This document shows positions 1 through 64,000 of a stretch of DNA of 64,000 nt, in pieces (position 1 is the stretch's first letter; each line of letters starts with the position of its first letter). The stretch covers positions 8,239,001 to 8,303,000 of the forward strand of contig NZ_CP107783.1 of assembly GCF_036345255.1 (NCBI RefSeq). Reading direction: 5' to 3'. The notes below the pieces were generated by a model. That model did no database searches. It was not told where the DNA came from and saw nothing but the letters and a program-made list of their open reading frames with translations. This DNA is from Streptomyces sp. NBC_00569. Lineage in GTDB: Bacteria > Actinomycetota > Actinomycetes > Streptomycetales > Streptomycetaceae. A program made the position numbers and the translations under genes.

Positions 1-424
1 CGCGGGCCAGCGATGCACGCTGGGCCTCGCCGCCGGACAGGGTCTTGGGCCACGCGTTCGTGCGGTGGTCGAGTGCGACCTCCTCCAACGCCCGCTCGGC
101 GAGGGCTCGTTCGGGCTTGCCCGGCAACCCGAGCAGTACGTTGCGCCACACCCGCTTCCACGGCATGAGACGCGGCGCCTGGAACGCGACGGCCTTGCGA
201 CGCGGCACGAGCACGGTGCCCTCGATGTCGCGGTCGAGCCCGGCGAGGATGCGCAGCAGGGTCGACTTGCCGCAGCCGCTGCGGCCGAGCAGCGCCACGA
301 ACTCGCCCGGCCTCACCTCGAGATCGAGACGGTCGATGACGGCACGCCCGTCGAAGGAGCGGGTGAGTCCCTCCACGCGTACGGCCGGACGAGTCTGCGT
401 GGACGGGGACTTCGGGGTGGTCAC
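1..424 (-). CDS. ABC transporter ATP-binding protein, nitrate/sulfonate/taurine type (partial)
   Basis: This is the ATPase subunit of an importer of the SsuB/TauB/NrtD group, acting at the inner face of the membrane with the neighbouring permease. The GTG start at 424 overlaps the permease stop as GTGA, so the two are translationally coupled. The Walker A motif GRSGCGKST lies at residues 47-55. The ABC signature LSGGEAQR sits at the window edge, so Walker B and the C-terminus are outside. The substrate cannot be fixed from the ATPase. The sulfur-type leader peptide upstream of the permease favours a sulfonate. Confidence in the family is high. Confidence 0.93.
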   Translation of the reverse strand, partial: MTTPKSPSTQTRPAVRVEGLTRSFDGRAVIDRLDLEVRPGEFVALLGRSGCGKSTLLRILAGLDRDIEGTVLVPRRKAVAFQAPRLMPWKRVWRNVLLGLPGKPERALAERALEEVALDHRTNAWPKTLSGGEAQRASLAR

Positions 425-1335
425 CGGCCGGTGAACGTCGGTCGCCATTGCAGCAGCAGCCTTTCGAGGGTACGGACGACGAAGTCGGCGAGCAGGCCGA
501 GGAACGCGTAGACGATCAGGCAGACGACGATGACGTCGGTCCGCAGGAAGTCGCGGGCCTGCACCATCAGGAAGCCGATGCCGGCGTCCGCGTTGATCTG
601 CTCGGCGAAGACGAGGGCCAGCCAGGAGATGCCGAGCGAGTACCGCAGCCCGGTCATGGCGCCGGGCAGCGCGCCCGGCAGGACCACATGGCGTACGAGA
701 CCCCAGCGGGAGAGTCCGAGCGACTCCCCGGCCTCGATCAACTGCGCGTCCACGCCGCGGATTCCGGCGTACACGTTCAGATACAGCGGGAACGAGACGC
801 CCAGCGTGATGATGGCGATCTTCGGCGCCTCGCCGATCCCGAACCAGATGATGAACAGCGGGATCAGCCCTACGAACGGCACGGTCCGCAGCATCTGCAC
901 GCTTGCGTCGACGAGGTCCTCGCCTACCCGGAACAGGCCTGAGACGAGGGCGAGTCCGGTACCGACGACCACGCCGAACAGCAGGCCGATCGCGACGCGC
1001 TGGAGCGAGACCCCCATGGCGTTGGGCAGCGACCCGTCGGAGACGAGATCACCGGCGACCCGGGCGATTGTGCCGGGCGAGGCGAGTACATCGGTGGTCA
1101 ACACGCCTGTACTGCTGAGGAGTTGCCACAGGATGAGCAGCAGGACGGGCCCGGAGGTGCGACGCAGCCAGCGCGGGACCCGAGTGCGTCGGGTGGAGGA
1201 GGGGACGAGACGGACGAGCTCGGGGCTGCCGACGGAATCGGCATGGGATGGGGCATCGGAATCGGCGGGGACGGCATCCGGGGCAGCCGACTTGGCGACG
1301 ACGTCCGGATCCGGCGGGGCATGGCTGATGCTCAT
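421..1335 (-). CDS. ABC transporter permease, SsuC/TauC family
   Basis: This 304-residue integral membrane subunit belongs to the binding-protein-dependent permeases for aliphatic sulfonates, taurine or nitrate. A polar, proline-rich N-terminus of about 60 residues precedes a first membrane segment (GPVLLLILWQLLSS) and about five more. The cytoplasmic EAA loop that docks on the ATPase is visible as EAGESLGLSRWGLVRHVVLP. The ATG at 1335 is the first gene downstream of a 27-codon leader peptide (1483-1566). The next gene, the ATPase, overlaps its stop. The solute-binding protein of this set is not seen here and may lie left of the window. Confidence 0.92.
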   Translation of the reverse strand: MSISHAPPDPDVVAKSAAPDAVPADSDAPSHADSVGSPELVRLVPSSTRRTRVPRWLRRTSGPVLLLILWQLLSSTGVLTTDVLASPGTIARVAGDLVSDGSLPNAMGVSLQRVAIGLLFGVVVGTGLALVSGLFRVGEDLVDASVQMLRTVPFVGLIPLFIIWFGIGEAPKIAIITLGVSFPLYLNVYAGIRGVDAQLIEAGESLGLSRWGLVRHVVLPGALPGAMTGLRYSLGISWLALVFAEQINADAGIGFLMVQARDFLRTDVIVVCLIVYAFLGLLADFVVRTLERLLLQWRPTFTGR

Positions 1336-1404
1336 GGGTGCTCCACGCAGAAGGCAGGGGAGGGCAGCGGTGAAGGTGAAAGGGGTACGCGTATGCGTCA
1401 GCGC

Positions 1405-1426
1405 CCCCGCGTGAGTTCACGCGGGG
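1405..1426 (-). promoter_or_regulatory. Hairpin between leader peptide and permease gene (possible attenuator)
   Basis: A perfect 9-bp stem (CCCCGCGTG with CACGCGGGG) closes a 4-nt loop in the leader of the permease mRNA, 69 nt upstream of the permease ATG. There is no clear U-tract. It may act as a processing or anti-termination element, or as part of a leader-peptide attenuator. Confidence 0.45.
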
Positions 1427-1445
1427 TCGAGGCAGGGGCGTACGG

Positions 1446-1462
1446 GGCTACGCGACGTAGCC
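1446..1462 (-). promoter_or_regulatory. Second hairpin just downstream of the leader peptide stop
   Basis: The arms GGCTACG and CGTAGCC form a perfect 7-bp stem with a 3-nt loop, 20 nt after the leader-peptide stop codon. A ribosome stalled near the leader stop would sit close to this stem. That placement is what attenuation would need, but the function is inferred. Confidence 0.4.
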
Positions 1463-1482
1463 GGAGATGCGGGGAAAGGGCG

Positions 1483-1566
1483 TCAGCAGCCGCGGCGACA
1501 CGCGGCGGAGGCCACCCGCAGCAGGTCGATGTGACCGCGCGTGGTGAGCAGAACTGAACGCAACAT
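1483..1566 (-). CDS. Putative leader peptide of a sulfur-metabolism operon
   Basis: A 27-codon reading frame lies upstream of the sulfonate-type permease. It begins MLRSVLLTTRGHIDLL and ends RVASAACRRGC before TGA. This matches the short actinobacterial leader peptides with a [TS]xR-[GL]H[IV]DLxRxASAxCRR pattern that sit ahead of sulfonate, sulfate and cysteine genes. Two cysteine codons near the end (residues 23 and 27) would let translation sense cysteinyl-tRNA. Related cysteine-rich leaders in mycobacteria control downstream sulfur genes by attenuation. The match to the pattern is seen directly; regulation of this operon is inferred. It is too short for most gene finders. Confidence 0.8.
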   Translation of the reverse strand: MLRSVLLTTRGHIDLLRVASAACRRGC

Positions 1567-1698
1567 GCCGCAGAAAGTAGCCACCTTGTCGACGCAAGGT
1601 CAATGGCGTCTCGATGGATGGACGCGCTGTATCAGGTGGCGGGCTCGGATCGGGCCCGGATCGGGCCCGGACGGCGCCCGATGAGTGAGGATGGACGC

Positions 1699-2121
1699 AT
1701 GTCCGACGCCTTCACCACGCGCATCCTGAACGTATCCACCGGCTCCGCGGAGCGGGTCGTCGACCTGACCCACGACTGCGAGACCTTCCTGAGCGAGGTC
1801 GCCGCGGGCCGCGACGGCCTGCTCAACATCTTCGTGCCCCACGCGACGGCCGGCGTGGCCGTCATCGAGACGGGCGCGGGCAGCGACGACGACCTCCTCA
1901 CCGCCCTCCACTCGCTGCTCCCCGCGGACGACCGCTGGCAACACCGCCACGGCTCCCCGGGCCACGGCCGCGACCACGTCCTCCCGGCCCTGGTCCCACC
2001 CCACGCCACCCTCCCGGTGATCGCCGGCACCCTGGAAATGGGCACGTGGCAGTCGGTGTGTCTGGTGGATACGAACAGGGACAACCCTGACCGTCAGGTG
2101 CGGTTGAGCTTCCTCGGTTAG
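1699..2121 (+). CDS. YjbQ family protein (UPF0047)
   Basis: This 140-residue single-domain protein belongs to the YjbQ/UPF0047 family, a small trimeric beta-fold group reported to have weak thiamine-phosphate-synthase activity and whose main role is unsettled. Family signatures are visible: PHATAGVAVIETGAGSD near residue 54, a histidine-rich HRHGSPGHGRDH stretch, and the C-terminal GTWQSVCLVDTNRDNP. The ATG at 1699 was chosen because GTGAGGA sits about 8 nt upstream; an in-frame ATG at 1681 has no comparable site. It stands alone on the plus strand, divergent from the transporter operon. Confidence 0.88.
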   Translation: MSDAFTTRILNVSTGSAERVVDLTHDCETFLSEVAAGRDGLLNIFVPHATAGVAVIETGAGSDDDLLTALHSLLPADDRWQHRHGSPGHGRDHVLPALVPPHATLPVIAGTLEMGTWQSVCLVDTNRDNPDRQVRLSFLG

Positions 2122-3188
2122 TGGGTCGCTTCGGCGGGACTGTAGAGGGGAAGTCCGGCCGTACCAAATGAGCAGCGTGCGTAGCTGCAGCATGCCGACT
2201 CGGAACTCGGCACCGCTGCCCACGCCTTGCACCTTGTCAGGACTGACGGCCCCGGTGGCGCAGCCGGACAACCGAGGCTGCTCCCACTGGAATGGCGGCT
2301 GATGGCCGCTGCGGAGGTGTAGGGCGCTGACCAGAGATCGGAAGCGACAACTGCTGCACAGGCAATATGTCTGCCAGCTGCGATGGCATCGGTGGCAACA
2401 CCATGGACACTGGCAGCAGATGATCGGCGGGCAAGTGCCGGGGCGGTGGCATGGGCTTCTTCGACGGGACAACACCGTCCGACACCAACCACCATCACCG
2501 ACCACATGGACGTGGAGTGCGGAAATCGGCATCCCGGTGCCTATCCGGCCGCGATGGGTTGCTTGGGGAGTCACCACGACCGGTCGGCGGTGCGGCTGGC
2601 GAAGGTCGCCTGCCTGCCGGTCGTGGGTGCCCTGGCTTCCCGGAGGACGGTGTCACGATGCCGTTCCGGAAGCTTCAGGAGGCTGGCGCCATACAGGGCC
2701 GGCCTGGGCGCTGCGGACTCACTCTCCGTGCCGGGTGGGGTGACCGGGCTGTGACGCGCGAGCGGGCGGCGTTTTCGTCACCTGGTTGGCCCGCAGCCGA
2801 CTCGTCTGCTGGTGCCGTCGAGGTCGCTGTCGCCTTCGACATGCGGGTGGTCGTGACCGGCGGTGATCTCGCCTTGCACGCCGAGGTTCTCGCCCTGCCC
2901 GCGACCGGGCGCCAACTGGCCGCCGGTGCTTCGGCCATGTGGACGGCCAGCGGCGCGCCACGGTCGTGTGAACCTTGGGTGCCCATTTTGCCGCCGGCAC
3001 CAACGTCGACGATCGACCGCCTGTGGGGCGAGGCGTACCGGTACGCCTACGAGCTGGGCCGAGGCCCTCCGCAGGCTCCTGGCCGACGAGTTCTACGAAT
3101 GCCCCTCAGCGACCTGTCTCCGGGCGGCGGGTGGGTACCTTCGTGAGAGAGGGCGGCGTCACCGGCTGACGCCGCCCTGCTGCACGGG
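2122..3188. other. About 1 kb with no convincing gene
   Basis: No reading frame here shows a recognisable domain, a good ribosome binding site or consistent third-position GC bias. One open plus-strand frame (2451-3146) has biased composition, frequent tryptophan, arginine and histidine, and no family pattern. A short stretch around 2840-2940 (reading DMRVVVTGGDLALHAEVLAL) looks protein-like but is isolated. I read the segment as decayed DNA between the YjbQ gene and the acyl-CoA ligase. Confidence 0.5.
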
Positions 3189-4865
3189 CTACGCCTTGTC
3201 CACCAGGACGACCTCCAGCTCGCCGTCGGCGTACTGGGCCCGGATCAGCTTCTTGTCGAACTTACCGACGCTGGTCTTGGGCACCGCCGGAATCAGTGAC
3301 CAACGCTCCGGCAGTTGCCAGGAGGCGACCCGCTCGGCGAGGAAGGCGCGTAGCGCGGTGAAGTCGGCCGAGGCACCGTCACGCAGCACCACAGTGGCCA
3401 GCGGACGCTCGCCCCACTTGTCGTCGGGTACCGCGACCACGGCGGCCTCGGCTACATCGGGATGGTCCACCAGGTGGTTCTCCAGCTCCTGGGAGGAGAT
3501 CCACTCGCCGCCGGACTTGATAACGTCCTTGGCCCGGTCGGTCAAGGTCAGGTAACCGTCGGGGGAGATGGTGCCGACGTCCCCGGTGCGCAGCCAGCCG
3601 TCAGGGGTGAACTTGTCGTCCGGCCGCTCGGGGTGGGCGTCGGTGCCGCCGGGGTGCGCGCCGCCGAAGTACGCGTCGGCGATCCACGGGCCGCGGACCT
3701 CCAGCTCGCCGGCCGACCGGCCGTCGTGCGGCAGGAGGTCCCCGGATGGGCCGGACAGCCGCGCCTCCACCGAGGCCGGGAAGCGGCCCTGGGTGATCCG
3801 GTAGGCCTGCTCCTCCTCGGAGGTGAGTCCTGCCGGGGGGTGGGCGACCGAGCCCAGTGGGGAGGTCTCGGTCATACCCCAGGCGTGGATCAGCTCGATG
3901 CGGTGGCGCTCCTTGAAAGCGCGCATCAGGGCGGGCGGGCAGGCCGAGCCGCCGATCACCACCCGGGTCAGCGAGGAGGTGTCGTACGACCCCTGATCGA
4001 GTTCGTCGAGCAAGCCGGTCCAGATGGTGGGGACGGCGAGGCTGAAGGTGGGACGCTCGGCGGCGATCATGCGGGCGATCGGCTCGGGCTGAAGAAAGCG
4101 GTCGGGCATCAGCAGGTTGGCGCCGGACATGAAGGCGGCGTGCGGGATGCCCCAGGCGTTGACGTGGAACATCGGGACCACCGGGAGGACCCGGTCGCTT
4201 GTGCCGAGGCCGAAGCTCTCCCCGGCGTTGATCTGGAGGCAGTGCAGATAGATGGAGCGGTGGCTGTAGGCGACGCCCTTGGGGTCGCCGGTGGTGCCGG
4301 AGGTGTAGCAGAGGGCGGCGGCTGTGCGCTCGTCGATCTCGGTGGCCCAGGGGAACTCGGTCGGCCGGTCGGCGATCAGTTCCTCGTAGCCGTGGACAGC
4401 GCCGGTGAAGTCGGCCAGGGCGGAGCGGTCGCCGTCTCCGACCACGACGATGTGCCTGAGGGTGGTCTGGAGCAGCGGGAGCGCCGGGGCGAGCAGCGGC
4501 AGCACGGTGTCGTCGACAAGGATCACGTGGTCGGCGGCATGGTTGATGATGAAGGCGAGCTGGTGGGTGGGCAGCCGCAGGTTGAGGGTGTGCAGCACCG
4601 CGGCCATGCCGGGTACGGCGAGGTAGATCTCGAGGTGCTCGGTGTTGTTCCACATGAGCGTGGCGACCCGCTGGTCGCCGGTGACGCCGAGCTCGTCGCG
4701 CAGGGCGTGGGCGAGCTGGGCGGCGCGGGCGCCGACCTCGGCGTAGCTGCGGTGGTCGGCCGAATCCCCGTTCCAGGTGGCGACGGTGGAGCGGCCGTGG
4801 TGGGTCGAGCCGTGGACCAGTATCCGGCCGACGGTGAGCGGTACGTCCTGCATCGTGCTGAGCAC
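3189..4865 (-). CDS. AMP-forming medium/long-chain acyl-CoA ligase (AlkK-like)
   Basis: This 558-residue adenylate-forming enzyme activates a carboxylic acid to its CoA thioester via an acyl-adenylate. The AMP-binding P-loop YTSGTTGDPKGV is at residues 187-198. WGMTE, the TGD motif and the hinge KDVIKSGGEWISSQELE follow, and the C-terminal catalytic lysine lies in KTSVGKFDKK. The last two motifs resemble the AlkK/FadD medium-chain group. The start is taken as GTG at 4865 because AAGGAGGA ends 5 nt upstream; an internal ATG at 4853 is also possible. It follows the TauD-type gene on the same strand after 244 nt. Its exact acid substrate is not predictable. Confidence 0.92.
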   Translation of the reverse strand: MLSTMQDVPLTVGRILVHGSTHHGRSTVATWNGDSADHRSYAEVGARAAQLAHALRDELGVTGDQRVATLMWNNTEHLEIYLAVPGMAAVLHTLNLRLPTHQLAFIINHAADHVILVDDTVLPLLAPALPLLQTTLRHIVVVGDGDRSALADFTGAVHGYEELIADRPTEFPWATEIDERTAAALCYTSGTTGDPKGVAYSHRSIYLHCLQINAGESFGLGTSDRVLPVVPMFHVNAWGIPHAAFMSGANLLMPDRFLQPEPIARMIAAERPTFSLAVPTIWTGLLDELDQGSYDTSSLTRVVIGGSACPPALMRAFKERHRIELIHAWGMTETSPLGSVAHPPAGLTSEEEQAYRITQGRFPASVEARLSGPSGDLLPHDGRSAGELEVRGPWIADAYFGGAHPGGTDAHPERPDDKFTPDGWLRTGDVGTISPDGYLTLTDRAKDVIKSGGEWISSQELENHLVDHPDVAEAAVVAVPDDKWGERPLATVVLRDGASADFTALRAFLAERVASWQLPERWSLIPAVPKTSVGKFDKKLIRAQYADGELEVVLVDKA

Positions 4866-5109
4866 TCGGGTCCTCCTTGATCTGTCGGTTGCACCCCGCC
4901 GCACTGCTACTGGTCATCCCCGAGCCGGAACAGCCGGGCCACCGGAGCCGGGTTCGCCGGCCGCCGGACGCCGTGCGGGAGCGGTTCCCGGGTGCGGCGC
5001 CGGCGACTGAGGGTGGCGGTGTCCGCCGGGGAAGCACGGTCGGGCGGGACCTCGACTGCGGGCTTCGTGCCGGCGGACGCCGTGTTTGTTCCTTTCCGCG
5101 GTGACGGAG

Positions 5110-6033
5110 TCAGGAGGCAGCGACGGCCCGGTTGTCGGCGGTGAACGGACGTCCGGCGACGAGCTCGGACTCGCGCCCGTCCGGCCCCACCGGGACGTCG
5201 CCGAGCAGGGTGACTCGGTGCAGCCGCCGCTCCACGACGAGGTGTTCCAGGTCGCGCGGCGCGAGGTGTGCGGTGACCCGGTTGTCCCAGAAGGCGACGT
5301 GCCCGGCCTCCCAGCGGAACCGCACCGTGTACTCGGGTCGGGTGACCTCGGCGAAGAGCATGTCGAGGATGTGCTTGCTCTCGCTCGCGCTGACGTCGAC
5401 GATGTGGCTGGTGAAGCCCGGGTTGACGAAGAGCGCGCGTTCCCCGGTCTCCGGGTGCACCCGCACCACCGGGTGAACCGCCACCAGCAGGTTCTTGTTG
5501 ACGCTCCTGGCGAAGTCGTTGTCGCCCTTGACCCCGTAGCTGCCGCCGTAGCGGTGCTCGGCGCGCAGGGTGTCGACGAACGCGCGGACCGGAGCGGACA
5601 GCCCCTGGTAGGCCGCGACCAGGTTGGTCCACTGGGTGTCGCCACCGAAGTCGGGGACGACCTCGGCGCGCAGGATGGATCCCGCGGGCGGGTTCACCGC
5701 AGGGGTGACGTCGGTGTGCCAGCGGTACTCGTCCCGGAAGCCCTTGCCGAAGCGCTTCTCCAAGCGGTCCGGGTCGACGGTGAAGATCTCCGGGTGGTCC
5801 TCCGGCGGGGCGTCGTCGTGCGGGTGGGCGTAGGTGAGCTCGCCGAAGCGACGGGCGAAGGCGATCTGGGAGGTGTGGTCCAGCGTCTGGCCCCGGAAGA
5901 AGACGACCTTGTGGCGGTGGAGGGCCTGCCGTATCTCCTCGATGGTTCCGTCGGGCAGCGGCTGGGACAGGTCCGCGCCGTCGATGTCGGCGCCGATGTG
6001 GCCGGCGACCGGACGGATGGTGAGGCTGCTCAT
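5110..6033 (-). CDS. TauD/TfdA family Fe(II)/2-oxoglutarate dioxygenase
   Basis: This 307-residue cytoplasmic oxygenase hydroxylates its substrate while decarboxylating 2-oxoglutarate. In TauD the product breaks down to release sulfite from taurine. The iron ligands are visible as H106-x-D108 (WHTD) and H256 (TAHLAPRD). R273 in LHRVTLL is placed to bind the 2-oxoglutarate carboxylate. The ATG at 6033 has AAAGGAC upstream. The same frame stays open further upstream, into a remnant that resembles the end of a sulfonate-binding protein. The 244 nt after the gene contain an arginine-rich frame with a Shine-Dalgarno but no start codon that could be a permease remnant. The substrate is probably a sulfonate or a similar acid. 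Confidence 0.93.
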   Translation of the reverse strand: MSSLTIRPVAGHIGADIDGADLSQPLPDGTIEEIRQALHRHKVVFFRGQTLDHTSQIAFARRFGELTYAHPHDDAPPEDHPEIFTVDPDRLEKRFGKGFRDEYRWHTDVTPAVNPPAGSILRAEVVPDFGGDTQWTNLVAAYQGLSAPVRAFVDTLRAEHRYGGSYGVKGDNDFARSVNKNLLVAVHPVVRVHPETGERALFVNPGFTSHIVDVSASESKHILDMLFAEVTRPEYTVRFRWEAGHVAFWDNRVTAHLAPRDLEHLVVERRLHRVTLLGDVPVGPDGRESELVAGRPFTADNRAVAAS

Positions 6034-6069
6034 GGTAACGGTGTCCTTTCTGTTGCGGTCAGTGCTGGT

Positions 6070-6320
6070 TGATGCGGCCATGGCGTCGACGTCGTGGTCG
6101 ATGTCGGGGAACTCGCCGGAGACGCCGAACCTGCTCGGCAGTTGGCCGTTGGTCAGGAAGAGGTCGGCCCGGCGCTGTTGTGCCGACAGCGCGTCCCGGC
6201 TCGGCGTTGAACCGGATCTCTCCGGAGAGCAGCCAGATCCCCCTGGCGGTGTCCGGATTCTGCTCGTCGGCGCCGACACGCGAGGCGTTGATCCATGCGT
6301 CGGTCCGCTTGCGGCTCAAG
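6070..6320 (-). pseudogene. C-terminal remnant of an SsuA/TauA-like solute-binding protein
   Basis: Two minus-strand frames join across one apparent frameshift near 6205. The first reads DAWINASRVGADEQNPDTA. The second reads AQQRRADLFLTNGQLPSRFG and then SGEFPDIDHDV. Together they resemble the last helices of sulfonate/taurine binding proteins, which typically have a WI-x-A segment and then a QQ-x-AD-x-F...G-x-(L/I)P ending. Nothing of the N-terminus or lipobox remains. The position directly ahead of a TauD-type gene fits a lost transporter component. This is a motif-level resemblance only. Confidence 0.4.
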
Positions 6321-6474
6321 CGTTCGCGTGGTGGACCGCTCAATTCAGTCTGGCGTGGGCATCCGATTGACGGAAGTGGCCACCGGCGACCACGGCGATT
6401 GTCATCATCGATCGCACGGGCCAGGGTCGCTCGATCAGACTGGAACAGATGCGCTGTTTGGAGGCAGCGATCTG
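6320..6474 (+). pseudogene. Duplicated promoter and truncated N-terminus of a LysR gene
   Basis: This segment aligns without gaps to 19374-19528, the promoter and first 13 codons of the intact LysR gene. By hand count 124 of 156 bases match. The position equivalent to the intact ATG (19488) is ATC here (6434-6436). The following codons still read RLEQMRCLEAAI, compared with RSEQMRYLEAAI in the intact gene. Similarity stops near 6474, before the helix-turn-helix is complete. It is a dead regulator whose upstream control region survived. Confidence 0.8.
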
Positions 6475-7075
6475 CGCCCGACGAAGATCTCATCCGACCA
6501 GGTCACGCCGCATGGCGGTAAGCGTGGTTCGCTCCACCGAACGGATGGTGTCGGCGTATGCGCAACTGGCGAGACCACCGGGTCTTCGCATCCGGTTCCT
6601 GGATCAGGTTCCTGACGGTGGCTCCGACATCCTCGCGCTATCAGGACACAAGGCACCCCCGGCCGGACGCCGGGGGTGAGTGGCATGCTCGATGACCGGC
6701 AGGATGCGCTGGCGTTGGCGGGTCAGGGTGACGGTCTCGATGAAGCCGCAGGCCGGTAACGCGTCGGCCGGGGAGCGCAGGAGACCGGACCACGTGGTGC
6801 ACCGCGGTCTGGTACGGGTCACGAGGCCGGGGAGTGCGGCTCGGCGGGACAACGCAGCATCGGCAAGGCAACTGACCGAAGTTGCGGCGGCCTCGTCGGG
6901 GACCGGGCCTGAGAGCCGCCGACCGGCGGTCACCTGGAGATTGGAGCGACGCCGAGGAGCGGTGGCTGCTCAGGCGACGGGACGGCCCTGCTCGTGGGCG
7001 AGTTCAGAGCCCAGCGCACCATCGGCACCGTCCGGTCGCAAGCGGCCGGGGTGCATGACATCCGGCGGCAGGTGC
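6475..7075. other. 600-bp stretch without a recognised gene
   Basis: Apart from a strong hairpin at 6654-6678 nothing here is recognisable. Short open frames on both strands have no family signature or ribosome binding site. The segment separates the LysR remnant from the end of the MFS gene, so it may hold the far end of whatever rearrangement truncated the regulator. Confidence 0.4.
6654..6678. terminator. Hairpin terminator-like element
   Basis: A perfect 10-bp stem (CACCCCCGGC with GCCGGGGGTG) has a 5-nt loop. No T-tract follows on either strand, which is common for Streptomyces terminators. It lies about 400 bp beyond the end of the minus-strand operon that finishes with the MFS gene at 7076, so it could stop that transcript. 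Confidence 0.5.
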
Positions 7076-8479
7076 TCAGACGGCTCCCGCCTGGTCGATG
7101 CTCATGCCCTTGGTTTCGCGAGCGCGGAACATGACGGGTCCGAGGCAGACCAGGAAGATCGCGCTGATGATCCAGAACGGTGCACCGGTTCCCCATGTGG
7201 TCTGGACGTAGGGGATGGACCCGGCGATGAGGACACCGCCGATGAACCGGCCGATCGACTCCACCCATCCGGCTGCTGTTCCTCGTGTGTGGGTGGGAAA
7301 CTGCTCGGCCGTGAACAATCGGGAGAAGGGCACCATGCCGGTGCTGAAGAAGGCACTGAGGATGCCGAAGCAGACGCTCAGCGACGCGTTCGGTGACATC
7401 GCCAGCAGGCTGTAGCCGGCAACAGCACCAAGGCTGTAGATCAGGAAGGTCTTCTTGCGCCCGAGTCGGTCGGCCAGGCCTCCCACGAGCATTGCGCCGA
7501 CCACACCCCCGGTGATGAGTGCGGCGGTGGCGAGCAGCGCTTCGTGGTTGGACAGTCCCATCCCCGCATAGAGTGTCGGCGCGTAGACCACCACCACGTA
7601 CCCGCTCGCGGTGGCGCCGGCGCAGATCAGCAGGGACAGCGCGAAGCGACCCAGGAGTGGCTGGCGCAGCAAGGCCGTGGCCTGGTGACCCGGTTCGGAG
7701 TAGGCCGCGTACTCGGCCTGCACGACGCCGGCGGTTCCGGAGTTCACCATGCCCTCCCCGTCCTCGTACCCAGCCTCGCGTTCCATGCGCTCGACGAGAG
7801 CCTGAGCCTGGGATGCCCGGCCGTTGAGCAGCAGCCAGCGGGGGCTTTCCGGCAGGTGACGGTAGACGAATGGGATCGCCACGACGGGAAGGCCACCGAT
7901 GAGGAACAGAATGCGCCAGGACCACGCGAAGGGAGTGTTGCCGATCACGGCGAGCGCGGTGAGCTGGGGGATGATGTAGCTCAGCGCGAGCATGGCGGAG
8001 GCCGTGGCGATCACCGAGGCACGAGAGCGTTTCCCCAACAGCTCTGAGAGCAGGAGGTAGGGGATCGGGAAGACCGCGCCGAGTGCGAGGCCGCCCAGGG
8101 CGCGCATCGCCATGATCCAGCCGATGTCCGAGGAGACCGCGCACGCCGCAGCGAAGACCGAGAACAAGGTGATGCCGCAGAGAAGCACGACCTTGCGGCC
8201 GTAGCGGTCCGCGAGACGGCCCGCGAGCGCCGCACCCACGAGTATGCCGAGGGTCGAGGCGACGCCCAGCTGGGCTGTGCTCTGCGAGGTCAGGTGCCAG
8301 GGCGCTTTCACGATCAGCAGGATGGGGCCGATGATCCCGGCCTCGAACCCCTCCGCGACCCATACGACGATCAGCAGCACCGTTGTCAGCCGGGCGGTCC
8401 TCGTCATGGGGAGCCGGTCCAGGCGGCCGAGCAGGTCGGCGGTCACCACTGGGTCTGACACAACATTGGTTTGGCTCAA
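7076..8479 (-). CDS. MFS transporter, sugar/aromatic-acid porter type
   Basis: This 467-residue membrane carrier has about 12 predicted segments. Motif RLADRYGRK follows the second segment and GLADRLGRKK is its second-half copy. PESPRWLL and EQFPTHTRGTA are typical of sugar-porter and SV2/NiaP-like members. The start is TTG at 8479, chosen because AGGAGG lies 6 nt upstream; no ATG or GTG nearby is as well placed. It is the last gene of the carboxylase operon, 65 nt after the thiolase-fold gene. That suggests it imports the pathway substrate or exports a product. The substrate is unknown. Confidence 0.88.
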   Translation of the reverse strand: MSQTNVVSDPVVTADLLGRLDRLPMTRTARLTTVLLIVVWVAEGFEAGIIGPILLIVKAPWHLTSQSTAQLGVASTLGILVGAALAGRLADRYGRKVVLLCGITLFSVFAAACAVSSDIGWIMAMRALGGLALGAVFPIPYLLLSELLGKRSRASVIATASAMLALSYIIPQLTALAVIGNTPFAWSWRILFLIGGLPVVAIPFVYRHLPESPRWLLLNGRASQAQALVERMEREAGYEDGEGMVNSGTAGVVQAEYAAYSEPGHQATALLRQPLLGRFALSLLICAGATASGYVVVVYAPTLYAGMGLSNHEALLATAALITGGVVGAMLVGGLADRLGRKKTFLIYSLGAVAGYSLLAMSPNASLSVCFGILSAFFSTGMVPFSRLFTAEQFPTHTRGTAAGWVESIGRFIGGVLIAGSIPYVQTTWGTGAPFWIISAIFLVCLGPVMFRARETKGMSIDQAGAV

Positions 8480-8544
8480 GACGAACCTCCTGGAGTAAGC
8501 GGGGTCGCCGAAGGCGAAGACCCCACGATGGCCGTAACGAGACG

Positions 8545-9714
8545 TCAGTCGGCGTCGAGAACCATGACCATGTAGGCGGACATGACCATCCCGCCGGCTT
8601 GCACCAGGCAGGTGCGCGCGCCGGGGACCTGACGTGAGCCGCATTCACCGCGCAGCTGGCGGACCGCCTCGATCATCAACTGCATTCCGAACTGGCCGGA
8701 GTGGTTGAACGACAGCCCCCCGCCAGAGGTGTTCAGCGGGAACGTCCCGCCCGGGGCGATGCGCCCGCCGCCGACGAACGCGCCCGCACCTCCGGGTTCG
8801 CAGAAGCCGAGCGCCTCCAGCGCGACGAGTACGTTGATCGTGAACGCGTCGTAGATCTGCACCAGATCGATGTCCTGGCGGTCCATCTGCGCCATGGCCA
8901 GCGCCTCGTCGGCGACCGTGCGCAGCGCGCCGTCGTCGAGCCAGTCGGCGGTGCCGAGCGGGGTCAGGTGATGGCGGTAGGTGTCGCCGAAGCCGCGGAT
9001 CGACACGGGCCGCCGGGGCAGGTCGCGGGCACGGCTCGCACTGGTGAGGATCATGGCGCCGGCGCCGTCGTTGATCTGGCAGATGTCGAGCTTGCGCAGC
9101 GGGTCGGCGATCACGGGCGAGGCGAGGTAGTCCTCCATGGTGAGCGGTGTCCGGACCGCCGCATTCGGGTTGAGCTGCGCCCAGCGGCGGGCGGCCAGCG
9201 CCACCTCACCCAAGTGCTCCGGCGCCCCACCGTGGCGGTGCTGGTAGAGCTGGGCCAGCATCGCGTAGTAGCCGACCGGATTGAGCATTCCGTAGGGCAA
9301 CGTGAACTGGCTGATCGGCGACCGCGGGTCCTGGACGTGTCCACCGCGGCTCCGGCTCCTGTCCAGACGCTGGGTGCTGCCGTAGGTGACCAGGGCAACG
9401 TCGCACAGTCCTGCCTCGATGGCAGCCATCGCGTGTACCAGGTGGGTGATGTTCGACTGGCCGCCGACGACGGTGTTGTCGACGTAGCGCGGATGGATGC
9501 CGAGGTACTCGGCGACGAGGAGGGCGTTGGCGCGGTCGTCCCAGTGGGCGAAGACACCATCGATGTCGGTCAGGCTGAGCCCGGCCTCGAGCACGGCGTC
9601 ACGGGCCGCACGGCACTGCAGCGACAGCGCGGTGGCGCCGGCGGGGGCGTCGCCCAGTCCTGCTTCGCCGACCCCGACGATGGCATGGCGTCCGGAGAGC
9701 TTGGTCTTGTCCAC
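8545..9714 (-). CDS. Thiolase-fold protein lacking the nucleophile cysteine (SCP-x/Ltp2-like)
   Basis: This 389-residue protein has the two-half thiolase fold of the SCP-x-related group that pairs with DUF35 proteins. The loop that normally carries the nucleophilic cysteine reads VGGQSNITHLVHA, and the C-terminal CxGG region reads CLVQAGGMV, so no cysteine sits at either usual position. The histidine loop is kept in SFNHSGQFG, and a tyrosine lies in QIYDAF. Ltp2-type steroid side-chain aldolases use a thiolase fold without these cysteines, so retro-aldol or other C-C cleavage is as likely as thiolysis. The start is GTG at 9714, 9 nt after the CoA-ligase stop. A DUF35 partner is two genes upstream. 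Confidence 0.85.
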   Translation of the reverse strand: MDKTKLSGRHAIVGVGEAGLGDAPAGATALSLQCRAARDAVLEAGLSLTDIDGVFAHWDDRANALLVAEYLGIHPRYVDNTVVGGQSNITHLVHAMAAIEAGLCDVALVTYGSTQRLDRSRSRGGHVQDPRSPISQFTLPYGMLNPVGYYAMLAQLYQHRHGGAPEHLGEVALAARRWAQLNPNAAVRTPLTMEDYLASPVIADPLRKLDICQINDGAGAMILTSASRARDLPRRPVSIRGFGDTYRHHLTPLGTADWLDDGALRTVADEALAMAQMDRQDIDLVQIYDAFTINVLVALEALGFCEPGGAGAFVGGGRIAPGGTFPLNTSGGGLSFNHSGQFGMQLMIEAVRQLRGECGSRQVPGARTCLVQAGGMVMSAYMVMVLDAD

Positions 9715-9723
9715 TGCCGTCCC

Positions 9724-11280
9724 TCAGACCGTCGCCGTGTCCGCGCCCGCGCCCGCGCCCGCGAGCCTGGCGCGGACGTCCTTCTTGAGGACCTTGCCGA
9801 CCGCGCTGCGCGGCAGCGTCTGCCAGAACTCCACCTGCTTGGGGGTCTTGAGACCGCCGAAGCGGGAGCGGCACATCTGGGTGATGTCCTCGGCCGTCGC
9901 GTGTCCTCCGGGCTTCAGCTCGACCACGGCGGTCAGTCGCTCACCCCAGTCGGCGTCGGGCACCCCCACCACGGCACAGTCCTGCACCGCGGGGTGCGAC
10001 CAGATCAGCTGCTCGATCTCACTGGGGTAGATGTTGAACCCGCCGGAGATCACCATGTCCTTCTTACGGTCGACGACGTAGAGGTATCCGCTCTCGTCGA
10101 AGACCCCGATGTCACCGGTGTGGTGCCAGCCGAAGCGGTGGGCCTCGGCGTTCGCCTCGGGGTTGTTGAGGTATCCGGGAGAGACCAGCTCACCGCGGGC
10201 GACGATCTCGCCGCGCTCACCCGGCGCCACGATGTTGCCGTCGTCATCCATGAGCACCACCTCGCAGGCGCCGGTCGGCCGACCGGCGGACTGGAGGTGC
10301 TTGACGGCCGCCGGATCGTCACTGAGGTAGTGGTCCTTACGAGCGAGGCAGGTGATCACTCCGGGCGCTTCGGCCTGGCCGTAGAACTGGACGAAGACCT
10401 GGCCCCAGAGCGCCAGTCCCTCCTTGAGTTTGTCCACCGACATGGGGGCGGCACCGTAGATCACGTACTCCAGGGAGGAGCAGTCGCGCCGGCGGGTGTC
10501 CGGGTGCGCCAGGATCCGGTAGATCATCGTCGGCGGCAGGAAGATGTGCGTCACCCGCTCACGCTCGATCAGCTCCAGGATCACGGCCGGATCCGTCGAC
10601 GGTGCCATCACGTTGCGCGTGCCGAAGGCCGACAGGCCCATCGCCGTGGCGCCGGCCGCGTGGGTCAGCGGTGCCACCACCAGGTGCACCGGGTCCTTCT
10701 CGGGCGGGCAGAACTGGTTCGCGATCCGGTAGGCGGACAGCAGGCTGCGGTGGGTCTGCAGGATCGCCTTGGGGCGGCCGGTGGTACCTCCGGAGGACTT
10801 GATCAGTGCGACGTCGTCGAGGCCTCGACGCGTGTCGCAGGTCTGCCCGGCGTGGTCCCGCTGCCAGGCCTCGATGCTCGGCCCGGTCGTGCCCTGCTCG
10901 TTCAGCGCGATACAGGTCTTGAGGGTGGGCACCTCGGACTCGATGCGATCCAGGTACGGAAGGTACTGCTCGTGGTAGATCAGCGCCGACAGCCCGGTGA
11001 AACGCATGAACCAGATCAGGTCGTCAACCGCGTCGCGGGCGTTGAGGGGGACGTAGGTGGCGCCCGCGCGCAGCACCCCGAGCATCGCCACGAAGCCGCT
11101 GGGGTGGTTCGGGGAGAGGATACCGATGGTGCCGCCGCCCAGCCCTTCCTGGGTGAGTCCGTGAGCGATCGCGTGCGAGGCGACCACGACGTCGTCATAG
11201 CTGAGCTGCTGGGTGGCGGACTGCAGGAAGGTGCGATCCGGGTACCGGGCGGCCCCGGCGTCGAAGTAGTCGGTGATCAT
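9724..11280 (-). CDS. AMP-forming acyl-CoA synthetase
   Basis: This 518-residue adenylate-forming ligase would make the CoA ester used by the rest of the operon. The P-loop is SSGGTTGRPKAIL, then FYGQAE, the TGD motif in WHTGDIG, and the hinge KKDMVISGGFNIYPSEIE. The catalytic lysine lies in RSAVGKVLKKD near the C-terminus. The ATG at 11280 overlaps the stop of the DUF35 gene as ATGA, so the two are coupled. The operon also encodes ADP-forming SucC/SucD-like subunits. Two different CoA activations, or activation and energy recovery, are therefore possible. The substrate is unknown. Confidence 0.93.
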   Translation of the reverse strand: MITDYFDAGAARYPDRTFLQSATQQLSYDDVVVASHAIAHGLTQEGLGGGTIGILSPNHPSGFVAMLGVLRAGATYVPLNARDAVDDLIWFMRFTGLSALIYHEQYLPYLDRIESEVPTLKTCIALNEQGTTGPSIEAWQRDHAGQTCDTRRGLDDVALIKSSGGTTGRPKAILQTHRSLLSAYRIANQFCPPEKDPVHLVVAPLTHAAGATAMGLSAFGTRNVMAPSTDPAVILELIERERVTHIFLPPTMIYRILAHPDTRRRDCSSLEYVIYGAAPMSVDKLKEGLALWGQVFVQFYGQAEAPGVITCLARKDHYLSDDPAAVKHLQSAGRPTGACEVVLMDDDGNIVAPGERGEIVARGELVSPGYLNNPEANAEAHRFGWHHTGDIGVFDESGYLYVVDRKKDMVISGGFNIYPSEIEQLIWSHPAVQDCAVVGVPDADWGERLTAVVELKPGGHATAEDITQMCRSRFGGLKTPKQVEFWQTLPRSAVGKVLKKDVRARLAGAGAGADTATV

Positions 11281-11702
11281 TGGTCTTCCAGGTGTGCCAG
11301 GGTGAATTGGGGAAGGACGCAGGTACTGCTGATCCGTTCGAAGCGGACCTCGACGCGGGCGCCGATGCGGACCTGGTCGACGGGGCAGTCGACGATGTCG
11401 GTCAGCAGGCGCACGCCCTCGTCGAGGTCGATGACGGCCACGGCGTAGGGGACCTTGTCCCTCATCGAGGGATGAGCCGGGATCCGGCAGACCGTGAAGG
11501 TGTAGATACGGCCCAGCCCTGCCGACTCGATCCACTCCAGGCGGTCCGAGAGGCAAGCCGTGCAGAAGCCGCGCGGGTAGAACTGATGACGCGCGCAGCT
11601 CCGGCAGCGCTGGATCACCAGGCGGCCCTCGGCGGCCGCCTCCCAGTAGGGCCTGGTCTCGGCCGTGGGGGCCGGTTCCGGGCGGGCGGTGGTATCAGTC
11701 AT
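11277..11702 (-). CDS. DUF35 zinc-ribbon/OB-fold protein (thiolase partner)
   Basis: This 141-residue protein has an N-terminal rubredoxin-like zinc ribbon (CRSCARHQFYPRGFCTAC, about residues 33-50) followed by an OB fold. Such proteins bind thiolase-fold enzymes of the SCP-x, HMG-CoA-synthase and Ltp2 groups and help bring in the acyl-CoA. The ATG at 11702 lies inside the end of the carboxyltransferase-like gene (8-bp overlap). The downstream ligase overlaps by ATGA. The likely partner is the thiolase-fold protein at 8545-9714. Confidence 0.92.
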   Translation of the reverse strand: MTDTTARPEPAPTAETRPYWEAAAEGRLVIQRCRSCARHQFYPRGFCTACLSDRLEWIESAGLGRIYTFTVCRIPAHPSMRDKVPYAVAVIDLDEGVRLLTDIVDCPVDQVRIGARVEVRFERISSTCVLPQFTLAHLEDQ

Positions 11703-13209
11703 GGTCGCTCGACCCCCCGTTGGCTCGGAGCTCGACGCCGGGCGCCACCAGCCGGACCCTGCGCTTGCTCGGCATCTGTGCGAGACCGGCCACCAGTTCC
11801 ACGATCGACTGCTGCACGCTGAAGGTGTCCTCGACCGGGACGAGTCCGTCGATCTTCTGGTCGCCGTACATGTATCGCAGCAGCAGCTGGTCGTCCGACT
11901 GGTTCCGGGAGCGGCTGCGCAGCGCCGGCAGGACCGGGTCCAGCGGCGGCGGGGTCTCGGCGACATCCCGCGAGCCGTTGCCCAGCACACGGTCCTTGAT
12001 GTCGGCGTCGATGGGCAGCGGCAGCTCGCCGTAGTATCCGCAGACGTATTTCTTCACCTCGTCGGGCACCACGGAGTAGCGCTCACCGTGCAGGACGTTC
12101 ATCACGGCCTGGGCGGCGACGATGGCGGGGAAGGGTGTGGCCATCACCGGCGAGCCCAACTCCTCGCGCACCCGGCCGATCTCCTCGATCACCGCGGGCA
12201 TTCTGTCGGCGATGCCCGCCTGCTTCAGCTGTGCCTCGAGGTTGGTCATGGCACCGCCGGCGTACTGCGTCTGGTAGAGCGAAGGGTCGAACTCGGCGGG
12301 GACGCCCACGGGGTATCCCAGGTCGTCGGCGAGCTTGCCCAGGTAGGCGCCGACGTCGTCGAGCAGCCGGTCGTCGACGTTGACGTCGAACCCGAGGGCG
12401 CGCAGGTCGCGGGCGATCATCTGGGCGGACGGCAGCGAATTGCCGTTGGCCAGGGGGTCCACGGCCGTCATGATCTGGTCTGCGCCGTACACCGCGGCCT
12501 CGAGGGCGACCTGCGGTCCCGTCCCCGTCAGGCAGTGAGTGATCAACTCCAGCCGCTTGTCACCGATCGCCGCTCGCAGCGCCGGCACCAGCGTCCGCGT
12601 ACGTTCGACGGTCAGGCTGCCGCCGGCGTCCCCCAGGCAGATCGTGTCCACGTCGAAGCGGTCGATGACCTCGCGGGCCTGACGGACGTAGAAGTCGTCG
12701 TCGTAACCTGGCGCAAGGTTGAACACGAGTCCCACCAGCACCTTGGCCCCGAGCCGCTTGGCGACCCGGATGCCGGGGGCCACGTTGTCCCAGCAGTGCA
12801 GGGAGTCGAGAACTCCGAATTCACGGATGCCGTTGGCGGCCATCCGCTCGACGAAGAGTTCGTTGACGTCGTCCGCCTGTGGGAAGAAGCTCCGCATCAG
12901 GTTGCTGCGGATGGCACCGCGCAGTGGTGTCGCGGTGATCCGCTCCCGGAGCAGGCGCACCCGCTCGAAGGGATCCTGGTCGAGGAAGAGGACACTGACG
13001 TCGAAGCCCACCAGCGCGAGGGCGTCGATGCTGTGGAATCCGGCCTCGTCGAGCTGCTTCGCGATGGGCAGCATGTGCTCGGTGCGCATCCGGGTCGCCC
13101 ACAGGCATTGGTGGGCGTCCCGGAAGGTGCTGTCGACCAGGTCGACCGTCCGACGCTTGCCGGTCCGGGCCGTCTCGGCTGCGACAAGAGAACGCAGGGT
13201 ACTGAGCAT
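11695..13209 (-). CDS. 5S-type carboxyltransferase paralogue A with altered metal site
   Basis: This 504-residue protein is an HMGL-like TIM barrel followed by the PYC/OADA conserved domain, as in transcarboxylase 5S and pyruvate carboxylase. DSTFRDAHQ (D31, Q34) and LRG (R97) are kept. At the position of the carbamylated lysine (usual KDMAG) it has G193 in CLGDAGG. The usual HTH metal pair reads ITH (I223, H225). GGAMTN replaces the common GGMxSN near residue 338. In the known enzymes these residues hold Zn or Mn and drive carboxyl transfer to an alpha-keto acid, so the classical reaction is doubtful. It starts 6 nt after paralogue B. An active role in the complex with the biotin proteins is inferred from the operon. 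Confidence 0.87.
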   Translation of the reverse strand: MLSTLRSLVAAETARTGKRRTVDLVDSTFRDAHQCLWATRMRTEHMLPIAKQLDEAGFHSIDALALVGFDVSVLFLDQDPFERVRLLRERITATPLRGAIRSNLMRSFFPQADDVNELFVERMAANGIREFGVLDSLHCWDNVAPGIRVAKRLGAKVLVGLVFNLAPGYDDDFYVRQAREVIDRFDVDTICLGDAGGSLTVERTRTLVPALRAAIGDKRLELITHCLTGTGPQVALEAAVYGADQIMTAVDPLANGNSLPSAQMIARDLRALGFDVNVDDRLLDDVGAYLGKLADDLGYPVGVPAEFDPSLYQTQYAGGAMTNLEAQLKQAGIADRMPAVIEEIGRVREELGSPVMATPFPAIVAAQAVMNVLHGERYSVVPDEVKKYVCGYYGELPLPIDADIKDRVLGNGSRDVAETPPPLDPVLPALRSRSRNQSDDQLLLRYMYGDQKIDGLVPVEDTFSVQQSIVELVAGLAQMPSKRRVRLVAPGVELRANGGSSDHD

Positions 13210-13215
13210 TGCTTT

Positions 13216-14640
13216 TCACGCTTCCTGTTGCAGATGGACGCGGACGCCGGGCCCGTGCAGGCTCAGCACGGCGAAGCGGCCGGCACGCGTGAGCAGGCCA
13301 CGAACCAGGGCTTCGTAGGGAGTCAACGTCGCGTAGCTGAACGAGCTCGCCGCCGCCCTCGGCGGTAGCGCGGAGATCTCGACTCCGGCGATCCAGGCGA
13401 GCAGTGCCTCCGGGCCGTCGACGTCGGCCGCCTGGGGCTCCGCGGCCGGGAGGACTCCGACCCGCATGCGCAGATCCGCGCGCAGCTCTCCGTCCACGCT
13501 CCCGTACGCCCCTTGCAGCAAGCGGCGCAGCACCGGCCGCAGGCTTTCGTACCGCGCCTCGCTGTCGAAGTGGCTGATCGCCTGCTCGGCGATCGCGCGG
13601 GCGAACGGGGCCACCATCGGAGGTGATCCCATCTCGCGGCGGACGGCGGCGCACTCGGCGGCGAACTCGTGCAGATCCGCCCAGCGCCCACGGCCGCGCA
13701 GCGCCGCCAGGAAGTCGACCGCGACCTCTCCGGGCAACTGGTGGGCGTAGGCCGCCAGATCGAAGGGCCACGACGCTGCCTGCGGGAAACCCTCCTGATC
13801 TGCGATGGCCGCCAGGATTGCGTCGGCCGCCAGCAGGCTGTCGTGATCCGGCAGGTCCTGCGTGGCGCCCTGTTGGCGCAGTGCGCGCAGCAGCGACGGC
13901 AGCGACGGGAGCGAGGCGCCGTTGGCCAGACACGGCAGGGCCGTGTCGATGCCGCTGACGCCGAGGCCGACGGCCTCCAGCACCACGGCGGGCCCCAGGG
14001 CGGTGTGGCAGCGGGTGTGGAGATCGAGCGGGGTGGTGCCGAGCGCTTCGACCAGGGCAGGGATCAGGCTGTGCAGCCGGTCCGGCGTCAGCACGCCGCT
14101 CTCGTCGCGGAGCATCACCCGTGCCGCACCGCCGTCGGCGAGCGAGGCGGCCAGCTGGGCGTACGTCTCGTCGGGGCGATCGTCGTCGGCCTGGTAGGGC
14201 AGGGCGGCGATCGCCACCAGGCCCGCGGCGGACGCGGACTTGACCGCCGCATGGAGGCGGTTCGTGTCGAGCAGCGGATCGAGCAGGACGACCTGCTGCA
14301 AGCCCGCGGCCGCGAGCGCGGCCAGCCAGCGGTCGATCATCTCGGGGCCGAGGACATCGGCTCCGGGGCGTCCGTGCCCGGTGAGCAGGTTGACGGTGGC
14401 TCGGAGCGGCACGAAACCGTAGTGCCGCCGCGCGAGTTCCAGGCGTTGCAGGGGGTTCTCGCCCCGGGCGAGGCAGGCGTCCAGGACGGCCGGGCTGAGG
14501 ATCTCGATCGCCGCGAGCCCCGAGGCCGACAGTCCGCCCGCGGGTGCGAGCATCATCGAAGTGTCCAATGCGCCGCCCCACACGGCCATCTGGCCGTCGG
14601 TCAGGCTGCTGTCGGTGAATGCAAGTTGGTGCGTGCTCAT
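13216..14640 (-). CDS. 5S-type carboxyltransferase paralogue B, more divergent
   Basis: This 474-residue relative of the neighbouring gene has the same HMGL-like barrel and C-terminal carboxylase domain. Its DSSLTDGQM keeps the aspartate (D15) but has M18 where the substrate-binding glutamine normally lies. The carbamyl-lysine position is R178 (MLRDESG). The HTH pair reads HTR (H208, R210). The substitutions differ from those in paralogue A, as if each lost a different half of the site. The ATG at 14640 overlaps the biotin carboxylase stop as ATGA. It may be a partner or scaffold of paralogue A. No single known enzyme has this pair to my knowledge. Confidence 0.82.
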   Translation of the reverse strand: MSTHQLAFTDSSLTDGQMAVWGGALDTSMMLAPAGGLSASGLAAIEILSPAVLDACLARGENPLQRLELARRHYGFVPLRATVNLLTGHGRPGADVLGPEMIDRWLAALAAAGLQQVVLLDPLLDTNRLHAAVKSASAAGLVAIAALPYQADDDRPDETYAQLAASLADGGAARVMLRDESGVLTPDRLHSLIPALVEALGTTPLDLHTRCHTALGPAVVLEAVGLGVSGIDTALPCLANGASLPSLPSLLRALRQQGATQDLPDHDSLLAADAILAAIADQEGFPQAASWPFDLAAYAHQLPGEVAVDFLAALRGRGRWADLHEFAAECAAVRREMGSPPMVAPFARAIAEQAISHFDSEARYESLRPVLRRLLQGAYGSVDGELRADLRMRVGVLPAAEPQAADVDGPEALLAWIAGVEISALPPRAAASSFSYATLTPYEALVRGLLTRAGRFAVLSLHGPGVRVHLQQEA

Positions 14641-16067
14641 GCCGGCGCTCCCGCCTCCGTGAGGGACTGACGAGTGTGGGGTCCCTGGCTGCGTGAGGGG
14701 AGGAACACGTCCTCGACCCAACGCGTCGTCACCGCCCCGTCGGAGAAGTCGGGATGGGCCAGCACCGCTCGGTGAAACGCGGCGGTGGTCGTCGGGCCGT
14801 CGACCCTCAGCGCGGCCAGAAGCGTGCGCATCTTCTCGATCGCCTCGGCACGCGTGGGCGCGTGCACGATGGCCTTGGCGAGCAGCGAGTCGTAGTAGGG
14901 CGAGACGGTGTATCCCGGATAGCAGTGGGTGTCGACCCGGATGCCTTCCCCTCGCGGTGCGGACCAGTCGCTGACAAGGCCCGGGCTGGGGGCGAAGCCG
15001 CGGTCCGCGTCCTCGGCGTTGATCCGGCACTCGATGGAGTGCCCCTGCAGGACGATGTCGTCCTGAGCGAACGAAAGCGGCAGGCCCGAGGCGACGCGAA
15101 TCTGCTCGGCCACCAGATCACGTCCGCTGATCATCTCGGTCACCGGGTGCTCGACCTGGATGCGCGTGTTCATCTCGAGGAAGTAGAACTCCCCGTCCCG
15201 GTCGTCGACGACGAACTCGACCGTGCCCGCGCCGACGTAGTCGACGTTCTCGGCCAGTCGGACCGCGGCCTGCCCCATGGCCCGGCGGGCCTGTGCCCCC
15301 AGCGCCGGCGAGGGCGCTTCCTCGATCAGCTTCTGGTGGCGTCGCTGCGTGGAGCACTCGCGCTCGCCCAGGTGCACCACGTTCCCGAACTGGTCGCCCA
15401 TCACCTGGATCTCGATGTGACGCGCCTGTTCGATGAACTTCTCGATGTAGAGGGTCGGGTCGCCGAACGCGGACTGGGCCTCCGTGGACGCGGCCCGGAA
15501 CGCCTCGGGGAACTCCTCGGCCGACCGGACGACCCGCATGCCGCGGCCGCCGCCGCCGGCGCTCGCCTTCACCAGGACCGGAAAACCGATCTCCACGGCG
15601 ATCGGCAGGCCTTCCGCCGGGTCGGCGACGGCGCCGGAGCCGGGCACACACGGCACCTTCGCCTTCGCGGCGAGGCCCACCGCAGTGATCTTGTCGCCCA
15701 TGCTCTCGATGGCCTCGGGGGTCGGACCGATGAAGATCAGGCCGGCCTCGCCACAGGCGCGGGCGAACGCCGCGCGCTCGGACAGGAAGCCGTAGCCAGG
15801 GTGGACGGCGTCGCACCGGCTGCGCTTCGCTGCGTCGATGAGCACGTCGACGCGCAGGTAACTCTGTATCGGCTGGGGCGGCCCGATGACGACGGACTCG
15901 TCGGCCATGCGCGCGGCCAGGCTGTCGACGTCCGCTTCCGATACTCCTACGACCGTCTCGATGCCCAGTGATCGGCAGGCTCGGATGATGCGGACGGCTA
16001 TCTCGCCGCGGTTGGCGACGAACAGCCTGCGGATGTCGTGGCGGACGACAGGGGCGGCATGACTCAT
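14637..16067 (-). CDS. Biotin carboxylase subunit
   Basis: This 476-residue ATP-grasp enzyme carboxylates biotin on the carrier protein using bicarbonate and ATP. It has the full three-domain layout: VANRGEIAVRIIRAC at the N-terminus, GGGGRGM at residues 171-177, ERECSTQRRHQKLIEE, and FLEMNTRIQVEHPVTE. All the catalytic signatures look intact, so this half of the reaction should work. It lacks a fused carrier domain, which is supplied by the preceding gene. The ATG at 16067 overlaps that gene's stop as ATGA. Confidence 0.96.
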   Translation of the reverse strand: MSHAAPVVRHDIRRLFVANRGEIAVRIIRACRSLGIETVVGVSEADVDSLAARMADESVVIGPPQPIQSYLRVDVLIDAAKRSRCDAVHPGYGFLSERAAFARACGEAGLIFIGPTPEAIESMGDKITAVGLAAKAKVPCVPGSGAVADPAEGLPIAVEIGFPVLVKASAGGGGRGMRVVRSAEEFPEAFRAASTEAQSAFGDPTLYIEKFIEQARHIEIQVMGDQFGNVVHLGERECSTQRRHQKLIEEAPSPALGAQARRAMGQAAVRLAENVDYVGAGTVEFVVDDRDGEFYFLEMNTRIQVEHPVTEMISGRDLVAEQIRVASGLPLSFAQDDIVLQGHSIECRINAEDADRGFAPSPGLVSDWSAPRGEGIRVDTHCYPGYTVSPYYDSLLAKAIVHAPTRAEAIEKMRTLLAALRVDGPTTTAAFHRAVLAHPDFSDGAVTTRWVEDVFLPSRSQGPHTRQSLTEAGAPA

Positions 16068-16585
16068 TTTGCGGCCTCCGTCTCGTCCGGGGCGATGATC
16101 ATCAGGATCTGGTCACTGCTCACCGCTTGACCGTGCTCGACGAGGATGCTGTGGACCCGGCCGGTCACCGGTGCGGCGACCGAGTTGAACATCTTCATGA
16201 CCTCGACCAGGCACATGGTGGTGCCGGCGGTGATCGGCTCGCCCTCCTCCACGAAGGGCGGCTGGTCGGGTGCGGGCGTGCGGTAGAACGTCCCGGGCAT
16301 GGGCGCCCGAATCGCCGTCATGCCGACAGGGATCTCGGCAGCCTGCTCGTCGGCACTCGCCGCAGGCTCCGGCGACGCCGTGCTGGGGCCGGTCGAGCTG
16401 GTGCGGTCGGCCAAGGGACCAGGCGCATGCACCGGTGGCGCGGTGGTCAGCGCCTCCAACGGGGCCGCACCGGGCTTACGGGCCTGCAGGACGAACTCTC
16501 CGATGCGAATCTCGAGCGACTCGAGGTGCTCTGCGCTGTCGAGAAGCTGGAGGATGCGCCGGACATCTGCGTGCTGCAGTGTCAT
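16064..16585 (-). CDS. Biotin carboxyl carrier protein
   Basis: This 173-residue AccB-like protein has an N-terminal segment, an Ala/Pro-rich linker (residues 40-85) and a C-terminal biotinyl domain. The biotin attachment site is K131 in EVMKMFNS. The fold resembles the stand-alone carriers of fatty-acid acetyl-CoA carboxylase, with the bacterial AccB thumb-like insertion (GTFYRTPAPDQPPFVEEG). The ATG at 16585 is preceded by a Shine-Dalgarno plus start codon that has been duplicated in tandem (16581-16614). It is the carrier for the biotin carboxylase downstream. Which carboxyltransferase receives the carboxyl group is the open question of this operon. Confidence 0.94.
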   Translation of the reverse strand: MTLQHADVRRILQLLDSAEHLESLEIRIGEFVLQARKPGAAPLEALTTAPPVHAPGPLADRTSSTGPSTASPEPAASADEQAAEIPVGMTAIRAPMPGTFYRTPAPDQPPFVEEGEPITAGTTMCLVEVMKMFNSVAAPVTGRVHSILVEHGQAVSSDQILMIIAPDETEAAK

Positions 16586-16614
16586 GTTCCACTCCTTGTC
16601 ATGTTCCACTCCTT
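16581..16614 (-). repeat. 17-bp tandem duplication of ribosome binding site and start codon
   Basis: The plus-strand unit GTCATGTTCCACTCCTT occurs twice head-to-tail. In the mRNA each copy is AAGGAGTGGAACATGA. Because 17 is not a multiple of three, the upstream ATG (16602) opens a six-codon frame (MTRSGT) that ends in a TGA overlapping the real ATG at 16585. The same upstream ATG also overlaps the TGA that ends the broken carboxyltransferase gene. It looks like a recent duplication that doubled the carrier protein's initiation region. Confidence 0.9.
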
Positions 16615-17217
16615 GCGTTGCGCTTCTGCGAGGGCGCGTTCGGGCAGGCCGGCATGGGGCACGCGGTGGTGCCGAGCTGCTCCGGCAGGAGTCGGCGGGC
16701 GAGCCGCACCCATCCGCACAGCAGCGGGCGGGTTCGCGGGGGTCGATGATGTCCTGGATTCCGAGGTGCTCTACGGTCCGGAACGGGTTCTCTATGGGAA
16801 GGAACCGGGCACACAGTTCGCGACGCTGCGCGTCGGCGTCGTCACTTTCCGAAAGCTGTCGCGGGTACACGGCTTCGGTTCCGCCCTCCACCGGGATCCG
16901 TCCCCAGCGTGCGGTCGGGCAGGCGTACTGCTACTTAATGCTTGCACCCATCGGGGCGTAGGTGGTGTCGGGCGGCCCGTATACGCGGCGAACGAACACT
17001 GACGGCCAGGGGACGATGGCCTGCTCGATCGGCATCCCGGTCCTGATGCCGTGGCGCTCGCGTGCTGCCGGGCGATCTTGTCGGGGCCGCGCACCGCCGC
17101 GGCAAAGGTGCGACGCCTGACCATCTCCGATTCGTATCGCGGTCGGCCCGTGCTGTCCGCGGTGCCGGCGCCCACGGCCAGGGCCGGCCGAGCACTTCGG
17201 GGGTCGGGCTCGGTCAT
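16599..17217 (-). pseudogene. Broken acyl-CoA carboxyltransferase (AccD/PccB/MccB-like) gene
   Basis: The N-terminal coding (ATG 17217, overlapping the SucD-like stop as ATGA) includes GPDKIARQHAS, typical of the start of PccB/MccB proteins. After a large internal deletion the reading continues as VFVRRVYGPP and APMGASIK, then meets a TAG. The same frame runs on through ACPTARWG, EGGTEAVYPRQL and LGIQDIIDPRE. A one-base loss then shifts the frame into TRPLLCGWVRLARRLLP, the usual C-terminal motif. About 200 codons are present where roughly 500 are normal, and the carboxyl-transfer core is gone. The gene was clearly a member of this operon before decay. Confidence 0.85.
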
Positions 17218-18155
17218 GGGGAGGTCCTCCTTACGGCGAGCGACGCCGGTGCACGGAGGGCCTCGGCCGGGAGGGCTTCCTGCAGGTACGCGCGCACTTC
17301 GTGCGTCGAGCGAGCGACACGGACCCCCGCGTCCCTGAGCGCTGCAATCTTTTCCTGGACGGTCGCCCCGCCGGCTCCGTGCAGCGCGTGCCCGAACGGC
17401 ACGGAATCCGGCAAGGAGTCGCCTGCGCGTCCCACCACCATCGCGACCACGGGCAGGTCGATTCGCCCCTCGGCCACGGCGGCGGCCAGGTCGAGCTCCT
17501 GGCGGCTGGACGGCTCACCGAAGACCAGCACGGCCCGGGTCAGCGGGTCCTGGGCCACCAGCTCGACCCCTTCGGTCAGGGGTGTTCCGACCATCGGCAC
17601 GCCGCCGATCGACACCTGCACGCTGGTGCCCCAGCCCCAGGTCCGCACGGACATCCCCAGCTCGGAAGCCATGCCGCCGCTGCGGGAGACGATCCCGACC
17701 GGACCGGGGGTGAATCGCTGCCACGGCTCATCGCCGCCCGGGCAGCCGATCCGGCCCACGCCCGGCACCACGATCCCCTGCGAGTTCGGCCCGATCACCC
17801 GGCAGTTGCCCCGGCGGGCGACCTCCAGGACCCGCAGCCAGTGATGCTGCGGAATCTTCTCCGAGCTGACCACGACCAGTTCGATTCCGGCCTGCGCCGC
17901 CTCCACAACCGCATCCGCCGCGGCCTGTGGCGGCGCGTAGCTCATCGCCACCCTTGCGCCGGTCACGGCGACGGCCTGCGCGACTGTGTCAAAAACGGGC
18001 ACCCCGTGCACCTCGGAGCCCCCCTTGCCGGGGGTGACGCCGGCCGCCACACGAACGCCCGAATCGAGCATCCAGCGGGTCTCCAGCCGTCCTTGCGTGC
18101 CGGTGATGCCCTGTACCAGCAGCCCCGGACCGGTTTCCAGAAGTCCTCGGATCAT
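17214..18155 (-). CDS. SucD-like CoA ligase alpha subunit
   Basis: This 313-residue protein has the CoA-binding Rossmann domain and ligase domain of succinyl-CoA synthetase alpha subunits (ADP/GDP-forming). VQGITGTQG opens the CoA-binding fold. RSGGMASELG matches the SGTLTYE region. The phosphorylatable histidine is kept in PFGHALHGAGG. The ATG at 18155 overlaps the beta-subunit stop. An AAGGAGGA near the end serves the next, broken, gene. Sequence differences from housekeeping SucD suggest another acid than succinate. Confidence 0.88.
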   Translation of the reverse strand: MIRGLLETGPGLLVQGITGTQGRLETRWMLDSGVRVAAGVTPGKGGSEVHGVPVFDTVAQAVAVTGARVAMSYAPPQAAADAVVEAAQAGIELVVVSSEKIPQHHWLRVLEVARRGNCRVIGPNSQGIVVPGVGRIGCPGGDEPWQRFTPGPVGIVSRSGGMASELGMSVRTWGWGTSVQVSIGGVPMVGTPLTEGVELVAQDPLTRAVLVFGEPSSRQELDLAAAVAEGRIDLPVVAMVVGRAGDSLPDSVPFGHALHGAGGATVQEKIAALRDAGVRVARSTHEVRAYLQEALPAEALRAPASLAVRRTSP

Positions 18156-19345
18156 CGGGCGAAGCCCTCCCATGCCTGGGGCGCTCGGCCCATCGCGGAG
18201 ATCAGCAGGTCGCATGCGTCTTCGAGCGACGCCGCGCGGTCGAGTACGAGTGCTCCCGGCAGCCCTGCCTTCAGCATCTCCCGAGCCTCGGCCTCGAACG
18301 GCCCGGCCAGCCGGACCACCGTCGGCACATGCCCAGCATCGAATCCGGCCTCCTCGGCGGCTTCGATGAACTCCTGGGCCAGCTCGCGGGCATCCACCAG
18401 GTTCAGCACCGCAGCGCCGAACAGCGCCCCGCGGATCCCGGGGACGGACAGGGCGGAACGGAACAGCGCCTGCACCTTGGCGCTCCCGGCACCCGGCGAG
18501 GCGTCGAGGTAGCAGGCCGGGAGGACGCCGTTGTCGTACAGGTAGTCCAACCCGACAAGACCTGCGCCTCTCCCACTGATCAGGTAGGCCACGTCCCCGT
18601 CGAGCTCGAAGAACGCCACGCCGGGACGGTGGGGCTCGGCGGCGTCCGCCTCACGCACGGCGATCTCGCGCGGCGAGGGAGCCTTGTGCGGGGCGATCCC
18701 GGGCTCGACCAGCACGTCCGGCCGGAATCCCCTGGCCGCTGCCCGGCCGTGCGGGTCGAATTCGACCGCCACGCCGACGGCGACCAGACGCTGCTCGTCC
18801 CACCGGAAGGGGGTGACCTCGACAAGAACTGCTTCGGCGGCGCAGAAGGCGGTCCAGAGGATCTGCAGCGCGTGAGCGAGTGCACCGCGCAGTTGCCGGT
18901 CCTTGACGTCAGCCTGGTCGAGCAGGCTGACGACCTCGTGGTCGTGCAGGCCCTCTGACAGGTGGACCCTCACCGCAGCCGCCTGATGCGTGTCGAATCC
19001 GACTCCGCCGTTAACGCTCGCCCGCACGACGGCGCCGTACGAAATCTCGTCGAGCGCGATGGAGAGGCAGTATTCGCCCCCCTCGACGTACTCCTCCACG
19101 ACGGCGGGCGTACCGCGTCGAAGAGTCGCGGCGACAGCGGCCGACAGCTCGTCCGAGGACCGGCAGATGTGCACGAGACCGGCCTTGCCGCCGCCGACGA
19201 TGTCGGGTTTCACCACCCACGGTGGCCCGAACGCCGGCTCGTGCGGCGCCAGGATCCGCCCATCCGTCACGACGACCAGCTCGGGCGTCGTGACGCCGAG
19301 CCGACGAAGCCACGGCATTGCAGCGCTCTCAGTGGCCTGTGGCAT
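18152..19345 (-). CDS. SucC-like CoA ligase beta subunit (ATP-grasp)
   Basis: This 397-residue partner of the alpha subunit is the first gene of the operon. The N-terminal ATP-grasp region is visible (WVVKPDIVGGGKAGLVHI, VEEYVEGGEYCLSIALD). A C-terminal ligase domain has LISGRGAGLVGLDYLYDNG and AVLNLVDARE. Together the two make or use an acyl-CoA with ADP/ATP. The ATG at 19345 has AAGGGAG upstream. It is transcribed divergently from the LysR gene across a 142-bp region, part of which is duplicated at 6320-6474. Confidence 0.88.
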   Translation of the reverse strand: MPQATESAAMPWLRRLGVTTPELVVVTDGRILAPHEPAFGPPWVVKPDIVGGGKAGLVHICRSSDELSAAVAATLRRGTPAVVEEYVEGGEYCLSIALDEISYGAVVRASVNGGVGFDTHQAAAVRVHLSEGLHDHEVVSLLDQADVKDRQLRGALAHALQILWTAFCAAEAVLVEVTPFRWDEQRLVAVGVAVEFDPHGRAAARGFRPDVLVEPGIAPHKAPSPREIAVREADAAEPHRPGVAFFELDGDVAYLISGRGAGLVGLDYLYDNGVLPACYLDASPGAGSAKVQALFRSALSVPGIRGALFGAAVLNLVDARELAQEFIEAAEEAGFDAGHVPTVVRLAGPFEAEAREMLKAGLPGALVLDRAASLEDACDLLISAMGRAPQAWEGFAR

Positions 19346-19373
19346 CTGGACTCCCTTCCTGGCCGGTGTCTTG

Positions 19374-19487
19374 GCGTTCGCGTGTTGGACCGCTCGTGTC
19401 AGTCTGGAGCGGGCCCCTGATTCACGGAAGTGGCTACTAGCAACCACAGTGATTGCCTTCATCGATCGCCCGGCTTATGGTCGCAGG
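19374..19487. promoter_or_regulatory. Divergent promoter region of the carboxylase operon and LysR gene
   Basis: This intergenic DNA lies between the first operon gene (start 19345) and the LysR start (19488). It is conserved at about 79 percent identity in the dead copy at 6320-6433. Blocks kept without change include GCGTTCGCGTG at the left and ACGGAAGTGG in the middle. The conservation of non-coding bases suggests binding sites for the LysR protein. Confidence 0.6.
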
Positions 19488-20429
19488 ATGAGATCGGAAC
19501 AGATGCGCTATCTGGAGGCGGCGATCCGCCTCGGTTCCCTGCGCAAGGCGGCCACGGAAGTGGGTATCGGGCAACCGACGCTCAGCCAGCAGATCCGACG
19601 CCTCGAGGAGGACCTCAACGTCAACCTGTTGATCCGCCGCGCCAACGGGGTCCTCCCCAGCGCCGAGGCCCGGATTCTGCTGCCACACATACGGCAGGTC
19701 ATCCAGGCCGACCGAGCCCTTCGGGAGGAGGCCGAGCTGATCAACGGGCTGCGCAGCGGCTGCGTCCGCCTGGGCGCGGTCACCACAGCGGGCCAGATCC
19801 TGCTGCCCGAAGTGGTCCCGCTCTACCGGAACGCCTTCCCCAGCGTGCGCTTTTCCGTGTGGGAGGCCAGCTCCGCGGCCGTGCGCGACAAGGTGACGAA
19901 CGGCGAGCTCGACCTCGGACTGGTCGCGGGCCCCAGAGATCCCGACACCGACAGCGGCCTCGTCTCCACCGATCTGATCTCCGACGAAATCGTGCTGTGC
20001 GTGCCCCGGGGCCACCCCTTGGCGGACAAGCCGACCGTGAGTGTCCCGGACCTGGAAGGCCAGTCGTGGGTGCTCCCCGCGCGCGGCTACGCCGCGCGAC
20101 ACCTGGCGGATTCCCTGTTCGCGCCAAGCGACCAGAACGTCGTCTACGAGACGACCAACCCACATTCGACCCTGCTCATGGTCGCCGCCAGGGTGGGCAT
20201 CGCGTTGCTGTCCCGATCCGCGCTCCTCAGCCACCGGGCTGATGAGATCGTGACGCCGGTAACCGACTGGGACCCGCTGCGGTTGACCGTGTCCATGATC
20301 GCGCGCGCGGACATGCAGCCGGGGCCCGCAGTGCGAAAGCTCATTGAGGTTCTGCGCAAGGTGAGTGCGGAGCGGTCGCAGGCTGCCCTCCGTCACGCGA
20401 CCGCACCATCGGCCCGATCGCCGCAGTAG
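19488..20429 (+). CDS. LysR-family transcriptional regulator
   Basis: This 313-residue regulator has an N-terminal winged helix (RYLEAAIRLGSLRKAATEVG, then QPTLSQQIRRLEEDL) followed by a periplasmic-binding-protein-like effector domain (residues about 90-295). It is divergent from the carboxylase operon, the usual arrangement for a LysR activator that responds to a pathway intermediate. The ATG at 19488 was preferred over the internal ATG at 19503 because the winged helix begins right after it. A truncated homologue lies at 6434-6474. Confidence 0.93.
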   Translation: MRSEQMRYLEAAIRLGSLRKAATEVGIGQPTLSQQIRRLEEDLNVNLLIRRANGVLPSAEARILLPHIRQVIQADRALREEAELINGLRSGCVRLGAVTTAGQILLPEVVPLYRNAFPSVRFSVWEASSAAVRDKVTNGELDLGLVAGPRDPDTDSGLVSTDLISDEIVLCVPRGHPLADKPTVSVPDLEGQSWVLPARGYAARHLADSLFAPSDQNVVYETTNPHSTLLMVAARVGIALLSRSALLSHRADEIVTPVTDWDPLRLTVSMIARADMQPGPAVRKLIEVLRKVSAERSQAALRHATAPSARSPQ

Positions 20430-20648
20430 ATCACCGGCCGGACGGCCCGCGACGACAGGTTCCCCGGTGAATCGCTCGAGCCAGCTGTGGGCGGCGCCGG
20501 CAGTGCGCGGCGAAACATCGCCGACCACGCGTCTCGGACACCACCGCGCGCGACTCGCGACGACGATCGAGTGACTATAGAGGTGTAGGGCAAGGCTCGC
20601 AGCGGATCACCAGCTGGGACCTCTGTCGCCACGTCTGGAGGTGGCCCT

Positions 20649-22721
20649 ATGGCGAGGAGCGACCTGACTGCGTCCAGGAGTGATCTGGAGGCGGCACTGA
20701 TCGAGGCCCTCTTCACCCAGTCGCCCGTGGGACTGCATCTGCTGAACACCGATCTGCACGTCGTGCGCTTCAACACGGCCACTGCCCTGGCCCGGTCCGT
20801 GCCCGTCGAGGACATCCTCGGACGACCGTTCACGGAGACATACGGGCTCGTCGAACCCGACGAGATCGAAGCCCTTGTTCGCGGGGTCCTCGTGAGCGGC
20901 GTCCCCGCGATCGATCGCATCGTGCGGCTCCGTCCACGAGCCGCCCCTGAGCGCGAGCACCGCTTCGCGGTCTCGGTCTTTCGCCTTCAGAACGACCGGG
21001 GGGCGGTGCTCGGCCTGGCCGCGGCGGTGGTCGACGTCACCGAACGCGAACGGGCGCGCCAACGCCTGAATCTCCTTGCCGCGGCGCGCGACAGTGTCGG
21101 CCGCACCCTCGACGCAGGGGTTACCTGCCAAGAACTCGCGGACATCGTGGTGCCGGATTTCGCGGACACCGCTGTGGTGGAGGTGGTCGACTCGGCGATG
21201 CGCGGCGAGGAACCCCCTCCCGCCCCGCTTCCTGCCGGCGTCCAGCTGCGCCGCGCCGCATTCAGCAGCAGAGTCCCGAATGCCCCGCAAGCCCACCCGG
21301 TAGGACACATCCGCGACGTCCCCGGCCCCACCCCTGACACCGAGATCCTGAGCGACCTGCGCCCCCGCGTGGTGCGTTTGCACGCCGACTTGCCGTGGCT
21401 GGCCGCCGACCCGACCCGCGCCCAAGCCATACACGCCTCCGGCGCACACACGCTCCTGATCACGCCGATGACACTGCGTGGTGCCGTGCTCGGCCTGATC
21501 AGCCTCTACCTCATCGGAGAAGCAGACCCGTACGACGAGGACGACATAGCACTCGCGCTCGACCTGGCCAACCACACCGCCCTGTGCATCGACAACGCTC
21601 GCCGGTACACGCGGGAGCACACCATCGCCACGACGCTCGAACGGCGTCTCCTCCCCGACCGCGCCGTCCCCCAGACCGCCCTGGGAACCGCTGGTATGCC
21701 CATCCCTTCCGAGGGCGCGGTGGGGTGGTACGACACGATCGCCCTGCCAGGTGCCCGAACTGCCCTGGTTGTCGGCGAGATCGCGGGACAGGGCATCCAC
21801 GTCACCGCAGCCGTGGGGCAACTGCGCACCGTCGTCCGCTCCCTGGCCGCTTTCGACCTGGAACCCGACGAACTGATCGCGCGTCTGGACGACACGGCAA
21901 CTCTCCTGGCCGCCGAACGCGCATCACTACCGTCAGGCGACTCCCTCCATCACGAGGTATTCGCGGCCACCTGTACATATGCCATCTACGACCCCTTGGC
22001 CCTCACCTGCACGGCCGCCAGTGCCGGCCGCCCGACCTTCGCCATCACCCTCCCCGACGGGACCACCCGGATCCCTGACATCCCGGCCGGTCCACAACTG
22101 GGTGCCGTCGACAGGGCACCGTTCGCCGCAAACACCTTCGCGATTCCCGAAGGCGGCATACTGGCCATGGCGAGCCCCTCGACCCTGAGCGCGCTTCCAA
22201 GTGATCCGGAGCTCGTCCAGCGCTCACCGGCAGGCGCCGATCAGTCTCTGGAAGAGATCCTCGACGCCATTGTGTCCAGGCTGCTCGCCACCGACGCCGG
22301 GTCAAGGGCCGCGGCGGTCCTCCTTGCCCGCCCCCGCGGCTTCCCCAGCGAATGCGTTGCCACCTGGCAGCTCAGCGCCGACCCCACCGCCACAGCCACC
22401 GCCCGACACCACGTCCACGCCCAGCTCGCCACCTGGAACATGGATGAGGAAACGGCCTTCAACACCGAACTCATCGTCAGCGAACTCGTCACGAACGCCG
22501 TCCGCCACGGCAGCCCCCCGACAGAATTGCGCCTGATCCACGGCCGCACCCTCACCTGCGAGGTACGCGACACCAGCCCTGCTGCACCACATCTTCGCCA
22601 CGCCCGGACGGTAGACGAGGGGGGTCGTGGGCTGTTCATCGTCGCCCAGATCGCTCAGGTCTGGGGCACTCGCTACAACGCCGACGGCAAAACCGTCTGG
22701 ACCGAGCAGACGCTCCCCTGA
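20649..22721 (+). CDS. PAS-GAF-SpoIIE-HATPase regulator with degenerate phosphatase domain
   Basis: This 690-residue cytoplasmic signalling protein has a PAS domain (about 17-140), GAF (about 145-320), a SpoIIE/PP2C-like domain (about 330-560) and a C-terminal RsbW-type HATPase (about 570-690; NTELIVSELVTNAVRHG, GRGLFIVAQ). In active relatives metal-binding aspartates lie in GDWYD, VGDVxGHG and YTDGLxE. Here these read VGWYD, VGEIAGQG and MASPSTLS, so most metal ligands are missing. The kinase-like ATP site looks intact. The ATG at 20649 has GGAGGTGG upstream. It probably tunes an anti-sigma switch by binding or kinase action rather than dephosphorylation. Confidence 0.9.
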   Translation: MARSDLTASRSDLEAALIEALFTQSPVGLHLLNTDLHVVRFNTATALARSVPVEDILGRPFTETYGLVEPDEIEALVRGVLVSGVPAIDRIVRLRPRAAPEREHRFAVSVFRLQNDRGAVLGLAAAVVDVTERERARQRLNLLAAARDSVGRTLDAGVTCQELADIVVPDFADTAVVEVVDSAMRGEEPPPAPLPAGVQLRRAAFSSRVPNAPQAHPVGHIRDVPGPTPDTEILSDLRPRVVRLHADLPWLAADPTRAQAIHASGAHTLLITPMTLRGAVLGLISLYLIGEADPYDEDDIALALDLANHTALCIDNARRYTREHTIATTLERRLLPDRAVPQTALGTAGMPIPSEGAVGWYDTIALPGARTALVVGEIAGQGIHVTAAVGQLRTVVRSLAAFDLEPDELIARLDDTATLLAAERASLPSGDSLHHEVFAATCTYAIYDPLALTCTAASAGRPTFAITLPDGTTRIPDIPAGPQLGAVDRAPFAANTFAIPEGGILAMASPSTLSALPSDPELVQRSPAGADQSLEEILDAIVSRLLATDAGSRAAAVLLARPRGFPSECVATWQLSADPTATATARHHVHAQLATWNMDEETAFNTELIVSELVTNAVRHGSPPTELRLIHGRTLTCEVRDTSPAAPHLRHARTVDEGGRGLFIVAQIAQVWGTRYNADGKTVWTEQTLP

Positions 22722-23040
22722 TTGCAGCCGGCCCGCCGCATCGCCAGGGCCGCAGTTGGGCTGGAAGGGACGCATTCTGCGTAGCAGTCAGCTCCCTGTT
22801 CGGCCGGGTCGGTGGCTGCGGATAGTACTCCAGTTGTAGATCCCGATCTTGGTGTCTGGGCAGTGGTCTGTCGACAGAAGGTTGCATGAGAGCGGCCCTC
22901 GGGGGCGGCGTCCACAAGCCGCGTCGGTGGCGAGCACGCTGCCCGACCGTTGGCCCCCTTCGGGCCGGTGCGGGCCGTGGGGCTGCGGCAGACTGGTGCA
23001 CCCCACGGAGGGTGCGCAGGTGTCAATGGGCCGACCGCCG
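22722..23040. other. Intergenic stretch with no recognised gene
   Basis: Nothing in either strand shows a domain or good start signal. It leads into the transposase remnant, so part of it may be former insertion-element DNA. Confidence 0.4.
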
Positions 23041-23385
23041 ATGGATCTTGAGGTGTACGTGGAGCGGACACGGAGCGGAGCCGGTTCCTGGACGCCGGCC
23101 ACCGTGCTGCCTGGGTCGCGGGCGACGAGTCCTACGGCGGCAACCCGCGGCTACGAACCGCACTGGAGGCAAGCTGCACCGGTTAGGTCCTGGCAGTGGC
23201 CTGCTCCCACGAAGTCACGGTCAGCGCCGGGAAGTTCCGCGGGGACATCCCGGTCAAGAAGCTGCTCAGACGGGCATGACAGAGGCCCTCCGCCGGGGGC
23301 GGCGCGACGGGCCACCGTTCCTACGACTGGGCCGCCATCGACCTCACCGACCCCCGGCCCGCAACTCCTCAACCGTTGGGGACGT
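23041..23385 (+). pseudogene. IS701-family transposase remnant
   Basis: Broken plus-strand frames recover pieces of a DDE transposase: DLEVYVERTR, then (after loss of a segment) AGHRAAWVAGDESYGG with NPRLRTALEA, LAVACSHEVTV, and RSYDWAAIDLTDPRP. AWVAGDExYG carries one catalytic aspartate, and YDWA is a family hallmark close to the C-terminus. Several stops and shifts interrupt it, and no intact inverted repeats were found. The element is dead. Confidence 0.75.
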
Positions 23386-23500
23386 TCAGGGCGTCGAGGC
23401 GAAGTAACGCGATACGGCAGGACGTGGTGCCCGACGCCATCGCGGCGGACTGAACTCCGGTTCGTGGCGCGTCCAAGGGCAGCGCCTCGGCCCCGGCGGC

Positions 23501-23523
23501 AGGCCGTTCGAGAGGGCCTTTTT
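23501..23523 (+). terminator. Short hairpin followed by a T-run
   Basis: AGGCC pairs with GGCCT across a 9-nt loop and is followed by TTTT. It may be a weak terminator left by the mobile element, upstream of the secreted hydrolase gene. Confidence 0.35.
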
Positions 23524-23663
23524 CAGCCAGTGGAACTGACGATGCATCAAATAGGTCAGCCGTCCCGGACTCTTGACTCGTTGTCAGGGCCGCGCCATCC
23601 TCGACGGGACCTACGCGCGAGTAAGTTAGCGCGTGCCCGTTCCGGACAGCGAAGGTAGCCCGG

Positions 23664-25709
23664 ATGACCCTCCTCCGCAGACGCAGCCTGTTTGCCGTCG
23701 TCGTCGCCCTCCTGCTGGCCCTCGGCTTGGGCTCCCCTCCGGCCGTCGGCGCCGACACCCCCTGGTGGGAGCCCACGGCGCGGCCCGCCGCCGACTCTCA
23801 GATCAACGTCACCGGCGAACCCTTCCACGGCACGGACAGCCAGGGCCGGGTCCGCGGCTTCGTCGACGCGCACAATCACCTGATGTCCAACGAGGGCTTC
23901 GGCGGCCGCATCATCTGTGGCAAGCCGTTCTCCGAAGCGGGCATCGCCGACGCACTCAAGGACTGTCCCGAGCACTATCCCGACGGCTCGCTCGCCCTCT
24001 TCGAGAACGTCACCGGCGGTGCGGACGGTCACCACGACCCGGTGGGCTGGCCGACGTTCAAGGACTGGCCGGCCCACAACTCCCTCAGCCACCAGCAGAA
24101 TTACTACGCGTGGCTGGAGCGCGCCTGGCGCGGCGGCCAGCGGGTGCTGGTCAACGATTTGGTCACCAACGGCCTGTTGTGCTCGATCTATGTCAGGGAC
24201 CGCGGCTGCAACGAGATGGACGCCATCCGTCTCGAGGCCCGCAAGTCCTACGAGATGCAGGACTACATCGACAAGATCTACGGCGGAAAGGGCAAGGGCT
24301 TCTTCCGTATCGTCACCGACTCGACCCAGGCCCGCCAGGTCGTCGCGGAGGGCAAGCTCGCCGTGGTGCTCGGCGTCGAGACCTCGGAGCCCTTCGGCTG
24401 CAAGCAGATCCTCGACGTCCCCCAGTGCAGCCAGGCCGACATCGACAGCGGTCTGGACGAGCTGTACAAGCTGGGTGTGCGCAGCATGTTCCTGTGCCAC
24501 AAGTTCGACAACGCCCTGTGCGGGGTGCGGATGGACTCCGGCACCATCGGAACGGCCGTGGACATCGGCCAGTTCCTCTCCACCGGCACCTTCTGGAACA
24601 CGGAGAAGTGCAGCGGTCCGCAGCACGACAACCCCACCGGCAATGCGGCCGCCCCGGCAGAGGTGACCAAGCTGCTCCCCGCAGGCGCCAAGGTGCCCAC
24701 GTACGACAGCGACGCGCAGTGCAACAAGCGCGGTCTGACCCGCCTCGGTGAGTACGCGGTCAAGGGGCTGATGAAGCGCAACATGATGGTCGAGGTCGAC
24801 CACATGAGCGTCAAGGCGGCCGGCCGCACCCTGGACCTGCTGGAGTCGGCGGACTACCCCGGCGTGCTCTCCAGCCACAGCTGGATGGACGACGGCTGGC
24901 TGGAGCGCGTCTACCGCCTCGGCGGCTTCAAGGCCTCGTACATGTCCAGCGCCGACAGCTTCGCCAAGGAGTCCGCCGGGACCCGGGCGCTGCGCCAGAA
25001 GTACGGCGTCGGACTCGGCTACGGCACCGACATGAACGGTGTCGGCGGCTGGCCGGGACCGGTCGGACCCGACGCCCCCAACGCGGTCAAGTACCCCTTC
25101 CGCAGCGCCGACGGCGGCTCCGTCATCGACCGGCAGCACACCGGCGAACGCACCTGGGACTTCAACACCGACGGTGCGGCCCATGTCGGCATGGTGCCCG
25201 ACTGGCTCGAGCAGATGCGCCTCAGCGGCGGCAAGGACACGGTGCAGGACCTGCTCGGCGGCGCGGAGTCCTACCTCCGTACCTGGAAGGCGACCGAACT
25301 CCACAAGCCCGCGCCCGACCTCGCCGCCGGTGCCCCGGCGAGCGCCAGCTCGACGGAGTGGAACCCGTTCACCAGCTACGCCGCCGGCCGGGCCGTGGAC
25401 GGCGACACCGGCACGAGATGGGCGAGCGGCTGGTCGGACGACCAGTGGCTGCGGCTCGATCTGGGCAGCTCCCGTACGGTCGGCAAGGTCTCCCTCGACT
25501 GGGAACGGGCCTCTGCGCGGGCCTACCGGATCGAGGTGTCCGACGACGGGACCGCGTGGCGGACCGTGTGGTCCACGGACAGCGGGGACGGGGGCCTGGA
25601 CAACGCGGTGTTCAGTCCGGTGCAGGCGCGGTACGTACGTATCCACGGCGTGACACGCGAAACCAAGTACGGCTACTCGATCAACGAGGCGGCGGTGTAC
25701 GGCCGCTGA
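23664..25709 (+). CDS. Secreted metal-dependent hydrolase with C-terminal discoidin (F5/8) domain
   Basis: This 681-residue exported protein begins with a signal peptide (SLFAVVVALLLALGLGSPPAVGA). The body looks like an amidohydrolase/M19-type TIM barrel, with metal-ligand candidates in FVDAHNHLMS, an acidic VLGVETSEPFGC, VLSSHSWMDD and YGTDMNG. From about residue 555 a coagulation-factor 5/8 (CBM32-like) domain follows (VDGDTGTRWASGW, WLRLDLGSSRTV, YSINEAAVYG), which usually binds sugars or surfaces. Several cysteines suggest disulfides outside the cell. The substrate is unknown; a peptidase or deacylase are both possible. It converges with the TetR gene, with only 1 bp between stops. Confidence 0.85.
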   Translation: MTLLRRRSLFAVVVALLLALGLGSPPAVGADTPWWEPTARPAADSQINVTGEPFHGTDSQGRVRGFVDAHNHLMSNEGFGGRIICGKPFSEAGIADALKDCPEHYPDGSLALFENVTGGADGHHDPVGWPTFKDWPAHNSLSHQQNYYAWLERAWRGGQRVLVNDLVTNGLLCSIYVRDRGCNEMDAIRLEARKSYEMQDYIDKIYGGKGKGFFRIVTDSTQARQVVAEGKLAVVLGVETSEPFGCKQILDVPQCSQADIDSGLDELYKLGVRSMFLCHKFDNALCGVRMDSGTIGTAVDIGQFLSTGTFWNTEKCSGPQHDNPTGNAAAPAEVTKLLPAGAKVPTYDSDAQCNKRGLTRLGEYAVKGLMKRNMMVEVDHMSVKAAGRTLDLLESADYPGVLSSHSWMDDGWLERVYRLGGFKASYMSSADSFAKESAGTRALRQKYGVGLGYGTDMNGVGGWPGPVGPDAPNAVKYPFRSADGGSVIDRQHTGERTWDFNTDGAAHVGMVPDWLEQMRLSGGKDTVQDLLGGAESYLRTWKATELHKPAPDLAAGAPASASSTEWNPFTSYAAGRAVDGDTGTRWASGWSDDQWLRLDLGSSRTVGKVSLDWERASARAYRIEVSDDGTAWRTVWSTDSGDGGLDNAVFSPVQARYVRIHGVTRETKYGYSINEAAVYGR

Positions 25710-25710
25710 G

Positions 25711-26304
25711 CTACTCCCGCACCAACGTCAGGATCTGGTCCGCGACGACGTCCAGCACGTCGCCCGCCTTCTCCTCGTCGCCCAGCACGAGGAAGTTGAG
25801 GGTGAGCCCGTCGGTCAGCGCGGCCAGATACCTGGCAGCCGCGGGCTCGGGCACGGTCAGCTCCACGCCCAGGGCCGAGGGGAGTTGACGGAGCACCTTG
25901 GTGTGGGCCGCGAGATAGCGCTCGTACTGCCGCCGGGCGAGATGCTCATAGCCGGGCTCCCGCAGGGCGTACTGGGTGAGTTCGTACGTCAGCATGTGCT
26001 CGCCCGGATTGGCCAGTACGTGGTCCCAGTACGCCTGGAGCCCGGCGCGGATCGTCTCGCGCAGGGTGGGCCTGCGGGTGAGTGTGGTGAGGACGTCCGA
26101 CTCGGAGTGCTCGGAGATGGTGTCCATCACCGCTTCGAGCAACTCCTGCTTGGAGTCGAAGCAGTAGTGGAAAACGCTCAGCGAGACGCCCGCCTCCGCC
26201 ACGACGGACCGCGTGGTGGTCTTCGCGACGCCGTCGCGGGCCATGACCCGGATAGCAGCCTCGACCAGTTGCCTGCGCCGCTGCGCCGACGGCATCCGCC
26301 CCAT
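25711..26304 (-). CDS. TetR-family regulator
   Basis: This 197-residue repressor has the helix-turn-helix at about residues 25-45 (TTTRSVVAEAGVSLSVFHYCFDS), then a TetR C-terminal ligand domain with QYALREPGYEHLARRQYERY. The ATG at 26304 has GGAGGAGG close upstream. Its target is not obvious; it lies convergent to the secreted hydrolase and beyond a frameshifted small gene. Confidence 0.92.
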   Translation of the reverse strand: MGRMPSAQRRRQLVEAAIRVMARDGVAKTTTRSVVAEAGVSLSVFHYCFDSKQELLEAVMDTISEHSESDVLTTLTRRPTLRETIRAGLQAYWDHVLANPGEHMLTYELTQYALREPGYEHLARRQYERYLAAHTKVLRQLPSALGVELTVPEPAAARYLAALTDGLTLNFLVLGDEEKAGDVLDVVADQILTLVRE

Positions 26305-26462
26305 GGTGCCTCCTCCCCTGACCTGCGCAAGCATACGCCGCGGGGGTGCGGCGCAGCGGGCCGCTGTGACGGCCCGCGAGCTCCGCCGAGGGAGTCTCGC
26401 GGACACGAAGATGAGGTGCGGCCGTACCGAACGAGTCGCGCTCGAACCCTCGATCGTGGGGA

Positions 26463-26796
26463 TCAGCCGTCCAGGCGGGCGGCCCGAGTCTTCAGGTCTT
26501 CCGCGAAATGATCCCGGTCGGGTTCGAAAGAGAGGAGATCGGCCGCTGCCTCGCGCAGCAGTTCAGGATCGTCCCGGGCGCTGCAGGCAGGCCAGCCGGA
26601 AGGCGAGATTGCGGGCCCGGACCGGCATGGCCATCCGGTCCTCGGCCAATGCGCCACGCAACGCCGGGAGGATTTCTTCCGGAGTGGCGAACGTGATCTT
26701 CTCGATGAAGTGCCGGACCGGGTCCGGGATGCGCGGCGCATCCTCCGCGTACGTCGAACTGATCAATTCTTCTGTCGGCTGCGTCAGTTCAGGCAT
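26463..26796 (-). pseudogene. Small unknown gene with a single-base frameshift
   Basis: From ATG 26796 the frame reads MPELTQPTEELISS to RNLAFRLACLQRPGRS and stops at 26563. The next frame carries the natural continuation, RDDPELLREAAADLLSFEP to TRAARLDG, ending at 26463. Removing one base in the CCCGGG run at 26573-26578 gives one continuous protein of about 110 residues. The family is not recognised; it is acidic and helical. It could be a real mutation or a sequencing error. Confidence 0.65.
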
Positions 26797-27310
26797 GATC
26801 CATTTTCGTTCACGGGTTGAGCCAGTACGTGGCCACATGGTGGTCGTAGACGGAGTTGGCGAGTCCCTGCTCGATCTCGATCCGTCCATGGGACCGGTGA
26901 AGCCCGGCCCCGCGCGCGGTGAAGATCGGTGGCCAAGACATCGTTGGATGACCGCAGTGTCTCGCTGTCGACGCGGTGGCTCAGCGGGTCCCAGCGCGTC
27001 CGCACCGGACCGCCCCGGCGTTCCGGGCACGCGGGACCGGCGGACGCGCGGCTGAGTTCGTGGCAGAGCAGGGGGCCGTTCGAGACGCCTCCCGCGGCTC
27101 GCCGGTCGCGTCGGTCAGGCGGTCGAGGCTGCGAGTTGGCCGAGGCGGCACGTCGGTCGGCGGGGCCGGAGCGTCAGCTGCGGTGGTCGTCTCCGGGGTG
27201 GTGACGTGGCGGCCGCTTCGTGTGCGTCGAGGGCGGTGCGGAGCCGCGATCGCCGGTGGCGCGGGTGAAGGCCTCGAAACGCGGTCGGTCCGACGCCGTG
27301 AGGGGAGCGG
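26797..27310. other. About 500 bp of decayed or non-coding DNA
   Basis: No complete gene is visible. Just upstream of the frameshifted gene a minus-strand frame ends GRIEIEQGLANSVYDHHVA followed by TYWLNP and a stop. That looks like the tail of a lost protein, but no start or family is clear. The rest shows no ribosome binding sites or domains. Confidence 0.4.
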
Positions 27311-28672
27311 TCAGGCGGACGTCGACGGCGTGGAGAGGAGCTTCTCCACGTCGAGCGCGCCACCGGCCGCCGCGAACTCGTCGGCCACCGCGGCACGCAG
27401 CTCCGCATCCGCGGCGAGGTCCGCGGCCGTGCGCGCGAGTGTCGCGGCCGCGTCGAGAACGGTGCGGTCGGCGGCCTCGCCGGCGACGAGCGCGGCGAAG
27501 TCGGTCGTGTGCAGGGCCACACCGGCAGGGGCGATGGCCAGCATCGGATGGATCGCCGGAACGCGGACACTGACGTTGCCGAGATCGGTGGAGCCCTGCG
27601 CGGCGTCGGGCGCCGCACTGCCCGGGAGCGCGGTCCGGCCACGGCGTCGGAGGTGCTGTGCGAAGCGGGCCGCGAGCGCGTCGTTGGAGCGAACGGGCAG
27701 ACAAGGCGGGCAGTCGTCCCAGCGGACCGCGACGCGCGTGCCCGTCATCGCGGCCGCGCCCTCGAAGATGCGCTGGACGCGCTGCGACAGCTCGCCGAGC
27801 GCCTCGACCGTCGCGGCGCGCAGGTAGAAGTGCGCGGCGGCGTGCTCGGGCACGACATTGGGCCGGGTACCGCCCTGCGTGATCACTCCGTGCACCCGGT
27901 CGGTGGGCGGGATGTGCTGTCGCAGTGCGGAGACTCCCTGATACGCGGCGACCACCGCGTCCAGCGCGTTGACGCCCATGAACGGGGACGCGGAAGCGTG
28001 GGCCGCGAGCCCGGTGTACTCGACCACGACCTCGCGCAGCCCGAGGAACGGCGCGTCGGTGAGGTCGGCGCCGGCCAACGGGTGCACCATCACCGCCGCG
28101 TCGACCCCCTCGAACGCCCCGGCGCGCGCCATGAGTTCCTTGCCGGTGCCGTTCTCCTCGGCGGGGGTACCGAGGAGCAGTACGGTCGCCCCGATGTCTT
28201 CTGCCACGCGGGACAGCGCCAGGAACGCGCCGACGCCGGCCGCGCAGATGATGTTGTGGCCGCAACCGTGTCCTGTCCCGGGCAGGGCGTCGTACTCGGC
28301 CAGTACCGCGACGGTCGGGCCCGTGCCGTCTCCGACCTGCGCCCGCAGCGCGGTGGGCAGCCCATGGACGCCGACCTCCGCCTCGATGCCGCGCGCGCCG
28401 AGCAGAGCCACGATCCGGGAGACTGCCCGGTGCTCCTCGAAGCCGGGTTCGGGGTCCTCGTGGAGGGCGTGGCTGAGGGCGAGGAGATCAGGACCGTCCT
28501 CCTCCACGGCCGCGTCGATCCGCACGCCGAGTTGCTCCGAGGCCCCCTTGTACGGTGACGCCGGTGCGGGAGCGGCGGCCGCCGCTCGGGCCGCCTGGTG
28601 GGCGTTGCGTTCCAGGTGGGCCAGGCCCGCCCGGCCGGCCGTCAGGATCTGGTCGTGGGCGCGGTGCATCAT
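27311..28672 (-). CDS. M20D-family amidohydrolase
   Basis: This 453-residue metallo-amidohydrolase belongs to the group of N-acyl-amino-acid, indole-acetyl-amino-acid and p-aminobenzoyl-glutamate hydrolases (AbgB-like). Metal-site motifs are visible: AEYDALPGTGHGCGHN, GTPAEENGTGK, and HPLAGAD. A lid/dimer domain follows (about 235-345). It starts at one of two adjacent ATG codons (28672 or 28669) after GGTGGAGG. It lies downstream of the hexuronate operon on the same strand but 440 nt away behind a large hairpin, so it is probably separately controlled. Confidence 0.9.
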   Translation of the reverse strand: MMHRAHDQILTAGRAGLAHLERNAHQAARAAAAAPAPASPYKGASEQLGVRIDAAVEEDGPDLLALSHALHEDPEPGFEEHRAVSRIVALLGARGIEAEVGVHGLPTALRAQVGDGTGPTVAVLAEYDALPGTGHGCGHNIICAAGVGAFLALSRVAEDIGATVLLLGTPAEENGTGKELMARAGAFEGVDAAVMVHPLAGADLTDAPFLGLREVVVEYTGLAAHASASPFMGVNALDAVVAAYQGVSALRQHIPPTDRVHGVITQGGTRPNVVPEHAAAHFYLRAATVEALGELSQRVQRIFEGAAAMTGTRVAVRWDDCPPCLPVRSNDALAARFAQHLRRRGRTALPGSAAPDAAQGSTDLGNVSVRVPAIHPMLAIAPAGVALHTTDFAALVAGEAADRTVLDAAATLARTAADLAADAELRAAVADEFAAAGGALDVEKLLSTPSTSA

Positions 28673-28767
28673 GCCTCCACCATCGAGGGAGTGGACGAGA
28701 GGGAGTCGGTGCCGCCGTAGTGAAAACGGTGGAAGGGCAAGTGGCCGACGGTGGACCGCCGCATGAT

Positions 28768-28990
28768 GGGTCCAGCCCTCGGATATGGATCCAGCCGGAC
28801 CCATGGATCGCGACGGTATTGGCACGTCAACGGGCATGTCAATAGGGTTCATCGGGATCCATTTATTCCCTGCTCAACCCTTGACTCGCCCTCACTCGGG
28901 CGGAAGGGCCGTGAGGGCAAGGCCCGTCAAGAAGAGGCAGAGGGGGCTTCCGTGAATTATTTGGATCCACTTGGGCCCAAAAAAGGGTCC
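28768..28990. repeat. Cluster of GGATCC-like palindromes and a direct repeat
   Basis: Six-base palindrome-like sites of the form GG(A/G/C)(T/C)CC recur at 28768, 28787, 28797, 28855, 28963, 28973 and 28985, several extended as GGATCCA or TTGGGCCCAA. A separate direct repeat GCACGTCAA / GCATGTCAA occurs at 28822 and 28834, 12 nt apart (one helical turn). The region is otherwise non-coding. Multiple half-sites suggest a regulator binding array ahead of the amidohydrolase gene. Confidence 0.45.
28880..28931. terminator. Large interrupted hairpin, likely terminator of the hexuronate operon
   Basis: Outer arms CTTGAC / GTCAAG and inner arms GCCCTCAC / GTGAGGGC pair around a GC-rich loop, about 180 nt after the ManD-type gene stop. 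It fits a terminator for the upstream minus-strand operon and separates it from the amidohydrolase gene. Confidence 0.5.
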
Positions 28991-29111
28991 GGTCTGGCCC
29001 CTCTCCACGCCGCTCCACGCTCGCCCCCATACCTCCGGGGTTCCCTGTCCCGGTCAGGAGAGGACCCGGGCGGATCGGCGCCACGGCGTGCGGCCGCCGT
29101 GGCCAGTCGCC

Positions 29112-30326
29112 TCACCAGTCGTGCACGGATCCGTCCCGCAGCTTGTTCACCGGCAGGTACTTGCGCTCGTACGGGAAGCGCTCGGCGGCCTTCTCGTCGA
29201 ACTCGACGCCGATGCCGGGGCGGTCGCCGGGGTGCATCAGGCCGTCCTCGAACGTCCAGGACGTCTCGAACACCTCCTCGTAGCCCGGGAGATGGGCCAT
29301 GTACTCCTGCATGCCGAAGTTCGGGATCGACAGGTCGACGTGGAGCGCCGCCGCGAGCGACGCGGGGGAGAGGTCGCCCGCGCCGTGCGAGCCGGAGCGG
29401 ACCCCGTACAGCTCGGCGAGCGAGAAGATCTTGCGCAGGTGTGTGATGCCGCCCGCGTGCGAGACGGACGTGCGGATGTAGTCGATGAGGCGGTTCGTGA
29501 TCAGGTACTGGCAGTCCCAGATCGAGTTGAAGATCTCGCCGACCGCGAGCGGTGTCGTGGTGTGCTGCCGGATGAGGCGGAAGGCCTCCTGGTCCTCGGC
29601 CGGCGTGGGGTCCTCGATCCAGAACAGGCGGTAGGGCTCGAGGGACTTGCCCAGGCGGCCCGCCTCTATGGGGGTGAGCCGGTGGTGCACGTCGTGCAGC
29701 AGGTGGAAGTCGTAGCCGAACCGCTCTCGGACGGCGGACATGTAGGTCGGGACGAAGTCCAAGTAGGCGCCCGTGTCCCAGACCTCCTCGCTGGGCAGCG
29801 TCCCGTCGGCCGGCTCGTAGGTGTCGCCGTCGCCCTTGCGCATGCCGTACACCCGCTCCAGACCGGGCACCGCCGCCTGCGCGCGCACCGCGCGGAAGCC
29901 CCTGTCGAGGAATCGCTGTACGTCGTCGAGGAGTTCGGGGACCGTGTTGCCGCTGGCGTGGCCGTAGACCGTGACGCCGTCGCGGGCCGCGCCGCCGAGC
30001 AGCTGGTACACGGGCAGGCCCGCGACCTTGCCCTTGATGTCCCAGAGGGCGACGTCGACGGCGGCGACGGCCGTCATGGTGACCGGGCCGCGCCGCCAGT
30101 AGGCGCCCTTGTACAGGTACTGCCACACCTGCTCGATGCGGGCCGGGTCCTTGCCGATCAGGGTGGGGCAGACGTGGTCGCGCAGGTAGGAGGCGACGGA
30201 CAGCTCGCGGCCGTTGAGGGTCGCGTCGCCGATGCCGGTGACACCGTCCGAAGTGGTGATCTTCAGGGTGACGTAGTTGCGGCCGGGGCAGGTGACGAAG
30301 ACCTCGGCCGAGGTGATGGTGGCCAT
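29112..30326 (-). CDS. manD: ManD/RspA-type D-mannonate dehydratase (enolase superfamily)
   Basis: This 404-residue mandelate-racemase/enolase-superfamily protein would dehydrate D-mannonate to 2-keto-3-deoxygluconate. Family features are [10 protein letters not shown], the metal ligands D (HDVHHRL), E (WIEDPTP) and E (AVGEIFNS), the [14 protein letters not shown] histidine loop and the aromatic C-terminal W. Some ManD-type proteins have low or other acid-sugar activity, so substrate assignment rests on the operon. A fructuronate-reductase-type gene, which makes mannonate, is directly upstream. The ATG at 30326 opens the gene 81 nt after that stop. Confidence 0.88.
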
Positions 30327-30407
30327 GGGTGCCGTTCTTCTCGATGGGGGAGCGCGGGGTAGGGGGAGGTGCCGGCCGGCGCACGGGTTCGGCGGCCGGA
30401 ACTTGGA

Positions 30408-31931
30408 TCAGGTGAGCGCGGAACGCAGCGCGGCCTCGACGCCGTGCATGGCGAGCGTGCGCGCGAACTCGCCGACCGCATGAGCGAGTTCGGGGTGATG
30501 GGCGACGTCCGGCGGCAGGAGGCCGCCTTCGGAGAGCAGAAGACGGGCCGTGTCGGCGGGACCGCTCGCTCGGGCCGCGAGCTCGGCCAGGCGTTGCCTG
30601 GCACCGTCGTGGACCGTGCCGAGCGCGCGCTCGTCGTACGCGTCGTCGGCCGTGATGACGCGCAGGTACGCGGCGAGGCCGAGAGCGAGGACGCGCGGGA
30701 CGCGCCCCGCCGCCAGCGACTCGGCGAGCACCCCCGCCCAGCGGACCGGGATCTTCAAGGAACCGTCGGAGCCGACCTGCGCGGTGCGGTGGCCGAGCGC
30801 GGGATTGGCGAACCGGTCGAGGAGTTCGCCGACGTAGGCCGCGCCCGGCATTCCCTCGGGTTCCGGGACCGTGGGCAGGATCTCCTCCCGCATCGCGAAC
30901 TCCACCGCGCCGCCCAGGAGCTCGTCCGTCACCGCCTGGTCGATGCAGCGGTGTCCGCGCAGCAGGCCGAGGTAGGCGAGGAGCGAGTGGGCGCCGTTGA
31001 GGAGCCGCAGTTTCATCAGCTCGTACGGAGCGACATCGTCGGTGAACAGCGCGCCCGCGTGCTCCCACGCCGGGCGTCCGGCGCGGAAGTCGTCCTGCAT
31101 GACCCACAGCCGGTACGGCTCGGCGGGCACCGGCACCGTGTCGCGGACGCCGAAGGCGCGGGCGACCAGGTCACGGTGCTCGTCGGTGGTGGCGGGCGCG
31201 ATCCGGTCGACCATGGTGTTCGGCGTGGTCAGCGAGGTCGCGACGTAGGCCTGCAGCTCGGGGCGTTCCGCGGCGGGCAGCGCGGCGACGAACTCGTCCA
31301 CGAGGGTGTGCAGTCGGTGCCCGTTGTCCATGAGGTTGTCGCAGCTGAGCACGGTGAGCGGCGACCCGTCGGTGCGGGCCCGGTGCTGGAGCCCGCGCAC
31401 GATCAGGCCGAGTGCGGTGCGGGGCGGGCCGCCCGCGAGGTCGGCGCGGACCAGCGGGTCGTCGAGGTCGAGGCGGCCGTCTGCGCCGAAGGTGTACCCC
31501 TTCTCGGTCACCGTGACGGAGACGATGCGCGTGGTGGAGCTGCCGATCGCGGCGACGACCTCGGCGCCCTGCCCGTCGGCGACGAGGCCCGGATGATGCA
31601 CCCCGGGCACGGTCGCGGCGACGCCCGCGTCGCGGCGCAGGGTGAGGACGGTATAGAGCCGGTCCTGCTCCGCCATGCCGGTCAGCACCGGGCGCGGACC
31701 TCGTGCCGCACTCGTCGAGACACCCGTGATGCCCCAGGGGCCGGGGCTGTGGCGCAGGGCGTCGGCGGTGTAGACGGCCTGGTGGGCCCTGTGGAAGTTG
31801 CCCAGGCCCAGATGGACGATGCCGGGTTCGGGGAGGGGCGGGGGCAGCTTCAGACCGGCCACGGGCAGGGCGGTACGGGACAGGCGGGGCAGGGCGGTAC
31901 GCGAGGGGCGGGGCCATGCGTGCGAGGTCAT
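30408..31931 (-). CDS. uxuB: Mannitol dehydrogenase family oxidoreductase (fructuronate reductase type)
   Basis: This 507-residue NAD(P)-dependent polyol dehydrogenase belongs to the group of UxuB, UxaB and MtlK. The cofactor site is GLGNFHRAHQAVY; the catalytic lysine region is KLRLLNGAHSLLAYLG (K-x5-N-x2-H pattern). Next to a ManD-type dehydratase and hexuronate-like carrier the best guess is D-fructuronate to D-mannonate; mannitol 2-dehydrogenase is the alternative. A Pro/Arg-rich N-terminus of about 25 residues may be partly dispensable. It starts 2 nt after the zinc dehydrogenase stop. Confidence 0.85.
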   Translation of the reverse strand: MTSHAWPRPSRTALPRLSRTALPVAGLKLPPPLPEPGIVHLGLGNFHRAHQAVYTADALRHSPGPWGITGVSTSAARGPRPVLTGMAEQDRLYTVLTLRRDAGVAATVPGVHHPGLVADGQGAEVVAAIGSSTTRIVSVTVTEKGYTFGADGRLDLDDPLVRADLAGGPPRTALGLIVRGLQHRARTDGSPLTVLSCDNLMDNGHRLHTLVDEFVAALPAAERPELQAYVATSLTTPNTMVDRIAPATTDEHRDLVARAFGVRDTVPVPAEPYRLWVMQDDFRAGRPAWEHAGALFTDDVAPYELMKLRLLNGAHSLLAYLGLLRGHRCIDQAVTDELLGGAVEFAMREEILPTVPEPEGMPGAAYVGELLDRFANPALGHRTAQVGSDGSLKIPVRWAGVLAESLAAGRVPRVLALGLAAYLRVITADDAYDERALGTVHDGARQRLAELAARASGPADTARLLLSEGGLLPPDVAHHPELAHAVGEFARTLAMHGVEAALRSALT

Positions 31932-31933
31932 GG

Positions 31934-33004
31934 TCAGGCCTCCCGCGCCGGCTCGACCAGGACCTTCATCTGTGACGGGTCGGTCAGCGCGACCTCGAGC
32001 GCCTCGGCCGCCCGCTCCAACGGGAAGGCGGAGGTGACCAGTTCAGCCAGCTGGACCCGGCCCGCCAACGCGGCCGCCGCCGCGAAGTCCCCCGCCCCGT
32101 ACCGGAACGACGTCACCAGCGACAGTTCCTGACGCTGCATCCACGCCAGCGGCAGCTCGGTCAGCGGCCGGCTCGGATTGCCGACGACCACAGCGGTGCC
32201 GCCGGGGCGCAGCGCGCGGATCCCCGACACGAGGGCGGGCCCCACGCCGGAGCAGTCGAACACGGCGTCGTAGCCGTCCGGCGAGGCCAGCGCGAGAGCC
32301 CGCTCCGGATCGGGCGCGAGGCCGGCCGCGTCCACGGTGTGCAGGCCGAGCCGCGCCGCGAACTCCCGGCGCTCGGCCGCCACATCGGACACCGTCACGG
32401 TCCCGGCGCCGGCGGCGGCAGCGACCTGCGCGACCAGCACACCGATCGGCCCCGCCCCCGTGACCAGCACACGCTGACCGGGGGCGAGCGCCGCGCGGCG
32501 CACCGCGTGCACGGCGACAGCGAGCGGCTCGATGAGCGCGCCGAGCCGGACGTCCGTCGACGCGGGCAGCGGATGTACGAAGTCCCGCGGCACGCACACG
32601 TACTCGGCGAGCGCGCCGTCCGTCGGCGGCGAACCGAAACAGGTGCCCTTCGGGCAGAGGTTGTAGCGCCCGGCCCGGCACAGCGCGCAGGTGCCGCACG
32701 GGTGCGCCGGTTCCACGGCCACGGCCGTGCCGTGGGGCAGGTCGTCGGCACCTGCGCCGTGGCCGACGACCACGCCGGCCGGCTCGTGGCCGAGGACGGT
32801 CGGCTGCCGCAGGACGTTCGGGCCGTTCTCGCCGTGGGCGTAGTAGTGCAGGTCGGACCCGCACAGTCCGACGGCACGGACGGCGACCAGGACCTGGCCC
32901 GGCCCGGGCTCGGGCACCGGGCGGTCCTCGACGCGCACGTCCTTGGGGCCGTGCAGCACGGCGGCGCGATGTATGGACTCGACGGGCTCGACCGACTGGG
33001 CCAC
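31934..33004 (-). CDS. Zinc-dependent medium-chain alcohol/polyol dehydrogenase
   Basis: This 356-residue MDR-family dehydrogenase resembles sorbitol, L-idonate or galactitol-phosphate dehydrogenases. Catalytic zinc ligands are in GLCGSDLHYY and GHEPAGVV. The structural-zinc cysteines are in CGTCALCRAGRYNLC. The NAD(P) fold shows VTGAGPIGVLVAQ. The start is GTG at 33004, with AGAGGGA about 7 nt upstream; no ATG is nearby. It is the second gene in the operon and probably oxidises a sugar acid or polyol feeding the fructuronate/mannonate steps. Confidence 0.9.
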   Translation of the reverse strand: MAQSVEPVESIHRAAVLHGPKDVRVEDRPVPEPGPGQVLVAVRAVGLCGSDLHYYAHGENGPNVLRQPTVLGHEPAGVVVGHGAGADDLPHGTAVAVEPAHPCGTCALCRAGRYNLCPKGTCFGSPPTDGALAEYVCVPRDFVHPLPASTDVRLGALIEPLAVAVHAVRRAALAPGQRVLVTGAGPIGVLVAQVAAAAGAGTVTVSDVAAERREFAARLGLHTVDAAGLAPDPERALALASPDGYDAVFDCSGVGPALVSGIRALRPGGTAVVVGNPSRPLTELPLAWMQRQELSLVTSFRYGAGDFAAAAALAGRVQLAELVTSAFPLERAAEALEVALTDPSQMKVLVEPAREA

Positions 33005-33050
33005 GGGGCGTCCCTCTCTTTCGTGCGGGGATGGAGCGGGTTGGGGCGGG

Positions 33051-34406
33051 TTAGCGCACCGGCAGCGGTTCGACGCGCTTGATGACGAACGCGTAGGTGA
33101 GGGCGCCGACGACGGACAGGGCGCCGGACACCAGGAGCGGCACCAGGTACGAGCCCCCGGAGGATGCCAGCAGGAATCCGGTGACGATCGGGCCGAGGAT
33201 CCCCGCCACGTTCGAGGCGAAGTTCTGGATGCCGGCGAGCGAGGCGACATGTCCGGCGGTCGGCGCCACGTCGGCGGGCAGCGACGCCACGGACGCGGTC
33301 GAGAAGGTCAGCGAGGCGTAGCTGAGGGAGAGCAAGGCGAGGGCGCCGGACGCGGTCGGCACGACGACGGTGAGCGCGATCACGGACGAGCACAGCGTGC
33401 CGGAGACCAGGCAGGTCTTGCGGACCCTGGTGGTCGACCAGCCCTTGCGGAGCAGCCGGTCGGCGGTGAAGCCGCCGAGCAGCGACCCGAAGATGGCGAC
33501 CAGGCCGGGGACCGTGCCGAAGAAGCCGAGCTTGAGGAGGTCGAAGCCGCGCTCGTCGACGAGGTAGCTGGGGAACCAGGTGATGAAGAAGTAGATGACG
33601 TAGTTGAGGCAGAAGAAGCCGAGCATCATGCCCCAGACCGTCCGGTAGCGGAACAGGTCCCGCCAGCGCACCTTGGGCGCGTCCGCATCCTGCGCGGCCG
33701 TCTCGTCGGTGTGAGCGCCGCCCGCCTCGATGTAGGCGCGCTCCTCGGCGGTCAGCTTCGGGTGGTCGGCGGGCTCGTGGTAGAGCCGCCACCAGCCGAT
33801 GATCCACAGAAAGCCGAGCAGGCCGCAGGCGATGAACGCGACCCGCCAGTGGAACGCGGAGACCAGCATCGTCACCAGTGGCAGGGCGATGGCCGTGCCG
33901 ACGCGCGCGCCGTTGTCCCAGACGCTGTTGGCGAGCGTTCGTTCATGCCGGGGGAACCAGCGGGAGACGGCCTTCGCGGGTGCGGGATATCTGGCGGCCT
34001 CACCGGCGCCGAGCAGCATCCGGGCGCCGACGAGCGAGCCGACGCCGCGGACCAGGCCCATCCCGACGGTGGCCACCGACCACCAGACGGCGCCGATCGC
34101 GAAGACCCGCTTCACGCCGTACTTGTCCAGGAGTGCCCCGGCGGGCAGTTGGCACAGCGCGTACGTGAAGAAGAAGGCACTGAGGATGAAGCCCTGGGTC
34201 TCGGGACCGATGTGCAGGTCGTCCGACATGGACGGCAACGCGACGCTGAGCGTGGAGCGGTCCAGGTAGTTGACGGCGAGGCCGCCGAAGCACAGGACGG
34301 CTATGCCCCAGCGGACGTTCTTCCCCCGGCCGCGCGGGCGGGCGGGGAGCGGGGTGCCGGGCGGGGCAGCCGGCGCCTCACTCTCGGTGGCGGAGCGGGT
34401 GGTCAT
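33051..34406 (-). CDS. MFS anion:cation symporter, hexuronate/glucarate type
   Basis: This 451-residue carrier has about 12 membrane segments and features of the ACS family (ExuT, GudP, GarP): NYLDRSTLSVALP in the first segment, LLDKYGVKRVF after the second, and GAGEAARYPAPAKAVSRWFP. The ATG at 34406 has GGAGG 6 nt upstream. It heads the operon (carrier, dehydrogenase, reductase, dehydratase) and is divergent from a GntR/FCD gene, so it probably imports the hexuronate-like inducer. Confidence 0.91.
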   Translation of the reverse strand: MTTRSATESEAPAAPPGTPLPARPRGRGKNVRWGIAVLCFGGLAVNYLDRSTLSVALPSMSDDLHIGPETQGFILSAFFFTYALCQLPAGALLDKYGVKRVFAIGAVWWSVATVGMGLVRGVGSLVGARMLLGAGEAARYPAPAKAVSRWFPRHERTLANSVWDNGARVGTAIALPLVTMLVSAFHWRVAFIACGLLGFLWIIGWWRLYHEPADHPKLTAEERAYIEAGGAHTDETAAQDADAPKVRWRDLFRYRTVWGMMLGFFCLNYVIYFFITWFPSYLVDERGFDLLKLGFFGTVPGLVAIFGSLLGGFTADRLLRKGWSTTRVRKTCLVSGTLCSSVIALTVVVPTASGALALLSLSYASLTFSTASVASLPADVAPTAGHVASLAGIQNFASNVAGILGPIVTGFLLASSGGSYLVPLLVSGALSVVGALTYAFVIKRVEPLPVR

Positions 34407-34550
34407 CGTTGACCTCCGGTCGAGGGGGACGGGCGGACGTGACGGAAGCGGTTCGCGAGACCGGGGCACAGGAGTGTCCACAGCGGGGACAGGGACACGG
34501 GCACGGCCAGGGGGTCGTTGACCTCCGCGTCATTTTCTACCCCCCGTGCG

Positions 34551-34579
34551 TACTTACATACAAGCCTTGTATGTAAGTA
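34551..34579. promoter_or_regulatory. Perfect 29-bp palindromic operator of the GntR regulator
   Basis: Arms TACTTACATACAAG and CTTGTATGTAAGTA are perfect 14-bp inverted repeats around a single C, an AT-rich island in GC-rich DNA. It lies between the divergent MFS and GntR genes, 22 nt before the GntR start. FCD-type GntR proteins bind such palindromes, so control of both promoters is likely. Confidence 0.85.
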
Positions 34580-34601
34580 ACCTTGCAGCTGAGGTGAGAA
34601 A

Positions 34602-35390
34602 GTGAGCGTCATGGCAGCTCAGCGGCGGGAACCGAGAAAGACGCGACGGGTCGAAGCGGAGACGTCGCGTCCGCGCGAGTCCGTCCGGACTCGGGTGCAC
34701 GCCCTGCTGCGGGCGCGCATCACCTCCCTCGAGCTCCTGCCGGGCGCGCCCCTGTCGGAGAACGAGCTGGCCGCGGAGCTGGACGTCAGCCGCACCCCGG
34801 TGCGCGAGGCACTGATCCTGCTGGCCGAGGAGTCGCTGGTCGACGTCTTCCCCAAGCTCGGTACGTTCGTCTCGCGGATCAGCGTCGACGCCGTACTGGA
34901 AGCCCAGTTCATGCGGGAGGCGCTCGAACTGGCGGCGTTGCGCGAGGCGGTGACGAAGTCCGGCGCGCAGGACATCACGGCGCTGCGCGCCATCCTCGAG
35001 GCGCAGCGGGCCGCGCTGAAGGCGGGGGACGCGGGCCTGTTCTTCGAGCAGGACGAGGCCTTCCACCGCCGCCTGATGGAGGCGAGCGGGCACCGCACAC
35101 TGTGGCGCACGGTGGCGACCGCCAAGGCGCACCTCGACCGGGCCCGTCGGCTGAGTCTGCCGCTGCCGCACCGGATCGAGACGCTGGTCGCCGAGCACGC
35201 CGCGGTGGTCGACGCCCTGGAACAGCGGGACGCGGCGCGCGCGGAGGGCGCGCTGCGCGGACACCTCCAAGGCGTCTTCGACGACATCGGAACGATCAGG
35301 GCAGGCCATCCGGAGCTGTTCGCGGATCCGCATGAGCAGCCGGGCAGCGCCCCGGCCCGCCCACGGGTCCATCCCGGGCTGCGCGCCTGA
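34602..35390 (+). CDS. GntR-family (FCD) repressor of the hexuronate operon
   Basis: This 262-residue regulator has a winged helix (about residues 29-95; SENELAAELDVSRTPVREAL) and an all-helical FCD ligand domain with metal-ligand histidines (HRRLM, EHAAVVDAL, LRGHL). The family usually senses sugar acids or other carboxylates, which fits the divergent hexuronate operon. The start is GTG at 34602, with GAGG 7 nt upstream; the ATG at 34611 is poorly spaced. The operator palindrome is directly upstream. Confidence 0.93.
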   Translation: MSVMAAQRREPRKTRRVEAETSRPRESVRTRVHALLRARITSLELLPGAPLSENELAAELDVSRTPVREALILLAEESLVDVFPKLGTFVSRISVDAVLEAQFMREALELAALREAVTKSGAQDITALRAILEAQRAALKAGDAGLFFEQDEAFHRRLMEASGHRTLWRTVATAKAHLDRARRLSLPLPHRIETLVAEHAAVVDALEQRDAARAEGALRGHLQGVFDDIGTIRAGHPELFADPHEQPGSAPARPRVHPGLRA

Positions 35391-35473
35391 CGTCACTCAC
35401 TCCGGGGGCGGCTCGTCTGCCGGTCGAGGGGCGAGCGGCCTTGCGCCCGGTTCCCCGGTACCGGTGAGCGGCC

Positions 35474-36091
35474 TCACCATCCGCAGTCGATGTCGGTCGA
35501 TCCTCCGTGGAGGACCGGATCGGTGGCCGTGCCCCTGATCCGTAGCGCACCGCTGTCCTGCCCCCAACTCAAGTCGTACGCGCCCGCGCCGACGGGCCGG
35601 AAACCGTCGTCGACCGTCCAGGACCCCGACTTGCCCAGCGCCAGGCCGGTGCGCCCCACCGCGTAGGCCTCGCCGTTGCCGATCACGAGGAACGACGTCT
35701 CCCGCACCACGGCCGTGCAGCCCCCCGGCCCCGCCGGGCGTAGCACCTGGTAGTCCGCTTCCGAGATCAGGTCGTCCACGGCTCCCCAGCCAGTGCCGAG
35801 CACGGCGGTGACGATCAGCAGAACGTTCCCCAGCCGGGCCCGTGGGGCTCGCTTGCGGGGGAGGCCCGAAGCATCCGCCGGGCCACCCGCCCGGGTGAGG
35901 GCCCGTCGGAGAACGAACGACATGACCAGGAGAGCCGCACTCACGCCCCAGCCGGGAATCACCCGTCCCTGCACGACCAGCAGGAGACTGCTCCAGCTCG
36001 CCACGGCGGCGAGAGCCAGGCTGCCGGTGCCTACTGCGGTGGAGACGGTGGGCGACAGGCTCACGCTGCGCTGCGTACGTTCTTCGGTCAT
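35474..36091 (-). CDS. Hypothetical membrane protein
   Basis: This 205-residue protein is not recognised. It has three likely membrane segments: GSLALAAVASWSSLLLVV, PGWGVSAALLVMSFVL and GNVLLIVTAVLGTGWGAV. A C-terminal soluble domain of about 95 residues, rich in glycine and aspartate, contains WTVDDGFRPVGAGAYDLSWG and is probably extracytoplasmic. It is a single gene converging with the GntR gene; its ATG is at 36091. Confidence 0.75.
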   Translation of the reverse strand: MTEERTQRSVSLSPTVSTAVGTGSLALAAVASWSSLLLVVQGRVIPGWGVSAALLVMSFVLRRALTRAGGPADASGLPRKRAPRARLGNVLLIVTAVLGTGWGAVDDLISEADYQVLRPAGPGGCTAVVRETSFLVIGNGEAYAVGRTGLALGKSGSWTVDDGFRPVGAGAYDLSWGQDSGALRIRGTATDPVLHGGSTDIDCGW

Positions 36092-36204
36092 GGCGGGTAC
36101 GACTCTCCGAACGCGCCGTCAGTTGCGCTGAGAGCCGTGCCGCGGTCCGAACATGTGACGCCGAGTCGGCAGGGCGACGGGTTGTCCCCACGGGGCCCCG
36201 CCGA

Positions 36205-36252
36205 CACGAACAAGGACAAACCTGGGCGCCGGCCGGTTTGTCCTTGCTCGTG
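36205..36252. terminator. Strong bidirectional-type hairpin terminator
   Basis: Arms of 18 bases (CACGAACAAGGACAAACC and its complement with one mismatch) enclose a 12-nt loop. It lies 54 nt beyond the stop of the old-yellow-enzyme gene (36306), whose transcription it should end before the membrane-protein gene. Confidence 0.75.
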
Positions 36253-36305
36253 TGAGGCGTCGTGGAGGGCGCCATGAAGGGCGACCCCAGGACTGGAGGC
36301 GGGGC

Positions 36306-37436
36306 CTAGCTCAGGGTCTTGAGCGCCGCTGCCGCGTCGTACGGCTTCAGCTCGTCGAAACGGCCCTCCAGGACCTTCGCCGCCCACTCCGGGTCCTGGA
36401 GCAGGGCGCGGCCGATGGCGACCATGTCGAACTCGTCGCGCTCCAGGCGGTCGAGGAGGTCGTCGATGCCCTTGACCGCGGAGCCCTCACCCATGAAGGC
36501 GCGGATGAAGTCGCCGTCGAGGCCGACGGAGCCGACCGTGATGGTGGGCTTGCCGGTGAGCTTCTTGGTCCAGCCCGCGAGGTTCAGGTCCGAGCCGTCG
36601 AACTCCGGGCTCCAGTAACGGCGGGTGGAGGCGTGGAAGGCGTCGACGCCGGCCGCGGCGAGGGGGCTGAGGATCGCCTCGAGCTCGTCCGGGGTCTCGG
36701 CGAGCCGCGCGTCGTAGGCCTCCTGCTTCCACTGCGAGTAGCGGAAGATCACCGGGAATTCGGGGGAGACGTTCTCGCGGATCGCGGCGACGATCTCGGC
36801 GGCGAACCGCGTGCGGGCCACCGCGTCGCCACCGTAGCCGTCGGTACGGCGGTTGGTCCCGGCCCAGAAGAACTGGTCGAGCAGGTAGCCGTGGGCGCCG
36901 TGCACCTCGACGCCGTCGAAGCCGATGCGCTCGGCGTCCTTGGCGGCCTGCGCGAACGCGCCGATGACGTCGTCCAGGTCGCCCTGGGTCATGGCCTTGC
37001 CCGTGCCCTCGGTGCCGTCGATGCGAAGGCCCGACGGGCCGACGGCCGGGGCCTCGGCGAAGGGCGGCTTGCCCTGCTGGCGCACCATGCCGATGTGCCA
37101 CAGCTGCGGCACGATCGTGCCGCCCGCCGCGTGCACGTCCTCGGCGACCTTCGCCCAGCCGGCCAGCTGCTCCTCGCCGTGGAAGCGCGGCACCCGGTCG
37201 CTCTCTCCGGCCGACTCGTGGCCGACGTAGGTCCCCTCGGTGACGATCAGGCCCACGCCCGCGGCGGCGCGGCGGGAGTAGTAGGACCGAACGTCCTCGC
37301 CCGGGACGCCGTTCGGCGAGAACATACGCGTCATGGGCGCCATCGCGATGCGGTTCGGGACCTTCAGGCCGTTCAGCGCGACAGGGCGCGACAGGATCTC
37401 GGCAGCGCGGGAAACAGGCGACGCGGCGTCAGTCAC
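36306..37436 (-). CDS. Old yellow enzyme family NADH:flavin oxidoreductase
   Basis: This 376-residue FMN ene-reductase uses NAD(P)H to reduce activated C=C bonds or nitro compounds. Visible are APMTRMFSPNG, the substrate-binding pair in GVEVHGAHGYLLDQFFW, NRRTDGYGGD, and the FMN-phosphate region VAIGRALLQDPEW. The start is GTG at 37436 because AAAGGAGC lies 5 nt upstream. It is divergent from a quinone-oxidoreductase gene, with a 355-bp spacer. The physiological substrate is unknown. Confidence 0.92.
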   Translation of the reverse strand: MTDAASPVSRAAEILSRPVALNGLKVPNRIAMAPMTRMFSPNGVPGEDVRSYYSRRAAAGVGLIVTEGTYVGHESAGESDRVPRFHGEEQLAGWAKVAEDVHAAGGTIVPQLWHIGMVRQQGKPPFAEAPAVGPSGLRIDGTEGTGKAMTQGDLDDVIGAFAQAAKDAERIGFDGVEVHGAHGYLLDQFFWAGTNRRTDGYGGDAVARTRFAAEIVAAIRENVSPEFPVIFRYSQWKQEAYDARLAETPDELEAILSPLAAAGVDAFHASTRRYWSPEFDGSDLNLAGWTKKLTGKPTITVGSVGLDGDFIRAFMGEGSAVKGIDDLLDRLERDEFDMVAIGRALLQDPEWAAKVLEGRFDELKPYDAAAALKTLS

Positions 37437-37791
37437 AGAGTGCTCCTTTTGGGTACCAGTCGGTATGTGCACAAGCATGCAATCCGCGTGTGCCAACCGT
37501 TCCGGCCTCCACGGCATTCCGCGGGTCGGCCTCGTCCCCATGTGATCCGGGCCACGGCTCAGGGGTCCCTGGGTGGCCGACCGCGTCGAAGGTCTGTCGC
37601 AGCGCCCCAGCCGGCGGCGCGAGCGTCGCTCTGAAGGGAGCATGCCCGGGGCTCCCGGCCATCGAGACGCTGGGACATGCAGCCGAGACGGAAGGCTATT
37701 CAGTGGCTCGTTCGAGCTCCCTATGGTTGAGGACATCAAGCGGGGCGCCGGGCCGGCGCCCTCAACCCCGCCTGGAACAGGGAGAGTTACC
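37437..37791. promoter_or_regulatory. Divergent intergenic region
   Basis: The 355 bp between two redox genes contain no recognised gene. A TACCGACTGGTACC near-palindrome lies about 12 nt upstream of the old-yellow-enzyme Shine-Dalgarno and could be a repressor site. Confidence 0.35.
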
Positions 37792-38715
37792 GTGCGCGCA
37801 GTGATTCAGAAGTCCTTCGGCGGTCCCGAGGTTCTCGAGGTCGTCGAGACCGAGCGGCCGAAGCCGCTCTCCGGCGAGGTTCTCGTCAAGGTGCACGCCA
37901 GCGCGGTCAACCCGGTGGACGTGGCCGTCAGGTCCGGCGCCTTCCCGCTGCTCGGCGAGCCCCCGTTCGGCGTCGGCTGGGACATCTCGGGGGTCGTCGA
38001 GGAGGCCGCCCCCGGCAGCCGGTTCGCCGTGGGTGACGAGGTCTACGGGATGCCGTTCTTCCCCCGCGCCGCCACCGGTTACGCCGAGTACGTCGCGGCA
38101 CCGTCCCGCCAGCTCGCCCGTAAGCCCGCGTCGGTCGACCACGTGCACGCCGCCGCCATCCCTCTCGCGGCGCTCACCGCCTGGCAGGGCCTCGTGCAGG
38201 CCGCGGGCGTGAAGGAGGGGGACCGGGTCCTCGTCCAGCGCGCGGCAGGCGGTGTCGGCCACTTCGCCGTGCAGATCGCCAAGGCGCGGGGAGCCCACGT
38301 GATCGCCACGGGCAGCGCGGCCCGGCGGGACTTCCTGCGCGGTCTCGGTGCCGACGAGGTCATCGACTACCGGACCACCGATTTCACCGACGTGGTCAAG
38401 GACGCCGACATCGTCCTCGACTCGCTCGCCCAGGGGGACCGGTCGGTCGGGGCGCTGCGTCCCGGCGGCGTGCTCATCAGCATCCTGGAACACGGTGACC
38501 CGGAACTCGCCGCGCGCGTGGAGGCGGCCGGGCGGCGCTTCGCCGGCATCTCGGTCGAGCCGGACTACGCCGCGCTCGAGGCGATCGCCGAACTCGTCGA
38601 CGCGGGCGCGATCCGACCGCACGTCGAGGAGACGTTCCCGCTGGCGGAGGCGGGCAAGGCGCACGAGCTGGTCGCCTCGGGACATGTACAGGGCAAGATT
38701 GTCCTGACGGTCTGA
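37792..38715 (+). CDS. NADP-dependent quinone oxidoreductase-like MDR protein
   Basis: This 307-residue zinc-free medium-chain reductase shows SAVNPVDVAVRSG, the family's NADPH fold VQRAAGGVGHFAVQIAKARG, and a C-terminal LAEAGKAHELVASGHVQGK. It probably reduces quinones or enones. The start is GTG at 37792 after AGGGAGAG; an upstream in-frame ATG at 37723 lacks a ribosome site. The AraC gene follows 34 nt later in the same direction, so the two may be co-transcribed. Confidence 0.9.
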   Translation: MRAVIQKSFGGPEVLEVVETERPKPLSGEVLVKVHASAVNPVDVAVRSGAFPLLGEPPFGVGWDISGVVEEAAPGSRFAVGDEVYGMPFFPRAATGYAEYVAAPSRQLARKPASVDHVHAAAIPLAALTAWQGLVQAAGVKEGDRVLVQRAAGGVGHFAVQIAKARGAHVIATGSAARRDFLRGLGADEVIDYRTTDFTDVVKDADIVLDSLAQGDRSVGALRPGGVLISILEHGDPELAARVEAAGRRFAGISVEPDYAALEAIAELVDAGAIRPHVEETFPLAEAGKAHELVASGHVQGKIVLTV

Positions 38716-38749
38716 CCGGGACGGGCCGCACCAGGGAGGGCGAGGCCGG

Positions 38750-39688
38750 ATGGACATCCTCACCGAGGCGCTGGCCTCGATGCGCACCGGACGCCCGGCG
38801 TCCGTCCGCACCAACGGCCGCGCCCCCTGGGGCCTGCGCCTGCCCCCGGTCGCCGGCGCGGGATTCCATGTGGTGCTGTACGGGGCCTGCTGGCTGGTCC
38901 CGCTGGAGGACTCGGCCCCGCATCTGGAGCCGATCCCGCTGAGCGCCGGTGATGTCGTCTTCCTGCGCGACGGGCGGGGCCACATCCTCGCCGACCACCC
39001 GTCCAGCGCGGCCGAGGAGCCCCGGGCCGAGAACTTCCGGGAGGGGTCGCCGATCGGCTCGGTGACGCTTGGCGGGGACGGCCCCGAGACCCGCCTGCTC
39101 TGCGGCAACTACCACCTGGACCAGGGCCGCCCGCACCCCCTGGTGCGCCAGCTGCCCGAGGTGGTCCACCTGCCCACGCGGCACGGGCGCCACCCGGAGC
39201 TGAGCGCCGCGGTCCAGCTCCTCGGCTCCGAGCTGGAGAATCCGCGGATCGGCTCGGACGGCATCGTGCCCACGCTGATCGACTCGCTGCTCCTCTACAT
39301 CCTGCGCGCCTGGCTGGAGGGCCAGCCCGCCTCCGCCGCGCAGGGCTGGGCCGCGGCGCTCGGTGACTCGGCCGTCGCACCCGCGCTGGCGGCCATGCAC
39401 GGCGACCCGTCGACCCAGTGGACCGTCGAGGCGCTGGCCGGGCGGGCCGGGCTGTCCCGCGCCGCGTTCGCCAGGCGGTTCAACGCGTTGGTGGGGGAGC
39501 CGCCCATGGCGTATCTGACCCGCTGGCGCATGACGACGGCGGCCCGGCTGCTACGGGAGTCCGACGCGCCCCTGACGACGGTCGCCGCCCGTGCGGGCTA
39601 CGGCTCGGAGTTCGCCTTCGCCAAGGCGTTCAAACGGGAGTACGGGCTCGCCCCGGGTGGCTACCGGCGGCAGACCAGGGCGGCGTAG
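38750..39688 (+). CDS. AraC-family regulator with cupin sensor
   Basis: This 312-residue protein has an N-terminal cupin-like domain (about 15-190; GDVVFLRDGRGHILAD) and a C-terminal double helix-turn-helix (about 205-305; VEALAGRAGLSRAAFARRFN, LTTVAARAGYGSEFAFAKAF). Such AraC proteins often control a neighbouring reductase. The ATG at 38750 has AGGGAGGGCGAGG upstream. The quinone-reductase gene upstream is the obvious candidate target. Confidence 0.92.
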   Translation: MDILTEALASMRTGRPASVRTNGRAPWGLRLPPVAGAGFHVVLYGACWLVPLEDSAPHLEPIPLSAGDVVFLRDGRGHILADHPSSAAEEPRAENFREGSPIGSVTLGGDGPETRLLCGNYHLDQGRPHPLVRQLPEVVHLPTRHGRHPELSAAVQLLGSELENPRIGSDGIVPTLIDSLLLYILRAWLEGQPASAAQGWAAALGDSAVAPALAAMHGDPSTQWTVEALAGRAGLSRAAFARRFNALVGEPPMAYLTRWRMTTAARLLRESDAPLTTVAARAGYGSEFAFAKAFKREYGLAPGGYRRQTRAA

Positions 39689-39829
39689 GCAGGGCGTCGG
39701 GGTCAGGGTTGCGTGGGGGCAGGGCGGCGCCGCGGGGCGGTGCGGCCGGGCGGCGCAGGCGGGGCCTGATCTTCGAATGCGGGTTCGAGCGGGGGTGCAT
39801 TTTCGGGTTGCCTGGACCATTCTTGAGGT

Positions 39830-40063
39830 ATGCCCGAAGGTGCGCCCGTGATCGTGCACCCGCCCCTGCCTGACGGCGGTCGGCGGGTGACGATTCGCGG
39901 CAAGGACGTGGGGACCGCCTACAACCTGCTCGACGTCCTGGAATTCCTGCGGGCCGCGGGCCTTCCCGAGGCGGACACCGCCGTCGACGACCCGGAACTG
40001 ATCGACTGGCATGATGCGGGGCCCGACTCCTGGGGCCCGGACGGGCCGGAGATGACGTCGTGA
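39830..40063 (+). CDS. Small hypothetical protein
   Basis: This 77-residue acidic protein is of unknown function: GGRRVTIRGKDVGTAYNLLD and an Asp/Glu/Pro-rich tail (WHDAGPDSWGPDGPEM). No membrane segment or known domain is seen. The ATG at 39830 has GAGG almost touching it; GTG at 39848 has GAAGG at good spacing and may be the true start (71 residues). Confidence 0.65.
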   Translation: MPEGAPVIVHPPLPDGGRRVTIRGKDVGTAYNLLDVLEFLRAAGLPEADTAVDDPELIDWHDAGPDSWGPDGPEMTS

Positions 40064-40151
40064 CCGGTCGGTCATGGGCCGCTCGCGCGCGCCCGCCGGG
40101 GCATGTGTGCAGACCGTCGAACAGGACGTCCGCGTACGCGATCCTGACCGG

Positions 40152-40805
40152 CTAGGTCGTTCGCGCGAGCCGGTCGAGCAGCTCGTGCCAGCCCGCCTCC
40201 ACGCGGTCCAGCGGCATGCCCCGCTCGACGGTCAGATGGTGGACGAGCGCGGTGTCCGCGGCGGCCAGCAGCGTGTGCGCGAGGAGGTCGGTGTCGCCCT
40301 GCGCGCCCGCCTGGCGCAGCAGCAGCGTGACGTGCGTGTGACGCAGGCGGTTCGCCGGGACCGCGTAGTTGCGCAGGGGGTCCGTGCGGGCGGCGAGGAT
40401 CAGCTCGTGGTGGTCCCGCTCGTGGCGCATGAGGGCGGGGCCGAAGGCGTGCAGGCGCTCCAGGGCGGGCGCGTCCGGACCCAGGGGAGGCGGGCCCGAG
40501 AGGAACGCCGCCTGAAGCTGCTGCTCCCGGTGGTCCAGGAGGGCGATGAGCAGCCCGGTCCGGTCGCCGAAGCGCCGGAAGACCGTCCCCTTGCCGACGC
40601 CGGCCGCCATCGCCACCGCCTCCATGGTGAGGTTCGCCGCGCCGCACTCGGACATCAGGCGTGATGCGGCCTCCAGCAGGCGGGTGCGGTTGCGTGCCGC
40701 GTCCGCCCGCAGCGCAGGCCGCTCGCCCGCCGGTGTCAGGGCGAGGTCGGTCGGTCCGCCCAGGGTGCCGGACGTCGTGACGAGGGGAGGGATGGGGCCG
40801 GTCAT
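40152..40805 (-). CDS. TetR-family repressor
   Basis: This 217-residue regulator has the helix-turn-helix at about residues 60-80 (LTMEAVAMAAGVGKGTVFRRFG) and a SbtR-like C-terminal domain rich in His/Leu (HERDHHELILAAR). It is divergent from an FMN reductase gene across 125 bp that contains two GGAC/GTCC palindromes, so it probably represses that gene and itself. Confidence 0.92.
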   Translation of the reverse strand: MTGPIPPLVTTSGTLGGPTDLALTPAGERPALRADAARNRTRLLEAASRLMSECGAANLTMEAVAMAAGVGKGTVFRRFGDRTGLLIALLDHREQQLQAAFLSGPPPLGPDAPALERLHAFGPALMRHERDHHELILAARTDPLRNYAVPANRLRHTHVTLLLRQAGAQGDTDLLAHTLLAAADTALVHHLTVERGMPLDRVEAGWHELLDRLARTT

Positions 40806-40836
40806 GGCTTCAGAGTAGCGCCGGGAGCCGACAAGT

Positions 40837-40884
40837 GGACCGTGGTCCGGATAGGTGGTACAACTTTAAACGGACTTCGGTCCG
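40837..40884. promoter_or_regulatory. Putative TetR operator pair
   Basis: GGACCGTGGTCC (40837-40848) and CGGAC-TTCG-GTCCG (40871-40884) are inverted repeats with the same half-site. A third half-site (TTGGACCG) follows. They lie between the TetR and FMN-reductase starts. Confidence 0.6.
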
Positions 40885-40930
40885 GTTGGACCGTGCATGA
40901 GATCCGTTCGCCCTTATCTGGAGTTATGCC

Positions 40931-41491
40931 ATGTCTGTTCGCATCCTCGCCCTCGTCGGCAGCCTCCGCGCCGGTTCGCACAACCGTCAGCTCGCCGAGG
41001 CCGCCGCCAAGCACGCGCCCGCCGGCGCCGACATCCAGCTCTTCGAGGGCCTCGCCGACGTGCCCTTCTACAACGAGGACATCGACGTCGAGGGCAGCGT
41101 CCCCGCCGCTGCCGCGCGGCTGCGCGAGGCCGCCGCTCAGGCCGACGCCTTCCTCCTCTTCTCGCCCGAGTACAACGGCACCATGCCGGCCGTCCTGAAG
41201 AACGCCATCGACTGGCTGTCCCGCCCGTACGGCGCCGGCGCGATCTCCGGCAAGCCGGTCGCCGTCGTCGGCACCGCGTTCGGCCAGTACGGCGGCGTGT
41301 GGGCGCAGGACGACGTGCGCAAGGCCGCGGGCATCGCCGGTGGCGCGGTGCTCGAGGACGTCAAGCTGTCCATCCCCGGCTCGGTGACGCGCTTCGCCGA
41401 GACCCACCCCGCCGACGACTCCGAGGTCGCGACCGCGCTGACCGAGGTCGTCGGCCGCCTGAGCGAGCAGGTCACCCCCGCCGCTGCCTGA
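40931..41491 (+). CDS. NADPH-dependent FMN reductase family protein
   Basis: This 186-residue flavodoxin-like reductase shows the FMN phosphate loop VGSLRAGSHNRQLAEAA and the family signature SPEYNGTMPAVLKNAIDW. Relatives reduce quinones, azo dyes or chromate with NAD(P)H. The ATG at 40931 follows GGAG. It is divergent from the TetR gene and followed by a strong terminator, so it is a single-gene unit. Confidence 0.94.
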   Translation: MSVRILALVGSLRAGSHNRQLAEAAAKHAPAGADIQLFEGLADVPFYNEDIDVEGSVPAAAARLREAAAQADAFLLFSPEYNGTMPAVLKNAIDWLSRPYGAGAISGKPVAVVGTAFGQYGGVWAQDDVRKAAGIAGGAVLEDVKLSIPGSVTRFAETHPADDSEVATALTEVVGRLSEQVTPAAA

Positions 41492-41507
41492 GGCTCCTGA
41501 CACGAGT

Positions 41508-41552
41508 GCGGCCGGAGGCCCGGGGCGACGACTGTCCCGGGCCTCCGGCCGC
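41508..41552 (+). terminator. Perfect 17-bp stem terminator
   Basis: GCGGCCGGAGGCCCGGG and its exact complement flank an 11-nt loop, 17 nt after the FMN-reductase stop. No T-tract follows. Confidence 0.8.
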
Positions 41553-41663
41553 TCCCGTTCCGGGGGAGCCCTTACGGGTTCCGGACGAACCAGGCCGGGC
41601 CACGAACGGCTGACCCGTGGCGGCCCCGGAGCGCGCACGTCGATCCTCTCTGCCTACGATGCA

Positions 41664-42128
41664 GTGGTGACCACCCGCCTCGGACCGTCCGTGCGACCGC
41701 AGTTGACGCTGCGGCTTCTCGGGCTGCTCCTCGGCGCCGTGCTCCTGGGTCTGCTCGGCATGCACGGCCTGGGACCCGTACCGGCCGGCGCGTACAGCGA
41801 GACGCATCCAGCGGCCTCGTCCGACATGGGCATGGGTGGCGCCGCGGACGCGGGTGACCGTGCCGGGCCCGGACAGCGGGGCGTCAAGGCTTCCGCATCC
41901 GACTCGTGCGACCACGGTGACGGTGGCTGCGGCGGGCACATGGCGCACGCGGACTCGGTCTGCGCCTCCGCCTCCATCGCCGGGCCCCCGGCAGTCGCGC
42001 CCGCGCTGCTCCCCGACGTGATCGCCTGCCCCGCCCGCCCGGACGCCCGCACCTCGTCGGCCGGCAGTGGCCCCGACGGCGGCCGCGCCCCGCCGTCACT
42101 CTCGGAACTCCAACTCCTGCGGATCTAG
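41664..42128 (+). CDS. DUF6153-like small membrane protein
   Basis: This 154-residue protein has one N-terminal membrane segment (LRLLGLLLGAVLLGLLGMHG) and an exported, low-complexity remainder with a His/Cys/Asp cluster (CDHGDGGCGGHMAHADSVC) that could bind metal. Such proteins occur in Streptomyces beside DUF305 lipoproteins, as here. It starts at GTG 41664 or 41667. Function is unknown. Confidence 0.75.
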   Translation: MVTTRLGPSVRPQLTLRLLGLLLGAVLLGLLGMHGLGPVPAGAYSETHPAASSDMGMGGAADAGDRAGPGQRGVKASASDSCDHGDGGCGGHMAHADSVCASASIAGPPAVAPALLPDVIACPARPDARTSSAGSGPDGGRAPPSLSELQLLRI

Positions 42129-42214
42129 AACGGCCCGCGCGGTACCGCACGCCCCAAGGGGCGGCGCCGCGCTCGCGCGAGCCCTTCACCCGAGATCAGC
42201 ACCAGGAGTTCCGC

Positions 42215-42895
42215 ATGACCGCACACCGCACGACCGCACACCGCACGTTCGTCCGCCGCGCCGCCTTCGCCGCCACCGCAGGGGCGGCCGCCTTGGTGCT
42301 CGCCGCCTGTGGCAGCGACAAGCCGGCCGGAGGACACGACATGGGGGCGAAGGAATCCGGCTCGGCCGCGACTGCCTCGACCCGGGCCGAGGACCACGGC
42401 AAGGCAGGCCGCAACAACGCCGACAGTCACAACAGCGCCGACGTCTCCTTCGCCAAGGAAATGATCCAGCACCACCGTCAGGCCGTCGAGATGGCCGGAC
42501 TGGCAGGGGGTCGCGCCGCGTCGAAGGACGTCAAGAGCCTCGCCGCCAGGATCGAGGGGGCCCAGGACCCCGAGATCGAGAACATGTCCGGCTGGCTCAC
42601 CGCATGGGGTGAGGAAGTCCCCGCCGACATGTCCGGCATGGGCCACGACATGTCCTCGTCCATGCCCGGCATGATGAGCGCCGGTGACATGGACGAGCTC
42701 AAGAAGGCCTCCGGCGGCGACTTCGACAAGAAGTTCCTGGCGATGATGGTCAAGCACCACGAGGGCGCCGTCACGATGGGCAGGACCGAGAAGTCCGACG
42801 GCAAGTACGGCCCCGCGACGCGGCTCGCCGCCGACGTGGTGACCGCGCAGACCGCCGAGATCGAGCAGATGAACAAGATGCTCGGCAAGAGCTGA
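42215..42895 (+). CDS. DUF305 lipoprotein
   Basis: This 226-residue exported lipoprotein has the lipobox LAAC at about residue 32. Two DUF305 helical repeats each carry a histidine pair (MIQHHRQAVEM, MVKHHEGAVTMG). A Met/His/Asp-rich linker (SGMGHDMSSSMPGMM) looks like a copper or silver binding segment. DUF305 proteins are often in metal-homeostasis loci, so an envelope metal-binding role with the preceding DUF6153 protein is inferred. The ATG at 42215 has CAGGAG upstream. Confidence 0.9.
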   Translation: MTAHRTTAHRTFVRRAAFAATAGAAALVLAACGSDKPAGGHDMGAKESGSAATASTRAEDHGKAGRNNADSHNSADVSFAKEMIQHHRQAVEMAGLAGGRAASKDVKSLAARIEGAQDPEIENMSGWLTAWGEEVPADMSGMGHDMSSSMPGMMSAGDMDELKKASGGDFDKKFLAMMVKHHEGAVTMGRTEKSDGKYGPATRLAADVVTAQTAEIEQMNKMLGKS

Positions 42896-42918
42896 CGGTC
42901 CCGAGAGATTGGAATGAC

Positions 42919-42970
42919 CTGACGGATCCGACGTCTGACGGATCCGAAAGATCTGACGGATCCGAAAGAT
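42919..42970 (+). repeat. Short tandem repeats, 18-bp unit
   Basis: The unit CTGACGGATCCGAAAGAT occurs twice exactly (42935, 42953) after a variant 16-bp copy at 42919. A partial fourth copy begins at 42971. It is non-coding, directly after the DUF305 stop. Confidence 0.85.
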
Positions 42971-43008
42971 CTGGCGAAATGCCCTGGGTGGACGCGCCGT
43001 GCACCCCA

Positions 43009-43045
43009 GGGGTGTGGCCGACAGGCGCCCTGTCGGCCACACCCC
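43009..43045 (+). terminator. Perfect 17-bp stem terminator
   Basis: GGGGTGTGGCCGACAGG pairs exactly with CCTGTCGGCCACACCCC across a 3-nt loop. It closes the DUF6153-DUF305 unit. Confidence 0.82.
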
Positions 43046-43278
43046 GGCGGAGTCCACGCACGGTTGCTTGCCGCCGGACCGGTGACGGTACGCGCGATCG
43101 GGGGCATGGTGGGAGACCCTCACCGCAACGGCCGCCCGGCATCCGCGCCGACCGTGAACCGGGACCCGCCACGGCCTGATCGTGCCGACCCGGGGCACTC
43201 GTCCGGTTCGGGAACCGGCGCCGGTGTGTGCGAGGCTCGACGCCAAAGGCCTTCGTACGTCGGCCGGATGGAGGTGCG

Positions 43279-43731
43279 ATGTCCACGCAGAGCCACCGTT
43301 TGATGATCACCGAGCTGGCGAGCTGCGAAGGCTGCGCGGTGCTGCGGGTCAGCGGCGAACTCGACCAGAGCGCCGAGGAACTCTTCCTGGGCACGCTCGG
43401 TGCCTGCGTCGACGCGGGCCACCCCTACCTCGTCCTCGACGTCACCGCGCTCTCCTTCTGCGACTCACGCGGTCTGTACTGCCTGCTGGCCATGCGGTGG
43501 CTGCTCGACCGCCGGGGCGGCAAGCTCCTCCTGGCCGGGGCGGGGCGACGGCTGACCGAACTCCTCGCCCAGACAGGCAGTGTCGACCTGCTCCCCGCCC
43601 AACGGTCCGTCGGCCAGGCCCTGCTGTCGCTGCCGCCCTCGCACCGGCCGGTCTGGCCGCCCGTGACGAGCCCCGACGCGCTGGACGACGGGCCGCCCAG
43701 ACCCCCGCATCCCCGGCCTCCTTCACCCTGA
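43279..43731 (+). CDS. STAS-domain anti-sigma factor antagonist
   Basis: This 150-residue RsbV/SpoIIAA-like protein has the conserved phosphorylation serine S63 in FCDSRGLYCLL, after VLRVSGELDQ. About 35 residues of a Pro-rich tail follow the domain. It would release a sigma factor by binding an RsbW-type kinase. The HATPase-containing SpoIIE-like protein at 20649 is one conceivable partner but is far away. The ATG at 43279 has GGAGGTGCG upstream. Confidence 0.9.
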   Translation: MSTQSHRLMITELASCEGCAVLRVSGELDQSAEELFLGTLGACVDAGHPYLVLDVTALSFCDSRGLYCLLAMRWLLDRRGGKLLLAGAGRRLTELLAQTGSVDLLPAQRSVGQALLSLPPSHRPVWPPVTSPDALDDGPPRPPHPRPPSP

Positions 43732-43758
43732 GAGGGCCAGGCCCGGGGCGCACGGACC

Positions 43759-44346
43759 TCACCCGCCCCGGGCGGCCCCCGGCGCACCGGCGCGCAGGCC
43801 GTCCATCACGAGGTCGAACAGCCACCCGGCGCGCGACTGCCAGTCGCCGTGCGGGTCGATCTGCCAGAGCCCGGCGATGGCGAGCGCGAAGTCCTCCGGT
43901 GTCACCCCGGGGCGGATCGTGCCCGCCTCCTCGTTCGCCTTGAGCAGGAGTGACATGGCCGACGTCACCGGGCCGTGACCGAGGGCGGCCAGGCTGCCGC
44001 GCGTGGTGGCCTCGCGCAGCGCGTCCGCCAGGCCGGCCTTCGCCATGGCGTACTGGGCGAGGCGGTCCATCCATGCGCGCAGGGCATCGTCGGGAGCGCG
44101 GGCCGCGAGCAGCTGGGACGCGGTGTCGGCGACCTGCTGCATCTCGTAGCGGTAGACCTCGAGGACGAGGGATTCACGGTTGGGGAAGTTGCGGTAGAAC
44201 GTGCCCTGGCCGACGCCCGCCTTCTTCGCGATCGCGCTCAGCGGGGCGTCCGCCGACCGCGTCAGCTCGACCAGCGCCACTTCCAGGATGCGGTCGCGAT
44301 TGCGTTGCGCGTCCGAGCGCAGCGGCGCGTCCTTCTTCGGCTGCAC
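43759..44346 (-). CDS. TetR-family repressor of the molybdenum hydroxylase operon
   Basis: This 195-residue regulator has the helix-turn-helix at about 35-55 (LSAIAKKAGVGQGTFYRNFP) and an SbtR-type C-terminal domain (DALREATTRGSLAALGHGP). The start is GTG at 44346 after GGAAGGGGGA. It is divergent from the paoABC-like operon with two GGACA palindromes between. It probably represses the operon until an aldehyde-like ligand binds. Confidence 0.92.
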   Translation of the reverse strand: MQPKKDAPLRSDAQRNRDRILEVALVELTRSADAPLSAIAKKAGVGQGTFYRNFPNRESLVLEVYRYEMQQVADTASQLLAARAPDDALRAWMDRLAQYAMAKAGLADALREATTRGSLAALGHGPVTSAMSLLLKANEEAGTIRPGVTPEDFALAIAGLWQIDPHGDWQSRAGWLFDLVMDGLRAGAPGAARGG

Positions 44347-44409
44347 CCGTCCCCCTTCCGGGAATCACGAATCCGTACGCCGGTGCCGAGAACCGGTATG
44401 CCCTTGCTA

Positions 44410-44454
44410 AGCGGACAGGTGTCCGCTAGGTTCTGACGTAGTGGACACGTGTCC
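44410..44454. promoter_or_regulatory. Two TetR operator palindromes
   Basis: AGCGGACA-GG-TGTCCGCT (44410-44427) and GGACACGTGTCC (44443-44454) share the half-site GGACA. They lie between the divergent TetR and paoA-like genes and are about 30 bp apart centre to centre. Confidence 0.75.
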
Positions 44455-44626
44455 GCTTAGGTCCACCATAGCGGCAGATCCGGCTCGAGTTAACGGCCGC
44501 CGCCCACCGCAAGCGGTTTTTCGGCCGACGAGCGGGCGGCAGGCGCGCAATCCTGACGTTCTCCCTCTACGCACACCCCTCGCATACGCACAGCCCTCGC
44601 ACCCCATGAGCGAAAGAAGGCTGATC

Positions 44627-45166
44627 ATGGCCCCATCGACGTCCAGCGTCATCACGCTGAACATCAATGGTGAGAAGTACACGCTGCCCGTCGACCACCG
44701 CACCACCCTGCTCGACGCCCTGCGCGAGCGACTCGATCTGCCGGGCACCAAGAAGGGCTGCGACCAGGGCCAGTGCGGCGCCTGCACCGTGCTCCTCGAC
44801 GGCCGCCGCGCCGTCTCCTGCCTGCAGCTCGCGGTCGCCGCCGAGGGGCGCGAGATCACCACCATCGAGGGCGTGGCCGGCGCCGACGGGCTGCATCCCG
44901 TGCAGCAGGCGTTCCTCGACCTCGACGGGTACCAGTGCGGCTACTGCACCCCCGGCCAGATCTGTTCGGCCCTCGCCGTCATCGAGGAGCACGCGGCGGG
45001 CTGGCCCAGCGCCGTCACCGCCGACGTACGGCCGGAGGCGGGTGCCCCGCCGCTGTCCGCCGACGAGATCCGGGAGCGGATGAGCGGCAACCTGTGCCGC
45101 TGCGGCGCCTACGTCTCGATCGTCAACGCCGTCGCACGCGCCGCCGGAACGGAGGCGGTCGCATGA
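44627..45166 (+). CDS. paoA: PaoA-like 2Fe-2S subunit of a molybdenum hydroxylase
   Basis: This 179-residue electron-transfer subunit has a plant-type 2Fe-2S cluster (KKGCDQGQCGACTVL) and the helical second cluster domain (YQCGYCTPGQIC, NLCRCGAY). Unlike E. coli PaoA there is no Tat signal, so the enzyme should be cytoplasmic. The ATG at 44627 follows AGAAGG at good spacing; an upstream ATG at 44606 is less likely. Its stop overlaps the next start as ATGA. Confidence 0.92.
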   Translation: MAPSTSSVITLNINGEKYTLPVDHRTTLLDALRERLDLPGTKKGCDQGQCGACTVLLDGRRAVSCLQLAVAAEGREITTIEGVAGADGLHPVQQAFLDLDGYQCGYCTPGQICSALAVIEEHAAGWPSAVTADVRPEAGAPPLSADEIRERMSGNLCRCGAYVSIVNAVARAAGTEAVA

Positions 45167-46155
45167 AGGAGTTCGGCTACGAGCGCGTCTTCGACGTGCC
45201 CGCCGCGGTCGCCCTGCTCGACGCCGACCCCGACGCGCGCTGTCTGGGCGGCGGCACCAACCTCGTCGACCTGATGAAGACGGGCGTCGAGAGGCCGGCC
45301 CGGCTCGTCGACGTACGAGAACTGCCGCTCGACGAGATCGAGTTGACGCCGGACGGCGGCCTGCGCATCGGCGCCACGGTCACCAACAGCGACCTCGCCG
45401 CGCATCCCGAGGTACGGCGCCGCTACCCGATGCTCGCGCAGGCCGTCCTCGCGGGCGCCTCGGGCCAGCTGCGCAACATGGCCACCGTCGGCGGCAATCT
45501 GCTCCAGCGCACCCGCTGCGGCTACTTCACCGACCTGGCCAAACCCTGCAACAAGCGCACGCCCGGCAGCGGTTGCCCCGCCATCGAGGGGGAGCACCAC
45601 AACGCCGCGATCCTCGGCGCCTCCGCGCACTGCGTGGCCGTCCACCCCTCGGACATGGGAGTGGCGCTCGCCGCGCTCGACGCCGTCGTCGCGTACGAAA
45701 CGGTCGACGGCCCGGGCGAGTTGGCGCTTGCGGAGTTCTATGCGCCCGTGGGGGAGACCCCGCACGTGGAGACCACGCTGCCACCCGGCGCGCTCATCAC
45801 CGCCGTCACCCTGCCCCCGGCGCCCGTCGCCGGCCTCTCCCGCTACCGAAAGGTCCGCGAGCGCGCGTCCTACGCGTTCGCGATCGGCTCCGTCGCCGCC
45901 GCGCTCGACGTCCGGGACGGAAGCGTCCACGAAGTGCGCCTCGCCTTCGGGGCGGTGGCGTCACGGCCCTGGCGCGCACACGCGGCCGAACGCGTCCTGA
46001 CCGGCGGCCCCGCGACCGCCGAGGCCTTCGCCGCGGCGGCGGACGCCGAACTCGCCACTGCCGAGACGCTGCCCCACAATGGATACAAGGTGACGCTGAT
46101 GCGCAATCTCGTCGTGGCCGTGCTGTCCGAGCTCGCCGAGGAGGCCGCCCGATGA
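45163..46155 (+). CDS. paoB: PaoB-like FAD subunit with extra 4Fe-4S site
   Basis: This 330-residue CoxM-type FAD subunit has CLGGGTNLVDLM and ATVGGNLLQRTRC for FAD. An inserted segment supplies four cysteines (RTRCGYF, KPCNKR, GSGCPA, SAHCVAVHP), the pattern that in PaoB holds an additional 4Fe-4S cluster. It passes electrons from molybdenum to FAD. ATGA overlaps join it to the genes on both sides. Confidence 0.93.
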   Translation: MKEFGYERVFDVPAAVALLDADPDARCLGGGTNLVDLMKTGVERPARLVDVRELPLDEIELTPDGGLRIGATVTNSDLAAHPEVRRRYPMLAQAVLAGASGQLRNMATVGGNLLQRTRCGYFTDLAKPCNKRTPGSGCPAIEGEHHNAAILGASAHCVAVHPSDMGVALAALDAVVAYETVDGPGELALAEFYAPVGETPHVETTLPPGALITAVTLPPAPVAGLSRYRKVRERASYAFAIGSVAAALDVRDGSVHEVRLAFGAVASRPWRAHAAERVLTGGPATAEAFAAAADAELATAETLPHNGYKVTLMRNLVVAVLSELAEEAAR

Positions 46156-48290
46156 CCACGACGACCACGGCAGTCCCGGCGACGGGCACCGTCGGCGCCT
46201 CGTACACCCGGGTGGAGGGGCTGGCGAAGGTCACCGGGGCAGCCCGGTACGCGGGGGACGTCCCCGCCGCCGAACTCGCCCACGGCTGGCTGGTGTTGTC
46301 CACCGTCGCCCGCGGCCGTATCCGCTCGATCGAGTCGGACCCCGTCCGCGCGATGCCCGGGGTGCTGGCCGTGCTGCACCACGGCAACGCGCCGCGCGTC
46401 GACGGGAACTACGTCGGCATGCTGGGGCGGCCCGACCCGATCGTCGAGGTCTTCCAGCACGACCGGGTGCCGTTCGTGGGCTGGCCGGTGGCGCTGGTCG
46501 TCGCTGAGACCTCCGAACAGGCCAGGGAGGCCGCCGAGGCGCTGGTGGTGCGGTACGACGAGGAGCCGCACGACGTCGCGTTCTCCGCCGGACACGCCGG
46601 CATCTACACACCGGACGGCGACGGCATGCTGGTGGAGAAGGGCGACCTCGCGGCCGAACTCGCCGCGTCCGTCCATGTCGTGGACGCGGAGTACACCACC
46701 CCGGAAGAGCACCACAGCTCGATGGAACCGCACGCGGCGATGGCGCGCTGGGACGGCGGACGCCTCGAGGTCTTCGACTCCAACCAGGGCAGCATGTGGG
46801 TGGCGCAGGAGCTGGCGAAACTGTTCTCGCTCGACCCGGCCTCGGTGCGGGTGCGGTCCGAGCACATCGGCGGTGCCTTCGGGTCCAAGGGTGTGCGCGT
46901 GCACCAGATCCTCGCCGTGATGGCGGCGACCGTACTCGACCGCCCGGTCCGGGTCGTCATGACGCGACGTCAGATGTTCTCGCTCGTCGGCTACCGCAGC
47001 CCCACGGCCCAGCGCGTCAGGCTCGGCGCCGACGCCGACGGGCGGTTGCGTGCTCTCGACCACCAGGCGCACAGCCTCACGTCGACGGTCCACGAATTCG
47101 TCGAGGCCAGCGCCGGGTTCGGGCGTCCGATGTATGCCGCCGACGCTCACCGCAGCGTCAACCGGGTGGTGCGCCTGGACGTGCCGACGCCGACCTTCAT
47201 GCGCGCGCCCGGTGAGGCTCCGGGCTCGTTCGCCCTGGAGTCCGCGCTCGACGAACTCGCCGAACGGTGCGGCATGGACCCGATCGCGCTGCGTGCCCGC
47301 AACGAGCCGGACGTGGGCCCGGTCTCCGGGCTGCCGTTCGGCTCCCGCAACCTGCTGGCCTGCTTCGACGAGGGGGCCCGCAGGTTCGGCTGGGCGGACC
47401 GGGACCCACGTCCCGGCGTGCGGCGCGAAGGGCGCTGGCTGCTCGGCACCGGCACGGCGGCGGCCACCTTCCCGGTGATCGTGGCACCGTCCACGGCGGC
47501 CGTGACCGCCGAGGCCGACGGCACCTTCACGGTGCGGATCGGCGCGTCGGACGTCGGGACGGGGGCGCGGACCGCGCTGACCCTGCTCGCCGCGGAGGCC
47601 CTCGGCGTGGCCGGGGAGCGCGTCCACGTGCGCATCGGCGACAGCGACTTCGGCCCGGCGGCGATCTCGGGCGGCTCGATGGGCACCCGCTCCTGGGGCT
47701 GGGCCGTCACGGCCGCCGGGCGAGACCTGCGGGAGCAGTTGGCCCTGGGCGGCGACATTCCGCCGCAGGGCATCACCGTACGATCCGACACCACCGCCGC
47801 CGTCGGCTCCCTCACCCAGAAGGAACGGCACTCCTTCGGCGCCCAGTTCGCCGAGGTCGCCGTCGACGTCACCACCGGCGAGGTGCGCGTACGGCGCATG
47901 CTCGGCGTCTTCGCGGCGGGCAGGATCGTCAACCCGCTGACCGCGCGCAGCCAGTTCATCGGCGGGATGATCTGGGGACTGTCCATGGCGCTGCACGAAG
48001 AGGCGGTCCGGGATCAGGTCACGGGCGGCCATGTCGGAGCCGACCTCGCGGGCTACCACTTCGCCGCGAACGCCGACGTACCGCTGATCGAGGCGGACTG
48101 GGTCGACGACCCGGATGCCGACGACCCCGTTGGGATCAAGGGCATCGGCGAGATCGGCATCGTGGGCGCGGCCGCGGCCGTCGCCAACGCGGTGTGGCAC
48201 GCGACCGGAGTCCGTCACCGTCACCTGCCGATCCGGCCCGACCGTGTCCTGTCGGCCGGAGCCCCTGCCGAGGGTGACGGCGATGCTTGA
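46152..48290 (+). CDS. paoC: PaoC-like molybdopterin catalytic subunit
   Basis: This 712-residue large subunit oxidises the substrate, probably aromatic or aliphatic aldehydes, to acids at a Mo-cytosine-dinucleotide site. Visible are RVEGLAKVTGAARYAGD, the GGAFGSKG cofactor loop, FMRAPGEAPG, GGSMGTRS and the catalytic glutamate in GIKGIGEIGIVG. The length is close to the usual 730 residues. The next gene, the XdhC chaperone, overlaps by 8 bp. Confidence 0.93.
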   Translation: MTTTTTAVPATGTVGASYTRVEGLAKVTGAARYAGDVPAAELAHGWLVLSTVARGRIRSIESDPVRAMPGVLAVLHHGNAPRVDGNYVGMLGRPDPIVEVFQHDRVPFVGWPVALVVAETSEQAREAAEALVVRYDEEPHDVAFSAGHAGIYTPDGDGMLVEKGDLAAELAASVHVVDAEYTTPEEHHSSMEPHAAMARWDGGRLEVFDSNQGSMWVAQELAKLFSLDPASVRVRSEHIGGAFGSKGVRVHQILAVMAATVLDRPVRVVMTRRQMFSLVGYRSPTAQRVRLGADADGRLRALDHQAHSLTSTVHEFVEASAGFGRPMYAADAHRSVNRVVRLDVPTPTFMRAPGEAPGSFALESALDELAERCGMDPIALRARNEPDVGPVSGLPFGSRNLLACFDEGARRFGWADRDPRPGVRREGRWLLGTGTAAATFPVIVAPSTAAVTAEADGTFTVRIGASDVGTGARTALTLLAAEALGVAGERVHVRIGDSDFGPAAISGGSMGTRSWGWAVTAAGRDLREQLALGGDIPPQGITVRSDTTAAVGSLTQKERHSFGAQFAEVAVDVTTGEVRVRRMLGVFAAGRIVNPLTARSQFIGGMIWGLSMALHEEAVRDQVTGGHVGADLAGYHFAANADVPLIEADWVDDPDADDPVGIKGIGEIGIVGAAAAVANAVWHATGVRHRHLPIRPDRVLSAGAPAEGDGDA

Positions 48291-49437
48291 CATCGCCGAC
48301 GAGCTGAACCGGTGGGCCGGGCAGGGCCGGGACTTCGCCGTCGCCACCGTCGTCTCGGTGGGCGGCAGCGCACCCCGCCCGCCCGGCGCCGCCCTCGCCG
48401 TCGACAGCGAGGGCACGGTCATCGGATCGGTCTCGGGCGGCTGCGTCGAGGCGGCGGTATACGAACTGTGCGTGCAGGTGCTCCAGGACGGCGTGTCCGT
48501 CCTGGAGCGGTTCGGCTACAGCGACGAGGACGCCTTCGCCGTGGGGCTCACCTGCGGCGGCGTCATCGACGTCCTGGTCACGCCGGTGCGCGCCGACGCG
48601 CCGGACAGGCCCGTCTTCGCGGCGGCGCTCGCGGCCGCCGCCCGCGGCGAGACGGCCGCGCTCGCCCGGGTGTCCCGCGGACCGGCCGGACTGCGGGGCG
48701 GGGCACTGCTGGTGAGGGCGGACGGGTCGTACGAGGGAGGGCTCGCCGGGGGCTCCGGTCTCGACCGCACCGTGGCGGGCGAGGCGCGGGCCCTCGTCGC
48801 CGCGGGCCGCACCGGCACGTTCGACCTCTCGGCCGACGGCTCCCACTGCGGCGCCGACCTGACCCTCTTCGTCGAGTCGAGCGTGCCACCGCCCCGGATG
48901 ATCGTCTTCGGCGCCGTCGACTTCGCCGCGGCTCTGGTCCGTACGGGCAAGTTCCTCGGTTACCACGTGACGTTGTGCGACGCGCGCCCCGTCTTCACCA
49001 CGCGGGCCCGCTTCCCCGACGCCGACGACATCGTCGTCGACTGGCCGGACCGCTACCTTCGGCGCACCACGACCGACGAACGCACGGTCCTGTGCGTGCT
49101 CACCCATGACGCGAAGTTCGACATCCCGCTGCTGGAGATCGCGCTGCGGCTGCCCGTCGCCTTCGTCGGAGCGATGGGCTCACGCCGTACGCACGAGGAC
49201 CGCGACCGCCGCCTGCGTGAAGTCGGCCTGACCAGCGAGGAGTTGGCGCGCCTGCACTCGCCTATCGGCCTGGACCTCGGCGCCCGCACACCCGAGGAGA
49301 CGGCCCTGTCCATCGCGGCGGAGATCGTCGCGTCGAGACAGGGCGGCACGGGCGCACCCCTGACCACCTCGCGCACACCGATCCATCACGACGACGAGGC
49401 GGGGGAGCGGGGTCGGATGATGTCGGGGCGGATCTGA
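48283..49437 (+). CDS. XdhC/CoxF-family molybdenum cofactor chaperone
   Basis: This 384-residue protein loads sulfurated molybdenum cofactor into the hydroxylase. It has the N-terminal XdhC domain (VSVGGSAPRPPGAALAV, GSVSGGCVEAAV, GLTCGGVIDV) and a Rossmann C-terminal domain (MIVFGAVDFAAALVRTG, FVGAMGSRRTHEDR). The ATG at 48283 overlaps the PaoC end. It completes a four-gene operon. Confidence 0.93.
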   Translation: MLDIADELNRWAGQGRDFAVATVVSVGGSAPRPPGAALAVDSEGTVIGSVSGGCVEAAVYELCVQVLQDGVSVLERFGYSDEDAFAVGLTCGGVIDVLVTPVRADAPDRPVFAAALAAAARGETAALARVSRGPAGLRGGALLVRADGSYEGGLAGGSGLDRTVAGEARALVAAGRTGTFDLSADGSHCGADLTLFVESSVPPPRMIVFGAVDFAAALVRTGKFLGYHVTLCDARPVFTTRARFPDADDIVVDWPDRYLRRTTTDERTVLCVLTHDAKFDIPLLEIALRLPVAFVGAMGSRRTHEDRDRRLREVGLTSEELARLHSPIGLDLGARTPEETALSIAAEIVASRQGGTGAPLTTSRTPIHHDDEAGERGRMMSGRI

Positions 49438-49488
49438 GGTAGGACACGACCGTCGCCGGAGAGGGCGGGCCCGTCGGTGTGACCGGCC

Positions 49489-52400
49489 TCAGCGACTCGT
49501 GCGGGGAGGGGTGTGGAGGCCCCCAGGGCCCTCGCCCGACGCGGCAGCTCGGAAGTGCAGCCGCGCCGTACGGGCCGCCTCCGCCGGTGACAGGTCGGCG
49601 CCGTGCCCGAACGCCTCCGCAAACGCCGGGCCGCCCAGCGCGGTCGTCGCCCTCGCCGTGATGCGGTCCACGTCGCCGCGTTCCGCGGGCGGGAGCGGTG
49701 CGCCCGCGGAGCGGCGGGCCGCGTCCGCGGCGCCGAGGAGTGCGGCCGCCCGGCCCCCGTCCCCAGCCAGTGCTGCCGCGCCTGCCAGGCCCTCCAGGGA
49801 CAGGGCCACGGCGCGCGGCTCGCCGATGGCACAGGCGACGTCCAGACCGAGGAGATGGTGGGCGGCCGCCCCGGCCGCATCCCCGCGCAGCTCGGCGACG
49901 AAGCCCAGTTCCGCCTGGAGCAGATGGTCACCCGCCTCCGACGACACCTCACCGAATGCGTCGCGGATCCGCAGCAGGTGCGCCTGCGCCGCATCGAGGT
50001 CGCCGGAGCGGCGTGCGCCGAGGGCGAGGCCCATCTCCGCGTGGAGCTCGCCGTACTTGTAGCCCTGCTCGGACGCCGATCGCCGAGCCTGCTCGTGCAG
50101 TTCGGCGGCCCGGTCCCCGTCTCGGTCGAGCAGCGCGAGCCGGCCCAGGCCGGAGAGCCGGGCGGAGACCTCCGCGTCCAGACCGAGCTCCCGCGCCATG
50201 CGCAGTCCCTCCTCGTGGCGCCGGGCGGACTCCGCGTACTCACCCTTGATCTCCGCGAGCGCCGCCAGTGGCTCCACCGTCTGCAACTCGCCCCACCGGT
50301 CGCCGAGTTCACGGAACAGCGTGGCACTGCGCAGCCCGTCGCGCCCCAGGGCATCCAGGTCACCACGGATCAGCGCGTGCATCGACCGCAGCCCGAGAGC
50401 CGCGGCCGTACCCCACCGGTCGTCCACGGCGTCGAAGAGAGCGAGCGCCCGCGAGACGGCCTCCTCACTGGCGGCGAGATCACCCGACCTGAACAGGCCG
50501 TACGCGGAGAACCACACCGCGCGCCCCCGCCGCACAGGATCGGTGATCGCCACGTCGGGGCAAGTCGCCGCCGGGGGCTGCTCACCGGTCATCAGTCCGA
50601 ACGCATCGCTCAGCACCCGGAGTTCGCCCGCGGACGGCGCCACGGAGAGGACGGCGGACAGGGCCCGACGCGCCTCGCTCAGGCGGCCGCGCAGCAGCCA
50701 CCACCAGGACAGGTCGGTGGCCAGGCGCACGGCGTCGCCGGTGGCGCCACTCGTCGACGCGCGCCGCGTCGCCTCGTCGAGCGCCGCTCGCAGATTGGCG
50801 GTCTCGGCGTCGAGGCGGCCGAGCCATTCGCGCTGCCCGCCGCCACGGAGGCGGGGTTCGGCGCGCTCGGCCAGTTCCGCGTAGTGCCGCAGATGACGGT
50901 GGCGCACCGCGGCGAGTTCATCCGTCTCGCGCAGGCGCTCCTCGGCGTACGCGGCGACGGACTCGAGGAGCCGGTAGCGGGGGCCGGCGCCGCCGGGGCC
51001 GGTCACCACGACGACCAGCGACCGGTCGACCAGTCGCGTCACGAGGTCGAGAACCTCGTCGCGGCGCACCCCGCCGCCCGCGCACACCTCCTCCGCCGCG
51101 TCCAAAGTGCAGCCGTCGCGATGCACGGCCAGGCGGCGCAGCACCGTCCGCTCGGAAACGCTGAGCAGCTCCCAGCTCCAGTCGATCACCGCCCGCAGAG
51201 TCTGCTGGCGCGGTGGCGCACCCCGCCGCCCCGACGTCAGCAGCCGGAAGCGGTCCTCGAGCCGGTCCGCCAACTCCCTCACGCCCAGGGCCCGTACGCG
51301 CGTCGCCGCCAGTTCGAGCGCGAGCGGGATGCCGTCGAGGCGCCGGCAGATCTCCAGAACCGCCGCTAGGATCTCAGGAGTGGCTTCGTCGGTCGAGAAG
51401 CCGGGGGAGGCCGCCGCTGCGCGCGCCGTGAACAGGCGTACCGCGTCCGCGGGTTCCAGCGGCTCGACCAGATGCACCGTCTCCCCGGTGACGCACAGCG
51501 GCTCCTGGGTGGTGGCCAGGATCCGCAGGTGCGGTGCGCGGCTCAGCAGCGATTCGGTGAGCCGGGCCACCGAATCGACGACCTGCTCGCAGTTGTCCAG
51601 GAGGAGCAGCGTCCTGCGGTCCCGCAGGGCCGTGGCGAGCCGTTGCTCAGGTGCGGACGCCGCGCCTTGTCCGGGCGGACCCGAAAGCGCGTCGTCACGC
51701 AAGCCCAACGCGGCGGAGACGACCTGCGCGAGATCGGCCACGCTCCCGCGCTCACCGGCGAGTTCGACCAGCCACACCCCGTCGGGGGCGTCCTGGATCC
51801 GCCGGGCCGCCTCGACCGCGAGCCGCGTCTTGCCGACTCCGCCGGGGCCGGTGAGCGTGACCAGGCGTTCCGTGGCGAGGAGTTGACCGATCCCGGCCAG
51901 GGAGCGCTCACGGCCGACGAGCGCCGTGAGCGGGGCGGGAAGGTTCGACCGAGGGCGTTCGGGCGGCGGCGCGGCGCCCGCAGGAGAGGCCGGGGTAGGG
52001 GCGAGCGCAGGGTCCTGGCGCAGGATCGCCTCGTGGAGCGCGGCCAGCTCGGGGCTCGGGTCGAGGCCGAGCTCGTCCGCGAGCCGGGCCCGCAACTCGG
52101 CGTACGAGGCGAGCGCCTCGCTCTGCCGGCCCGACCGATACAGCGCCCGCAGCTGGACGGCGCGCAGCCGCTCCCGGAGCGGATGGCGCGCGACGAGGTC
52201 CGCCAGCTCCCCCGTGAGGAGCGTGAGGTCGCCCGACTCCAGGAGCGCCTCGGCCCGTTCCTCCCGGACGGCCAGCCGCTGCTCCGTCAGGCGCTGCGCA
52301 GCAGTACGTACGAACTCCTCGTCCGCGAAATCGGCGTAGGCCGGCCCACGCCACAACTCCAGTGCCTCGGTGAGGAGTTCGGCCCGTTCGCGCGGACCCG

Positions 52401-52737
52401 CCGCGGATCCGGCCCGGTCCACCAGCGACAGGAAGCGGTCGGCGTCCACCTCGTCCCCGGTCTCGTCGAGACGGAGCCGGTAGCCGGGAGCCTGGCGCAC
52501 CACGCGGTCGCGGCCGAGCGCTTTCCGCAGTTGAGAGACCTTCGCCTGGAGGGCGTTGGCGGGATTCCCCGGAAGATCGTCCCCCCACAGGCCGTCGATG
52601 AGACGGTCGGCGGAGACAGGCCGCCCCTCGTGGACCAGGAGCGCGGCGAGGAGGGCCCTGACCTTCACCTCGGGAACCGCGACCGGATCCCCTTCGCCGT
52701 CCCGCACCGTCAGTGGACCAAGCACCCCGAACCGCAT
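49489..52737 (-). CDS. AfsR-like SARP-NB-ARC-TPR regulator
   Basis: This 1082-residue protein has an N-terminal OmpR-type DNA-binding domain (about 1-92; LLAALLVHEGRPVSADRLID), a BTAD domain (about 97-240), an NB-ARC ATPase (Walker A GPGGVGKT at 297-304, LLLLDNCE as Walker B) and C-terminal TPR repeats (about 600-1050). Such proteins activate secondary-metabolite or stress genes. The ATG at 52737 was chosen because MRFGVLGPL is the typical SARP start; no strong Shine-Dalgarno is seen. It is convergent with the xdhC-like gene and divergent from the MFS exporter. Confidence 0.93.
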   Translation of the reverse strand: MRFGVLGPLTVRDGEGDPVAVPEVKVRALLAALLVHEGRPVSADRLIDGLWGDDLPGNPANALQAKVSQLRKALGRDRVVRQAPGYRLRLDETGDEVDADRFLSLVDRAGSAAGPRERAELLTEALELWRGPAYADFADEEFVRTAAQRLTEQRLAVREERAEALLESGDLTLLTGELADLVARHPLRERLRAVQLRALYRSGRQSEALASYAELRARLADELGLDPSPELAALHEAILRQDPALAPTPASPAGAAPPPERPRSNLPAPLTALVGRERSLAGIGQLLATERLVTLTGPGGVGKTRLAVEAARRIQDAPDGVWLVELAGERGSVADLAQVVSAALGLRDDALSGPPGQGAASAPEQRLATALRDRRTLLLLDNCEQVVDSVARLTESLLSRAPHLRILATTQEPLCVTGETVHLVEPLEPADAVRLFTARAAAASPGFSTDEATPEILAAVLEICRRLDGIPLALELAATRVRALGVRELADRLEDRFRLLTSGRRGAPPRQQTLRAVIDWSWELLSVSERTVLRRLAVHRDGCTLDAAEEVCAGGGVRRDEVLDLVTRLVDRSLVVVVTGPGGAGPRYRLLESVAAYAEERLRETDELAAVRHRHLRHYAELAERAEPRLRGGGQREWLGRLDAETANLRAALDEATRRASTSGATGDAVRLATDLSWWWLLRGRLSEARRALSAVLSVAPSAGELRVLSDAFGLMTGEQPPAATCPDVAITDPVRRGRAVWFSAYGLFRSGDLAASEEAVSRALALFDAVDDRWGTAAALGLRSMHALIRGDLDALGRDGLRSATLFRELGDRWGELQTVEPLAALAEIKGEYAESARRHEEGLRMARELGLDAEVSARLSGLGRLALLDRDGDRAAELHEQARRSASEQGYKYGELHAEMGLALGARRSGDLDAAQAHLLRIRDAFGEVSSEAGDHLLQAELGFVAELRGDAAGAAAHHLLGLDVACAIGEPRAVALSLEGLAGAAALAGDGGRAAALLGAADAARRSAGAPLPPAERGDVDRITARATTALGGPAFAEAFGHGADLSPAEAARTARLHFRAAASGEGPGGLHTPPRTSR

Positions 52738-52819
52738 GTGAGCACGGTACACACGCCGTGGCCGCCGACCGTCAGCGGACCGTCAGCGTTCCCGAAGTCC
52801 CGACCTGCACTGTCGTCGC

Positions 52820-54073
52820 ATGACCGGAACAGACGTCACCCGAACAGAGTCGACCCGCACACCCCCCGACGCCTCACCAGCCCCCGCCGGGGACACCACC
52901 GAGAACCGCGAGCTGCCCCTCCTCGCCCTGCTCGCCCTCGCCACCGCCGTCTTCGTCACGAGCCTGACGGAGACCCTGCCCGCGGGTCTGCTGCCCGCGA
53001 TGAGCCGTGACCTGGGCGTCGGCGAGTCGGCCACCGGGCAGACCGTGACGGTCTACGCGATCGGCACCGCCCTCACGGCGATCCCCCTCACCGCGGCCAC
53101 CGCCGGATGGCGCCGCAAGCGTCTCCTGATGACGGCGATGGCGGGGTTCGGCGTCGCCAACACGGTCACCGCGCTGTCGACGAACTTCCCCCTCACGATG
53201 GTGGCCCGCTTCGTGGCCGGAGTCGCGGCCGGCCTGGCCTGGGCGCTGCTCGCCGGTTACGCCCGGCGCCTCGCGCCCACCCACCTCCAGGGCAGGGCCA
53301 TCGCGATCGCGATGGCGGGCATCCCGGTCGCACTGTCCCTGGGCGTTCCCGCGGGCACGTTCCTCGGCAAGGCCGTGAACTGGCAGATCGCGTTCCTGAG
53401 CATGACCGTCCTCACCGTCGCCCTCCTCGGCTGGATCGCCGCGACCGTCCCCGACCAGCCAGGACAGCGACAGGGAGCGCGGCCGCCGATGCTCCGGGCG
53501 CTCCGCGTCCCCGGCGTGTCCCCGGTCCTCTTCGTCACCCTCGTCTTCGTCCTCGCCCACACCGTCCTCTATACGTTCGTCGCGACGTTCCTCGACGGAG
53601 TCGGCATGGGGAACTCCACCGATCTCGTGCTGCTCGTCTTCGGCACCGCGTCCCTGGCGAGCATCTGGATCGTGGGCGCACTGATCAACCGCCACCTGCG
53701 CGCCCTGACGGTCGCGGCCGCCCTGCTGGTCGCCGTGGCGGCGGCCGTCCTGGCCCTGCCGTCCGACAGTTCCGCCCTGGTGTACGCGGCCGTGACGCTG
53801 TGGGGCCTCGGCTGGGGCGGCGCCCCCACGCTCCTGCAGACCGCCGCGGGTGACGCGGGAGGAGAGTCGGCGGACGCCGCGCAGGCCATGCTCGTCACCC
53901 TCTGGAACGTGGCCATGGCCTGCGGCGGAATCGCCGGCGGGATCCTCCTCGACCTGGTCGGATCCCGCTCCTTCCCTTGGACGGTCCTCCTGCTCCTGGT
54001 TCCCGTGCTCGCCGTGGTCGTCGCCGCCCGCGCCCACGGATTCCCCGCCCGCCGCACGGCGCGCACCTCATGA
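52820..54073 (+). CDS. MFS drug/metabolite exporter (DHA1, Cmx/AraJ type)
   Basis: This 417-residue carrier has about 12 membrane segments. The first shows FVTSLTETLPAGLLPAMSRDLG, followed by GQTVTVYAIGTALTAIPL, a DHA1 pattern. The family exports small lipophilic compounds or sugars. It starts 82 nt from the divergent AfsR-like gene and 53 nt before an old-yellow-enzyme gene, so exporter and reductase may form one unit controlled by the large regulator. Confidence 0.9.
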   Translation: MTGTDVTRTESTRTPPDASPAPAGDTTENRELPLLALLALATAVFVTSLTETLPAGLLPAMSRDLGVGESATGQTVTVYAIGTALTAIPLTAATAGWRRKRLLMTAMAGFGVANTVTALSTNFPLTMVARFVAGVAAGLAWALLAGYARRLAPTHLQGRAIAIAMAGIPVALSLGVPAGTFLGKAVNWQIAFLSMTVLTVALLGWIAATVPDQPGQRQGARPPMLRALRVPGVSPVLFVTLVFVLAHTVLYTFVATFLDGVGMGNSTDLVLLVFGTASLASIWIVGALINRHLRALTVAAALLVAVAAAVLALPSDSSALVYAAVTLWGLGWGGAPTLLQTAAGDAGGESADAAQAMLVTLWNVAMACGGIAGGILLDLVGSRSFPWTVLLLLVPVLAVVVAARAHGFPARRTARTS

Positions 54074-54126
54074 ACGTCCACACCGCACCCCGTCACACCA
54101 CTCACCCCGATTCGAGGAGCACCGCC

Positions 54127-55224
54127 ATGACGACGTCCCGCCTTTTCGACCCCGCCCGCCTCGGCGCGCTGACCCTGCCCAACCGCCTCGTCATGGCGCC
54201 CATGACCCGTAACCGCGCCTCCGCGGACGGCGTCCCGCAGCCCGTCATGGCCACCTACTACGCCCAGCGCGCCACCGCGGGCCTGATCATCGCCGAGGCG
54301 TCCACGCCCAACGCCGTAGGGCAGACCTACGCCAACATCACGGCCATCCACAGCGCGGCCCACGTCGAGGGCTGGCGACACGTGACCGACGAGGTCCGCG
54401 CCGCCGGGGGCCGGATGTTCCTCCAGCTCCAGCACGGCGGCCGGATCGGCCACCCCGACAACAGCGGCGGCCTGACCCCGATCGCCCCCTCACCGGTGCC
54501 GCTCCCCGACACCATTCACACCGCGACCGGCCACCGGCCCGCCGTCATACCGAGGGAGATGACGTCCGACGACATCCGCACCACCGTGGCCGACTTCGCC
54601 GACGCCGCCCGCAAGGCCGTGGCGGCGGGCTTCGAAGGCGTCGAGGTGCACGGCGCCAACGGCTACCTCCTCCACCAGTTCCTCGGCCGGGGCACCAACC
54701 ACCGCACCGACGCCTACGGCGGAACGGTCGAGGGCCGCGTCAGGTTCGTGGTCGAGGTCGTGCGTGCCGTCGCGGACGCGATCGGACCCGAGCGGGTGGG
54801 CCTGCGGATCTCTCCGGGACTCACCGTCAACGGCATGGACGAGGGAGACACCGACGACATCTACCCCGCGCTCGTCGACGCCCTCTCGGACCTGGACCTC
54901 GCCTATCTGCACATCGTCTTCGCCGACCCGGACAGTCCGCTCTTCCAGGACCTCCGCAAGCGCTGGACCGGCACGCTGATCGCCAACCCCGTGCTGCCGA
55001 GGGAGCGGATTCCCGCCGACGGCGGCAGAAGCGAGGGCGAGCGTCTCCTGGCCGCCGGCGCCGACCTGGTGGCGCTCGGCCGCCCGTTCCTGGCCAACCC
55101 CGACCTGGTCGAGCGGCTGCGAGTGGGCGCGCCGCTCAACCAGGTCAGGGACCGGTACCTGATGTACGTAGGAGGGGAGACGGGCTACACGGACTATCCG
55201 TTCCTGTCCGGCAGCCGCCGATGA
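54127..55224 (+). CDS. NemA-type old yellow enzyme (alkene reductase)
   Basis: This 365-residue FMN ene-reductase shows LVMAPMTRNRAS, QLQHGGRIGHPDNSGG, the His/Asn pair in GVEVHGANGYLLHQFLGRG, and VALGRPFLANPDL with a C-terminal YTDYPF. It acts on nitro compounds or enones. The ATG at 54127 has GAGGAG upstream. It is a different subgroup from the enzyme at 36306. Confidence 0.94.
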   Translation: MTTSRLFDPARLGALTLPNRLVMAPMTRNRASADGVPQPVMATYYAQRATAGLIIAEASTPNAVGQTYANITAIHSAAHVEGWRHVTDEVRAAGGRMFLQLQHGGRIGHPDNSGGLTPIAPSPVPLPDTIHTATGHRPAVIPREMTSDDIRTTVADFADAARKAVAAGFEGVEVHGANGYLLHQFLGRGTNHRTDAYGGTVEGRVRFVVEVVRAVADAIGPERVGLRISPGLTVNGMDEGDTDDIYPALVDALSDLDLAYLHIVFADPDSPLFQDLRKRWTGTLIANPVLPRERIPADGGRSEGERLLAAGADLVALGRPFLANPDLVERLRVGAPLNQVRDRYLMYVGGETGYTDYPFLSGSRR

Positions 55225-55513
55225 AGTGAATATCAGGCGCCCGGGGCCCCTGGATTTGCTCAATCCGGGGTGAAGGTTCGCGGCGACGCGCGAAATATTC
55301 TGGCTCACCGTGCTCCGAAGCCCGGTCCGTGCTAGTCTTGATCTCAGTTGCAGTTGTGGTTCCCATAGATACTTCAAGTGCCTTAGGTAACTTCACGTTG
55401 CCGGGCGCTTTTCTATTTCCGGATGCATTTTTTCCGGGCGGGGCAATCATTGCGGCGACGCCGAGGTCCGCACAGTGTGGGCCCCGGGCACTGCCCCGAA
55501 GGAGAATTTGCAT
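55225..55513 (+). promoter_or_regulatory. Long 5' leader of the cold-shock gene
   Basis: About 290 bp with lower GC than the surroundings precede the cold-shock gene. T-rich runs (TTTTCTATTTCC, CATTTTTTCC) and a GGGCCCCGGGC segment lie near the Shine-Dalgarno AAGGAG. Long structured leaders are typical for cold-shock genes. Confidence 0.5.
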
Positions 55514-55717
55514 ATGGCTACTGGCACCGTGAAGTGGTTCAACTCGGAAAAGGGCTTCGGCTTCATCGAGCAGGAGGGTGGCGGCCCCGACGTCTTCGCC
55601 CACTACTCGAACATCGCCACCCAGGGCTTCCGTGAGCTTCAGGAAGGCCAGAAGGTGAACTTCGATGTCACGCAGGGCCAGAAGGGCCCGCAGGCGGAGA
55701 ACATCGTTCCCGCCTGA
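55514..55717 (+). CDS. Cold-shock protein (CspA/ScoF family)
   Basis: This 67-residue OB-fold nucleic-acid-binding protein has RNP1 (KGFGFIE) and RNP2 (VFAHY) motifs. It melts RNA structure on cold shift and in rapid growth. The ATG at 55514 has AAGGAG 9 nt upstream. A long leader precedes it, a strong terminator follows, and a DEAD-box helicase gene is next, so two RNA-remodelling genes are adjacent. Confidence 0.97.
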
Positions 55718-55735
55718 CGCTGAAGCGTTGAGCGC

Positions 55736-55772
55736 AGCTGGTGCCCGTACCCTGGTGGTACGGGCACCAGCT
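55736..55772 (+). terminator. Perfect 16-bp stem terminator after the cold-shock gene
   Basis: AGCTGGTGCCCGTACC pairs with GGTACGGGCACCAGCT across a 5-nt loop, 18 nt after the stop. It is followed by a T-containing stretch. Confidence 0.88.
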
Positions 55773-56012
55773 CGTTGCTGTTTGCGGGGCATCCCGCCCG
55801 GGTAGACACGACCACCGGGTGGCACACCACCCCGGCGGGGCGCCAAGACCCCCGCACCCCATTGATCCGGCCCGTCCGAGGGCCGCCTGCCGCAGTGGAA
55901 TCCCAGCATTCCGACGTCAGGCGTCGCCATTCTCCGTACCGGCGCGCCGGCTGTTTTTCAGTCTGCTATTCGGCTCGTTCTTGCAATTCGTCCGGCACTC
56001 ATGCGCCGGGAA

Positions 56013-56041
56013 TTCCTCGATACGTGCCATATCGAGGAAGG
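56013..56041 (+). promoter_or_regulatory. Hairpin hiding the DEAD-box gene ribosome binding site
   Basis: TTCCTCGAT pairs perfectly with ATCGAGGAA across a 9-nt loop. The second arm contains most of the Shine-Dalgarno GAGGAAGG that serves the ATG at 56048. Opening this stem would be needed for efficient translation. It may respond to temperature or to the helicase itself. Confidence 0.6.
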
Positions 56042-56047
56042 TTCTCC

Positions 56048-57583
56048 ATGAACCGTTCAGCTCGCACGAACGACCGTTACTCCAACCCCCGCAGGGGTTC
56101 CGCCGGCGGCGACCGGGGCGCCCGTTTTCGACCCCAGGGCCAGGGCCAGGGACGCCCCGGCGGCAAGAGCTCCGGCGGCTACGGGCGCAGGCCCGCCGCG
56201 CCGCAGGGCGAGTTCGCGCTGCCCGTCACCGTCACGCCCGCCCTTCCCGCCGTCGAGACCTTCGGTGAGCTCGACCTGCCGGCCGAGATCCTCAAGACGC
56301 TCACCGGCCTCGGTGTGACCGTGCCGTTCCCGATCCAGGCGGCCACCCTGCCGAACTCGCTCGCGGGCCGGGACGTCCTCGGCCGCGGCCGCACCGGCTC
56401 CGGCAAGACCCTCGCCTTCGGGCTCGCTCTGCTCGCGCGCCTCGCAGGTCAGCGCGCCGACGCCAAGCAGCCCTTCGGTCTGATCCTCGTCCCCACGCGC
56501 GAGCTCGCGCAGCAGGTCACCGAGGCGCTCACCCCCTACGCCCGGTCGCTGAGGCTGCGGATGGCCACCGTCGTCGGCGGTATGTCCATCGGCCGTCAGG
56601 CCAGTGCCCTGCGCGGTGGCGCCGAGGTCGTCGTCGCGACGCCCGGACGCCTCAAGGACCTCATCGAGCGCAAGGACTGCCGTCTGGACCGGGTGAAGAT
56701 CACCGTCCTGGACGAGGCCGACCAGATGGCCGACATGGGCTTCATGCCGCAGGTCACCGAGCTGCTCGACCTGGTGCACCCCGAGGGGCAGCGCATGCTG
56801 TTCTCGGCGACGCTGGACCGCAACGTCGACCTGCTGGTGCGCCGCTACCTGCACGACCCGGTCGTCCACTCCGTCGACCCGTCGGCGGGCGCCGTCACCA
56901 CGATGGAACACCACGAACTGCATGTGCACGGCGCCGACAAGTTCGCCGCCGCCACCGAGATCGCGGCCCGCGACGGGCGGGTCATCATGTTCCTGGACAC
57001 CAAGCACGCCGTCGACCAGTTCACCAAGCACCTGCTCGGCAGCGGCGTGCGGGCCGCAGCCCTGCACGGCGGCAAGTCCCAGCCGCAGCGCACCCGCACC
57101 CTGGCCCAGTTCAAGGCCGGTACGGTCACGGCGCTCGTCGCCACCAACGTCGCCGCCCGCGGCATCCACGTCGACAACCTCGACCTCGTGGTCAACGTCG
57201 ACCCGCCGAGCGACCACAAGGACTACCTGCACCGCGGCGGCCGTACGGCCCGCGCCGGTGAGTCCGGCAGCGTCGTCACCCTGGTCCTGCCCAACCAGCG
57301 CCGCGACATGAGCCGGCTCATGCGCGACGCCGGCATCCGGCCGCAGATCACCCAAGTCCGTTCGGGCGAGGCTGAGTTGAGCCGTATCACCGGTGCTCAG
57401 GCGCCCTCCGGCGTCCCGGTCACCGGCACCGCGCCGGCCGCGGAGCGCCCCAAGCGCGGCGGTGCCCCGTTCCGCGGCATGGGCTCGCGCCCGGGCCGCG
57501 CCGGTGGTGACTCGCGCCGCACCTCCGAGGCCCGCCAGCTCGCGGACGCCCGCAAGGCCGCGCGGGTCCGCCGCGCCGGCTGA
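56048..57583 (+). CDS. DEAD-box RNA helicase
   Basis: This 511-residue helicase has a Gly/Arg-rich N-terminal tail, the Q motif (PFPIQAATL), Walker A GRTGSGKT, PTRELAQQV, DEAD in VLDEADQMADMG, SAT (MLFSATL), and HRGGRTARAG in the second RecA domain. The C-terminal tail is again Arg/Gly-rich, as in RNA-binding RhlE-like proteins. The ATG at 56048 is preceded by a ribosome site locked in a hairpin. The upstream neighbour is a cold-shock protein, pointing to a cold-related role in RNA remodelling. Confidence 0.96.
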   Translation: MNRSARTNDRYSNPRRGSAGGDRGARFRPQGQGQGRPGGKSSGGYGRRPAAPQGEFALPVTVTPALPAVETFGELDLPAEILKTLTGLGVTVPFPIQAATLPNSLAGRDVLGRGRTGSGKTLAFGLALLARLAGQRADAKQPFGLILVPTRELAQQVTEALTPYARSLRLRMATVVGGMSIGRQASALRGGAEVVVATPGRLKDLIERKDCRLDRVKITVLDEADQMADMGFMPQVTELLDLVHPEGQRMLFSATLDRNVDLLVRRYLHDPVVHSVDPSAGAVTTMEHHELHVHGADKFAAATEIAARDGRVIMFLDTKHAVDQFTKHLLGSGVRAAALHGGKSQPQRTRTLAQFKAGTVTALVATNVAARGIHVDNLDLVVNVDPPSDHKDYLHRGGRTARAGESGSVVTLVLPNQRRDMSRLMRDAGIRPQITQVRSGEAELSRITGAQAPSGVPVTGTAPAAERPKRGGAPFRGMGSRPGRAGGDSRRTSEARQLADARKAARVRRAG

Positions 57584-57597
57584 CGCATACGCACGAA

Positions 57598-57639
57598 GGC
57601 CGGAGGCCCTGGACCCATATCGGTCCAGGGCCTCCGGCC
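57598..57639. terminator. Perfect 18-bp stem terminator between convergent genes
   Basis: GGCCGGAGGCCCTGGACC and its exact complement flank a 6-nt loop. It lies 14 bp after the helicase stop and 12 bp from the etfA stop, so it can serve both. Confidence 0.9.
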
Positions 57640-57651
57640 GTTCTGCTGCTG

Positions 57652-58614
57652 TCAGCCCTTGCGGGTGGTGATGTCCTCGGTGAGCTGGGGGACGACGTCG
57701 AAGAGGTCGCCGACGACGCCGTAGTCGACGAGGTCGAAGATCGGGGCCTCGGCGTCCTTGTTGACCGCGACGATGGTCTTCGAGGTCTGCATACCGGCCC
57801 GGTGCTGGATCGCGCCGGAGATACCGTTGGCGATGTACAGCTGCGGGGACACACTCTTGCCGGTCTGGCCGACCTGGTTGGAGTGCGGGTACCAGCCCGC
57901 GTCCACCGCGGCACGCGAGGCACCCACGGCCGCACCGAGGGAGTCGGCGAGGGCCTCGATGAGTGCGAAGTTCTCCGCGCCGTTGACGCCACGGCCACCG
58001 GAGACCACGATCGCGGCCTCGGTCAGGTCCGGACGCCCGGTCGACTCACGCGGCGTGCGCGAGACGACCTTCGTGCCCCTCGCCTGCTCGGAGAAGGACA
58101 CGGTCAGGGCCTCGACCGTGCCGGCCGCCGGAGCCGGCTCGACCGGAGCCGAGTTGGGCTTGACGGTGATGACCGGGGTGCCCTTGGCCACACGGGACGT
58201 GGTCGTGAACGAGGCGGCGAACGCCGACTGCGTGGCAACCGGACCCTGCTCGCCGGCCTGCAGGTCGGTGGCGTCGGTGATGACACCCGACCCGATCCGC
58301 ACCGCGAGACGGGCGGCGATCTCCTTGCCCTCCGCGGACGAGGGCACCAGAACCGCGGCCGGGGACACCGCGTTGTAGGCGGCCTGCAGCGCATCGACCT
58401 TCGGCACGACCAGGTAGTCGGCGTACTCGGAGGCGTCATCGGTCAGGACCTTGACGGCGCCGTGCTCGGCCAGGACGGCCGCGGTGCCGGCGGCACCCGC
58501 ACCCAGCGCCAGCGCGACGGGCTCACCGATGCGGCGGGCCAGCGTCAGCAGCTCCAGGGTGGGCTTGCGGACGGCACCGTCCACGTGATCGACGTAGACC
58601 AGAACTTCAGCCAT
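57652..58614 (-). CDS. etfA: Electron transfer flavoprotein alpha subunit
   Basis: This 320-residue FAD subunit takes electrons from acyl-CoA dehydrogenases. The C-terminal FAD domain is clear (SGGRGVNGAENFALIEALAD, GWYPHSNQVGQTGKSVSP, LYIANGISGAIQH). The ATG at 58614 is 61 nt after etfB. With many acyl-CoA genes nearby it probably serves general fatty and organic acid oxidation. Confidence 0.97.
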   Translation of the reverse strand: MAEVLVYVDHVDGAVRKPTLELLTLARRIGEPVALALGAGAAGTAAVLAEHGAVKVLTDDASEYADYLVVPKVDALQAAYNAVSPAAVLVPSSAEGKEIAARLAVRIGSGVITDATDLQAGEQGPVATQSAFAASFTTTSRVAKGTPVITVKPNSAPVEPAPAAGTVEALTVSFSEQARGTKVVSRTPRESTGRPDLTEAAIVVSGGRGVNGAENFALIEALADSLGAAVGASRAAVDAGWYPHSNQVGQTGKSVSPQLYIANGISGAIQHRAGMQTSKTIVAVNKDAEAPIFDLVDYGVVGDLFDVVPQLTEDITTRKG

Positions 58615-58675
58615 GGGACTTCTTCTCTCCTGCGTGCGAAAGATGAGGGCTAAGGGGGCGATGGGACGGGCGGGG

Positions 58676-59461
58676 CTAGATGAACTTCTGGCCCGCGAGG
58701 AACTCGGCGAGCTGCTTGCCGCCCTCGCCCTCGTCCTTGACGATCGTGCCCGCGCTGCGCGCCGGACGCTCGGCCGCCGCGTCCACGACCGTCCACGCAC
58801 CCGCCAGACCCACCTCGTCGGCCTCCAGGTCCAGATCCGACAGGTCCCAGGACTGAACCGGCTTCTTCTTCGCCGCCATGATCCCCTTGAACGAGGGGTA
58901 ACGCGCCTCGCCCGACTGGTCGGTCACCGACACCACCGCCGGCAGCGAGGCCTCCACCTGCTCCGAGGCGGTGTCACCGTCACGACGGCCCTTCACCACA
59001 CCGCCCTCGACCGACACCTGCGACAACAGCGTCACCTGCGGCACACCCAGCCGCTCCGCGAGCAGCGCCGGCACCACACCCGCCGTGCCGTCCGTCGACG
59101 CCATACCGGACACGACCAGATCGAAACCGGCCTTCTCGATCGCCTTCGCCAGCACCAGCGACGTGCCCACGATGTCCGTGCCGTGCAGATCGTCGTCCTC
59201 GACATGGATCGCCTTGTCCGCGCCCATCGACAACGCCTTGCGCAACGCGTCCTTCGCGTCCTCCGGACCCACCGTCAACACGGTGATCTCCGCATCGTCC
59301 GCCCCGTCCGCGATCTGCAACGCCTGCTCGACCGCGTACTCGTCCAGCTCCGACAACAGACCGTCCACATCATCACGGTCCACCGTCAGATCATCAGCGA
59401 AATGCCGGTCCCCCGTCGCGTCCGGCACATACTTCACGGTGACAACGATCCTCAAGCTCAC
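58676..59461 (-). CDS. etfB: Electron transfer flavoprotein beta subunit
   Basis: This 261-residue partner of EtfA binds AMP. It shows IVVTVKYVPDATGDRHF, ALRKALSMGADKAIHV and GMASTDGTAGVVPALLAERL. The start is GTG at 59461 with AGGAG 8 nt upstream; the frame is open further upstream but has no start signal. It is divergent from a TetR gene whose probable operator lies directly upstream. Confidence 0.97.
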   Translation of the reverse strand: MSLRIVVTVKYVPDATGDRHFADDLTVDRDDVDGLLSELDEYAVEQALQIADGADDAEITVLTVGPEDAKDALRKALSMGADKAIHVEDDDLHGTDIVGTSLVLAKAIEKAGFDLVVSGMASTDGTAGVVPALLAERLGVPQVTLLSQVSVEGGVVKGRRDGDTASEQVEASLPAVVSVTDQSGEARYPSFKGIMAAKKKPVQSWDLSDLDLEADEVGLAGAWTVVDAAAERPARSAGTIVKDEGEGGKQLAEFLAGQKFI

Positions 59462-59499
59462 GCCGGCTCTCCTGCCTCTGGTTCCTGAAAGCGACACTA

Positions 59500-59536
59500 T
59501 GGCACTCAGTACCCTCTGGCAAGGTACGTGGTGCCA
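59500..59536. promoter_or_regulatory. Operator between etfB and the TetR gene
   Basis: TGGCACTCAGTACC and its near inverted copy GGTACGTGGTGCCA are separated by 9 nt. The same 14-base sequence recurs at 60304, on the other side of the TetR gene. Confidence 0.8.
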
Positions 59537-59566
59537 GAGGGGCCGCTTCGGTGTTACGTTCCCGGC

Positions 59567-60271
59567 ATGACTGAGGCGACCAGACCGGCCAAGAAGGCGC
59601 CGATGCGCGAGGTGCTCGCCGAGGCGGCGTTCCAGCTCTTCCTCGACCGGGGTTTCGAACAGACCACGGTCGACGACATCGTCGCCCGTGCGGGTGTCGG
59701 GCGCAGGTCGTTCTTCCGGTACTTCCCGTCCAAGGAGGACGCGGTCTTCCCGGATCACGAGCGCTGCCTCGCCGACATGACGGCCTTCCTCGAAGAGGCC
59801 GACGGCACCGACCCGGTGGGTACCGTCTCCGACGCGGCGCGCCTCGTGCTGCGGATGTACGCGGCCAACCCCGAGTTCTCCGTGCAGCGCTACCGCCTCA
59901 CGCGCGAGGTGCCGGGGCTGCGGACGTACGAACTGTCGGTGGTGCGGCGCTACGAGCGCACCCTGGCGGGCTATCTGCGGGAGCGATTCGAGGGGGAGCG
60001 GGACGGCGCGCTGCGGGCCGAGGTGATCGCCGCGTCCGTCGTCGCCGCCCATAACAACGGGCTCCGCTCCTGGCTCCGTTCGGGTGGTGAGGGAGACCCG
60101 TACGCGGCCGTGGACCATGCTCTGGGGATGGTGCGCGGTGTGTGGAGTGGCGCGGACCAGGGTGCGGCCCCGCGCGCCGCCGAGGACGAAGTCGTCGTGA
60201 TGGTCGCCCCGAAGGGTGCCCCGATGTGGCAGGTCGTGCAGCGGATCGAAGCGGCCTTGGGGCAGGGCTGA
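59567..60271 (+). CDS. TetR-family regulator of etfBA and the downstream genes
   Basis: This 234-residue regulator has the helix-turn-helix at about 32-52 (TTVDDIVARAGVGRRSFFRYFP) and a C-terminal domain typical of MftR/FadR-like TetR proteins in acyl-CoA operons. The ATG at 59567 was chosen over an upstream in-frame ATG (59528) that lies inside the operator. Matching operator motifs flank the gene. Confidence 0.93.
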   Translation: MTEATRPAKKAPMREVLAEAAFQLFLDRGFEQTTVDDIVARAGVGRRSFFRYFPSKEDAVFPDHERCLADMTAFLEEADGTDPVGTVSDAARLVLRMYAANPEFSVQRYRLTREVPGLRTYELSVVRRYERTLAGYLRERFEGERDGALRAEVIAASVVAAHNNGLRSWLRSGGEGDPYAAVDHALGMVRGVWSGADQGAAPRAAEDEVVVMVAPKGAPMWQVVQRIEAALGQG

Positions 60272-60303
60272 GGACTCGGTCCGGAGACGGATCCTGCTTA
60301 ATT

Positions 60304-60341
60304 TGGCACTCAGTACCTTTACAGCGTGGAACTCAGTGCCA
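60304..60341. promoter_or_regulatory. Second copy of the TetR operator
   Basis: TGGCACTCAGTACC matches the site at 59500 exactly. An inverted AGTGCCA lies at 60335-60341. It precedes the DUF35 and dehydrogenase genes. Confidence 0.75.
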
Positions 60342-60404
60342 TACGGTGCGAAGGCGCCGACGCGATGGTGCGGCGCATCAGAGCCGAGCGCAGGGGGCCG
60401 AGCC

Positions 60405-60818
60405 GTGTCCGAGACAGCAACCCACACCGCGCCGATCGGGCACGAGGTGTCCCACACCGCGCCGACCGGGCCCGACGGGACCGGCCTGACGATCCAGCGC
60501 TGCCGATGGTGCGGCACCGCCTCCTTCAGGCGGCTTCTGTGTCCGGTGTGCGCGTCGAGCGATCTGCAGGCCGAACACAGCGACGGTCTTGGCGTCGTCG
60601 TGCAGTCCAGCGTCGTGAACCGGTACACGGGGACGGCGCGCAACGAGTCCCTCGTCCGTTTCCCGGAAGGCTTCGTGTTCCGGTGCCGTGTCGTCGGTGC
60701 CGCCCCGAACCTGGTGTGGATCGGCGCCCGTGTGCGACCCGTGGCCGGCAGCGACCCCGACGCCGGGGAAGTGGTCTTCGAACTGTGTGACACGGGTGGG
60801 CGCACCGACTGGCAGTGA
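60405..60818 (+). CDS. DUF35 zinc-ribbon/OB-fold protein
   Basis: This 137-residue protein has a zinc ribbon (CRWCGTASFRRLLCPVC) followed by an OB fold. No thiolase-fold gene is next to it, so its partner is elsewhere. The start is GTG at 60405 after AGGGGG. A 66-nt gap separates it from the hydroxyacyl-CoA dehydrogenase gene, and both lie downstream of a TetR operator. Confidence 0.88.
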   Translation: MSETATHTAPIGHEVSHTAPTGPDGTGLTIQRCRWCGTASFRRLLCPVCASSDLQAEHSDGLGVVVQSSVVNRYTGTARNESLVRFPEGFVFRCRVVGAAPNLVWIGARVRPVAGSDPDAGEVVFELCDTGGRTDWQ

Positions 60819-60884
60819 CTCTGCCGAATGGCGACAACTGGAGGCCCGGCAACCGCGGGCGGCCGCAAGAGAGGAGGATCTTCG

Positions 60885-61748
60885 ATGCGTGAGTTCGGCA
60901 GAGTGGGCGTGGTGGGCTGCGGCCTGATGGGATCGGGCATCGCGGAGGTCTGCGCCCGCGCCGGTCTCGACGTCCTGGTCGCCGAGCGCGGCGAAGAGGC
61001 GCTTGCGGCGGGCCGGTCCCGTGTCACGGCGTCCCTCGACCGCGGCCTGCGCAGCGGCAAGTTGAGCGCGGACGAGCGCGAAGCCGCCCTGGCCAGAATG
61101 GAGTTCACCACCGACCTCGACGAGTTCGCCGACCGTGACCTGGTCGTCGAGGCCGTCGCCGAGCAGCCCGACGTGAAGATCGCCGTGTTCAAGGAGCTCG
61201 ACCGGGTGCTCGGGGGCGGGGACGCGGTCATCGCCTCCAACACCTCCTCCATCCCGATCATCGACCTCGCCGCGGTCACCTCACGCCCCCAGCAGGTCGT
61301 CGGCGTCCACTTCTTCAACCCCGTACCCGTACAGCGCCTCGTCGAGGTCATTCCGACGCAGCTCACCGCGCAGAGCGTCACCGACGCGGTGACGGACTTC
61401 GCAGAGCGGCGGCTCGGCAAGACCGTCGTCCACGCTCAGGACCGGGCGGGCTTCGTCGTCAACGCCCTGCTGATCCCGTACCTCGTCTCCGCCGTCAGGA
61501 TGCTGGAGTCGGGGGCCGCGTCCGCCGAGGACATCGACAACGGCATGGTGCTCGGCTGCGCGCATCCCATGGGCCCGCTGCGCCTCCTCGACCTCATCGG
61601 CCTCGACACGGCCCAGTCCATCGCGGAGTCGATGTACGACGAGTTCAAGGAGCCGCTGTACGCGCCCCCGCCGCTGCTGCGCCGCATGGTCGCCGCGGGC
61701 GCGCTCGGCCGGAAGTCGGGGCGCGGCTTCTACGCGTACGACAGCTGA
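60885..61748 (+). CDS. 3-hydroxyacyl-CoA (3-hydroxybutyryl-CoA) dehydrogenase
   Basis: This 287-residue NAD-dependent enzyme has the Rossmann motif VGVVGCGLMGSGIAEVCARAG, the catalytic histidine in VGVHFFNPVP, and the C-terminal helical domain with GMVLGCAHPMGPLRLLDLIG. It oxidises the beta-hydroxyl of acyl-CoA. The ATG at 60885 has AGGAGG upstream. It fits with the nearby etf genes in an acyl-CoA oxidation group. Confidence 0.95.
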   Translation: MREFGRVGVVGCGLMGSGIAEVCARAGLDVLVAERGEEALAAGRSRVTASLDRGLRSGKLSADEREAALARMEFTTDLDEFADRDLVVEAVAEQPDVKIAVFKELDRVLGGGDAVIASNTSSIPIIDLAAVTSRPQQVVGVHFFNPVPVQRLVEVIPTQLTAQSVTDAVTDFAERRLGKTVVHAQDRAGFVVNALLIPYLVSAVRMLESGAASAEDIDNGMVLGCAHPMGPLRLLDLIGLDTAQSIAESMYDEFKEPLYAPPPLLRRMVAAGALGRKSGRGFYAYDS

Positions 61749-61768
61749 GCCGCCGCAGTCGGCACCGG

Positions 61769-63031
61769 TCAGAAGTCGACCGGGTCCCGGATCAGCGGGC
61801 ATGTCATGCAGTGCCCGCCGCCTCGGCCGCGGCCCAGTTCCGCGCCGACGATGGTGATGACCTCGACGCCCGCCTTGCGCAGCAGCGTGTTCGTCTGCGT
61901 GTTGCGGTCGTACGTGACGACGACGCCCGGCTCGACCGCGACGGCGTTGTTGCCGCTGTCCCACTGCTGGCGTTCGGAGGCGTAGACGTCGCCGCCGGTC
62001 TCGATCACGCGCAGTGCGCCGACGCCGAGCGCCTTCGCCACGACGTCGACGAAGGGGCGAGAGCCCTCGTCGGTGATGTGGAGGCCGGACGGATCATCGC
62101 CGGGGCGCAGCGTGAAGGTGTGGACGGCGTCCATGATGACCGGGTAGAGCGTGACGATGTCGCGGTCGGCGAAGGTGAAGACGGTGTCCAGGTGCATGGC
62201 GGAGCGCAGCTTCGGCATGCCGGCGACGATGACCTGGTCCGCCGCGCCGTTCTCGAACAGGGCGGCCGTCACCTGCGTGATCGCCTGGCGTGAGGTGCGT
62301 TCGCTCATGCCCATCAGGACGACGCCGTTGCCCACGGGCATGATGTCGCCGCCCTCGAACGTGGCCTGGCCCCAGTCCCGCTCGGGGTCCCCCCACCACA
62401 CGGTGGAGCCGGTGAAGTCGGGGTGGAAGGTGTAGATCGCCTTCATCAGCAGGGTCTCGTCGTGGCGTGCGGGCCAGTACAGCGGGTTGAGGGTGACGCC
62501 TTCGTAGAGCCAGCAGGTCGTGTCGCGGGTGTAGAGGGTGTTGGGCAGGGGCGGCATCAGGTACTCGCGTACGCCCGTCGACTCGCGGACCAGGGCGACG
62601 TAGTCGGAGCGGAACTCGTCCGGCAGGTCGGTCGTGGCCAGGCCGCCGATCAGATACTCGGTGAGACGGTGCGGGCTGAGCTCGTCGAGGAAGGACCGGG
62701 TGTCGTCCATGAGGCCGAGGCCGACCTCGTTGGCGACGATCTTGCGGTCCAGGAGCCAGGCCTTCGCTTCGGGGATCGTCATGGTCTCGGTGAGCAGTTC
62801 GTGCAGTTCGACGACGTCGACGCCGCGTCCGCGCAGCTTGCTGACGAAGTCGGCGTGGTCGCGCTGGGCGTTCTCCACCCACATCACGTCGTCGAAGAGG
62901 AGGTCGTCGGAGTTGGTCGGGGTGAGCCTGCGGTGGGCGAGGCCGGGCGCGCAGACCAGGACCTTGCGCAGCGTGCCGACCTCGGAGTGGACGCCGAGGG
63001 CCGGCTCGGCCGTGGTGTCGTTGCTGGTCAC
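61769..63031 (-). CDS. arcA: Arginine deiminase
   Basis: This 420-residue enzyme hydrolyses arginine to citrulline and ammonia. The catalytic cysteine is in [16 protein letters not shown] near residue 408. [10 protein letters not shown] and MHLDTVFTF supply the other catalytic residues. The start is GTG at 63031 after GGAAAGG. The next gene upstream is an APC permease, the usual arginine/ornithine antiporter partner. It converges with the dehydrogenase gene with a 20-bp gap. Confidence 0.97.
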
Positions 63032-63071
63032 GATGTGCCTTTCCAGAGAGTCGGTGTGACGGGCGGGCCGG

Positions 63072-64000
63072 TCAGAGGCTGATCCAGCCGGCCGCCAGGG
63101 CGATGACACCAAGGACGGCTCCGGCCACGGACACCGCGAGGATGACGAGTTCGGCGGGGGAGAACAGGCGCCTGCCCTGTTCGCGGCGGGCCATCACGAA
63201 GAGGACCGTGGCGGGCGCGTAGACGATGAAGGACACCAGGACGAACTTCATCCCGGCCGCGTAGAGAAGGAACGCCGTGTAGACGGTCGCGAGGCCCGCC
63301 ACGACGAGTTCGCCGCGCGAGCCGTTGGCCGCGACCGTGAGTGCGTCCGGCCGCACCGCGATCTTCACGGCGAACGCGGCGGCCAGCAGGAACGGGATCA
63401 GCGACAGGGCGCTCGTCAGATCGAGCGCGAAGTTGAACGCGTCGTCGGAGAACGAGGTGATGACGAGGACGACCTGGGAGAGGGCCGTGGTCATCACGAG
63501 TGCGGGCACGGGAACGTCGGCGCTGCTCGTGCGGGCCAGGAACCGCGGCATGTCACTGTCCCGGGCGGCGACGAGGAGGACCTCGGCCGCCATCAGCGTC
63601 CACGCGAGGTAGGCGCCGAGCACGGAGACGATCAGGCCGACGCTGACGAACACCTTGCCCCAGGTGCCGACCGCCTCCTCGAGGACGCCCGCCATGGACG
63701 GCTGGCGCAGCTCGGCGATCTCGCCCATCGGCAGGATGCCGTACGACACGATCGTGACGGAGGCGAAGACGGCGAAGACGCTCAGGAAACCCAGCACGGT
63801 CGCGCGTCCGACGTCCTCGCGGCGTTTGGCGTGGCGGGAGTAGACGCTCGCGCCCTCGACGCCGAGGAACACGAAGACCGTGGCCAGCATCGTGCCTCTG
63901 ACCTGGTGGAACAGTGAGCCCGCGTAGTCGGCGCCGGCGAAGTTCTCCGCGAAGACATGCGGTTTGAGGCAGAAGAGGGCCAGCAGGACGAAGACGAGGA
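63072..64000 (-). CDS. APC-family amino acid permease, ArcD-like (partial)
   Basis: The C-terminal 309 residues of an amino acid/polyamine antiporter run off the right edge. Membrane segments include [20 protein letters not shown], the APC consensus. Several later hydrophobic helices follow ([39 protein letters not shown]). It lies 40 nt ahead of the arginine deiminase gene, so arginine:ornithine exchange is the best guess. The start codon is outside the window. Confidence 0.9.

Follow-up and report, generated by a model that had tools for sequence, protein, structure and literature searches.

A candidate operon for carboxylation, CoA activation and carbon-carbon bond cleavage in Streptomyces sp. 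NBC_00569

Introduction

The Hpe pathway for acetovanillone proceeds through biotin-dependent carboxylation, CoA activation and C-C bond cleavage, according to extracts of PMC9618137. There HpeCBA carboxylates phospho-acetophenones, and the extracts present this chemistry as proved. Pyruvate-type carboxyltransferases hold a metal ion with a carboxylated lysine (extracts of PMC9581989).

Here we describe an operon within a 64,000-nucleotide stretch of the chromosome (the window; positions 8,239,001 to 8,303,000 of NZ_CP107783.1). Judged from its genes, it would be a variant form of a pathway type already known, and HpeCBA is by analogy the nearest proved chemistry to it. Searching the literature by title or the start of the abstract, we found no paper on this gene set and no orthologous operon with an assigned substrate.

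Organization of the operon

The operon is read from the minus strand, and a LysR gene lies divergently beside it on the plus strand; a first, sequence-only reading had likewise placed the genes on one strand with a divergent LysR gene. The features are as follows, with positions in the window and with L numbers denoting other loci.

19488..20429, plus strand: divergent LysR regulator; orthologue of 73-77% at the same place in L012, L013 and L081 (start at 19488 taken from its relative in L013)
18152..19345, minus strand: SucC-like ATP-grasp subunit, divergent; PF08442 35 bits, PRK00696 81.9 bits against a cut-off of 370
17214..18155, minus strand: SucD-like CoA-binding subunit; PF02629, PF13607, TIGR01019 219 bits against a cut-off of 353; GHA histidine motif kept
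16647..17217, minus strand: remnant of an AccD-type (acyl-CoA carboxylase beta) gene, from tblastn of intact relatives
16064..16585, minus strand: biotin carboxyl carrier protein (BCCP); PF00364, MKM biotin site
14637..16067, minus strand: biotin carboxylase (BC); PRK08591 647 bits, above the cut-off of 597
13216..14640, minus strand: CTB, degenerate pyruvate carboxylase/oxaloacetate decarboxylase (PC/OAD)-type carboxyltransferase barrel; PF00682, 5ks8 1.8e-28
11695..13209, minus strand: CTA, PC/OAD-type barrel without the carboxylated lysine; PF00682, PF02436, 2nx9 8.6e-70
11277..11702, minus strand: DUF35, OB-fold zinc-ribbon partner; PF01796, PF12172, C..C-C..C motif
9724..11280, minus strand: AMP-forming acyl-CoA ligase (LIG); PF00501, PF13193, nucleotide-binding and C-terminal Lys motifs
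8545..9714, minus strand: THIO, thiolase fold without the nucleophilic Cys (YDAF, His338), candidate aldolase; 4u4e 3.9e-91, 9myr 8.9e-50, 6ok1 3.7e-46, motif alignments
7076..8407, minus strand: MFS transporter; best NCBIfam model TIGR00895 (aromatic acid/H+ symporter), 184 bits, below the cut-off of 418; orthologues in L012, L013 and L081

Both Suc proteins thus fall below the cut-offs of the curated succinyl-CoA synthetase models. The first reading had counted nine intact genes and a broken one. AccD is indeed broken, but ten genes are intact when the MFS gene is included. The coordinates bear out ATGA overlaps at SucC/SucD, SucD/AccD, BCCP/BC, BC/CTB and DUF35/LIG; CTA and DUF35 overlap by 8 nt, and gaps of 6, 9 and 137 nt separate CTB from CTA, LIG from THIO and THIO from MFS. 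The AccD/carrier junction must be removed from the tight ones, since the remnant is recognizable by homology only as far as about 16647, and the carrier starts at 16585.

The damage to AccD goes beyond a frameshift. By tblastn against L012 and L013, residues 1-53 are kept, about 54-402 are missing and about 403-540 are left, with one stop and a frame change in this tail. An intact gene occupies the same place in L012, L013 and L081. The AccD relatives are nearest to mmdA/PccB, and the proteins of L013 and L015 match PccB/MmdA structures.

Distribution and conservation

The search for the same gene order in other genomes, proposed as a check on the first reading, was successful. The whole order, with intact AccD, recurs in Nocardia, Rhodococcus and another Streptomyces (L081), and the order BCCP-BC-CTB-CTA is found in 23/23 related loci and also in L081 and L083. 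The operon is therefore more than a chance assembly. DUF35, LIG and THIO adjoin in 17 of the 23 related loci, and in all six searched genomes with THIO outside the stretch an orthologue lies elsewhere in the genome. BC was found in 24/24 loci. Among congeneric genomes the operon is rare (2/392).

The core module is conserved over two phyla, and distant soil bacteria share either this core or the whole operon. In Pseudomonas, Variovorax and Rhodobacteraceae the module has transporter genes and GntR regulators nearby. The proteobacterial loci carry a second ligase (LIG2) and AccD-type genes in place of SucCD. At a threshold of E <= 1e-15, 2 of 12 cluster-bearing genomes, both actinobacterial, gave a SucC match, and none of the 10 proteobacterial ones did. 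LIG2 is present in 21/24 loci, all except L012, L013 and L042; L083, from the genome of L042, does carry it, in the adjacent arrangement LIG2-AccD1-AccD2. When further contexts were sought, the scan of the phylum added no genome with CTB and that of the class added one; at family level one genome with KC-like carboxyltransferases (see below) was found.

A YeiH-like gene, scoring below the cut-off of its model, adjoins the cluster in 16/24 loci and also in L082 and L083. YeiH is reportedly linked to sulfite resistance (PMC12880088), and a sulfonate substrate is an idea noted here only as prompted by this neighbor.

Two carboxyltransferase barrels with incomplete metal sites

In the alignments the metal site of pyruvate carboxylase, oxaloacetate decarboxylase and transcarboxylase 5S (carboxylated Lys, two His and Asp) is incomplete in CTA and in CTB. 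The metal-binding lysine of CTA is replaced by Gly or Ala and the first metal histidine is lost in 24/24 orthologues. In CTB the lysine has become Arg in 22/22 aligned sequences, chosen from 83 matches, and the second metal histidine is absent in 15/15 rows. In the numbering of Lactococcus lactis pyruvate carboxylase (extracts of PMC9581989), CTA has retained residues corresponding to R533, D534, R606, H734 and T867, with K703 and H732 lost. Both substrate-binding equivalents, Arg606 and Thr867, are present in 10/10 rows of CTA and neither in 15/15 rows of CTB. An alignment that included single barrels was discarded, as several of its CTA-like rows had aligned to the CTB half.

On these losses we rejected an ordinary pyruvate carboxylase or oxaloacetate decarboxylase. 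Metal-assisted carboxyl transfer of the canonical kind is doubtful in CTA, because the carboxylated lysine and one histidine are missing. Of the two barrels, CTA is likely to carry out catalysis, with CTB as its degenerate partner, and we infer that they form a heteromeric carboxyltransferase. An AlphaFold2 model of the CTB-CTA pair supported no interface (pTM 0.53, mean pLDDT 81).

The KC family, stand-alone CT-BCCP-BC enzymes, is the sister group of CTA, with support of 91/91, below the 95/80 that the tool stars. The carboxyltransferases of this family keep each pyruvate carboxylase residue checked in 10/10 rows. In the KC-family operon L048 the enzyme adjoins a 3-oxoacid CoA-transferase and a thiolase that scores best with 3-oxoadipyl-CoA thiolase models. 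This context at first resembled one for acetoacetate, but in view of the thiolase scores and the retained residues we set aside an acetone carboxylase reading of the family. The CoA-transferase and thiolase may serve in a 3-oxoadipate route, which leaves them little weight on the question of ketones.

The arginine that binds the substrate carboxylate is kept in CTA and in the Hpe-like enzymes of L035, L045 and L047, and lost in those of L036, L038 and L051, labeled Hpe-like by neighboring genes (L035, L036, L038, L047) or by similarity alone (L045, L051). Because the Hpe-like enzymes split on this residue, it does not decide between ketone and keto acid, and we dropped it as a decisive sign of a keto acid.

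A thiolase fold without its cysteine

Aligned with cysteine-bearing thiolases, THIO has GGQS or GGGS in place of the nucleophilic cysteine in 19/19 rows, with no Cys. The motif YDAF is present in all 18 rows that cover it; L032 ends before it. A gene for a DUF35 protein lies two genes away in the same operon. The genes around four relatives viewed (44-57%) encode acyl-CoA dehydrogenase, a hydratase (MaoC or enoyl) and either a CoA ligase or a CoA-transferase. A tblastn match to THIO was found in 566 plasmid records, and the four viewed closely lack the cysteine.

An ordinary thiolase was rejected on the missing cysteine. That this absence argues for aldol-type cleavage had been proposed at the outset, and the proposal is supported: the lack of Cys, the YDAF tyrosine, the DUF35 partner and the dehydrogenase and hydratase genes around the relatives together favor, at the level of sequence, a retro-aldolase. 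The scarcity of hydratase and acyl-CoA dehydrogenase families around the operon itself, none recurring beyond two of the loci, counts against an aldolase, because those enzymes would make the beta-hydroxyacyl-CoA that it needs.

A proposed route and its rivals

A route of carboxylation, CoA activation and C-C cleavage, as first suggested, is still the best reading, given the position of CTA as sister to the CT-BCCP-BC enzymes, the L048 context and the HpeCBA chemistry in the extracts of PMC9618137. We infer the following order of steps, substrate class and reaction type for THIO. SucCD, or LIG2 in proteobacteria, would form a CoA thioester that the AccD-type carboxyltransferase carboxylates. 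BC of the cluster would also charge the carrier for a second carboxyltransferase, CTA with CTB, placing CO2 onto a ketone or keto acid. LIG would convert the new acid to its CoA ester. THIO with DUF35, having no nucleophilic cysteine to use, would then break a C-C bond, and the likeliest chemistry is a retro-aldol reaction using Tyr288 and His338. We give about even chances to a catabolic operon of this design acting on a carbonyl-bearing compound. Two Rhodococcus plasmids and the actinobacterial operon L070, with the related gene sets described below, also speak for it. The substrate is probably a small acid imported by the MFS carrier.

The route might instead follow Hpe logic without phosphorylation, with a methyl ketone carboxylated by CTA/CTB to a beta-keto acid, activated by LIG to a beta-ketoacyl-CoA and split in a retro-Claisen reaction by THIO/DUF35 in place of HpeF. 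Plasmids of R. oxybenzonivorans and R. pyridinivorans do place BCCP-BC-CT, DUF35, a thiolase-family protein, an AMP ligase and PEP-utilizing enzymes together, in an Hpe-like operon with no HpeF-like amidohydrolase listed, but their thiolases keep the nucleophilic cysteine and HDAF, both of which THIO lacks. Such a route would also fit the actinobacterial operon L070, where a 3-oxoacid-type CoA-transferase adjoins BCCP-BC-CT, cysteine-less THIO and DUF35, and the rarity of hydratase and dehydrogenase families, each of them recurring in three of 24 loci at most; the substrate arginine is no guide. We consider it unlikely. Less probable still is a carboxylase-transcarboxylase, with a 12S-like part (AccD) and a 5S-like part (CTA/CTB) served by a single carrier. 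These would exchange carboxyl groups between a malonyl-type CoA and a keto compound, and BC would replenish the carrier. The 12S-like and 5S-like subunits do occur together with a carrier, AccD is nearest to mmdA/PccB and LIG2-AccD1-AccD2 adjoin in L083; however, a transcarboxylase is defined as working without biotin carboxylase, which no locus lacks, and the barrel metal site is missing. An anabolic operon, making for example a carboxylated CoA precursor that goes into a natural product, is very improbable. The host is a streptomycete, and a CoA ligase with carboxylases could yield extender units, but the operon genes include no polyketide or peptide synthetase, and the same module in proteobacteria lies near transporters and GntR regulators.

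Compatible with any of these readings, the operon might be decaying and silent in this strain, which we think possible though rather doubtful. AccD is a pseudogene, and the window genes have diverged from their relatives, changes specific to the window exceeding those of L081 in 10/10 genes (for example 52 against 6 of 397 columns in SucC and 16 against 10 of 387 in THIO). Part of this excess reflects descent, because L081 is nearer to Nocardia and Rhodococcus than the window is. Against decay, the other ten frames are all open, the active-site motifs sought in BCCP, SucD, LIG, BC and DUF35 are all present, other Streptomyces have near-identical CTB (97%) and CTA (98%), and the genome has eight further AccD-like frames that might take over from AccD. 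With AccD broken the route may be impaired in this strain, the first step being either lost or done by another AccD.

Returning to the preferred route, a bolder form of it would have a metal-free biotin carboxyltransferase, an obligate CTA-CTB heterodimer in which each barrel lacks the complementary half of the metal site and transfer proceeds without a Zn/Mn-carboxylysine center. One BC would be shared with the AccD-type carboxyltransferase, in a redox-neutral, oxygen-independent route with two steps of carboxylation, two of CoA activation and a thiolase-fold aldolase of a new YDAF/His type that has no cysteine. We advance this tentatively, as somewhat unlikely in full. A barrel pair lacking both metal lysines is conserved in Actinomycetota, Pseudomonas and Variovorax, and if the enzyme works it would extend what is known of how CO2 can be fixed onto carbonyl compounds. 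The module also suggests a function that can be tested for genes whose present annotation is pyruvate carboxylase subunit B, oxaloacetate decarboxylase alpha or hypothetical protein, as well as for THIO relatives of the DUF35/thiolase-fold kind.

Comparison with known systems

The AccD relatives resemble propionyl/acyl-CoA carboxylase beta subunits in their PccB/MmdA structure matches, but they score far lower than the mmdA cut-off (about 302-325 of 999 bits) and are clustered with a 5S-like carboxyltransferase. CTA and CTB match the barrel and PYC_OADA models of two-subunit pyruvate carboxylase, oxaloacetate decarboxylase alpha and transcarboxylase 5S, CTB below the PYC_OADA cut-off, but the carboxylated lysine is gone from both, and each lacks a different metal histidine.

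THIO shares with the steroid aldolases Ltp2 and Sal, as described in extracts of PMC12329534, the SCP2-thiolase fold, a DUF35 partner in the same operon, the catalytic Tyr of YDxF and the absence of a nucleophilic Cys. YDHF or YDCY there is YDAF in THIO, and the operon has no MaoC domain. By alignment the second catalytic residue of Ltp2/Sal (Tyr344 or Cys304) is absent, Ala290 standing for His/Cys with no equivalent of Tyr344, and the position of CtSal Gln352 is a His.

A true Hpe pathway was rejected: among the ten operon proteins there is no PEP-utilizing two-part kinase (HpeHI), HAD phosphatase or HpeF hydrolase, and kinase queries from L038, run against L081-L084, had no match there. The operon differs from Hpe (HpeHICBADEF of Rhodococcus rhodochrous GD02) and the Acv genes of Sphingobium SYK-6 in having two carboxyltransferase barrels rather than one, and AccD, SucCD and DUF35/THIO in addition. 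The Hpe-like enzymes of L036, L038 and L051, compared here as stand-ins for HpeB, keep the metal lysine that CTA lacks. The likeness to Hpe and Acv, in the extracts of PMC9618137 and PMC13101465, lies in a tight operon with four-base overlaps, where BCCP, BC and a pyruvate carboxylase-type carboxyltransferase, here with a second barrel, are encoded together for action on a carbonyl side chain, followed by a CoA synthetase and C-C cleavage.

Organization of the operon

The genome is a single contig of 10.32 Mb, in which the window occupies 8,239,001–8,303,000, and the closest matches in a protein search (97–98%) come from Streptomyces. The operon and its neighbor are as follows.

19345 down to 7076, minus strand: SucC-like ATP-grasp protein, SucD-like CoA-binding protein, AccD remnant (AccD being the acyl-CoA carboxylase beta-type carboxyltransferase), biotin carrier (BCCP), biotin carboxylase (BC), two carboxyltransferase barrels of the pyruvate carboxylase/oxaloacetate decarboxylase type (CTB, then CTA), DUF35, AMP-forming CoA ligase (LIG), thiolase fold (THIO) and MFS transporter
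Divergent from the operon, plus strand: LysR gene

The junctions include five ATGA overlaps, one overlap of 8 nt and two gaps of 6 and 9 nt. The tight coupling proposed in the sequence-only reading thus holds for most junctions, but AccD/carrier and THIO/MFS are looser than it stated or implied. It had also counted nine intact genes and one broken; AccD is indeed broken, but with the MFS gene included the intact genes number ten. Downstream of the MFS gene on the same strand (3189–6279) an AMP ligase-like frame and a TauD/TfdA-type dioxygenase-like frame can be seen by eye, and a TauD-like gene is also present near the split cluster of locus L032.

A conserved cluster with variants

A CTB profile search of a collection with one genome per species used two peptide patterns, so that its counts are lower bounds. 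We found at least 23 CTB loci, distributed as Nocardia 1, Rhodococcus 1, Pseudomonas 12, Variovorax 8 and Rhodobacteraceae 1. The CTB search matched 1 of 396 genomes of the phylum (the window's own), 2 of 392 of the genus (again including its own), and 2 of 250 of the family of a Variovorax genome, that genome included. By tblastn the order BCCP-BC-CTB-CTA is found in all 23 loci, although CTB is split in two in L034; in 17 of the loci DUF35-LIG-THIO is adjacent to it.

Automatic gene calling over about 21 kb of each of 24 loci (the 23 plus L042), in which some genes were merged or missed, gave BC 24, CTA 24, BCCP 23, AccD1 21, CTB 21, LIG2 21, LIG 19, THIO 18, AccD2 18, DUF35 17 and YeiH 16; AccD1 and AccD2 are AccD-type genes, and LIG2 is the second AMP ligase of proteobacterial loci. 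THIO lies outside the stretch in six loci (L023, L027, L028, L030, L034 and L042), and all six genomes carry a 54–71% orthologue elsewhere. THIO is found together with LIG, DUF35, AccD2 and YeiH in L082. L083, from the same genome as L042, has the compact form THIO-LIG-DUF35-CTA-CTB-BC-BCCP, with a divergent BCCP2-GntR-LIG2-AccD1-AccD2 and YeiH. A SucC-like gene was found in only 2 of 12 genomes, and these two are actinobacterial. CoA activation beside AccD1 thus seems to be handled by SucCD in actinobacteria and, alternatively, by LIG2 in proteobacteria.

A YeiH-like (PF03601) membrane protein gene stands beside the cluster in 16 of the 24 loci (L014–L022, L024, L026, L028, L029 and L031–L033), and in L082 and L083. 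The protein of L015, the one scored, falls below the TIGR00698 cut-off. The role of the gene may concern sulfite, bicarbonate or another anion.

Loss of AccD in this strain

In Nocardia and Rhodococcus the intact AccD relatives have a length of 540 aa. Compared with these, the window AccD retains residues 1–53 and lacks about 54–402, and its tail contains both a stop and a change of frame. Another genome from this genus, G1086, carries the whole operon (L081) with AccD intact and 94% identical to that of Rhodococcus; the other ten proteins compared are 82–93% identical to their counterparts in the Rhodococcus locus L013. In all ten, L081 is closer to L013 and to the Nocardia locus L012 than to the window operon, which suggests horizontal transfer of the G1086 operon. 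All 10 compared proteins have more changes of their own in the window operon than in L081; the excess is smallest in THIO and is due in part to descent. Eight further AccD-like frames in the window's genome (33–37% identity) might or might not substitute for the lost protein, and the pathway in this strain may be impaired or rewired through its loss.

The carboxyltransferase barrels

In a 45-row tree CTA and CTB each form one clade (100/100). CTA is sister to the stand-alone CT-BCCP-BC family (KC) with support of 91/91, under the tool's star level, and CTB is on a long stem; the long row P0077 was flagged.

In the pyruvate carboxylase of L. lactis, as given in PMC9581989, the metal ligands are His732, His734, Arg533, Asp534 and carboxylysine 703; Arg606 contacts the substrate site, and Thr867 is next to pyruvate and biotin. 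CTA retains the equivalents of Arg533, Asp534, Arg606, His734 and Thr867 in 10 of 10 rows checked, and in all 24 orthologues has lost both the lysine (now Gly or Ala) and the first histidine (Ile, Asn, Leu or Thr). CTB retains the equivalents of Asp534 and the first histidine, has Arg for the lysine in 22 of 22 sequences, and lacks the second histidine, Arg606 and Thr867 in 15 of 15 rows. The metal-site losses with respect to the histidines are therefore complementary. KC sequences have every one of these residues (10 of 10 rows). CTA is probably the catalytic barrel and CTB a partner. An AF2 model with both barrels in one chain has a mean pLDDT of 81 and a pTM of 0.53, and at this pTM no CTA–CTB interface can be claimed.

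The Hpe-like carboxyltransferases, named for the hydroxyphenylethanone pathway, were labeled by neighboring genes (L035, L036, L038, L047) or by similarity alone (L045, L051), and they are mixed. L036, L038 and L051 have the metal residues and lack Arg606; L035 and L047 have Arg606, with Glu at the lysine position; L045 has Arg606, with Tyr replacing the lysine and Asn the second histidine. The lysine has thus been lost in more than one branch. The KC-like frames L070 and L071 (genome G754) also have the metal residues and lack Arg606. With the Hpe-like enzymes split on it, this arginine does not appear to tell a ketone from a keto acid substrate. P0077 is PycB-like, 604 aa long, and has both a CT and a biotin domain; it carries His at the metal lysine and no second histidine, so metal-site loss occurs elsewhere in the family.

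The thiolase fold and the substrate

The nucleophilic cysteine of THIO is absent in 19 of 19 rows, a YDAF motif is present in all 18 rows covering that stretch, and His338 is shared by all ten orthologues aligned. According to PMC12329534, SCP2 thiolases carry HDCF, TcLtp2 employs Tyr294 of YDHF together with Tyr344 in catalysis, and CtSal employs Tyr302 and Cys304 of YDCY.

A search for plasmid relatives of THIO matched 566 records. Four were viewed from the best 25 of the 566; they align at 44–56% identity, and their neighbors encode acyl-CoA dehydrogenase, MaoC or enoyl hydratase, and a CoA ligase or transferase, as would be expected around an aldolase acting on a beta-hydroxyacyl-CoA. The operon L070 (3672–13834), also actinobacterial, combines a CoA-transferase, acetaldehyde dehydrogenase, 4-hydroxy-2-oxovalerate aldolase and BCCP-BC-CT with a cysteine-less THIO relative (38%) and DUF35; by eye it also has a BioY-like gene, and another CT is encoded some 14 kb away.

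There is no hydratase or acyl-CoA dehydrogenase among the window operon proteins, so either the substrate would arrive with its hydroxyl group, or THIO would cleave a beta-keto ester. We weakly prefer the hydroxyl-bearing substrate. A MaoC gene downstream of CTA is found only in two Variovorax loci (L023 and L028, between PHA depolymerase and PHA synthase), and three loci of Pseudomonas (L017, L019 and L026) have an alcohol dehydrogenase-like gene; both count against this preference.

Comparison with the Hpe pathway

Combined-term literature searches, with most subscription papers outside their coverage, found no description of this gene set. The nearest proved pathway is Hpe, in which, according to PMC9618137, the kinase HpeHI precedes a carboxylase, HpeCBA, that acts only on the phosphorylated substrate, followed by the phosphatase HpeD; a CoA synthetase and then a hydrolase are proposed for the later steps. 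By annotation, an R. leguminosarum plasmid (L038, 7240–17590) carries what looks like a complete hpe-like set, comprising a kinase pair, BCCP, BC, CT, HAD, acetoacetate-CoA ligase and amidohydrolase. The annotated Hpe-like set of the P. putida YC-AE1 plasmid (L036) has no kinase pair among its listed genes. Two Rhodococcus plasmids (L035, 7692–17728; L047, 3703–13724) carry an Hpe-like operon with DUF35, a cysteine-bearing thiolase and a tyrosine-phosphatase-like gene where Hpe has HpeD and HpeF.

The window operon resembles the carboxylation-activation-cleavage core of Hpe, the carboxyltransferases compared being the Hpe-like ones described above. It does not belong to the Hpe pathway, because its proteins include no kinase, phosphatase or HpeF, and it has two barrels and the additional AccD and SucCD. 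The cluster is real and conserved and follows a known type of logic; the carboxyltransferase pair is unusual.
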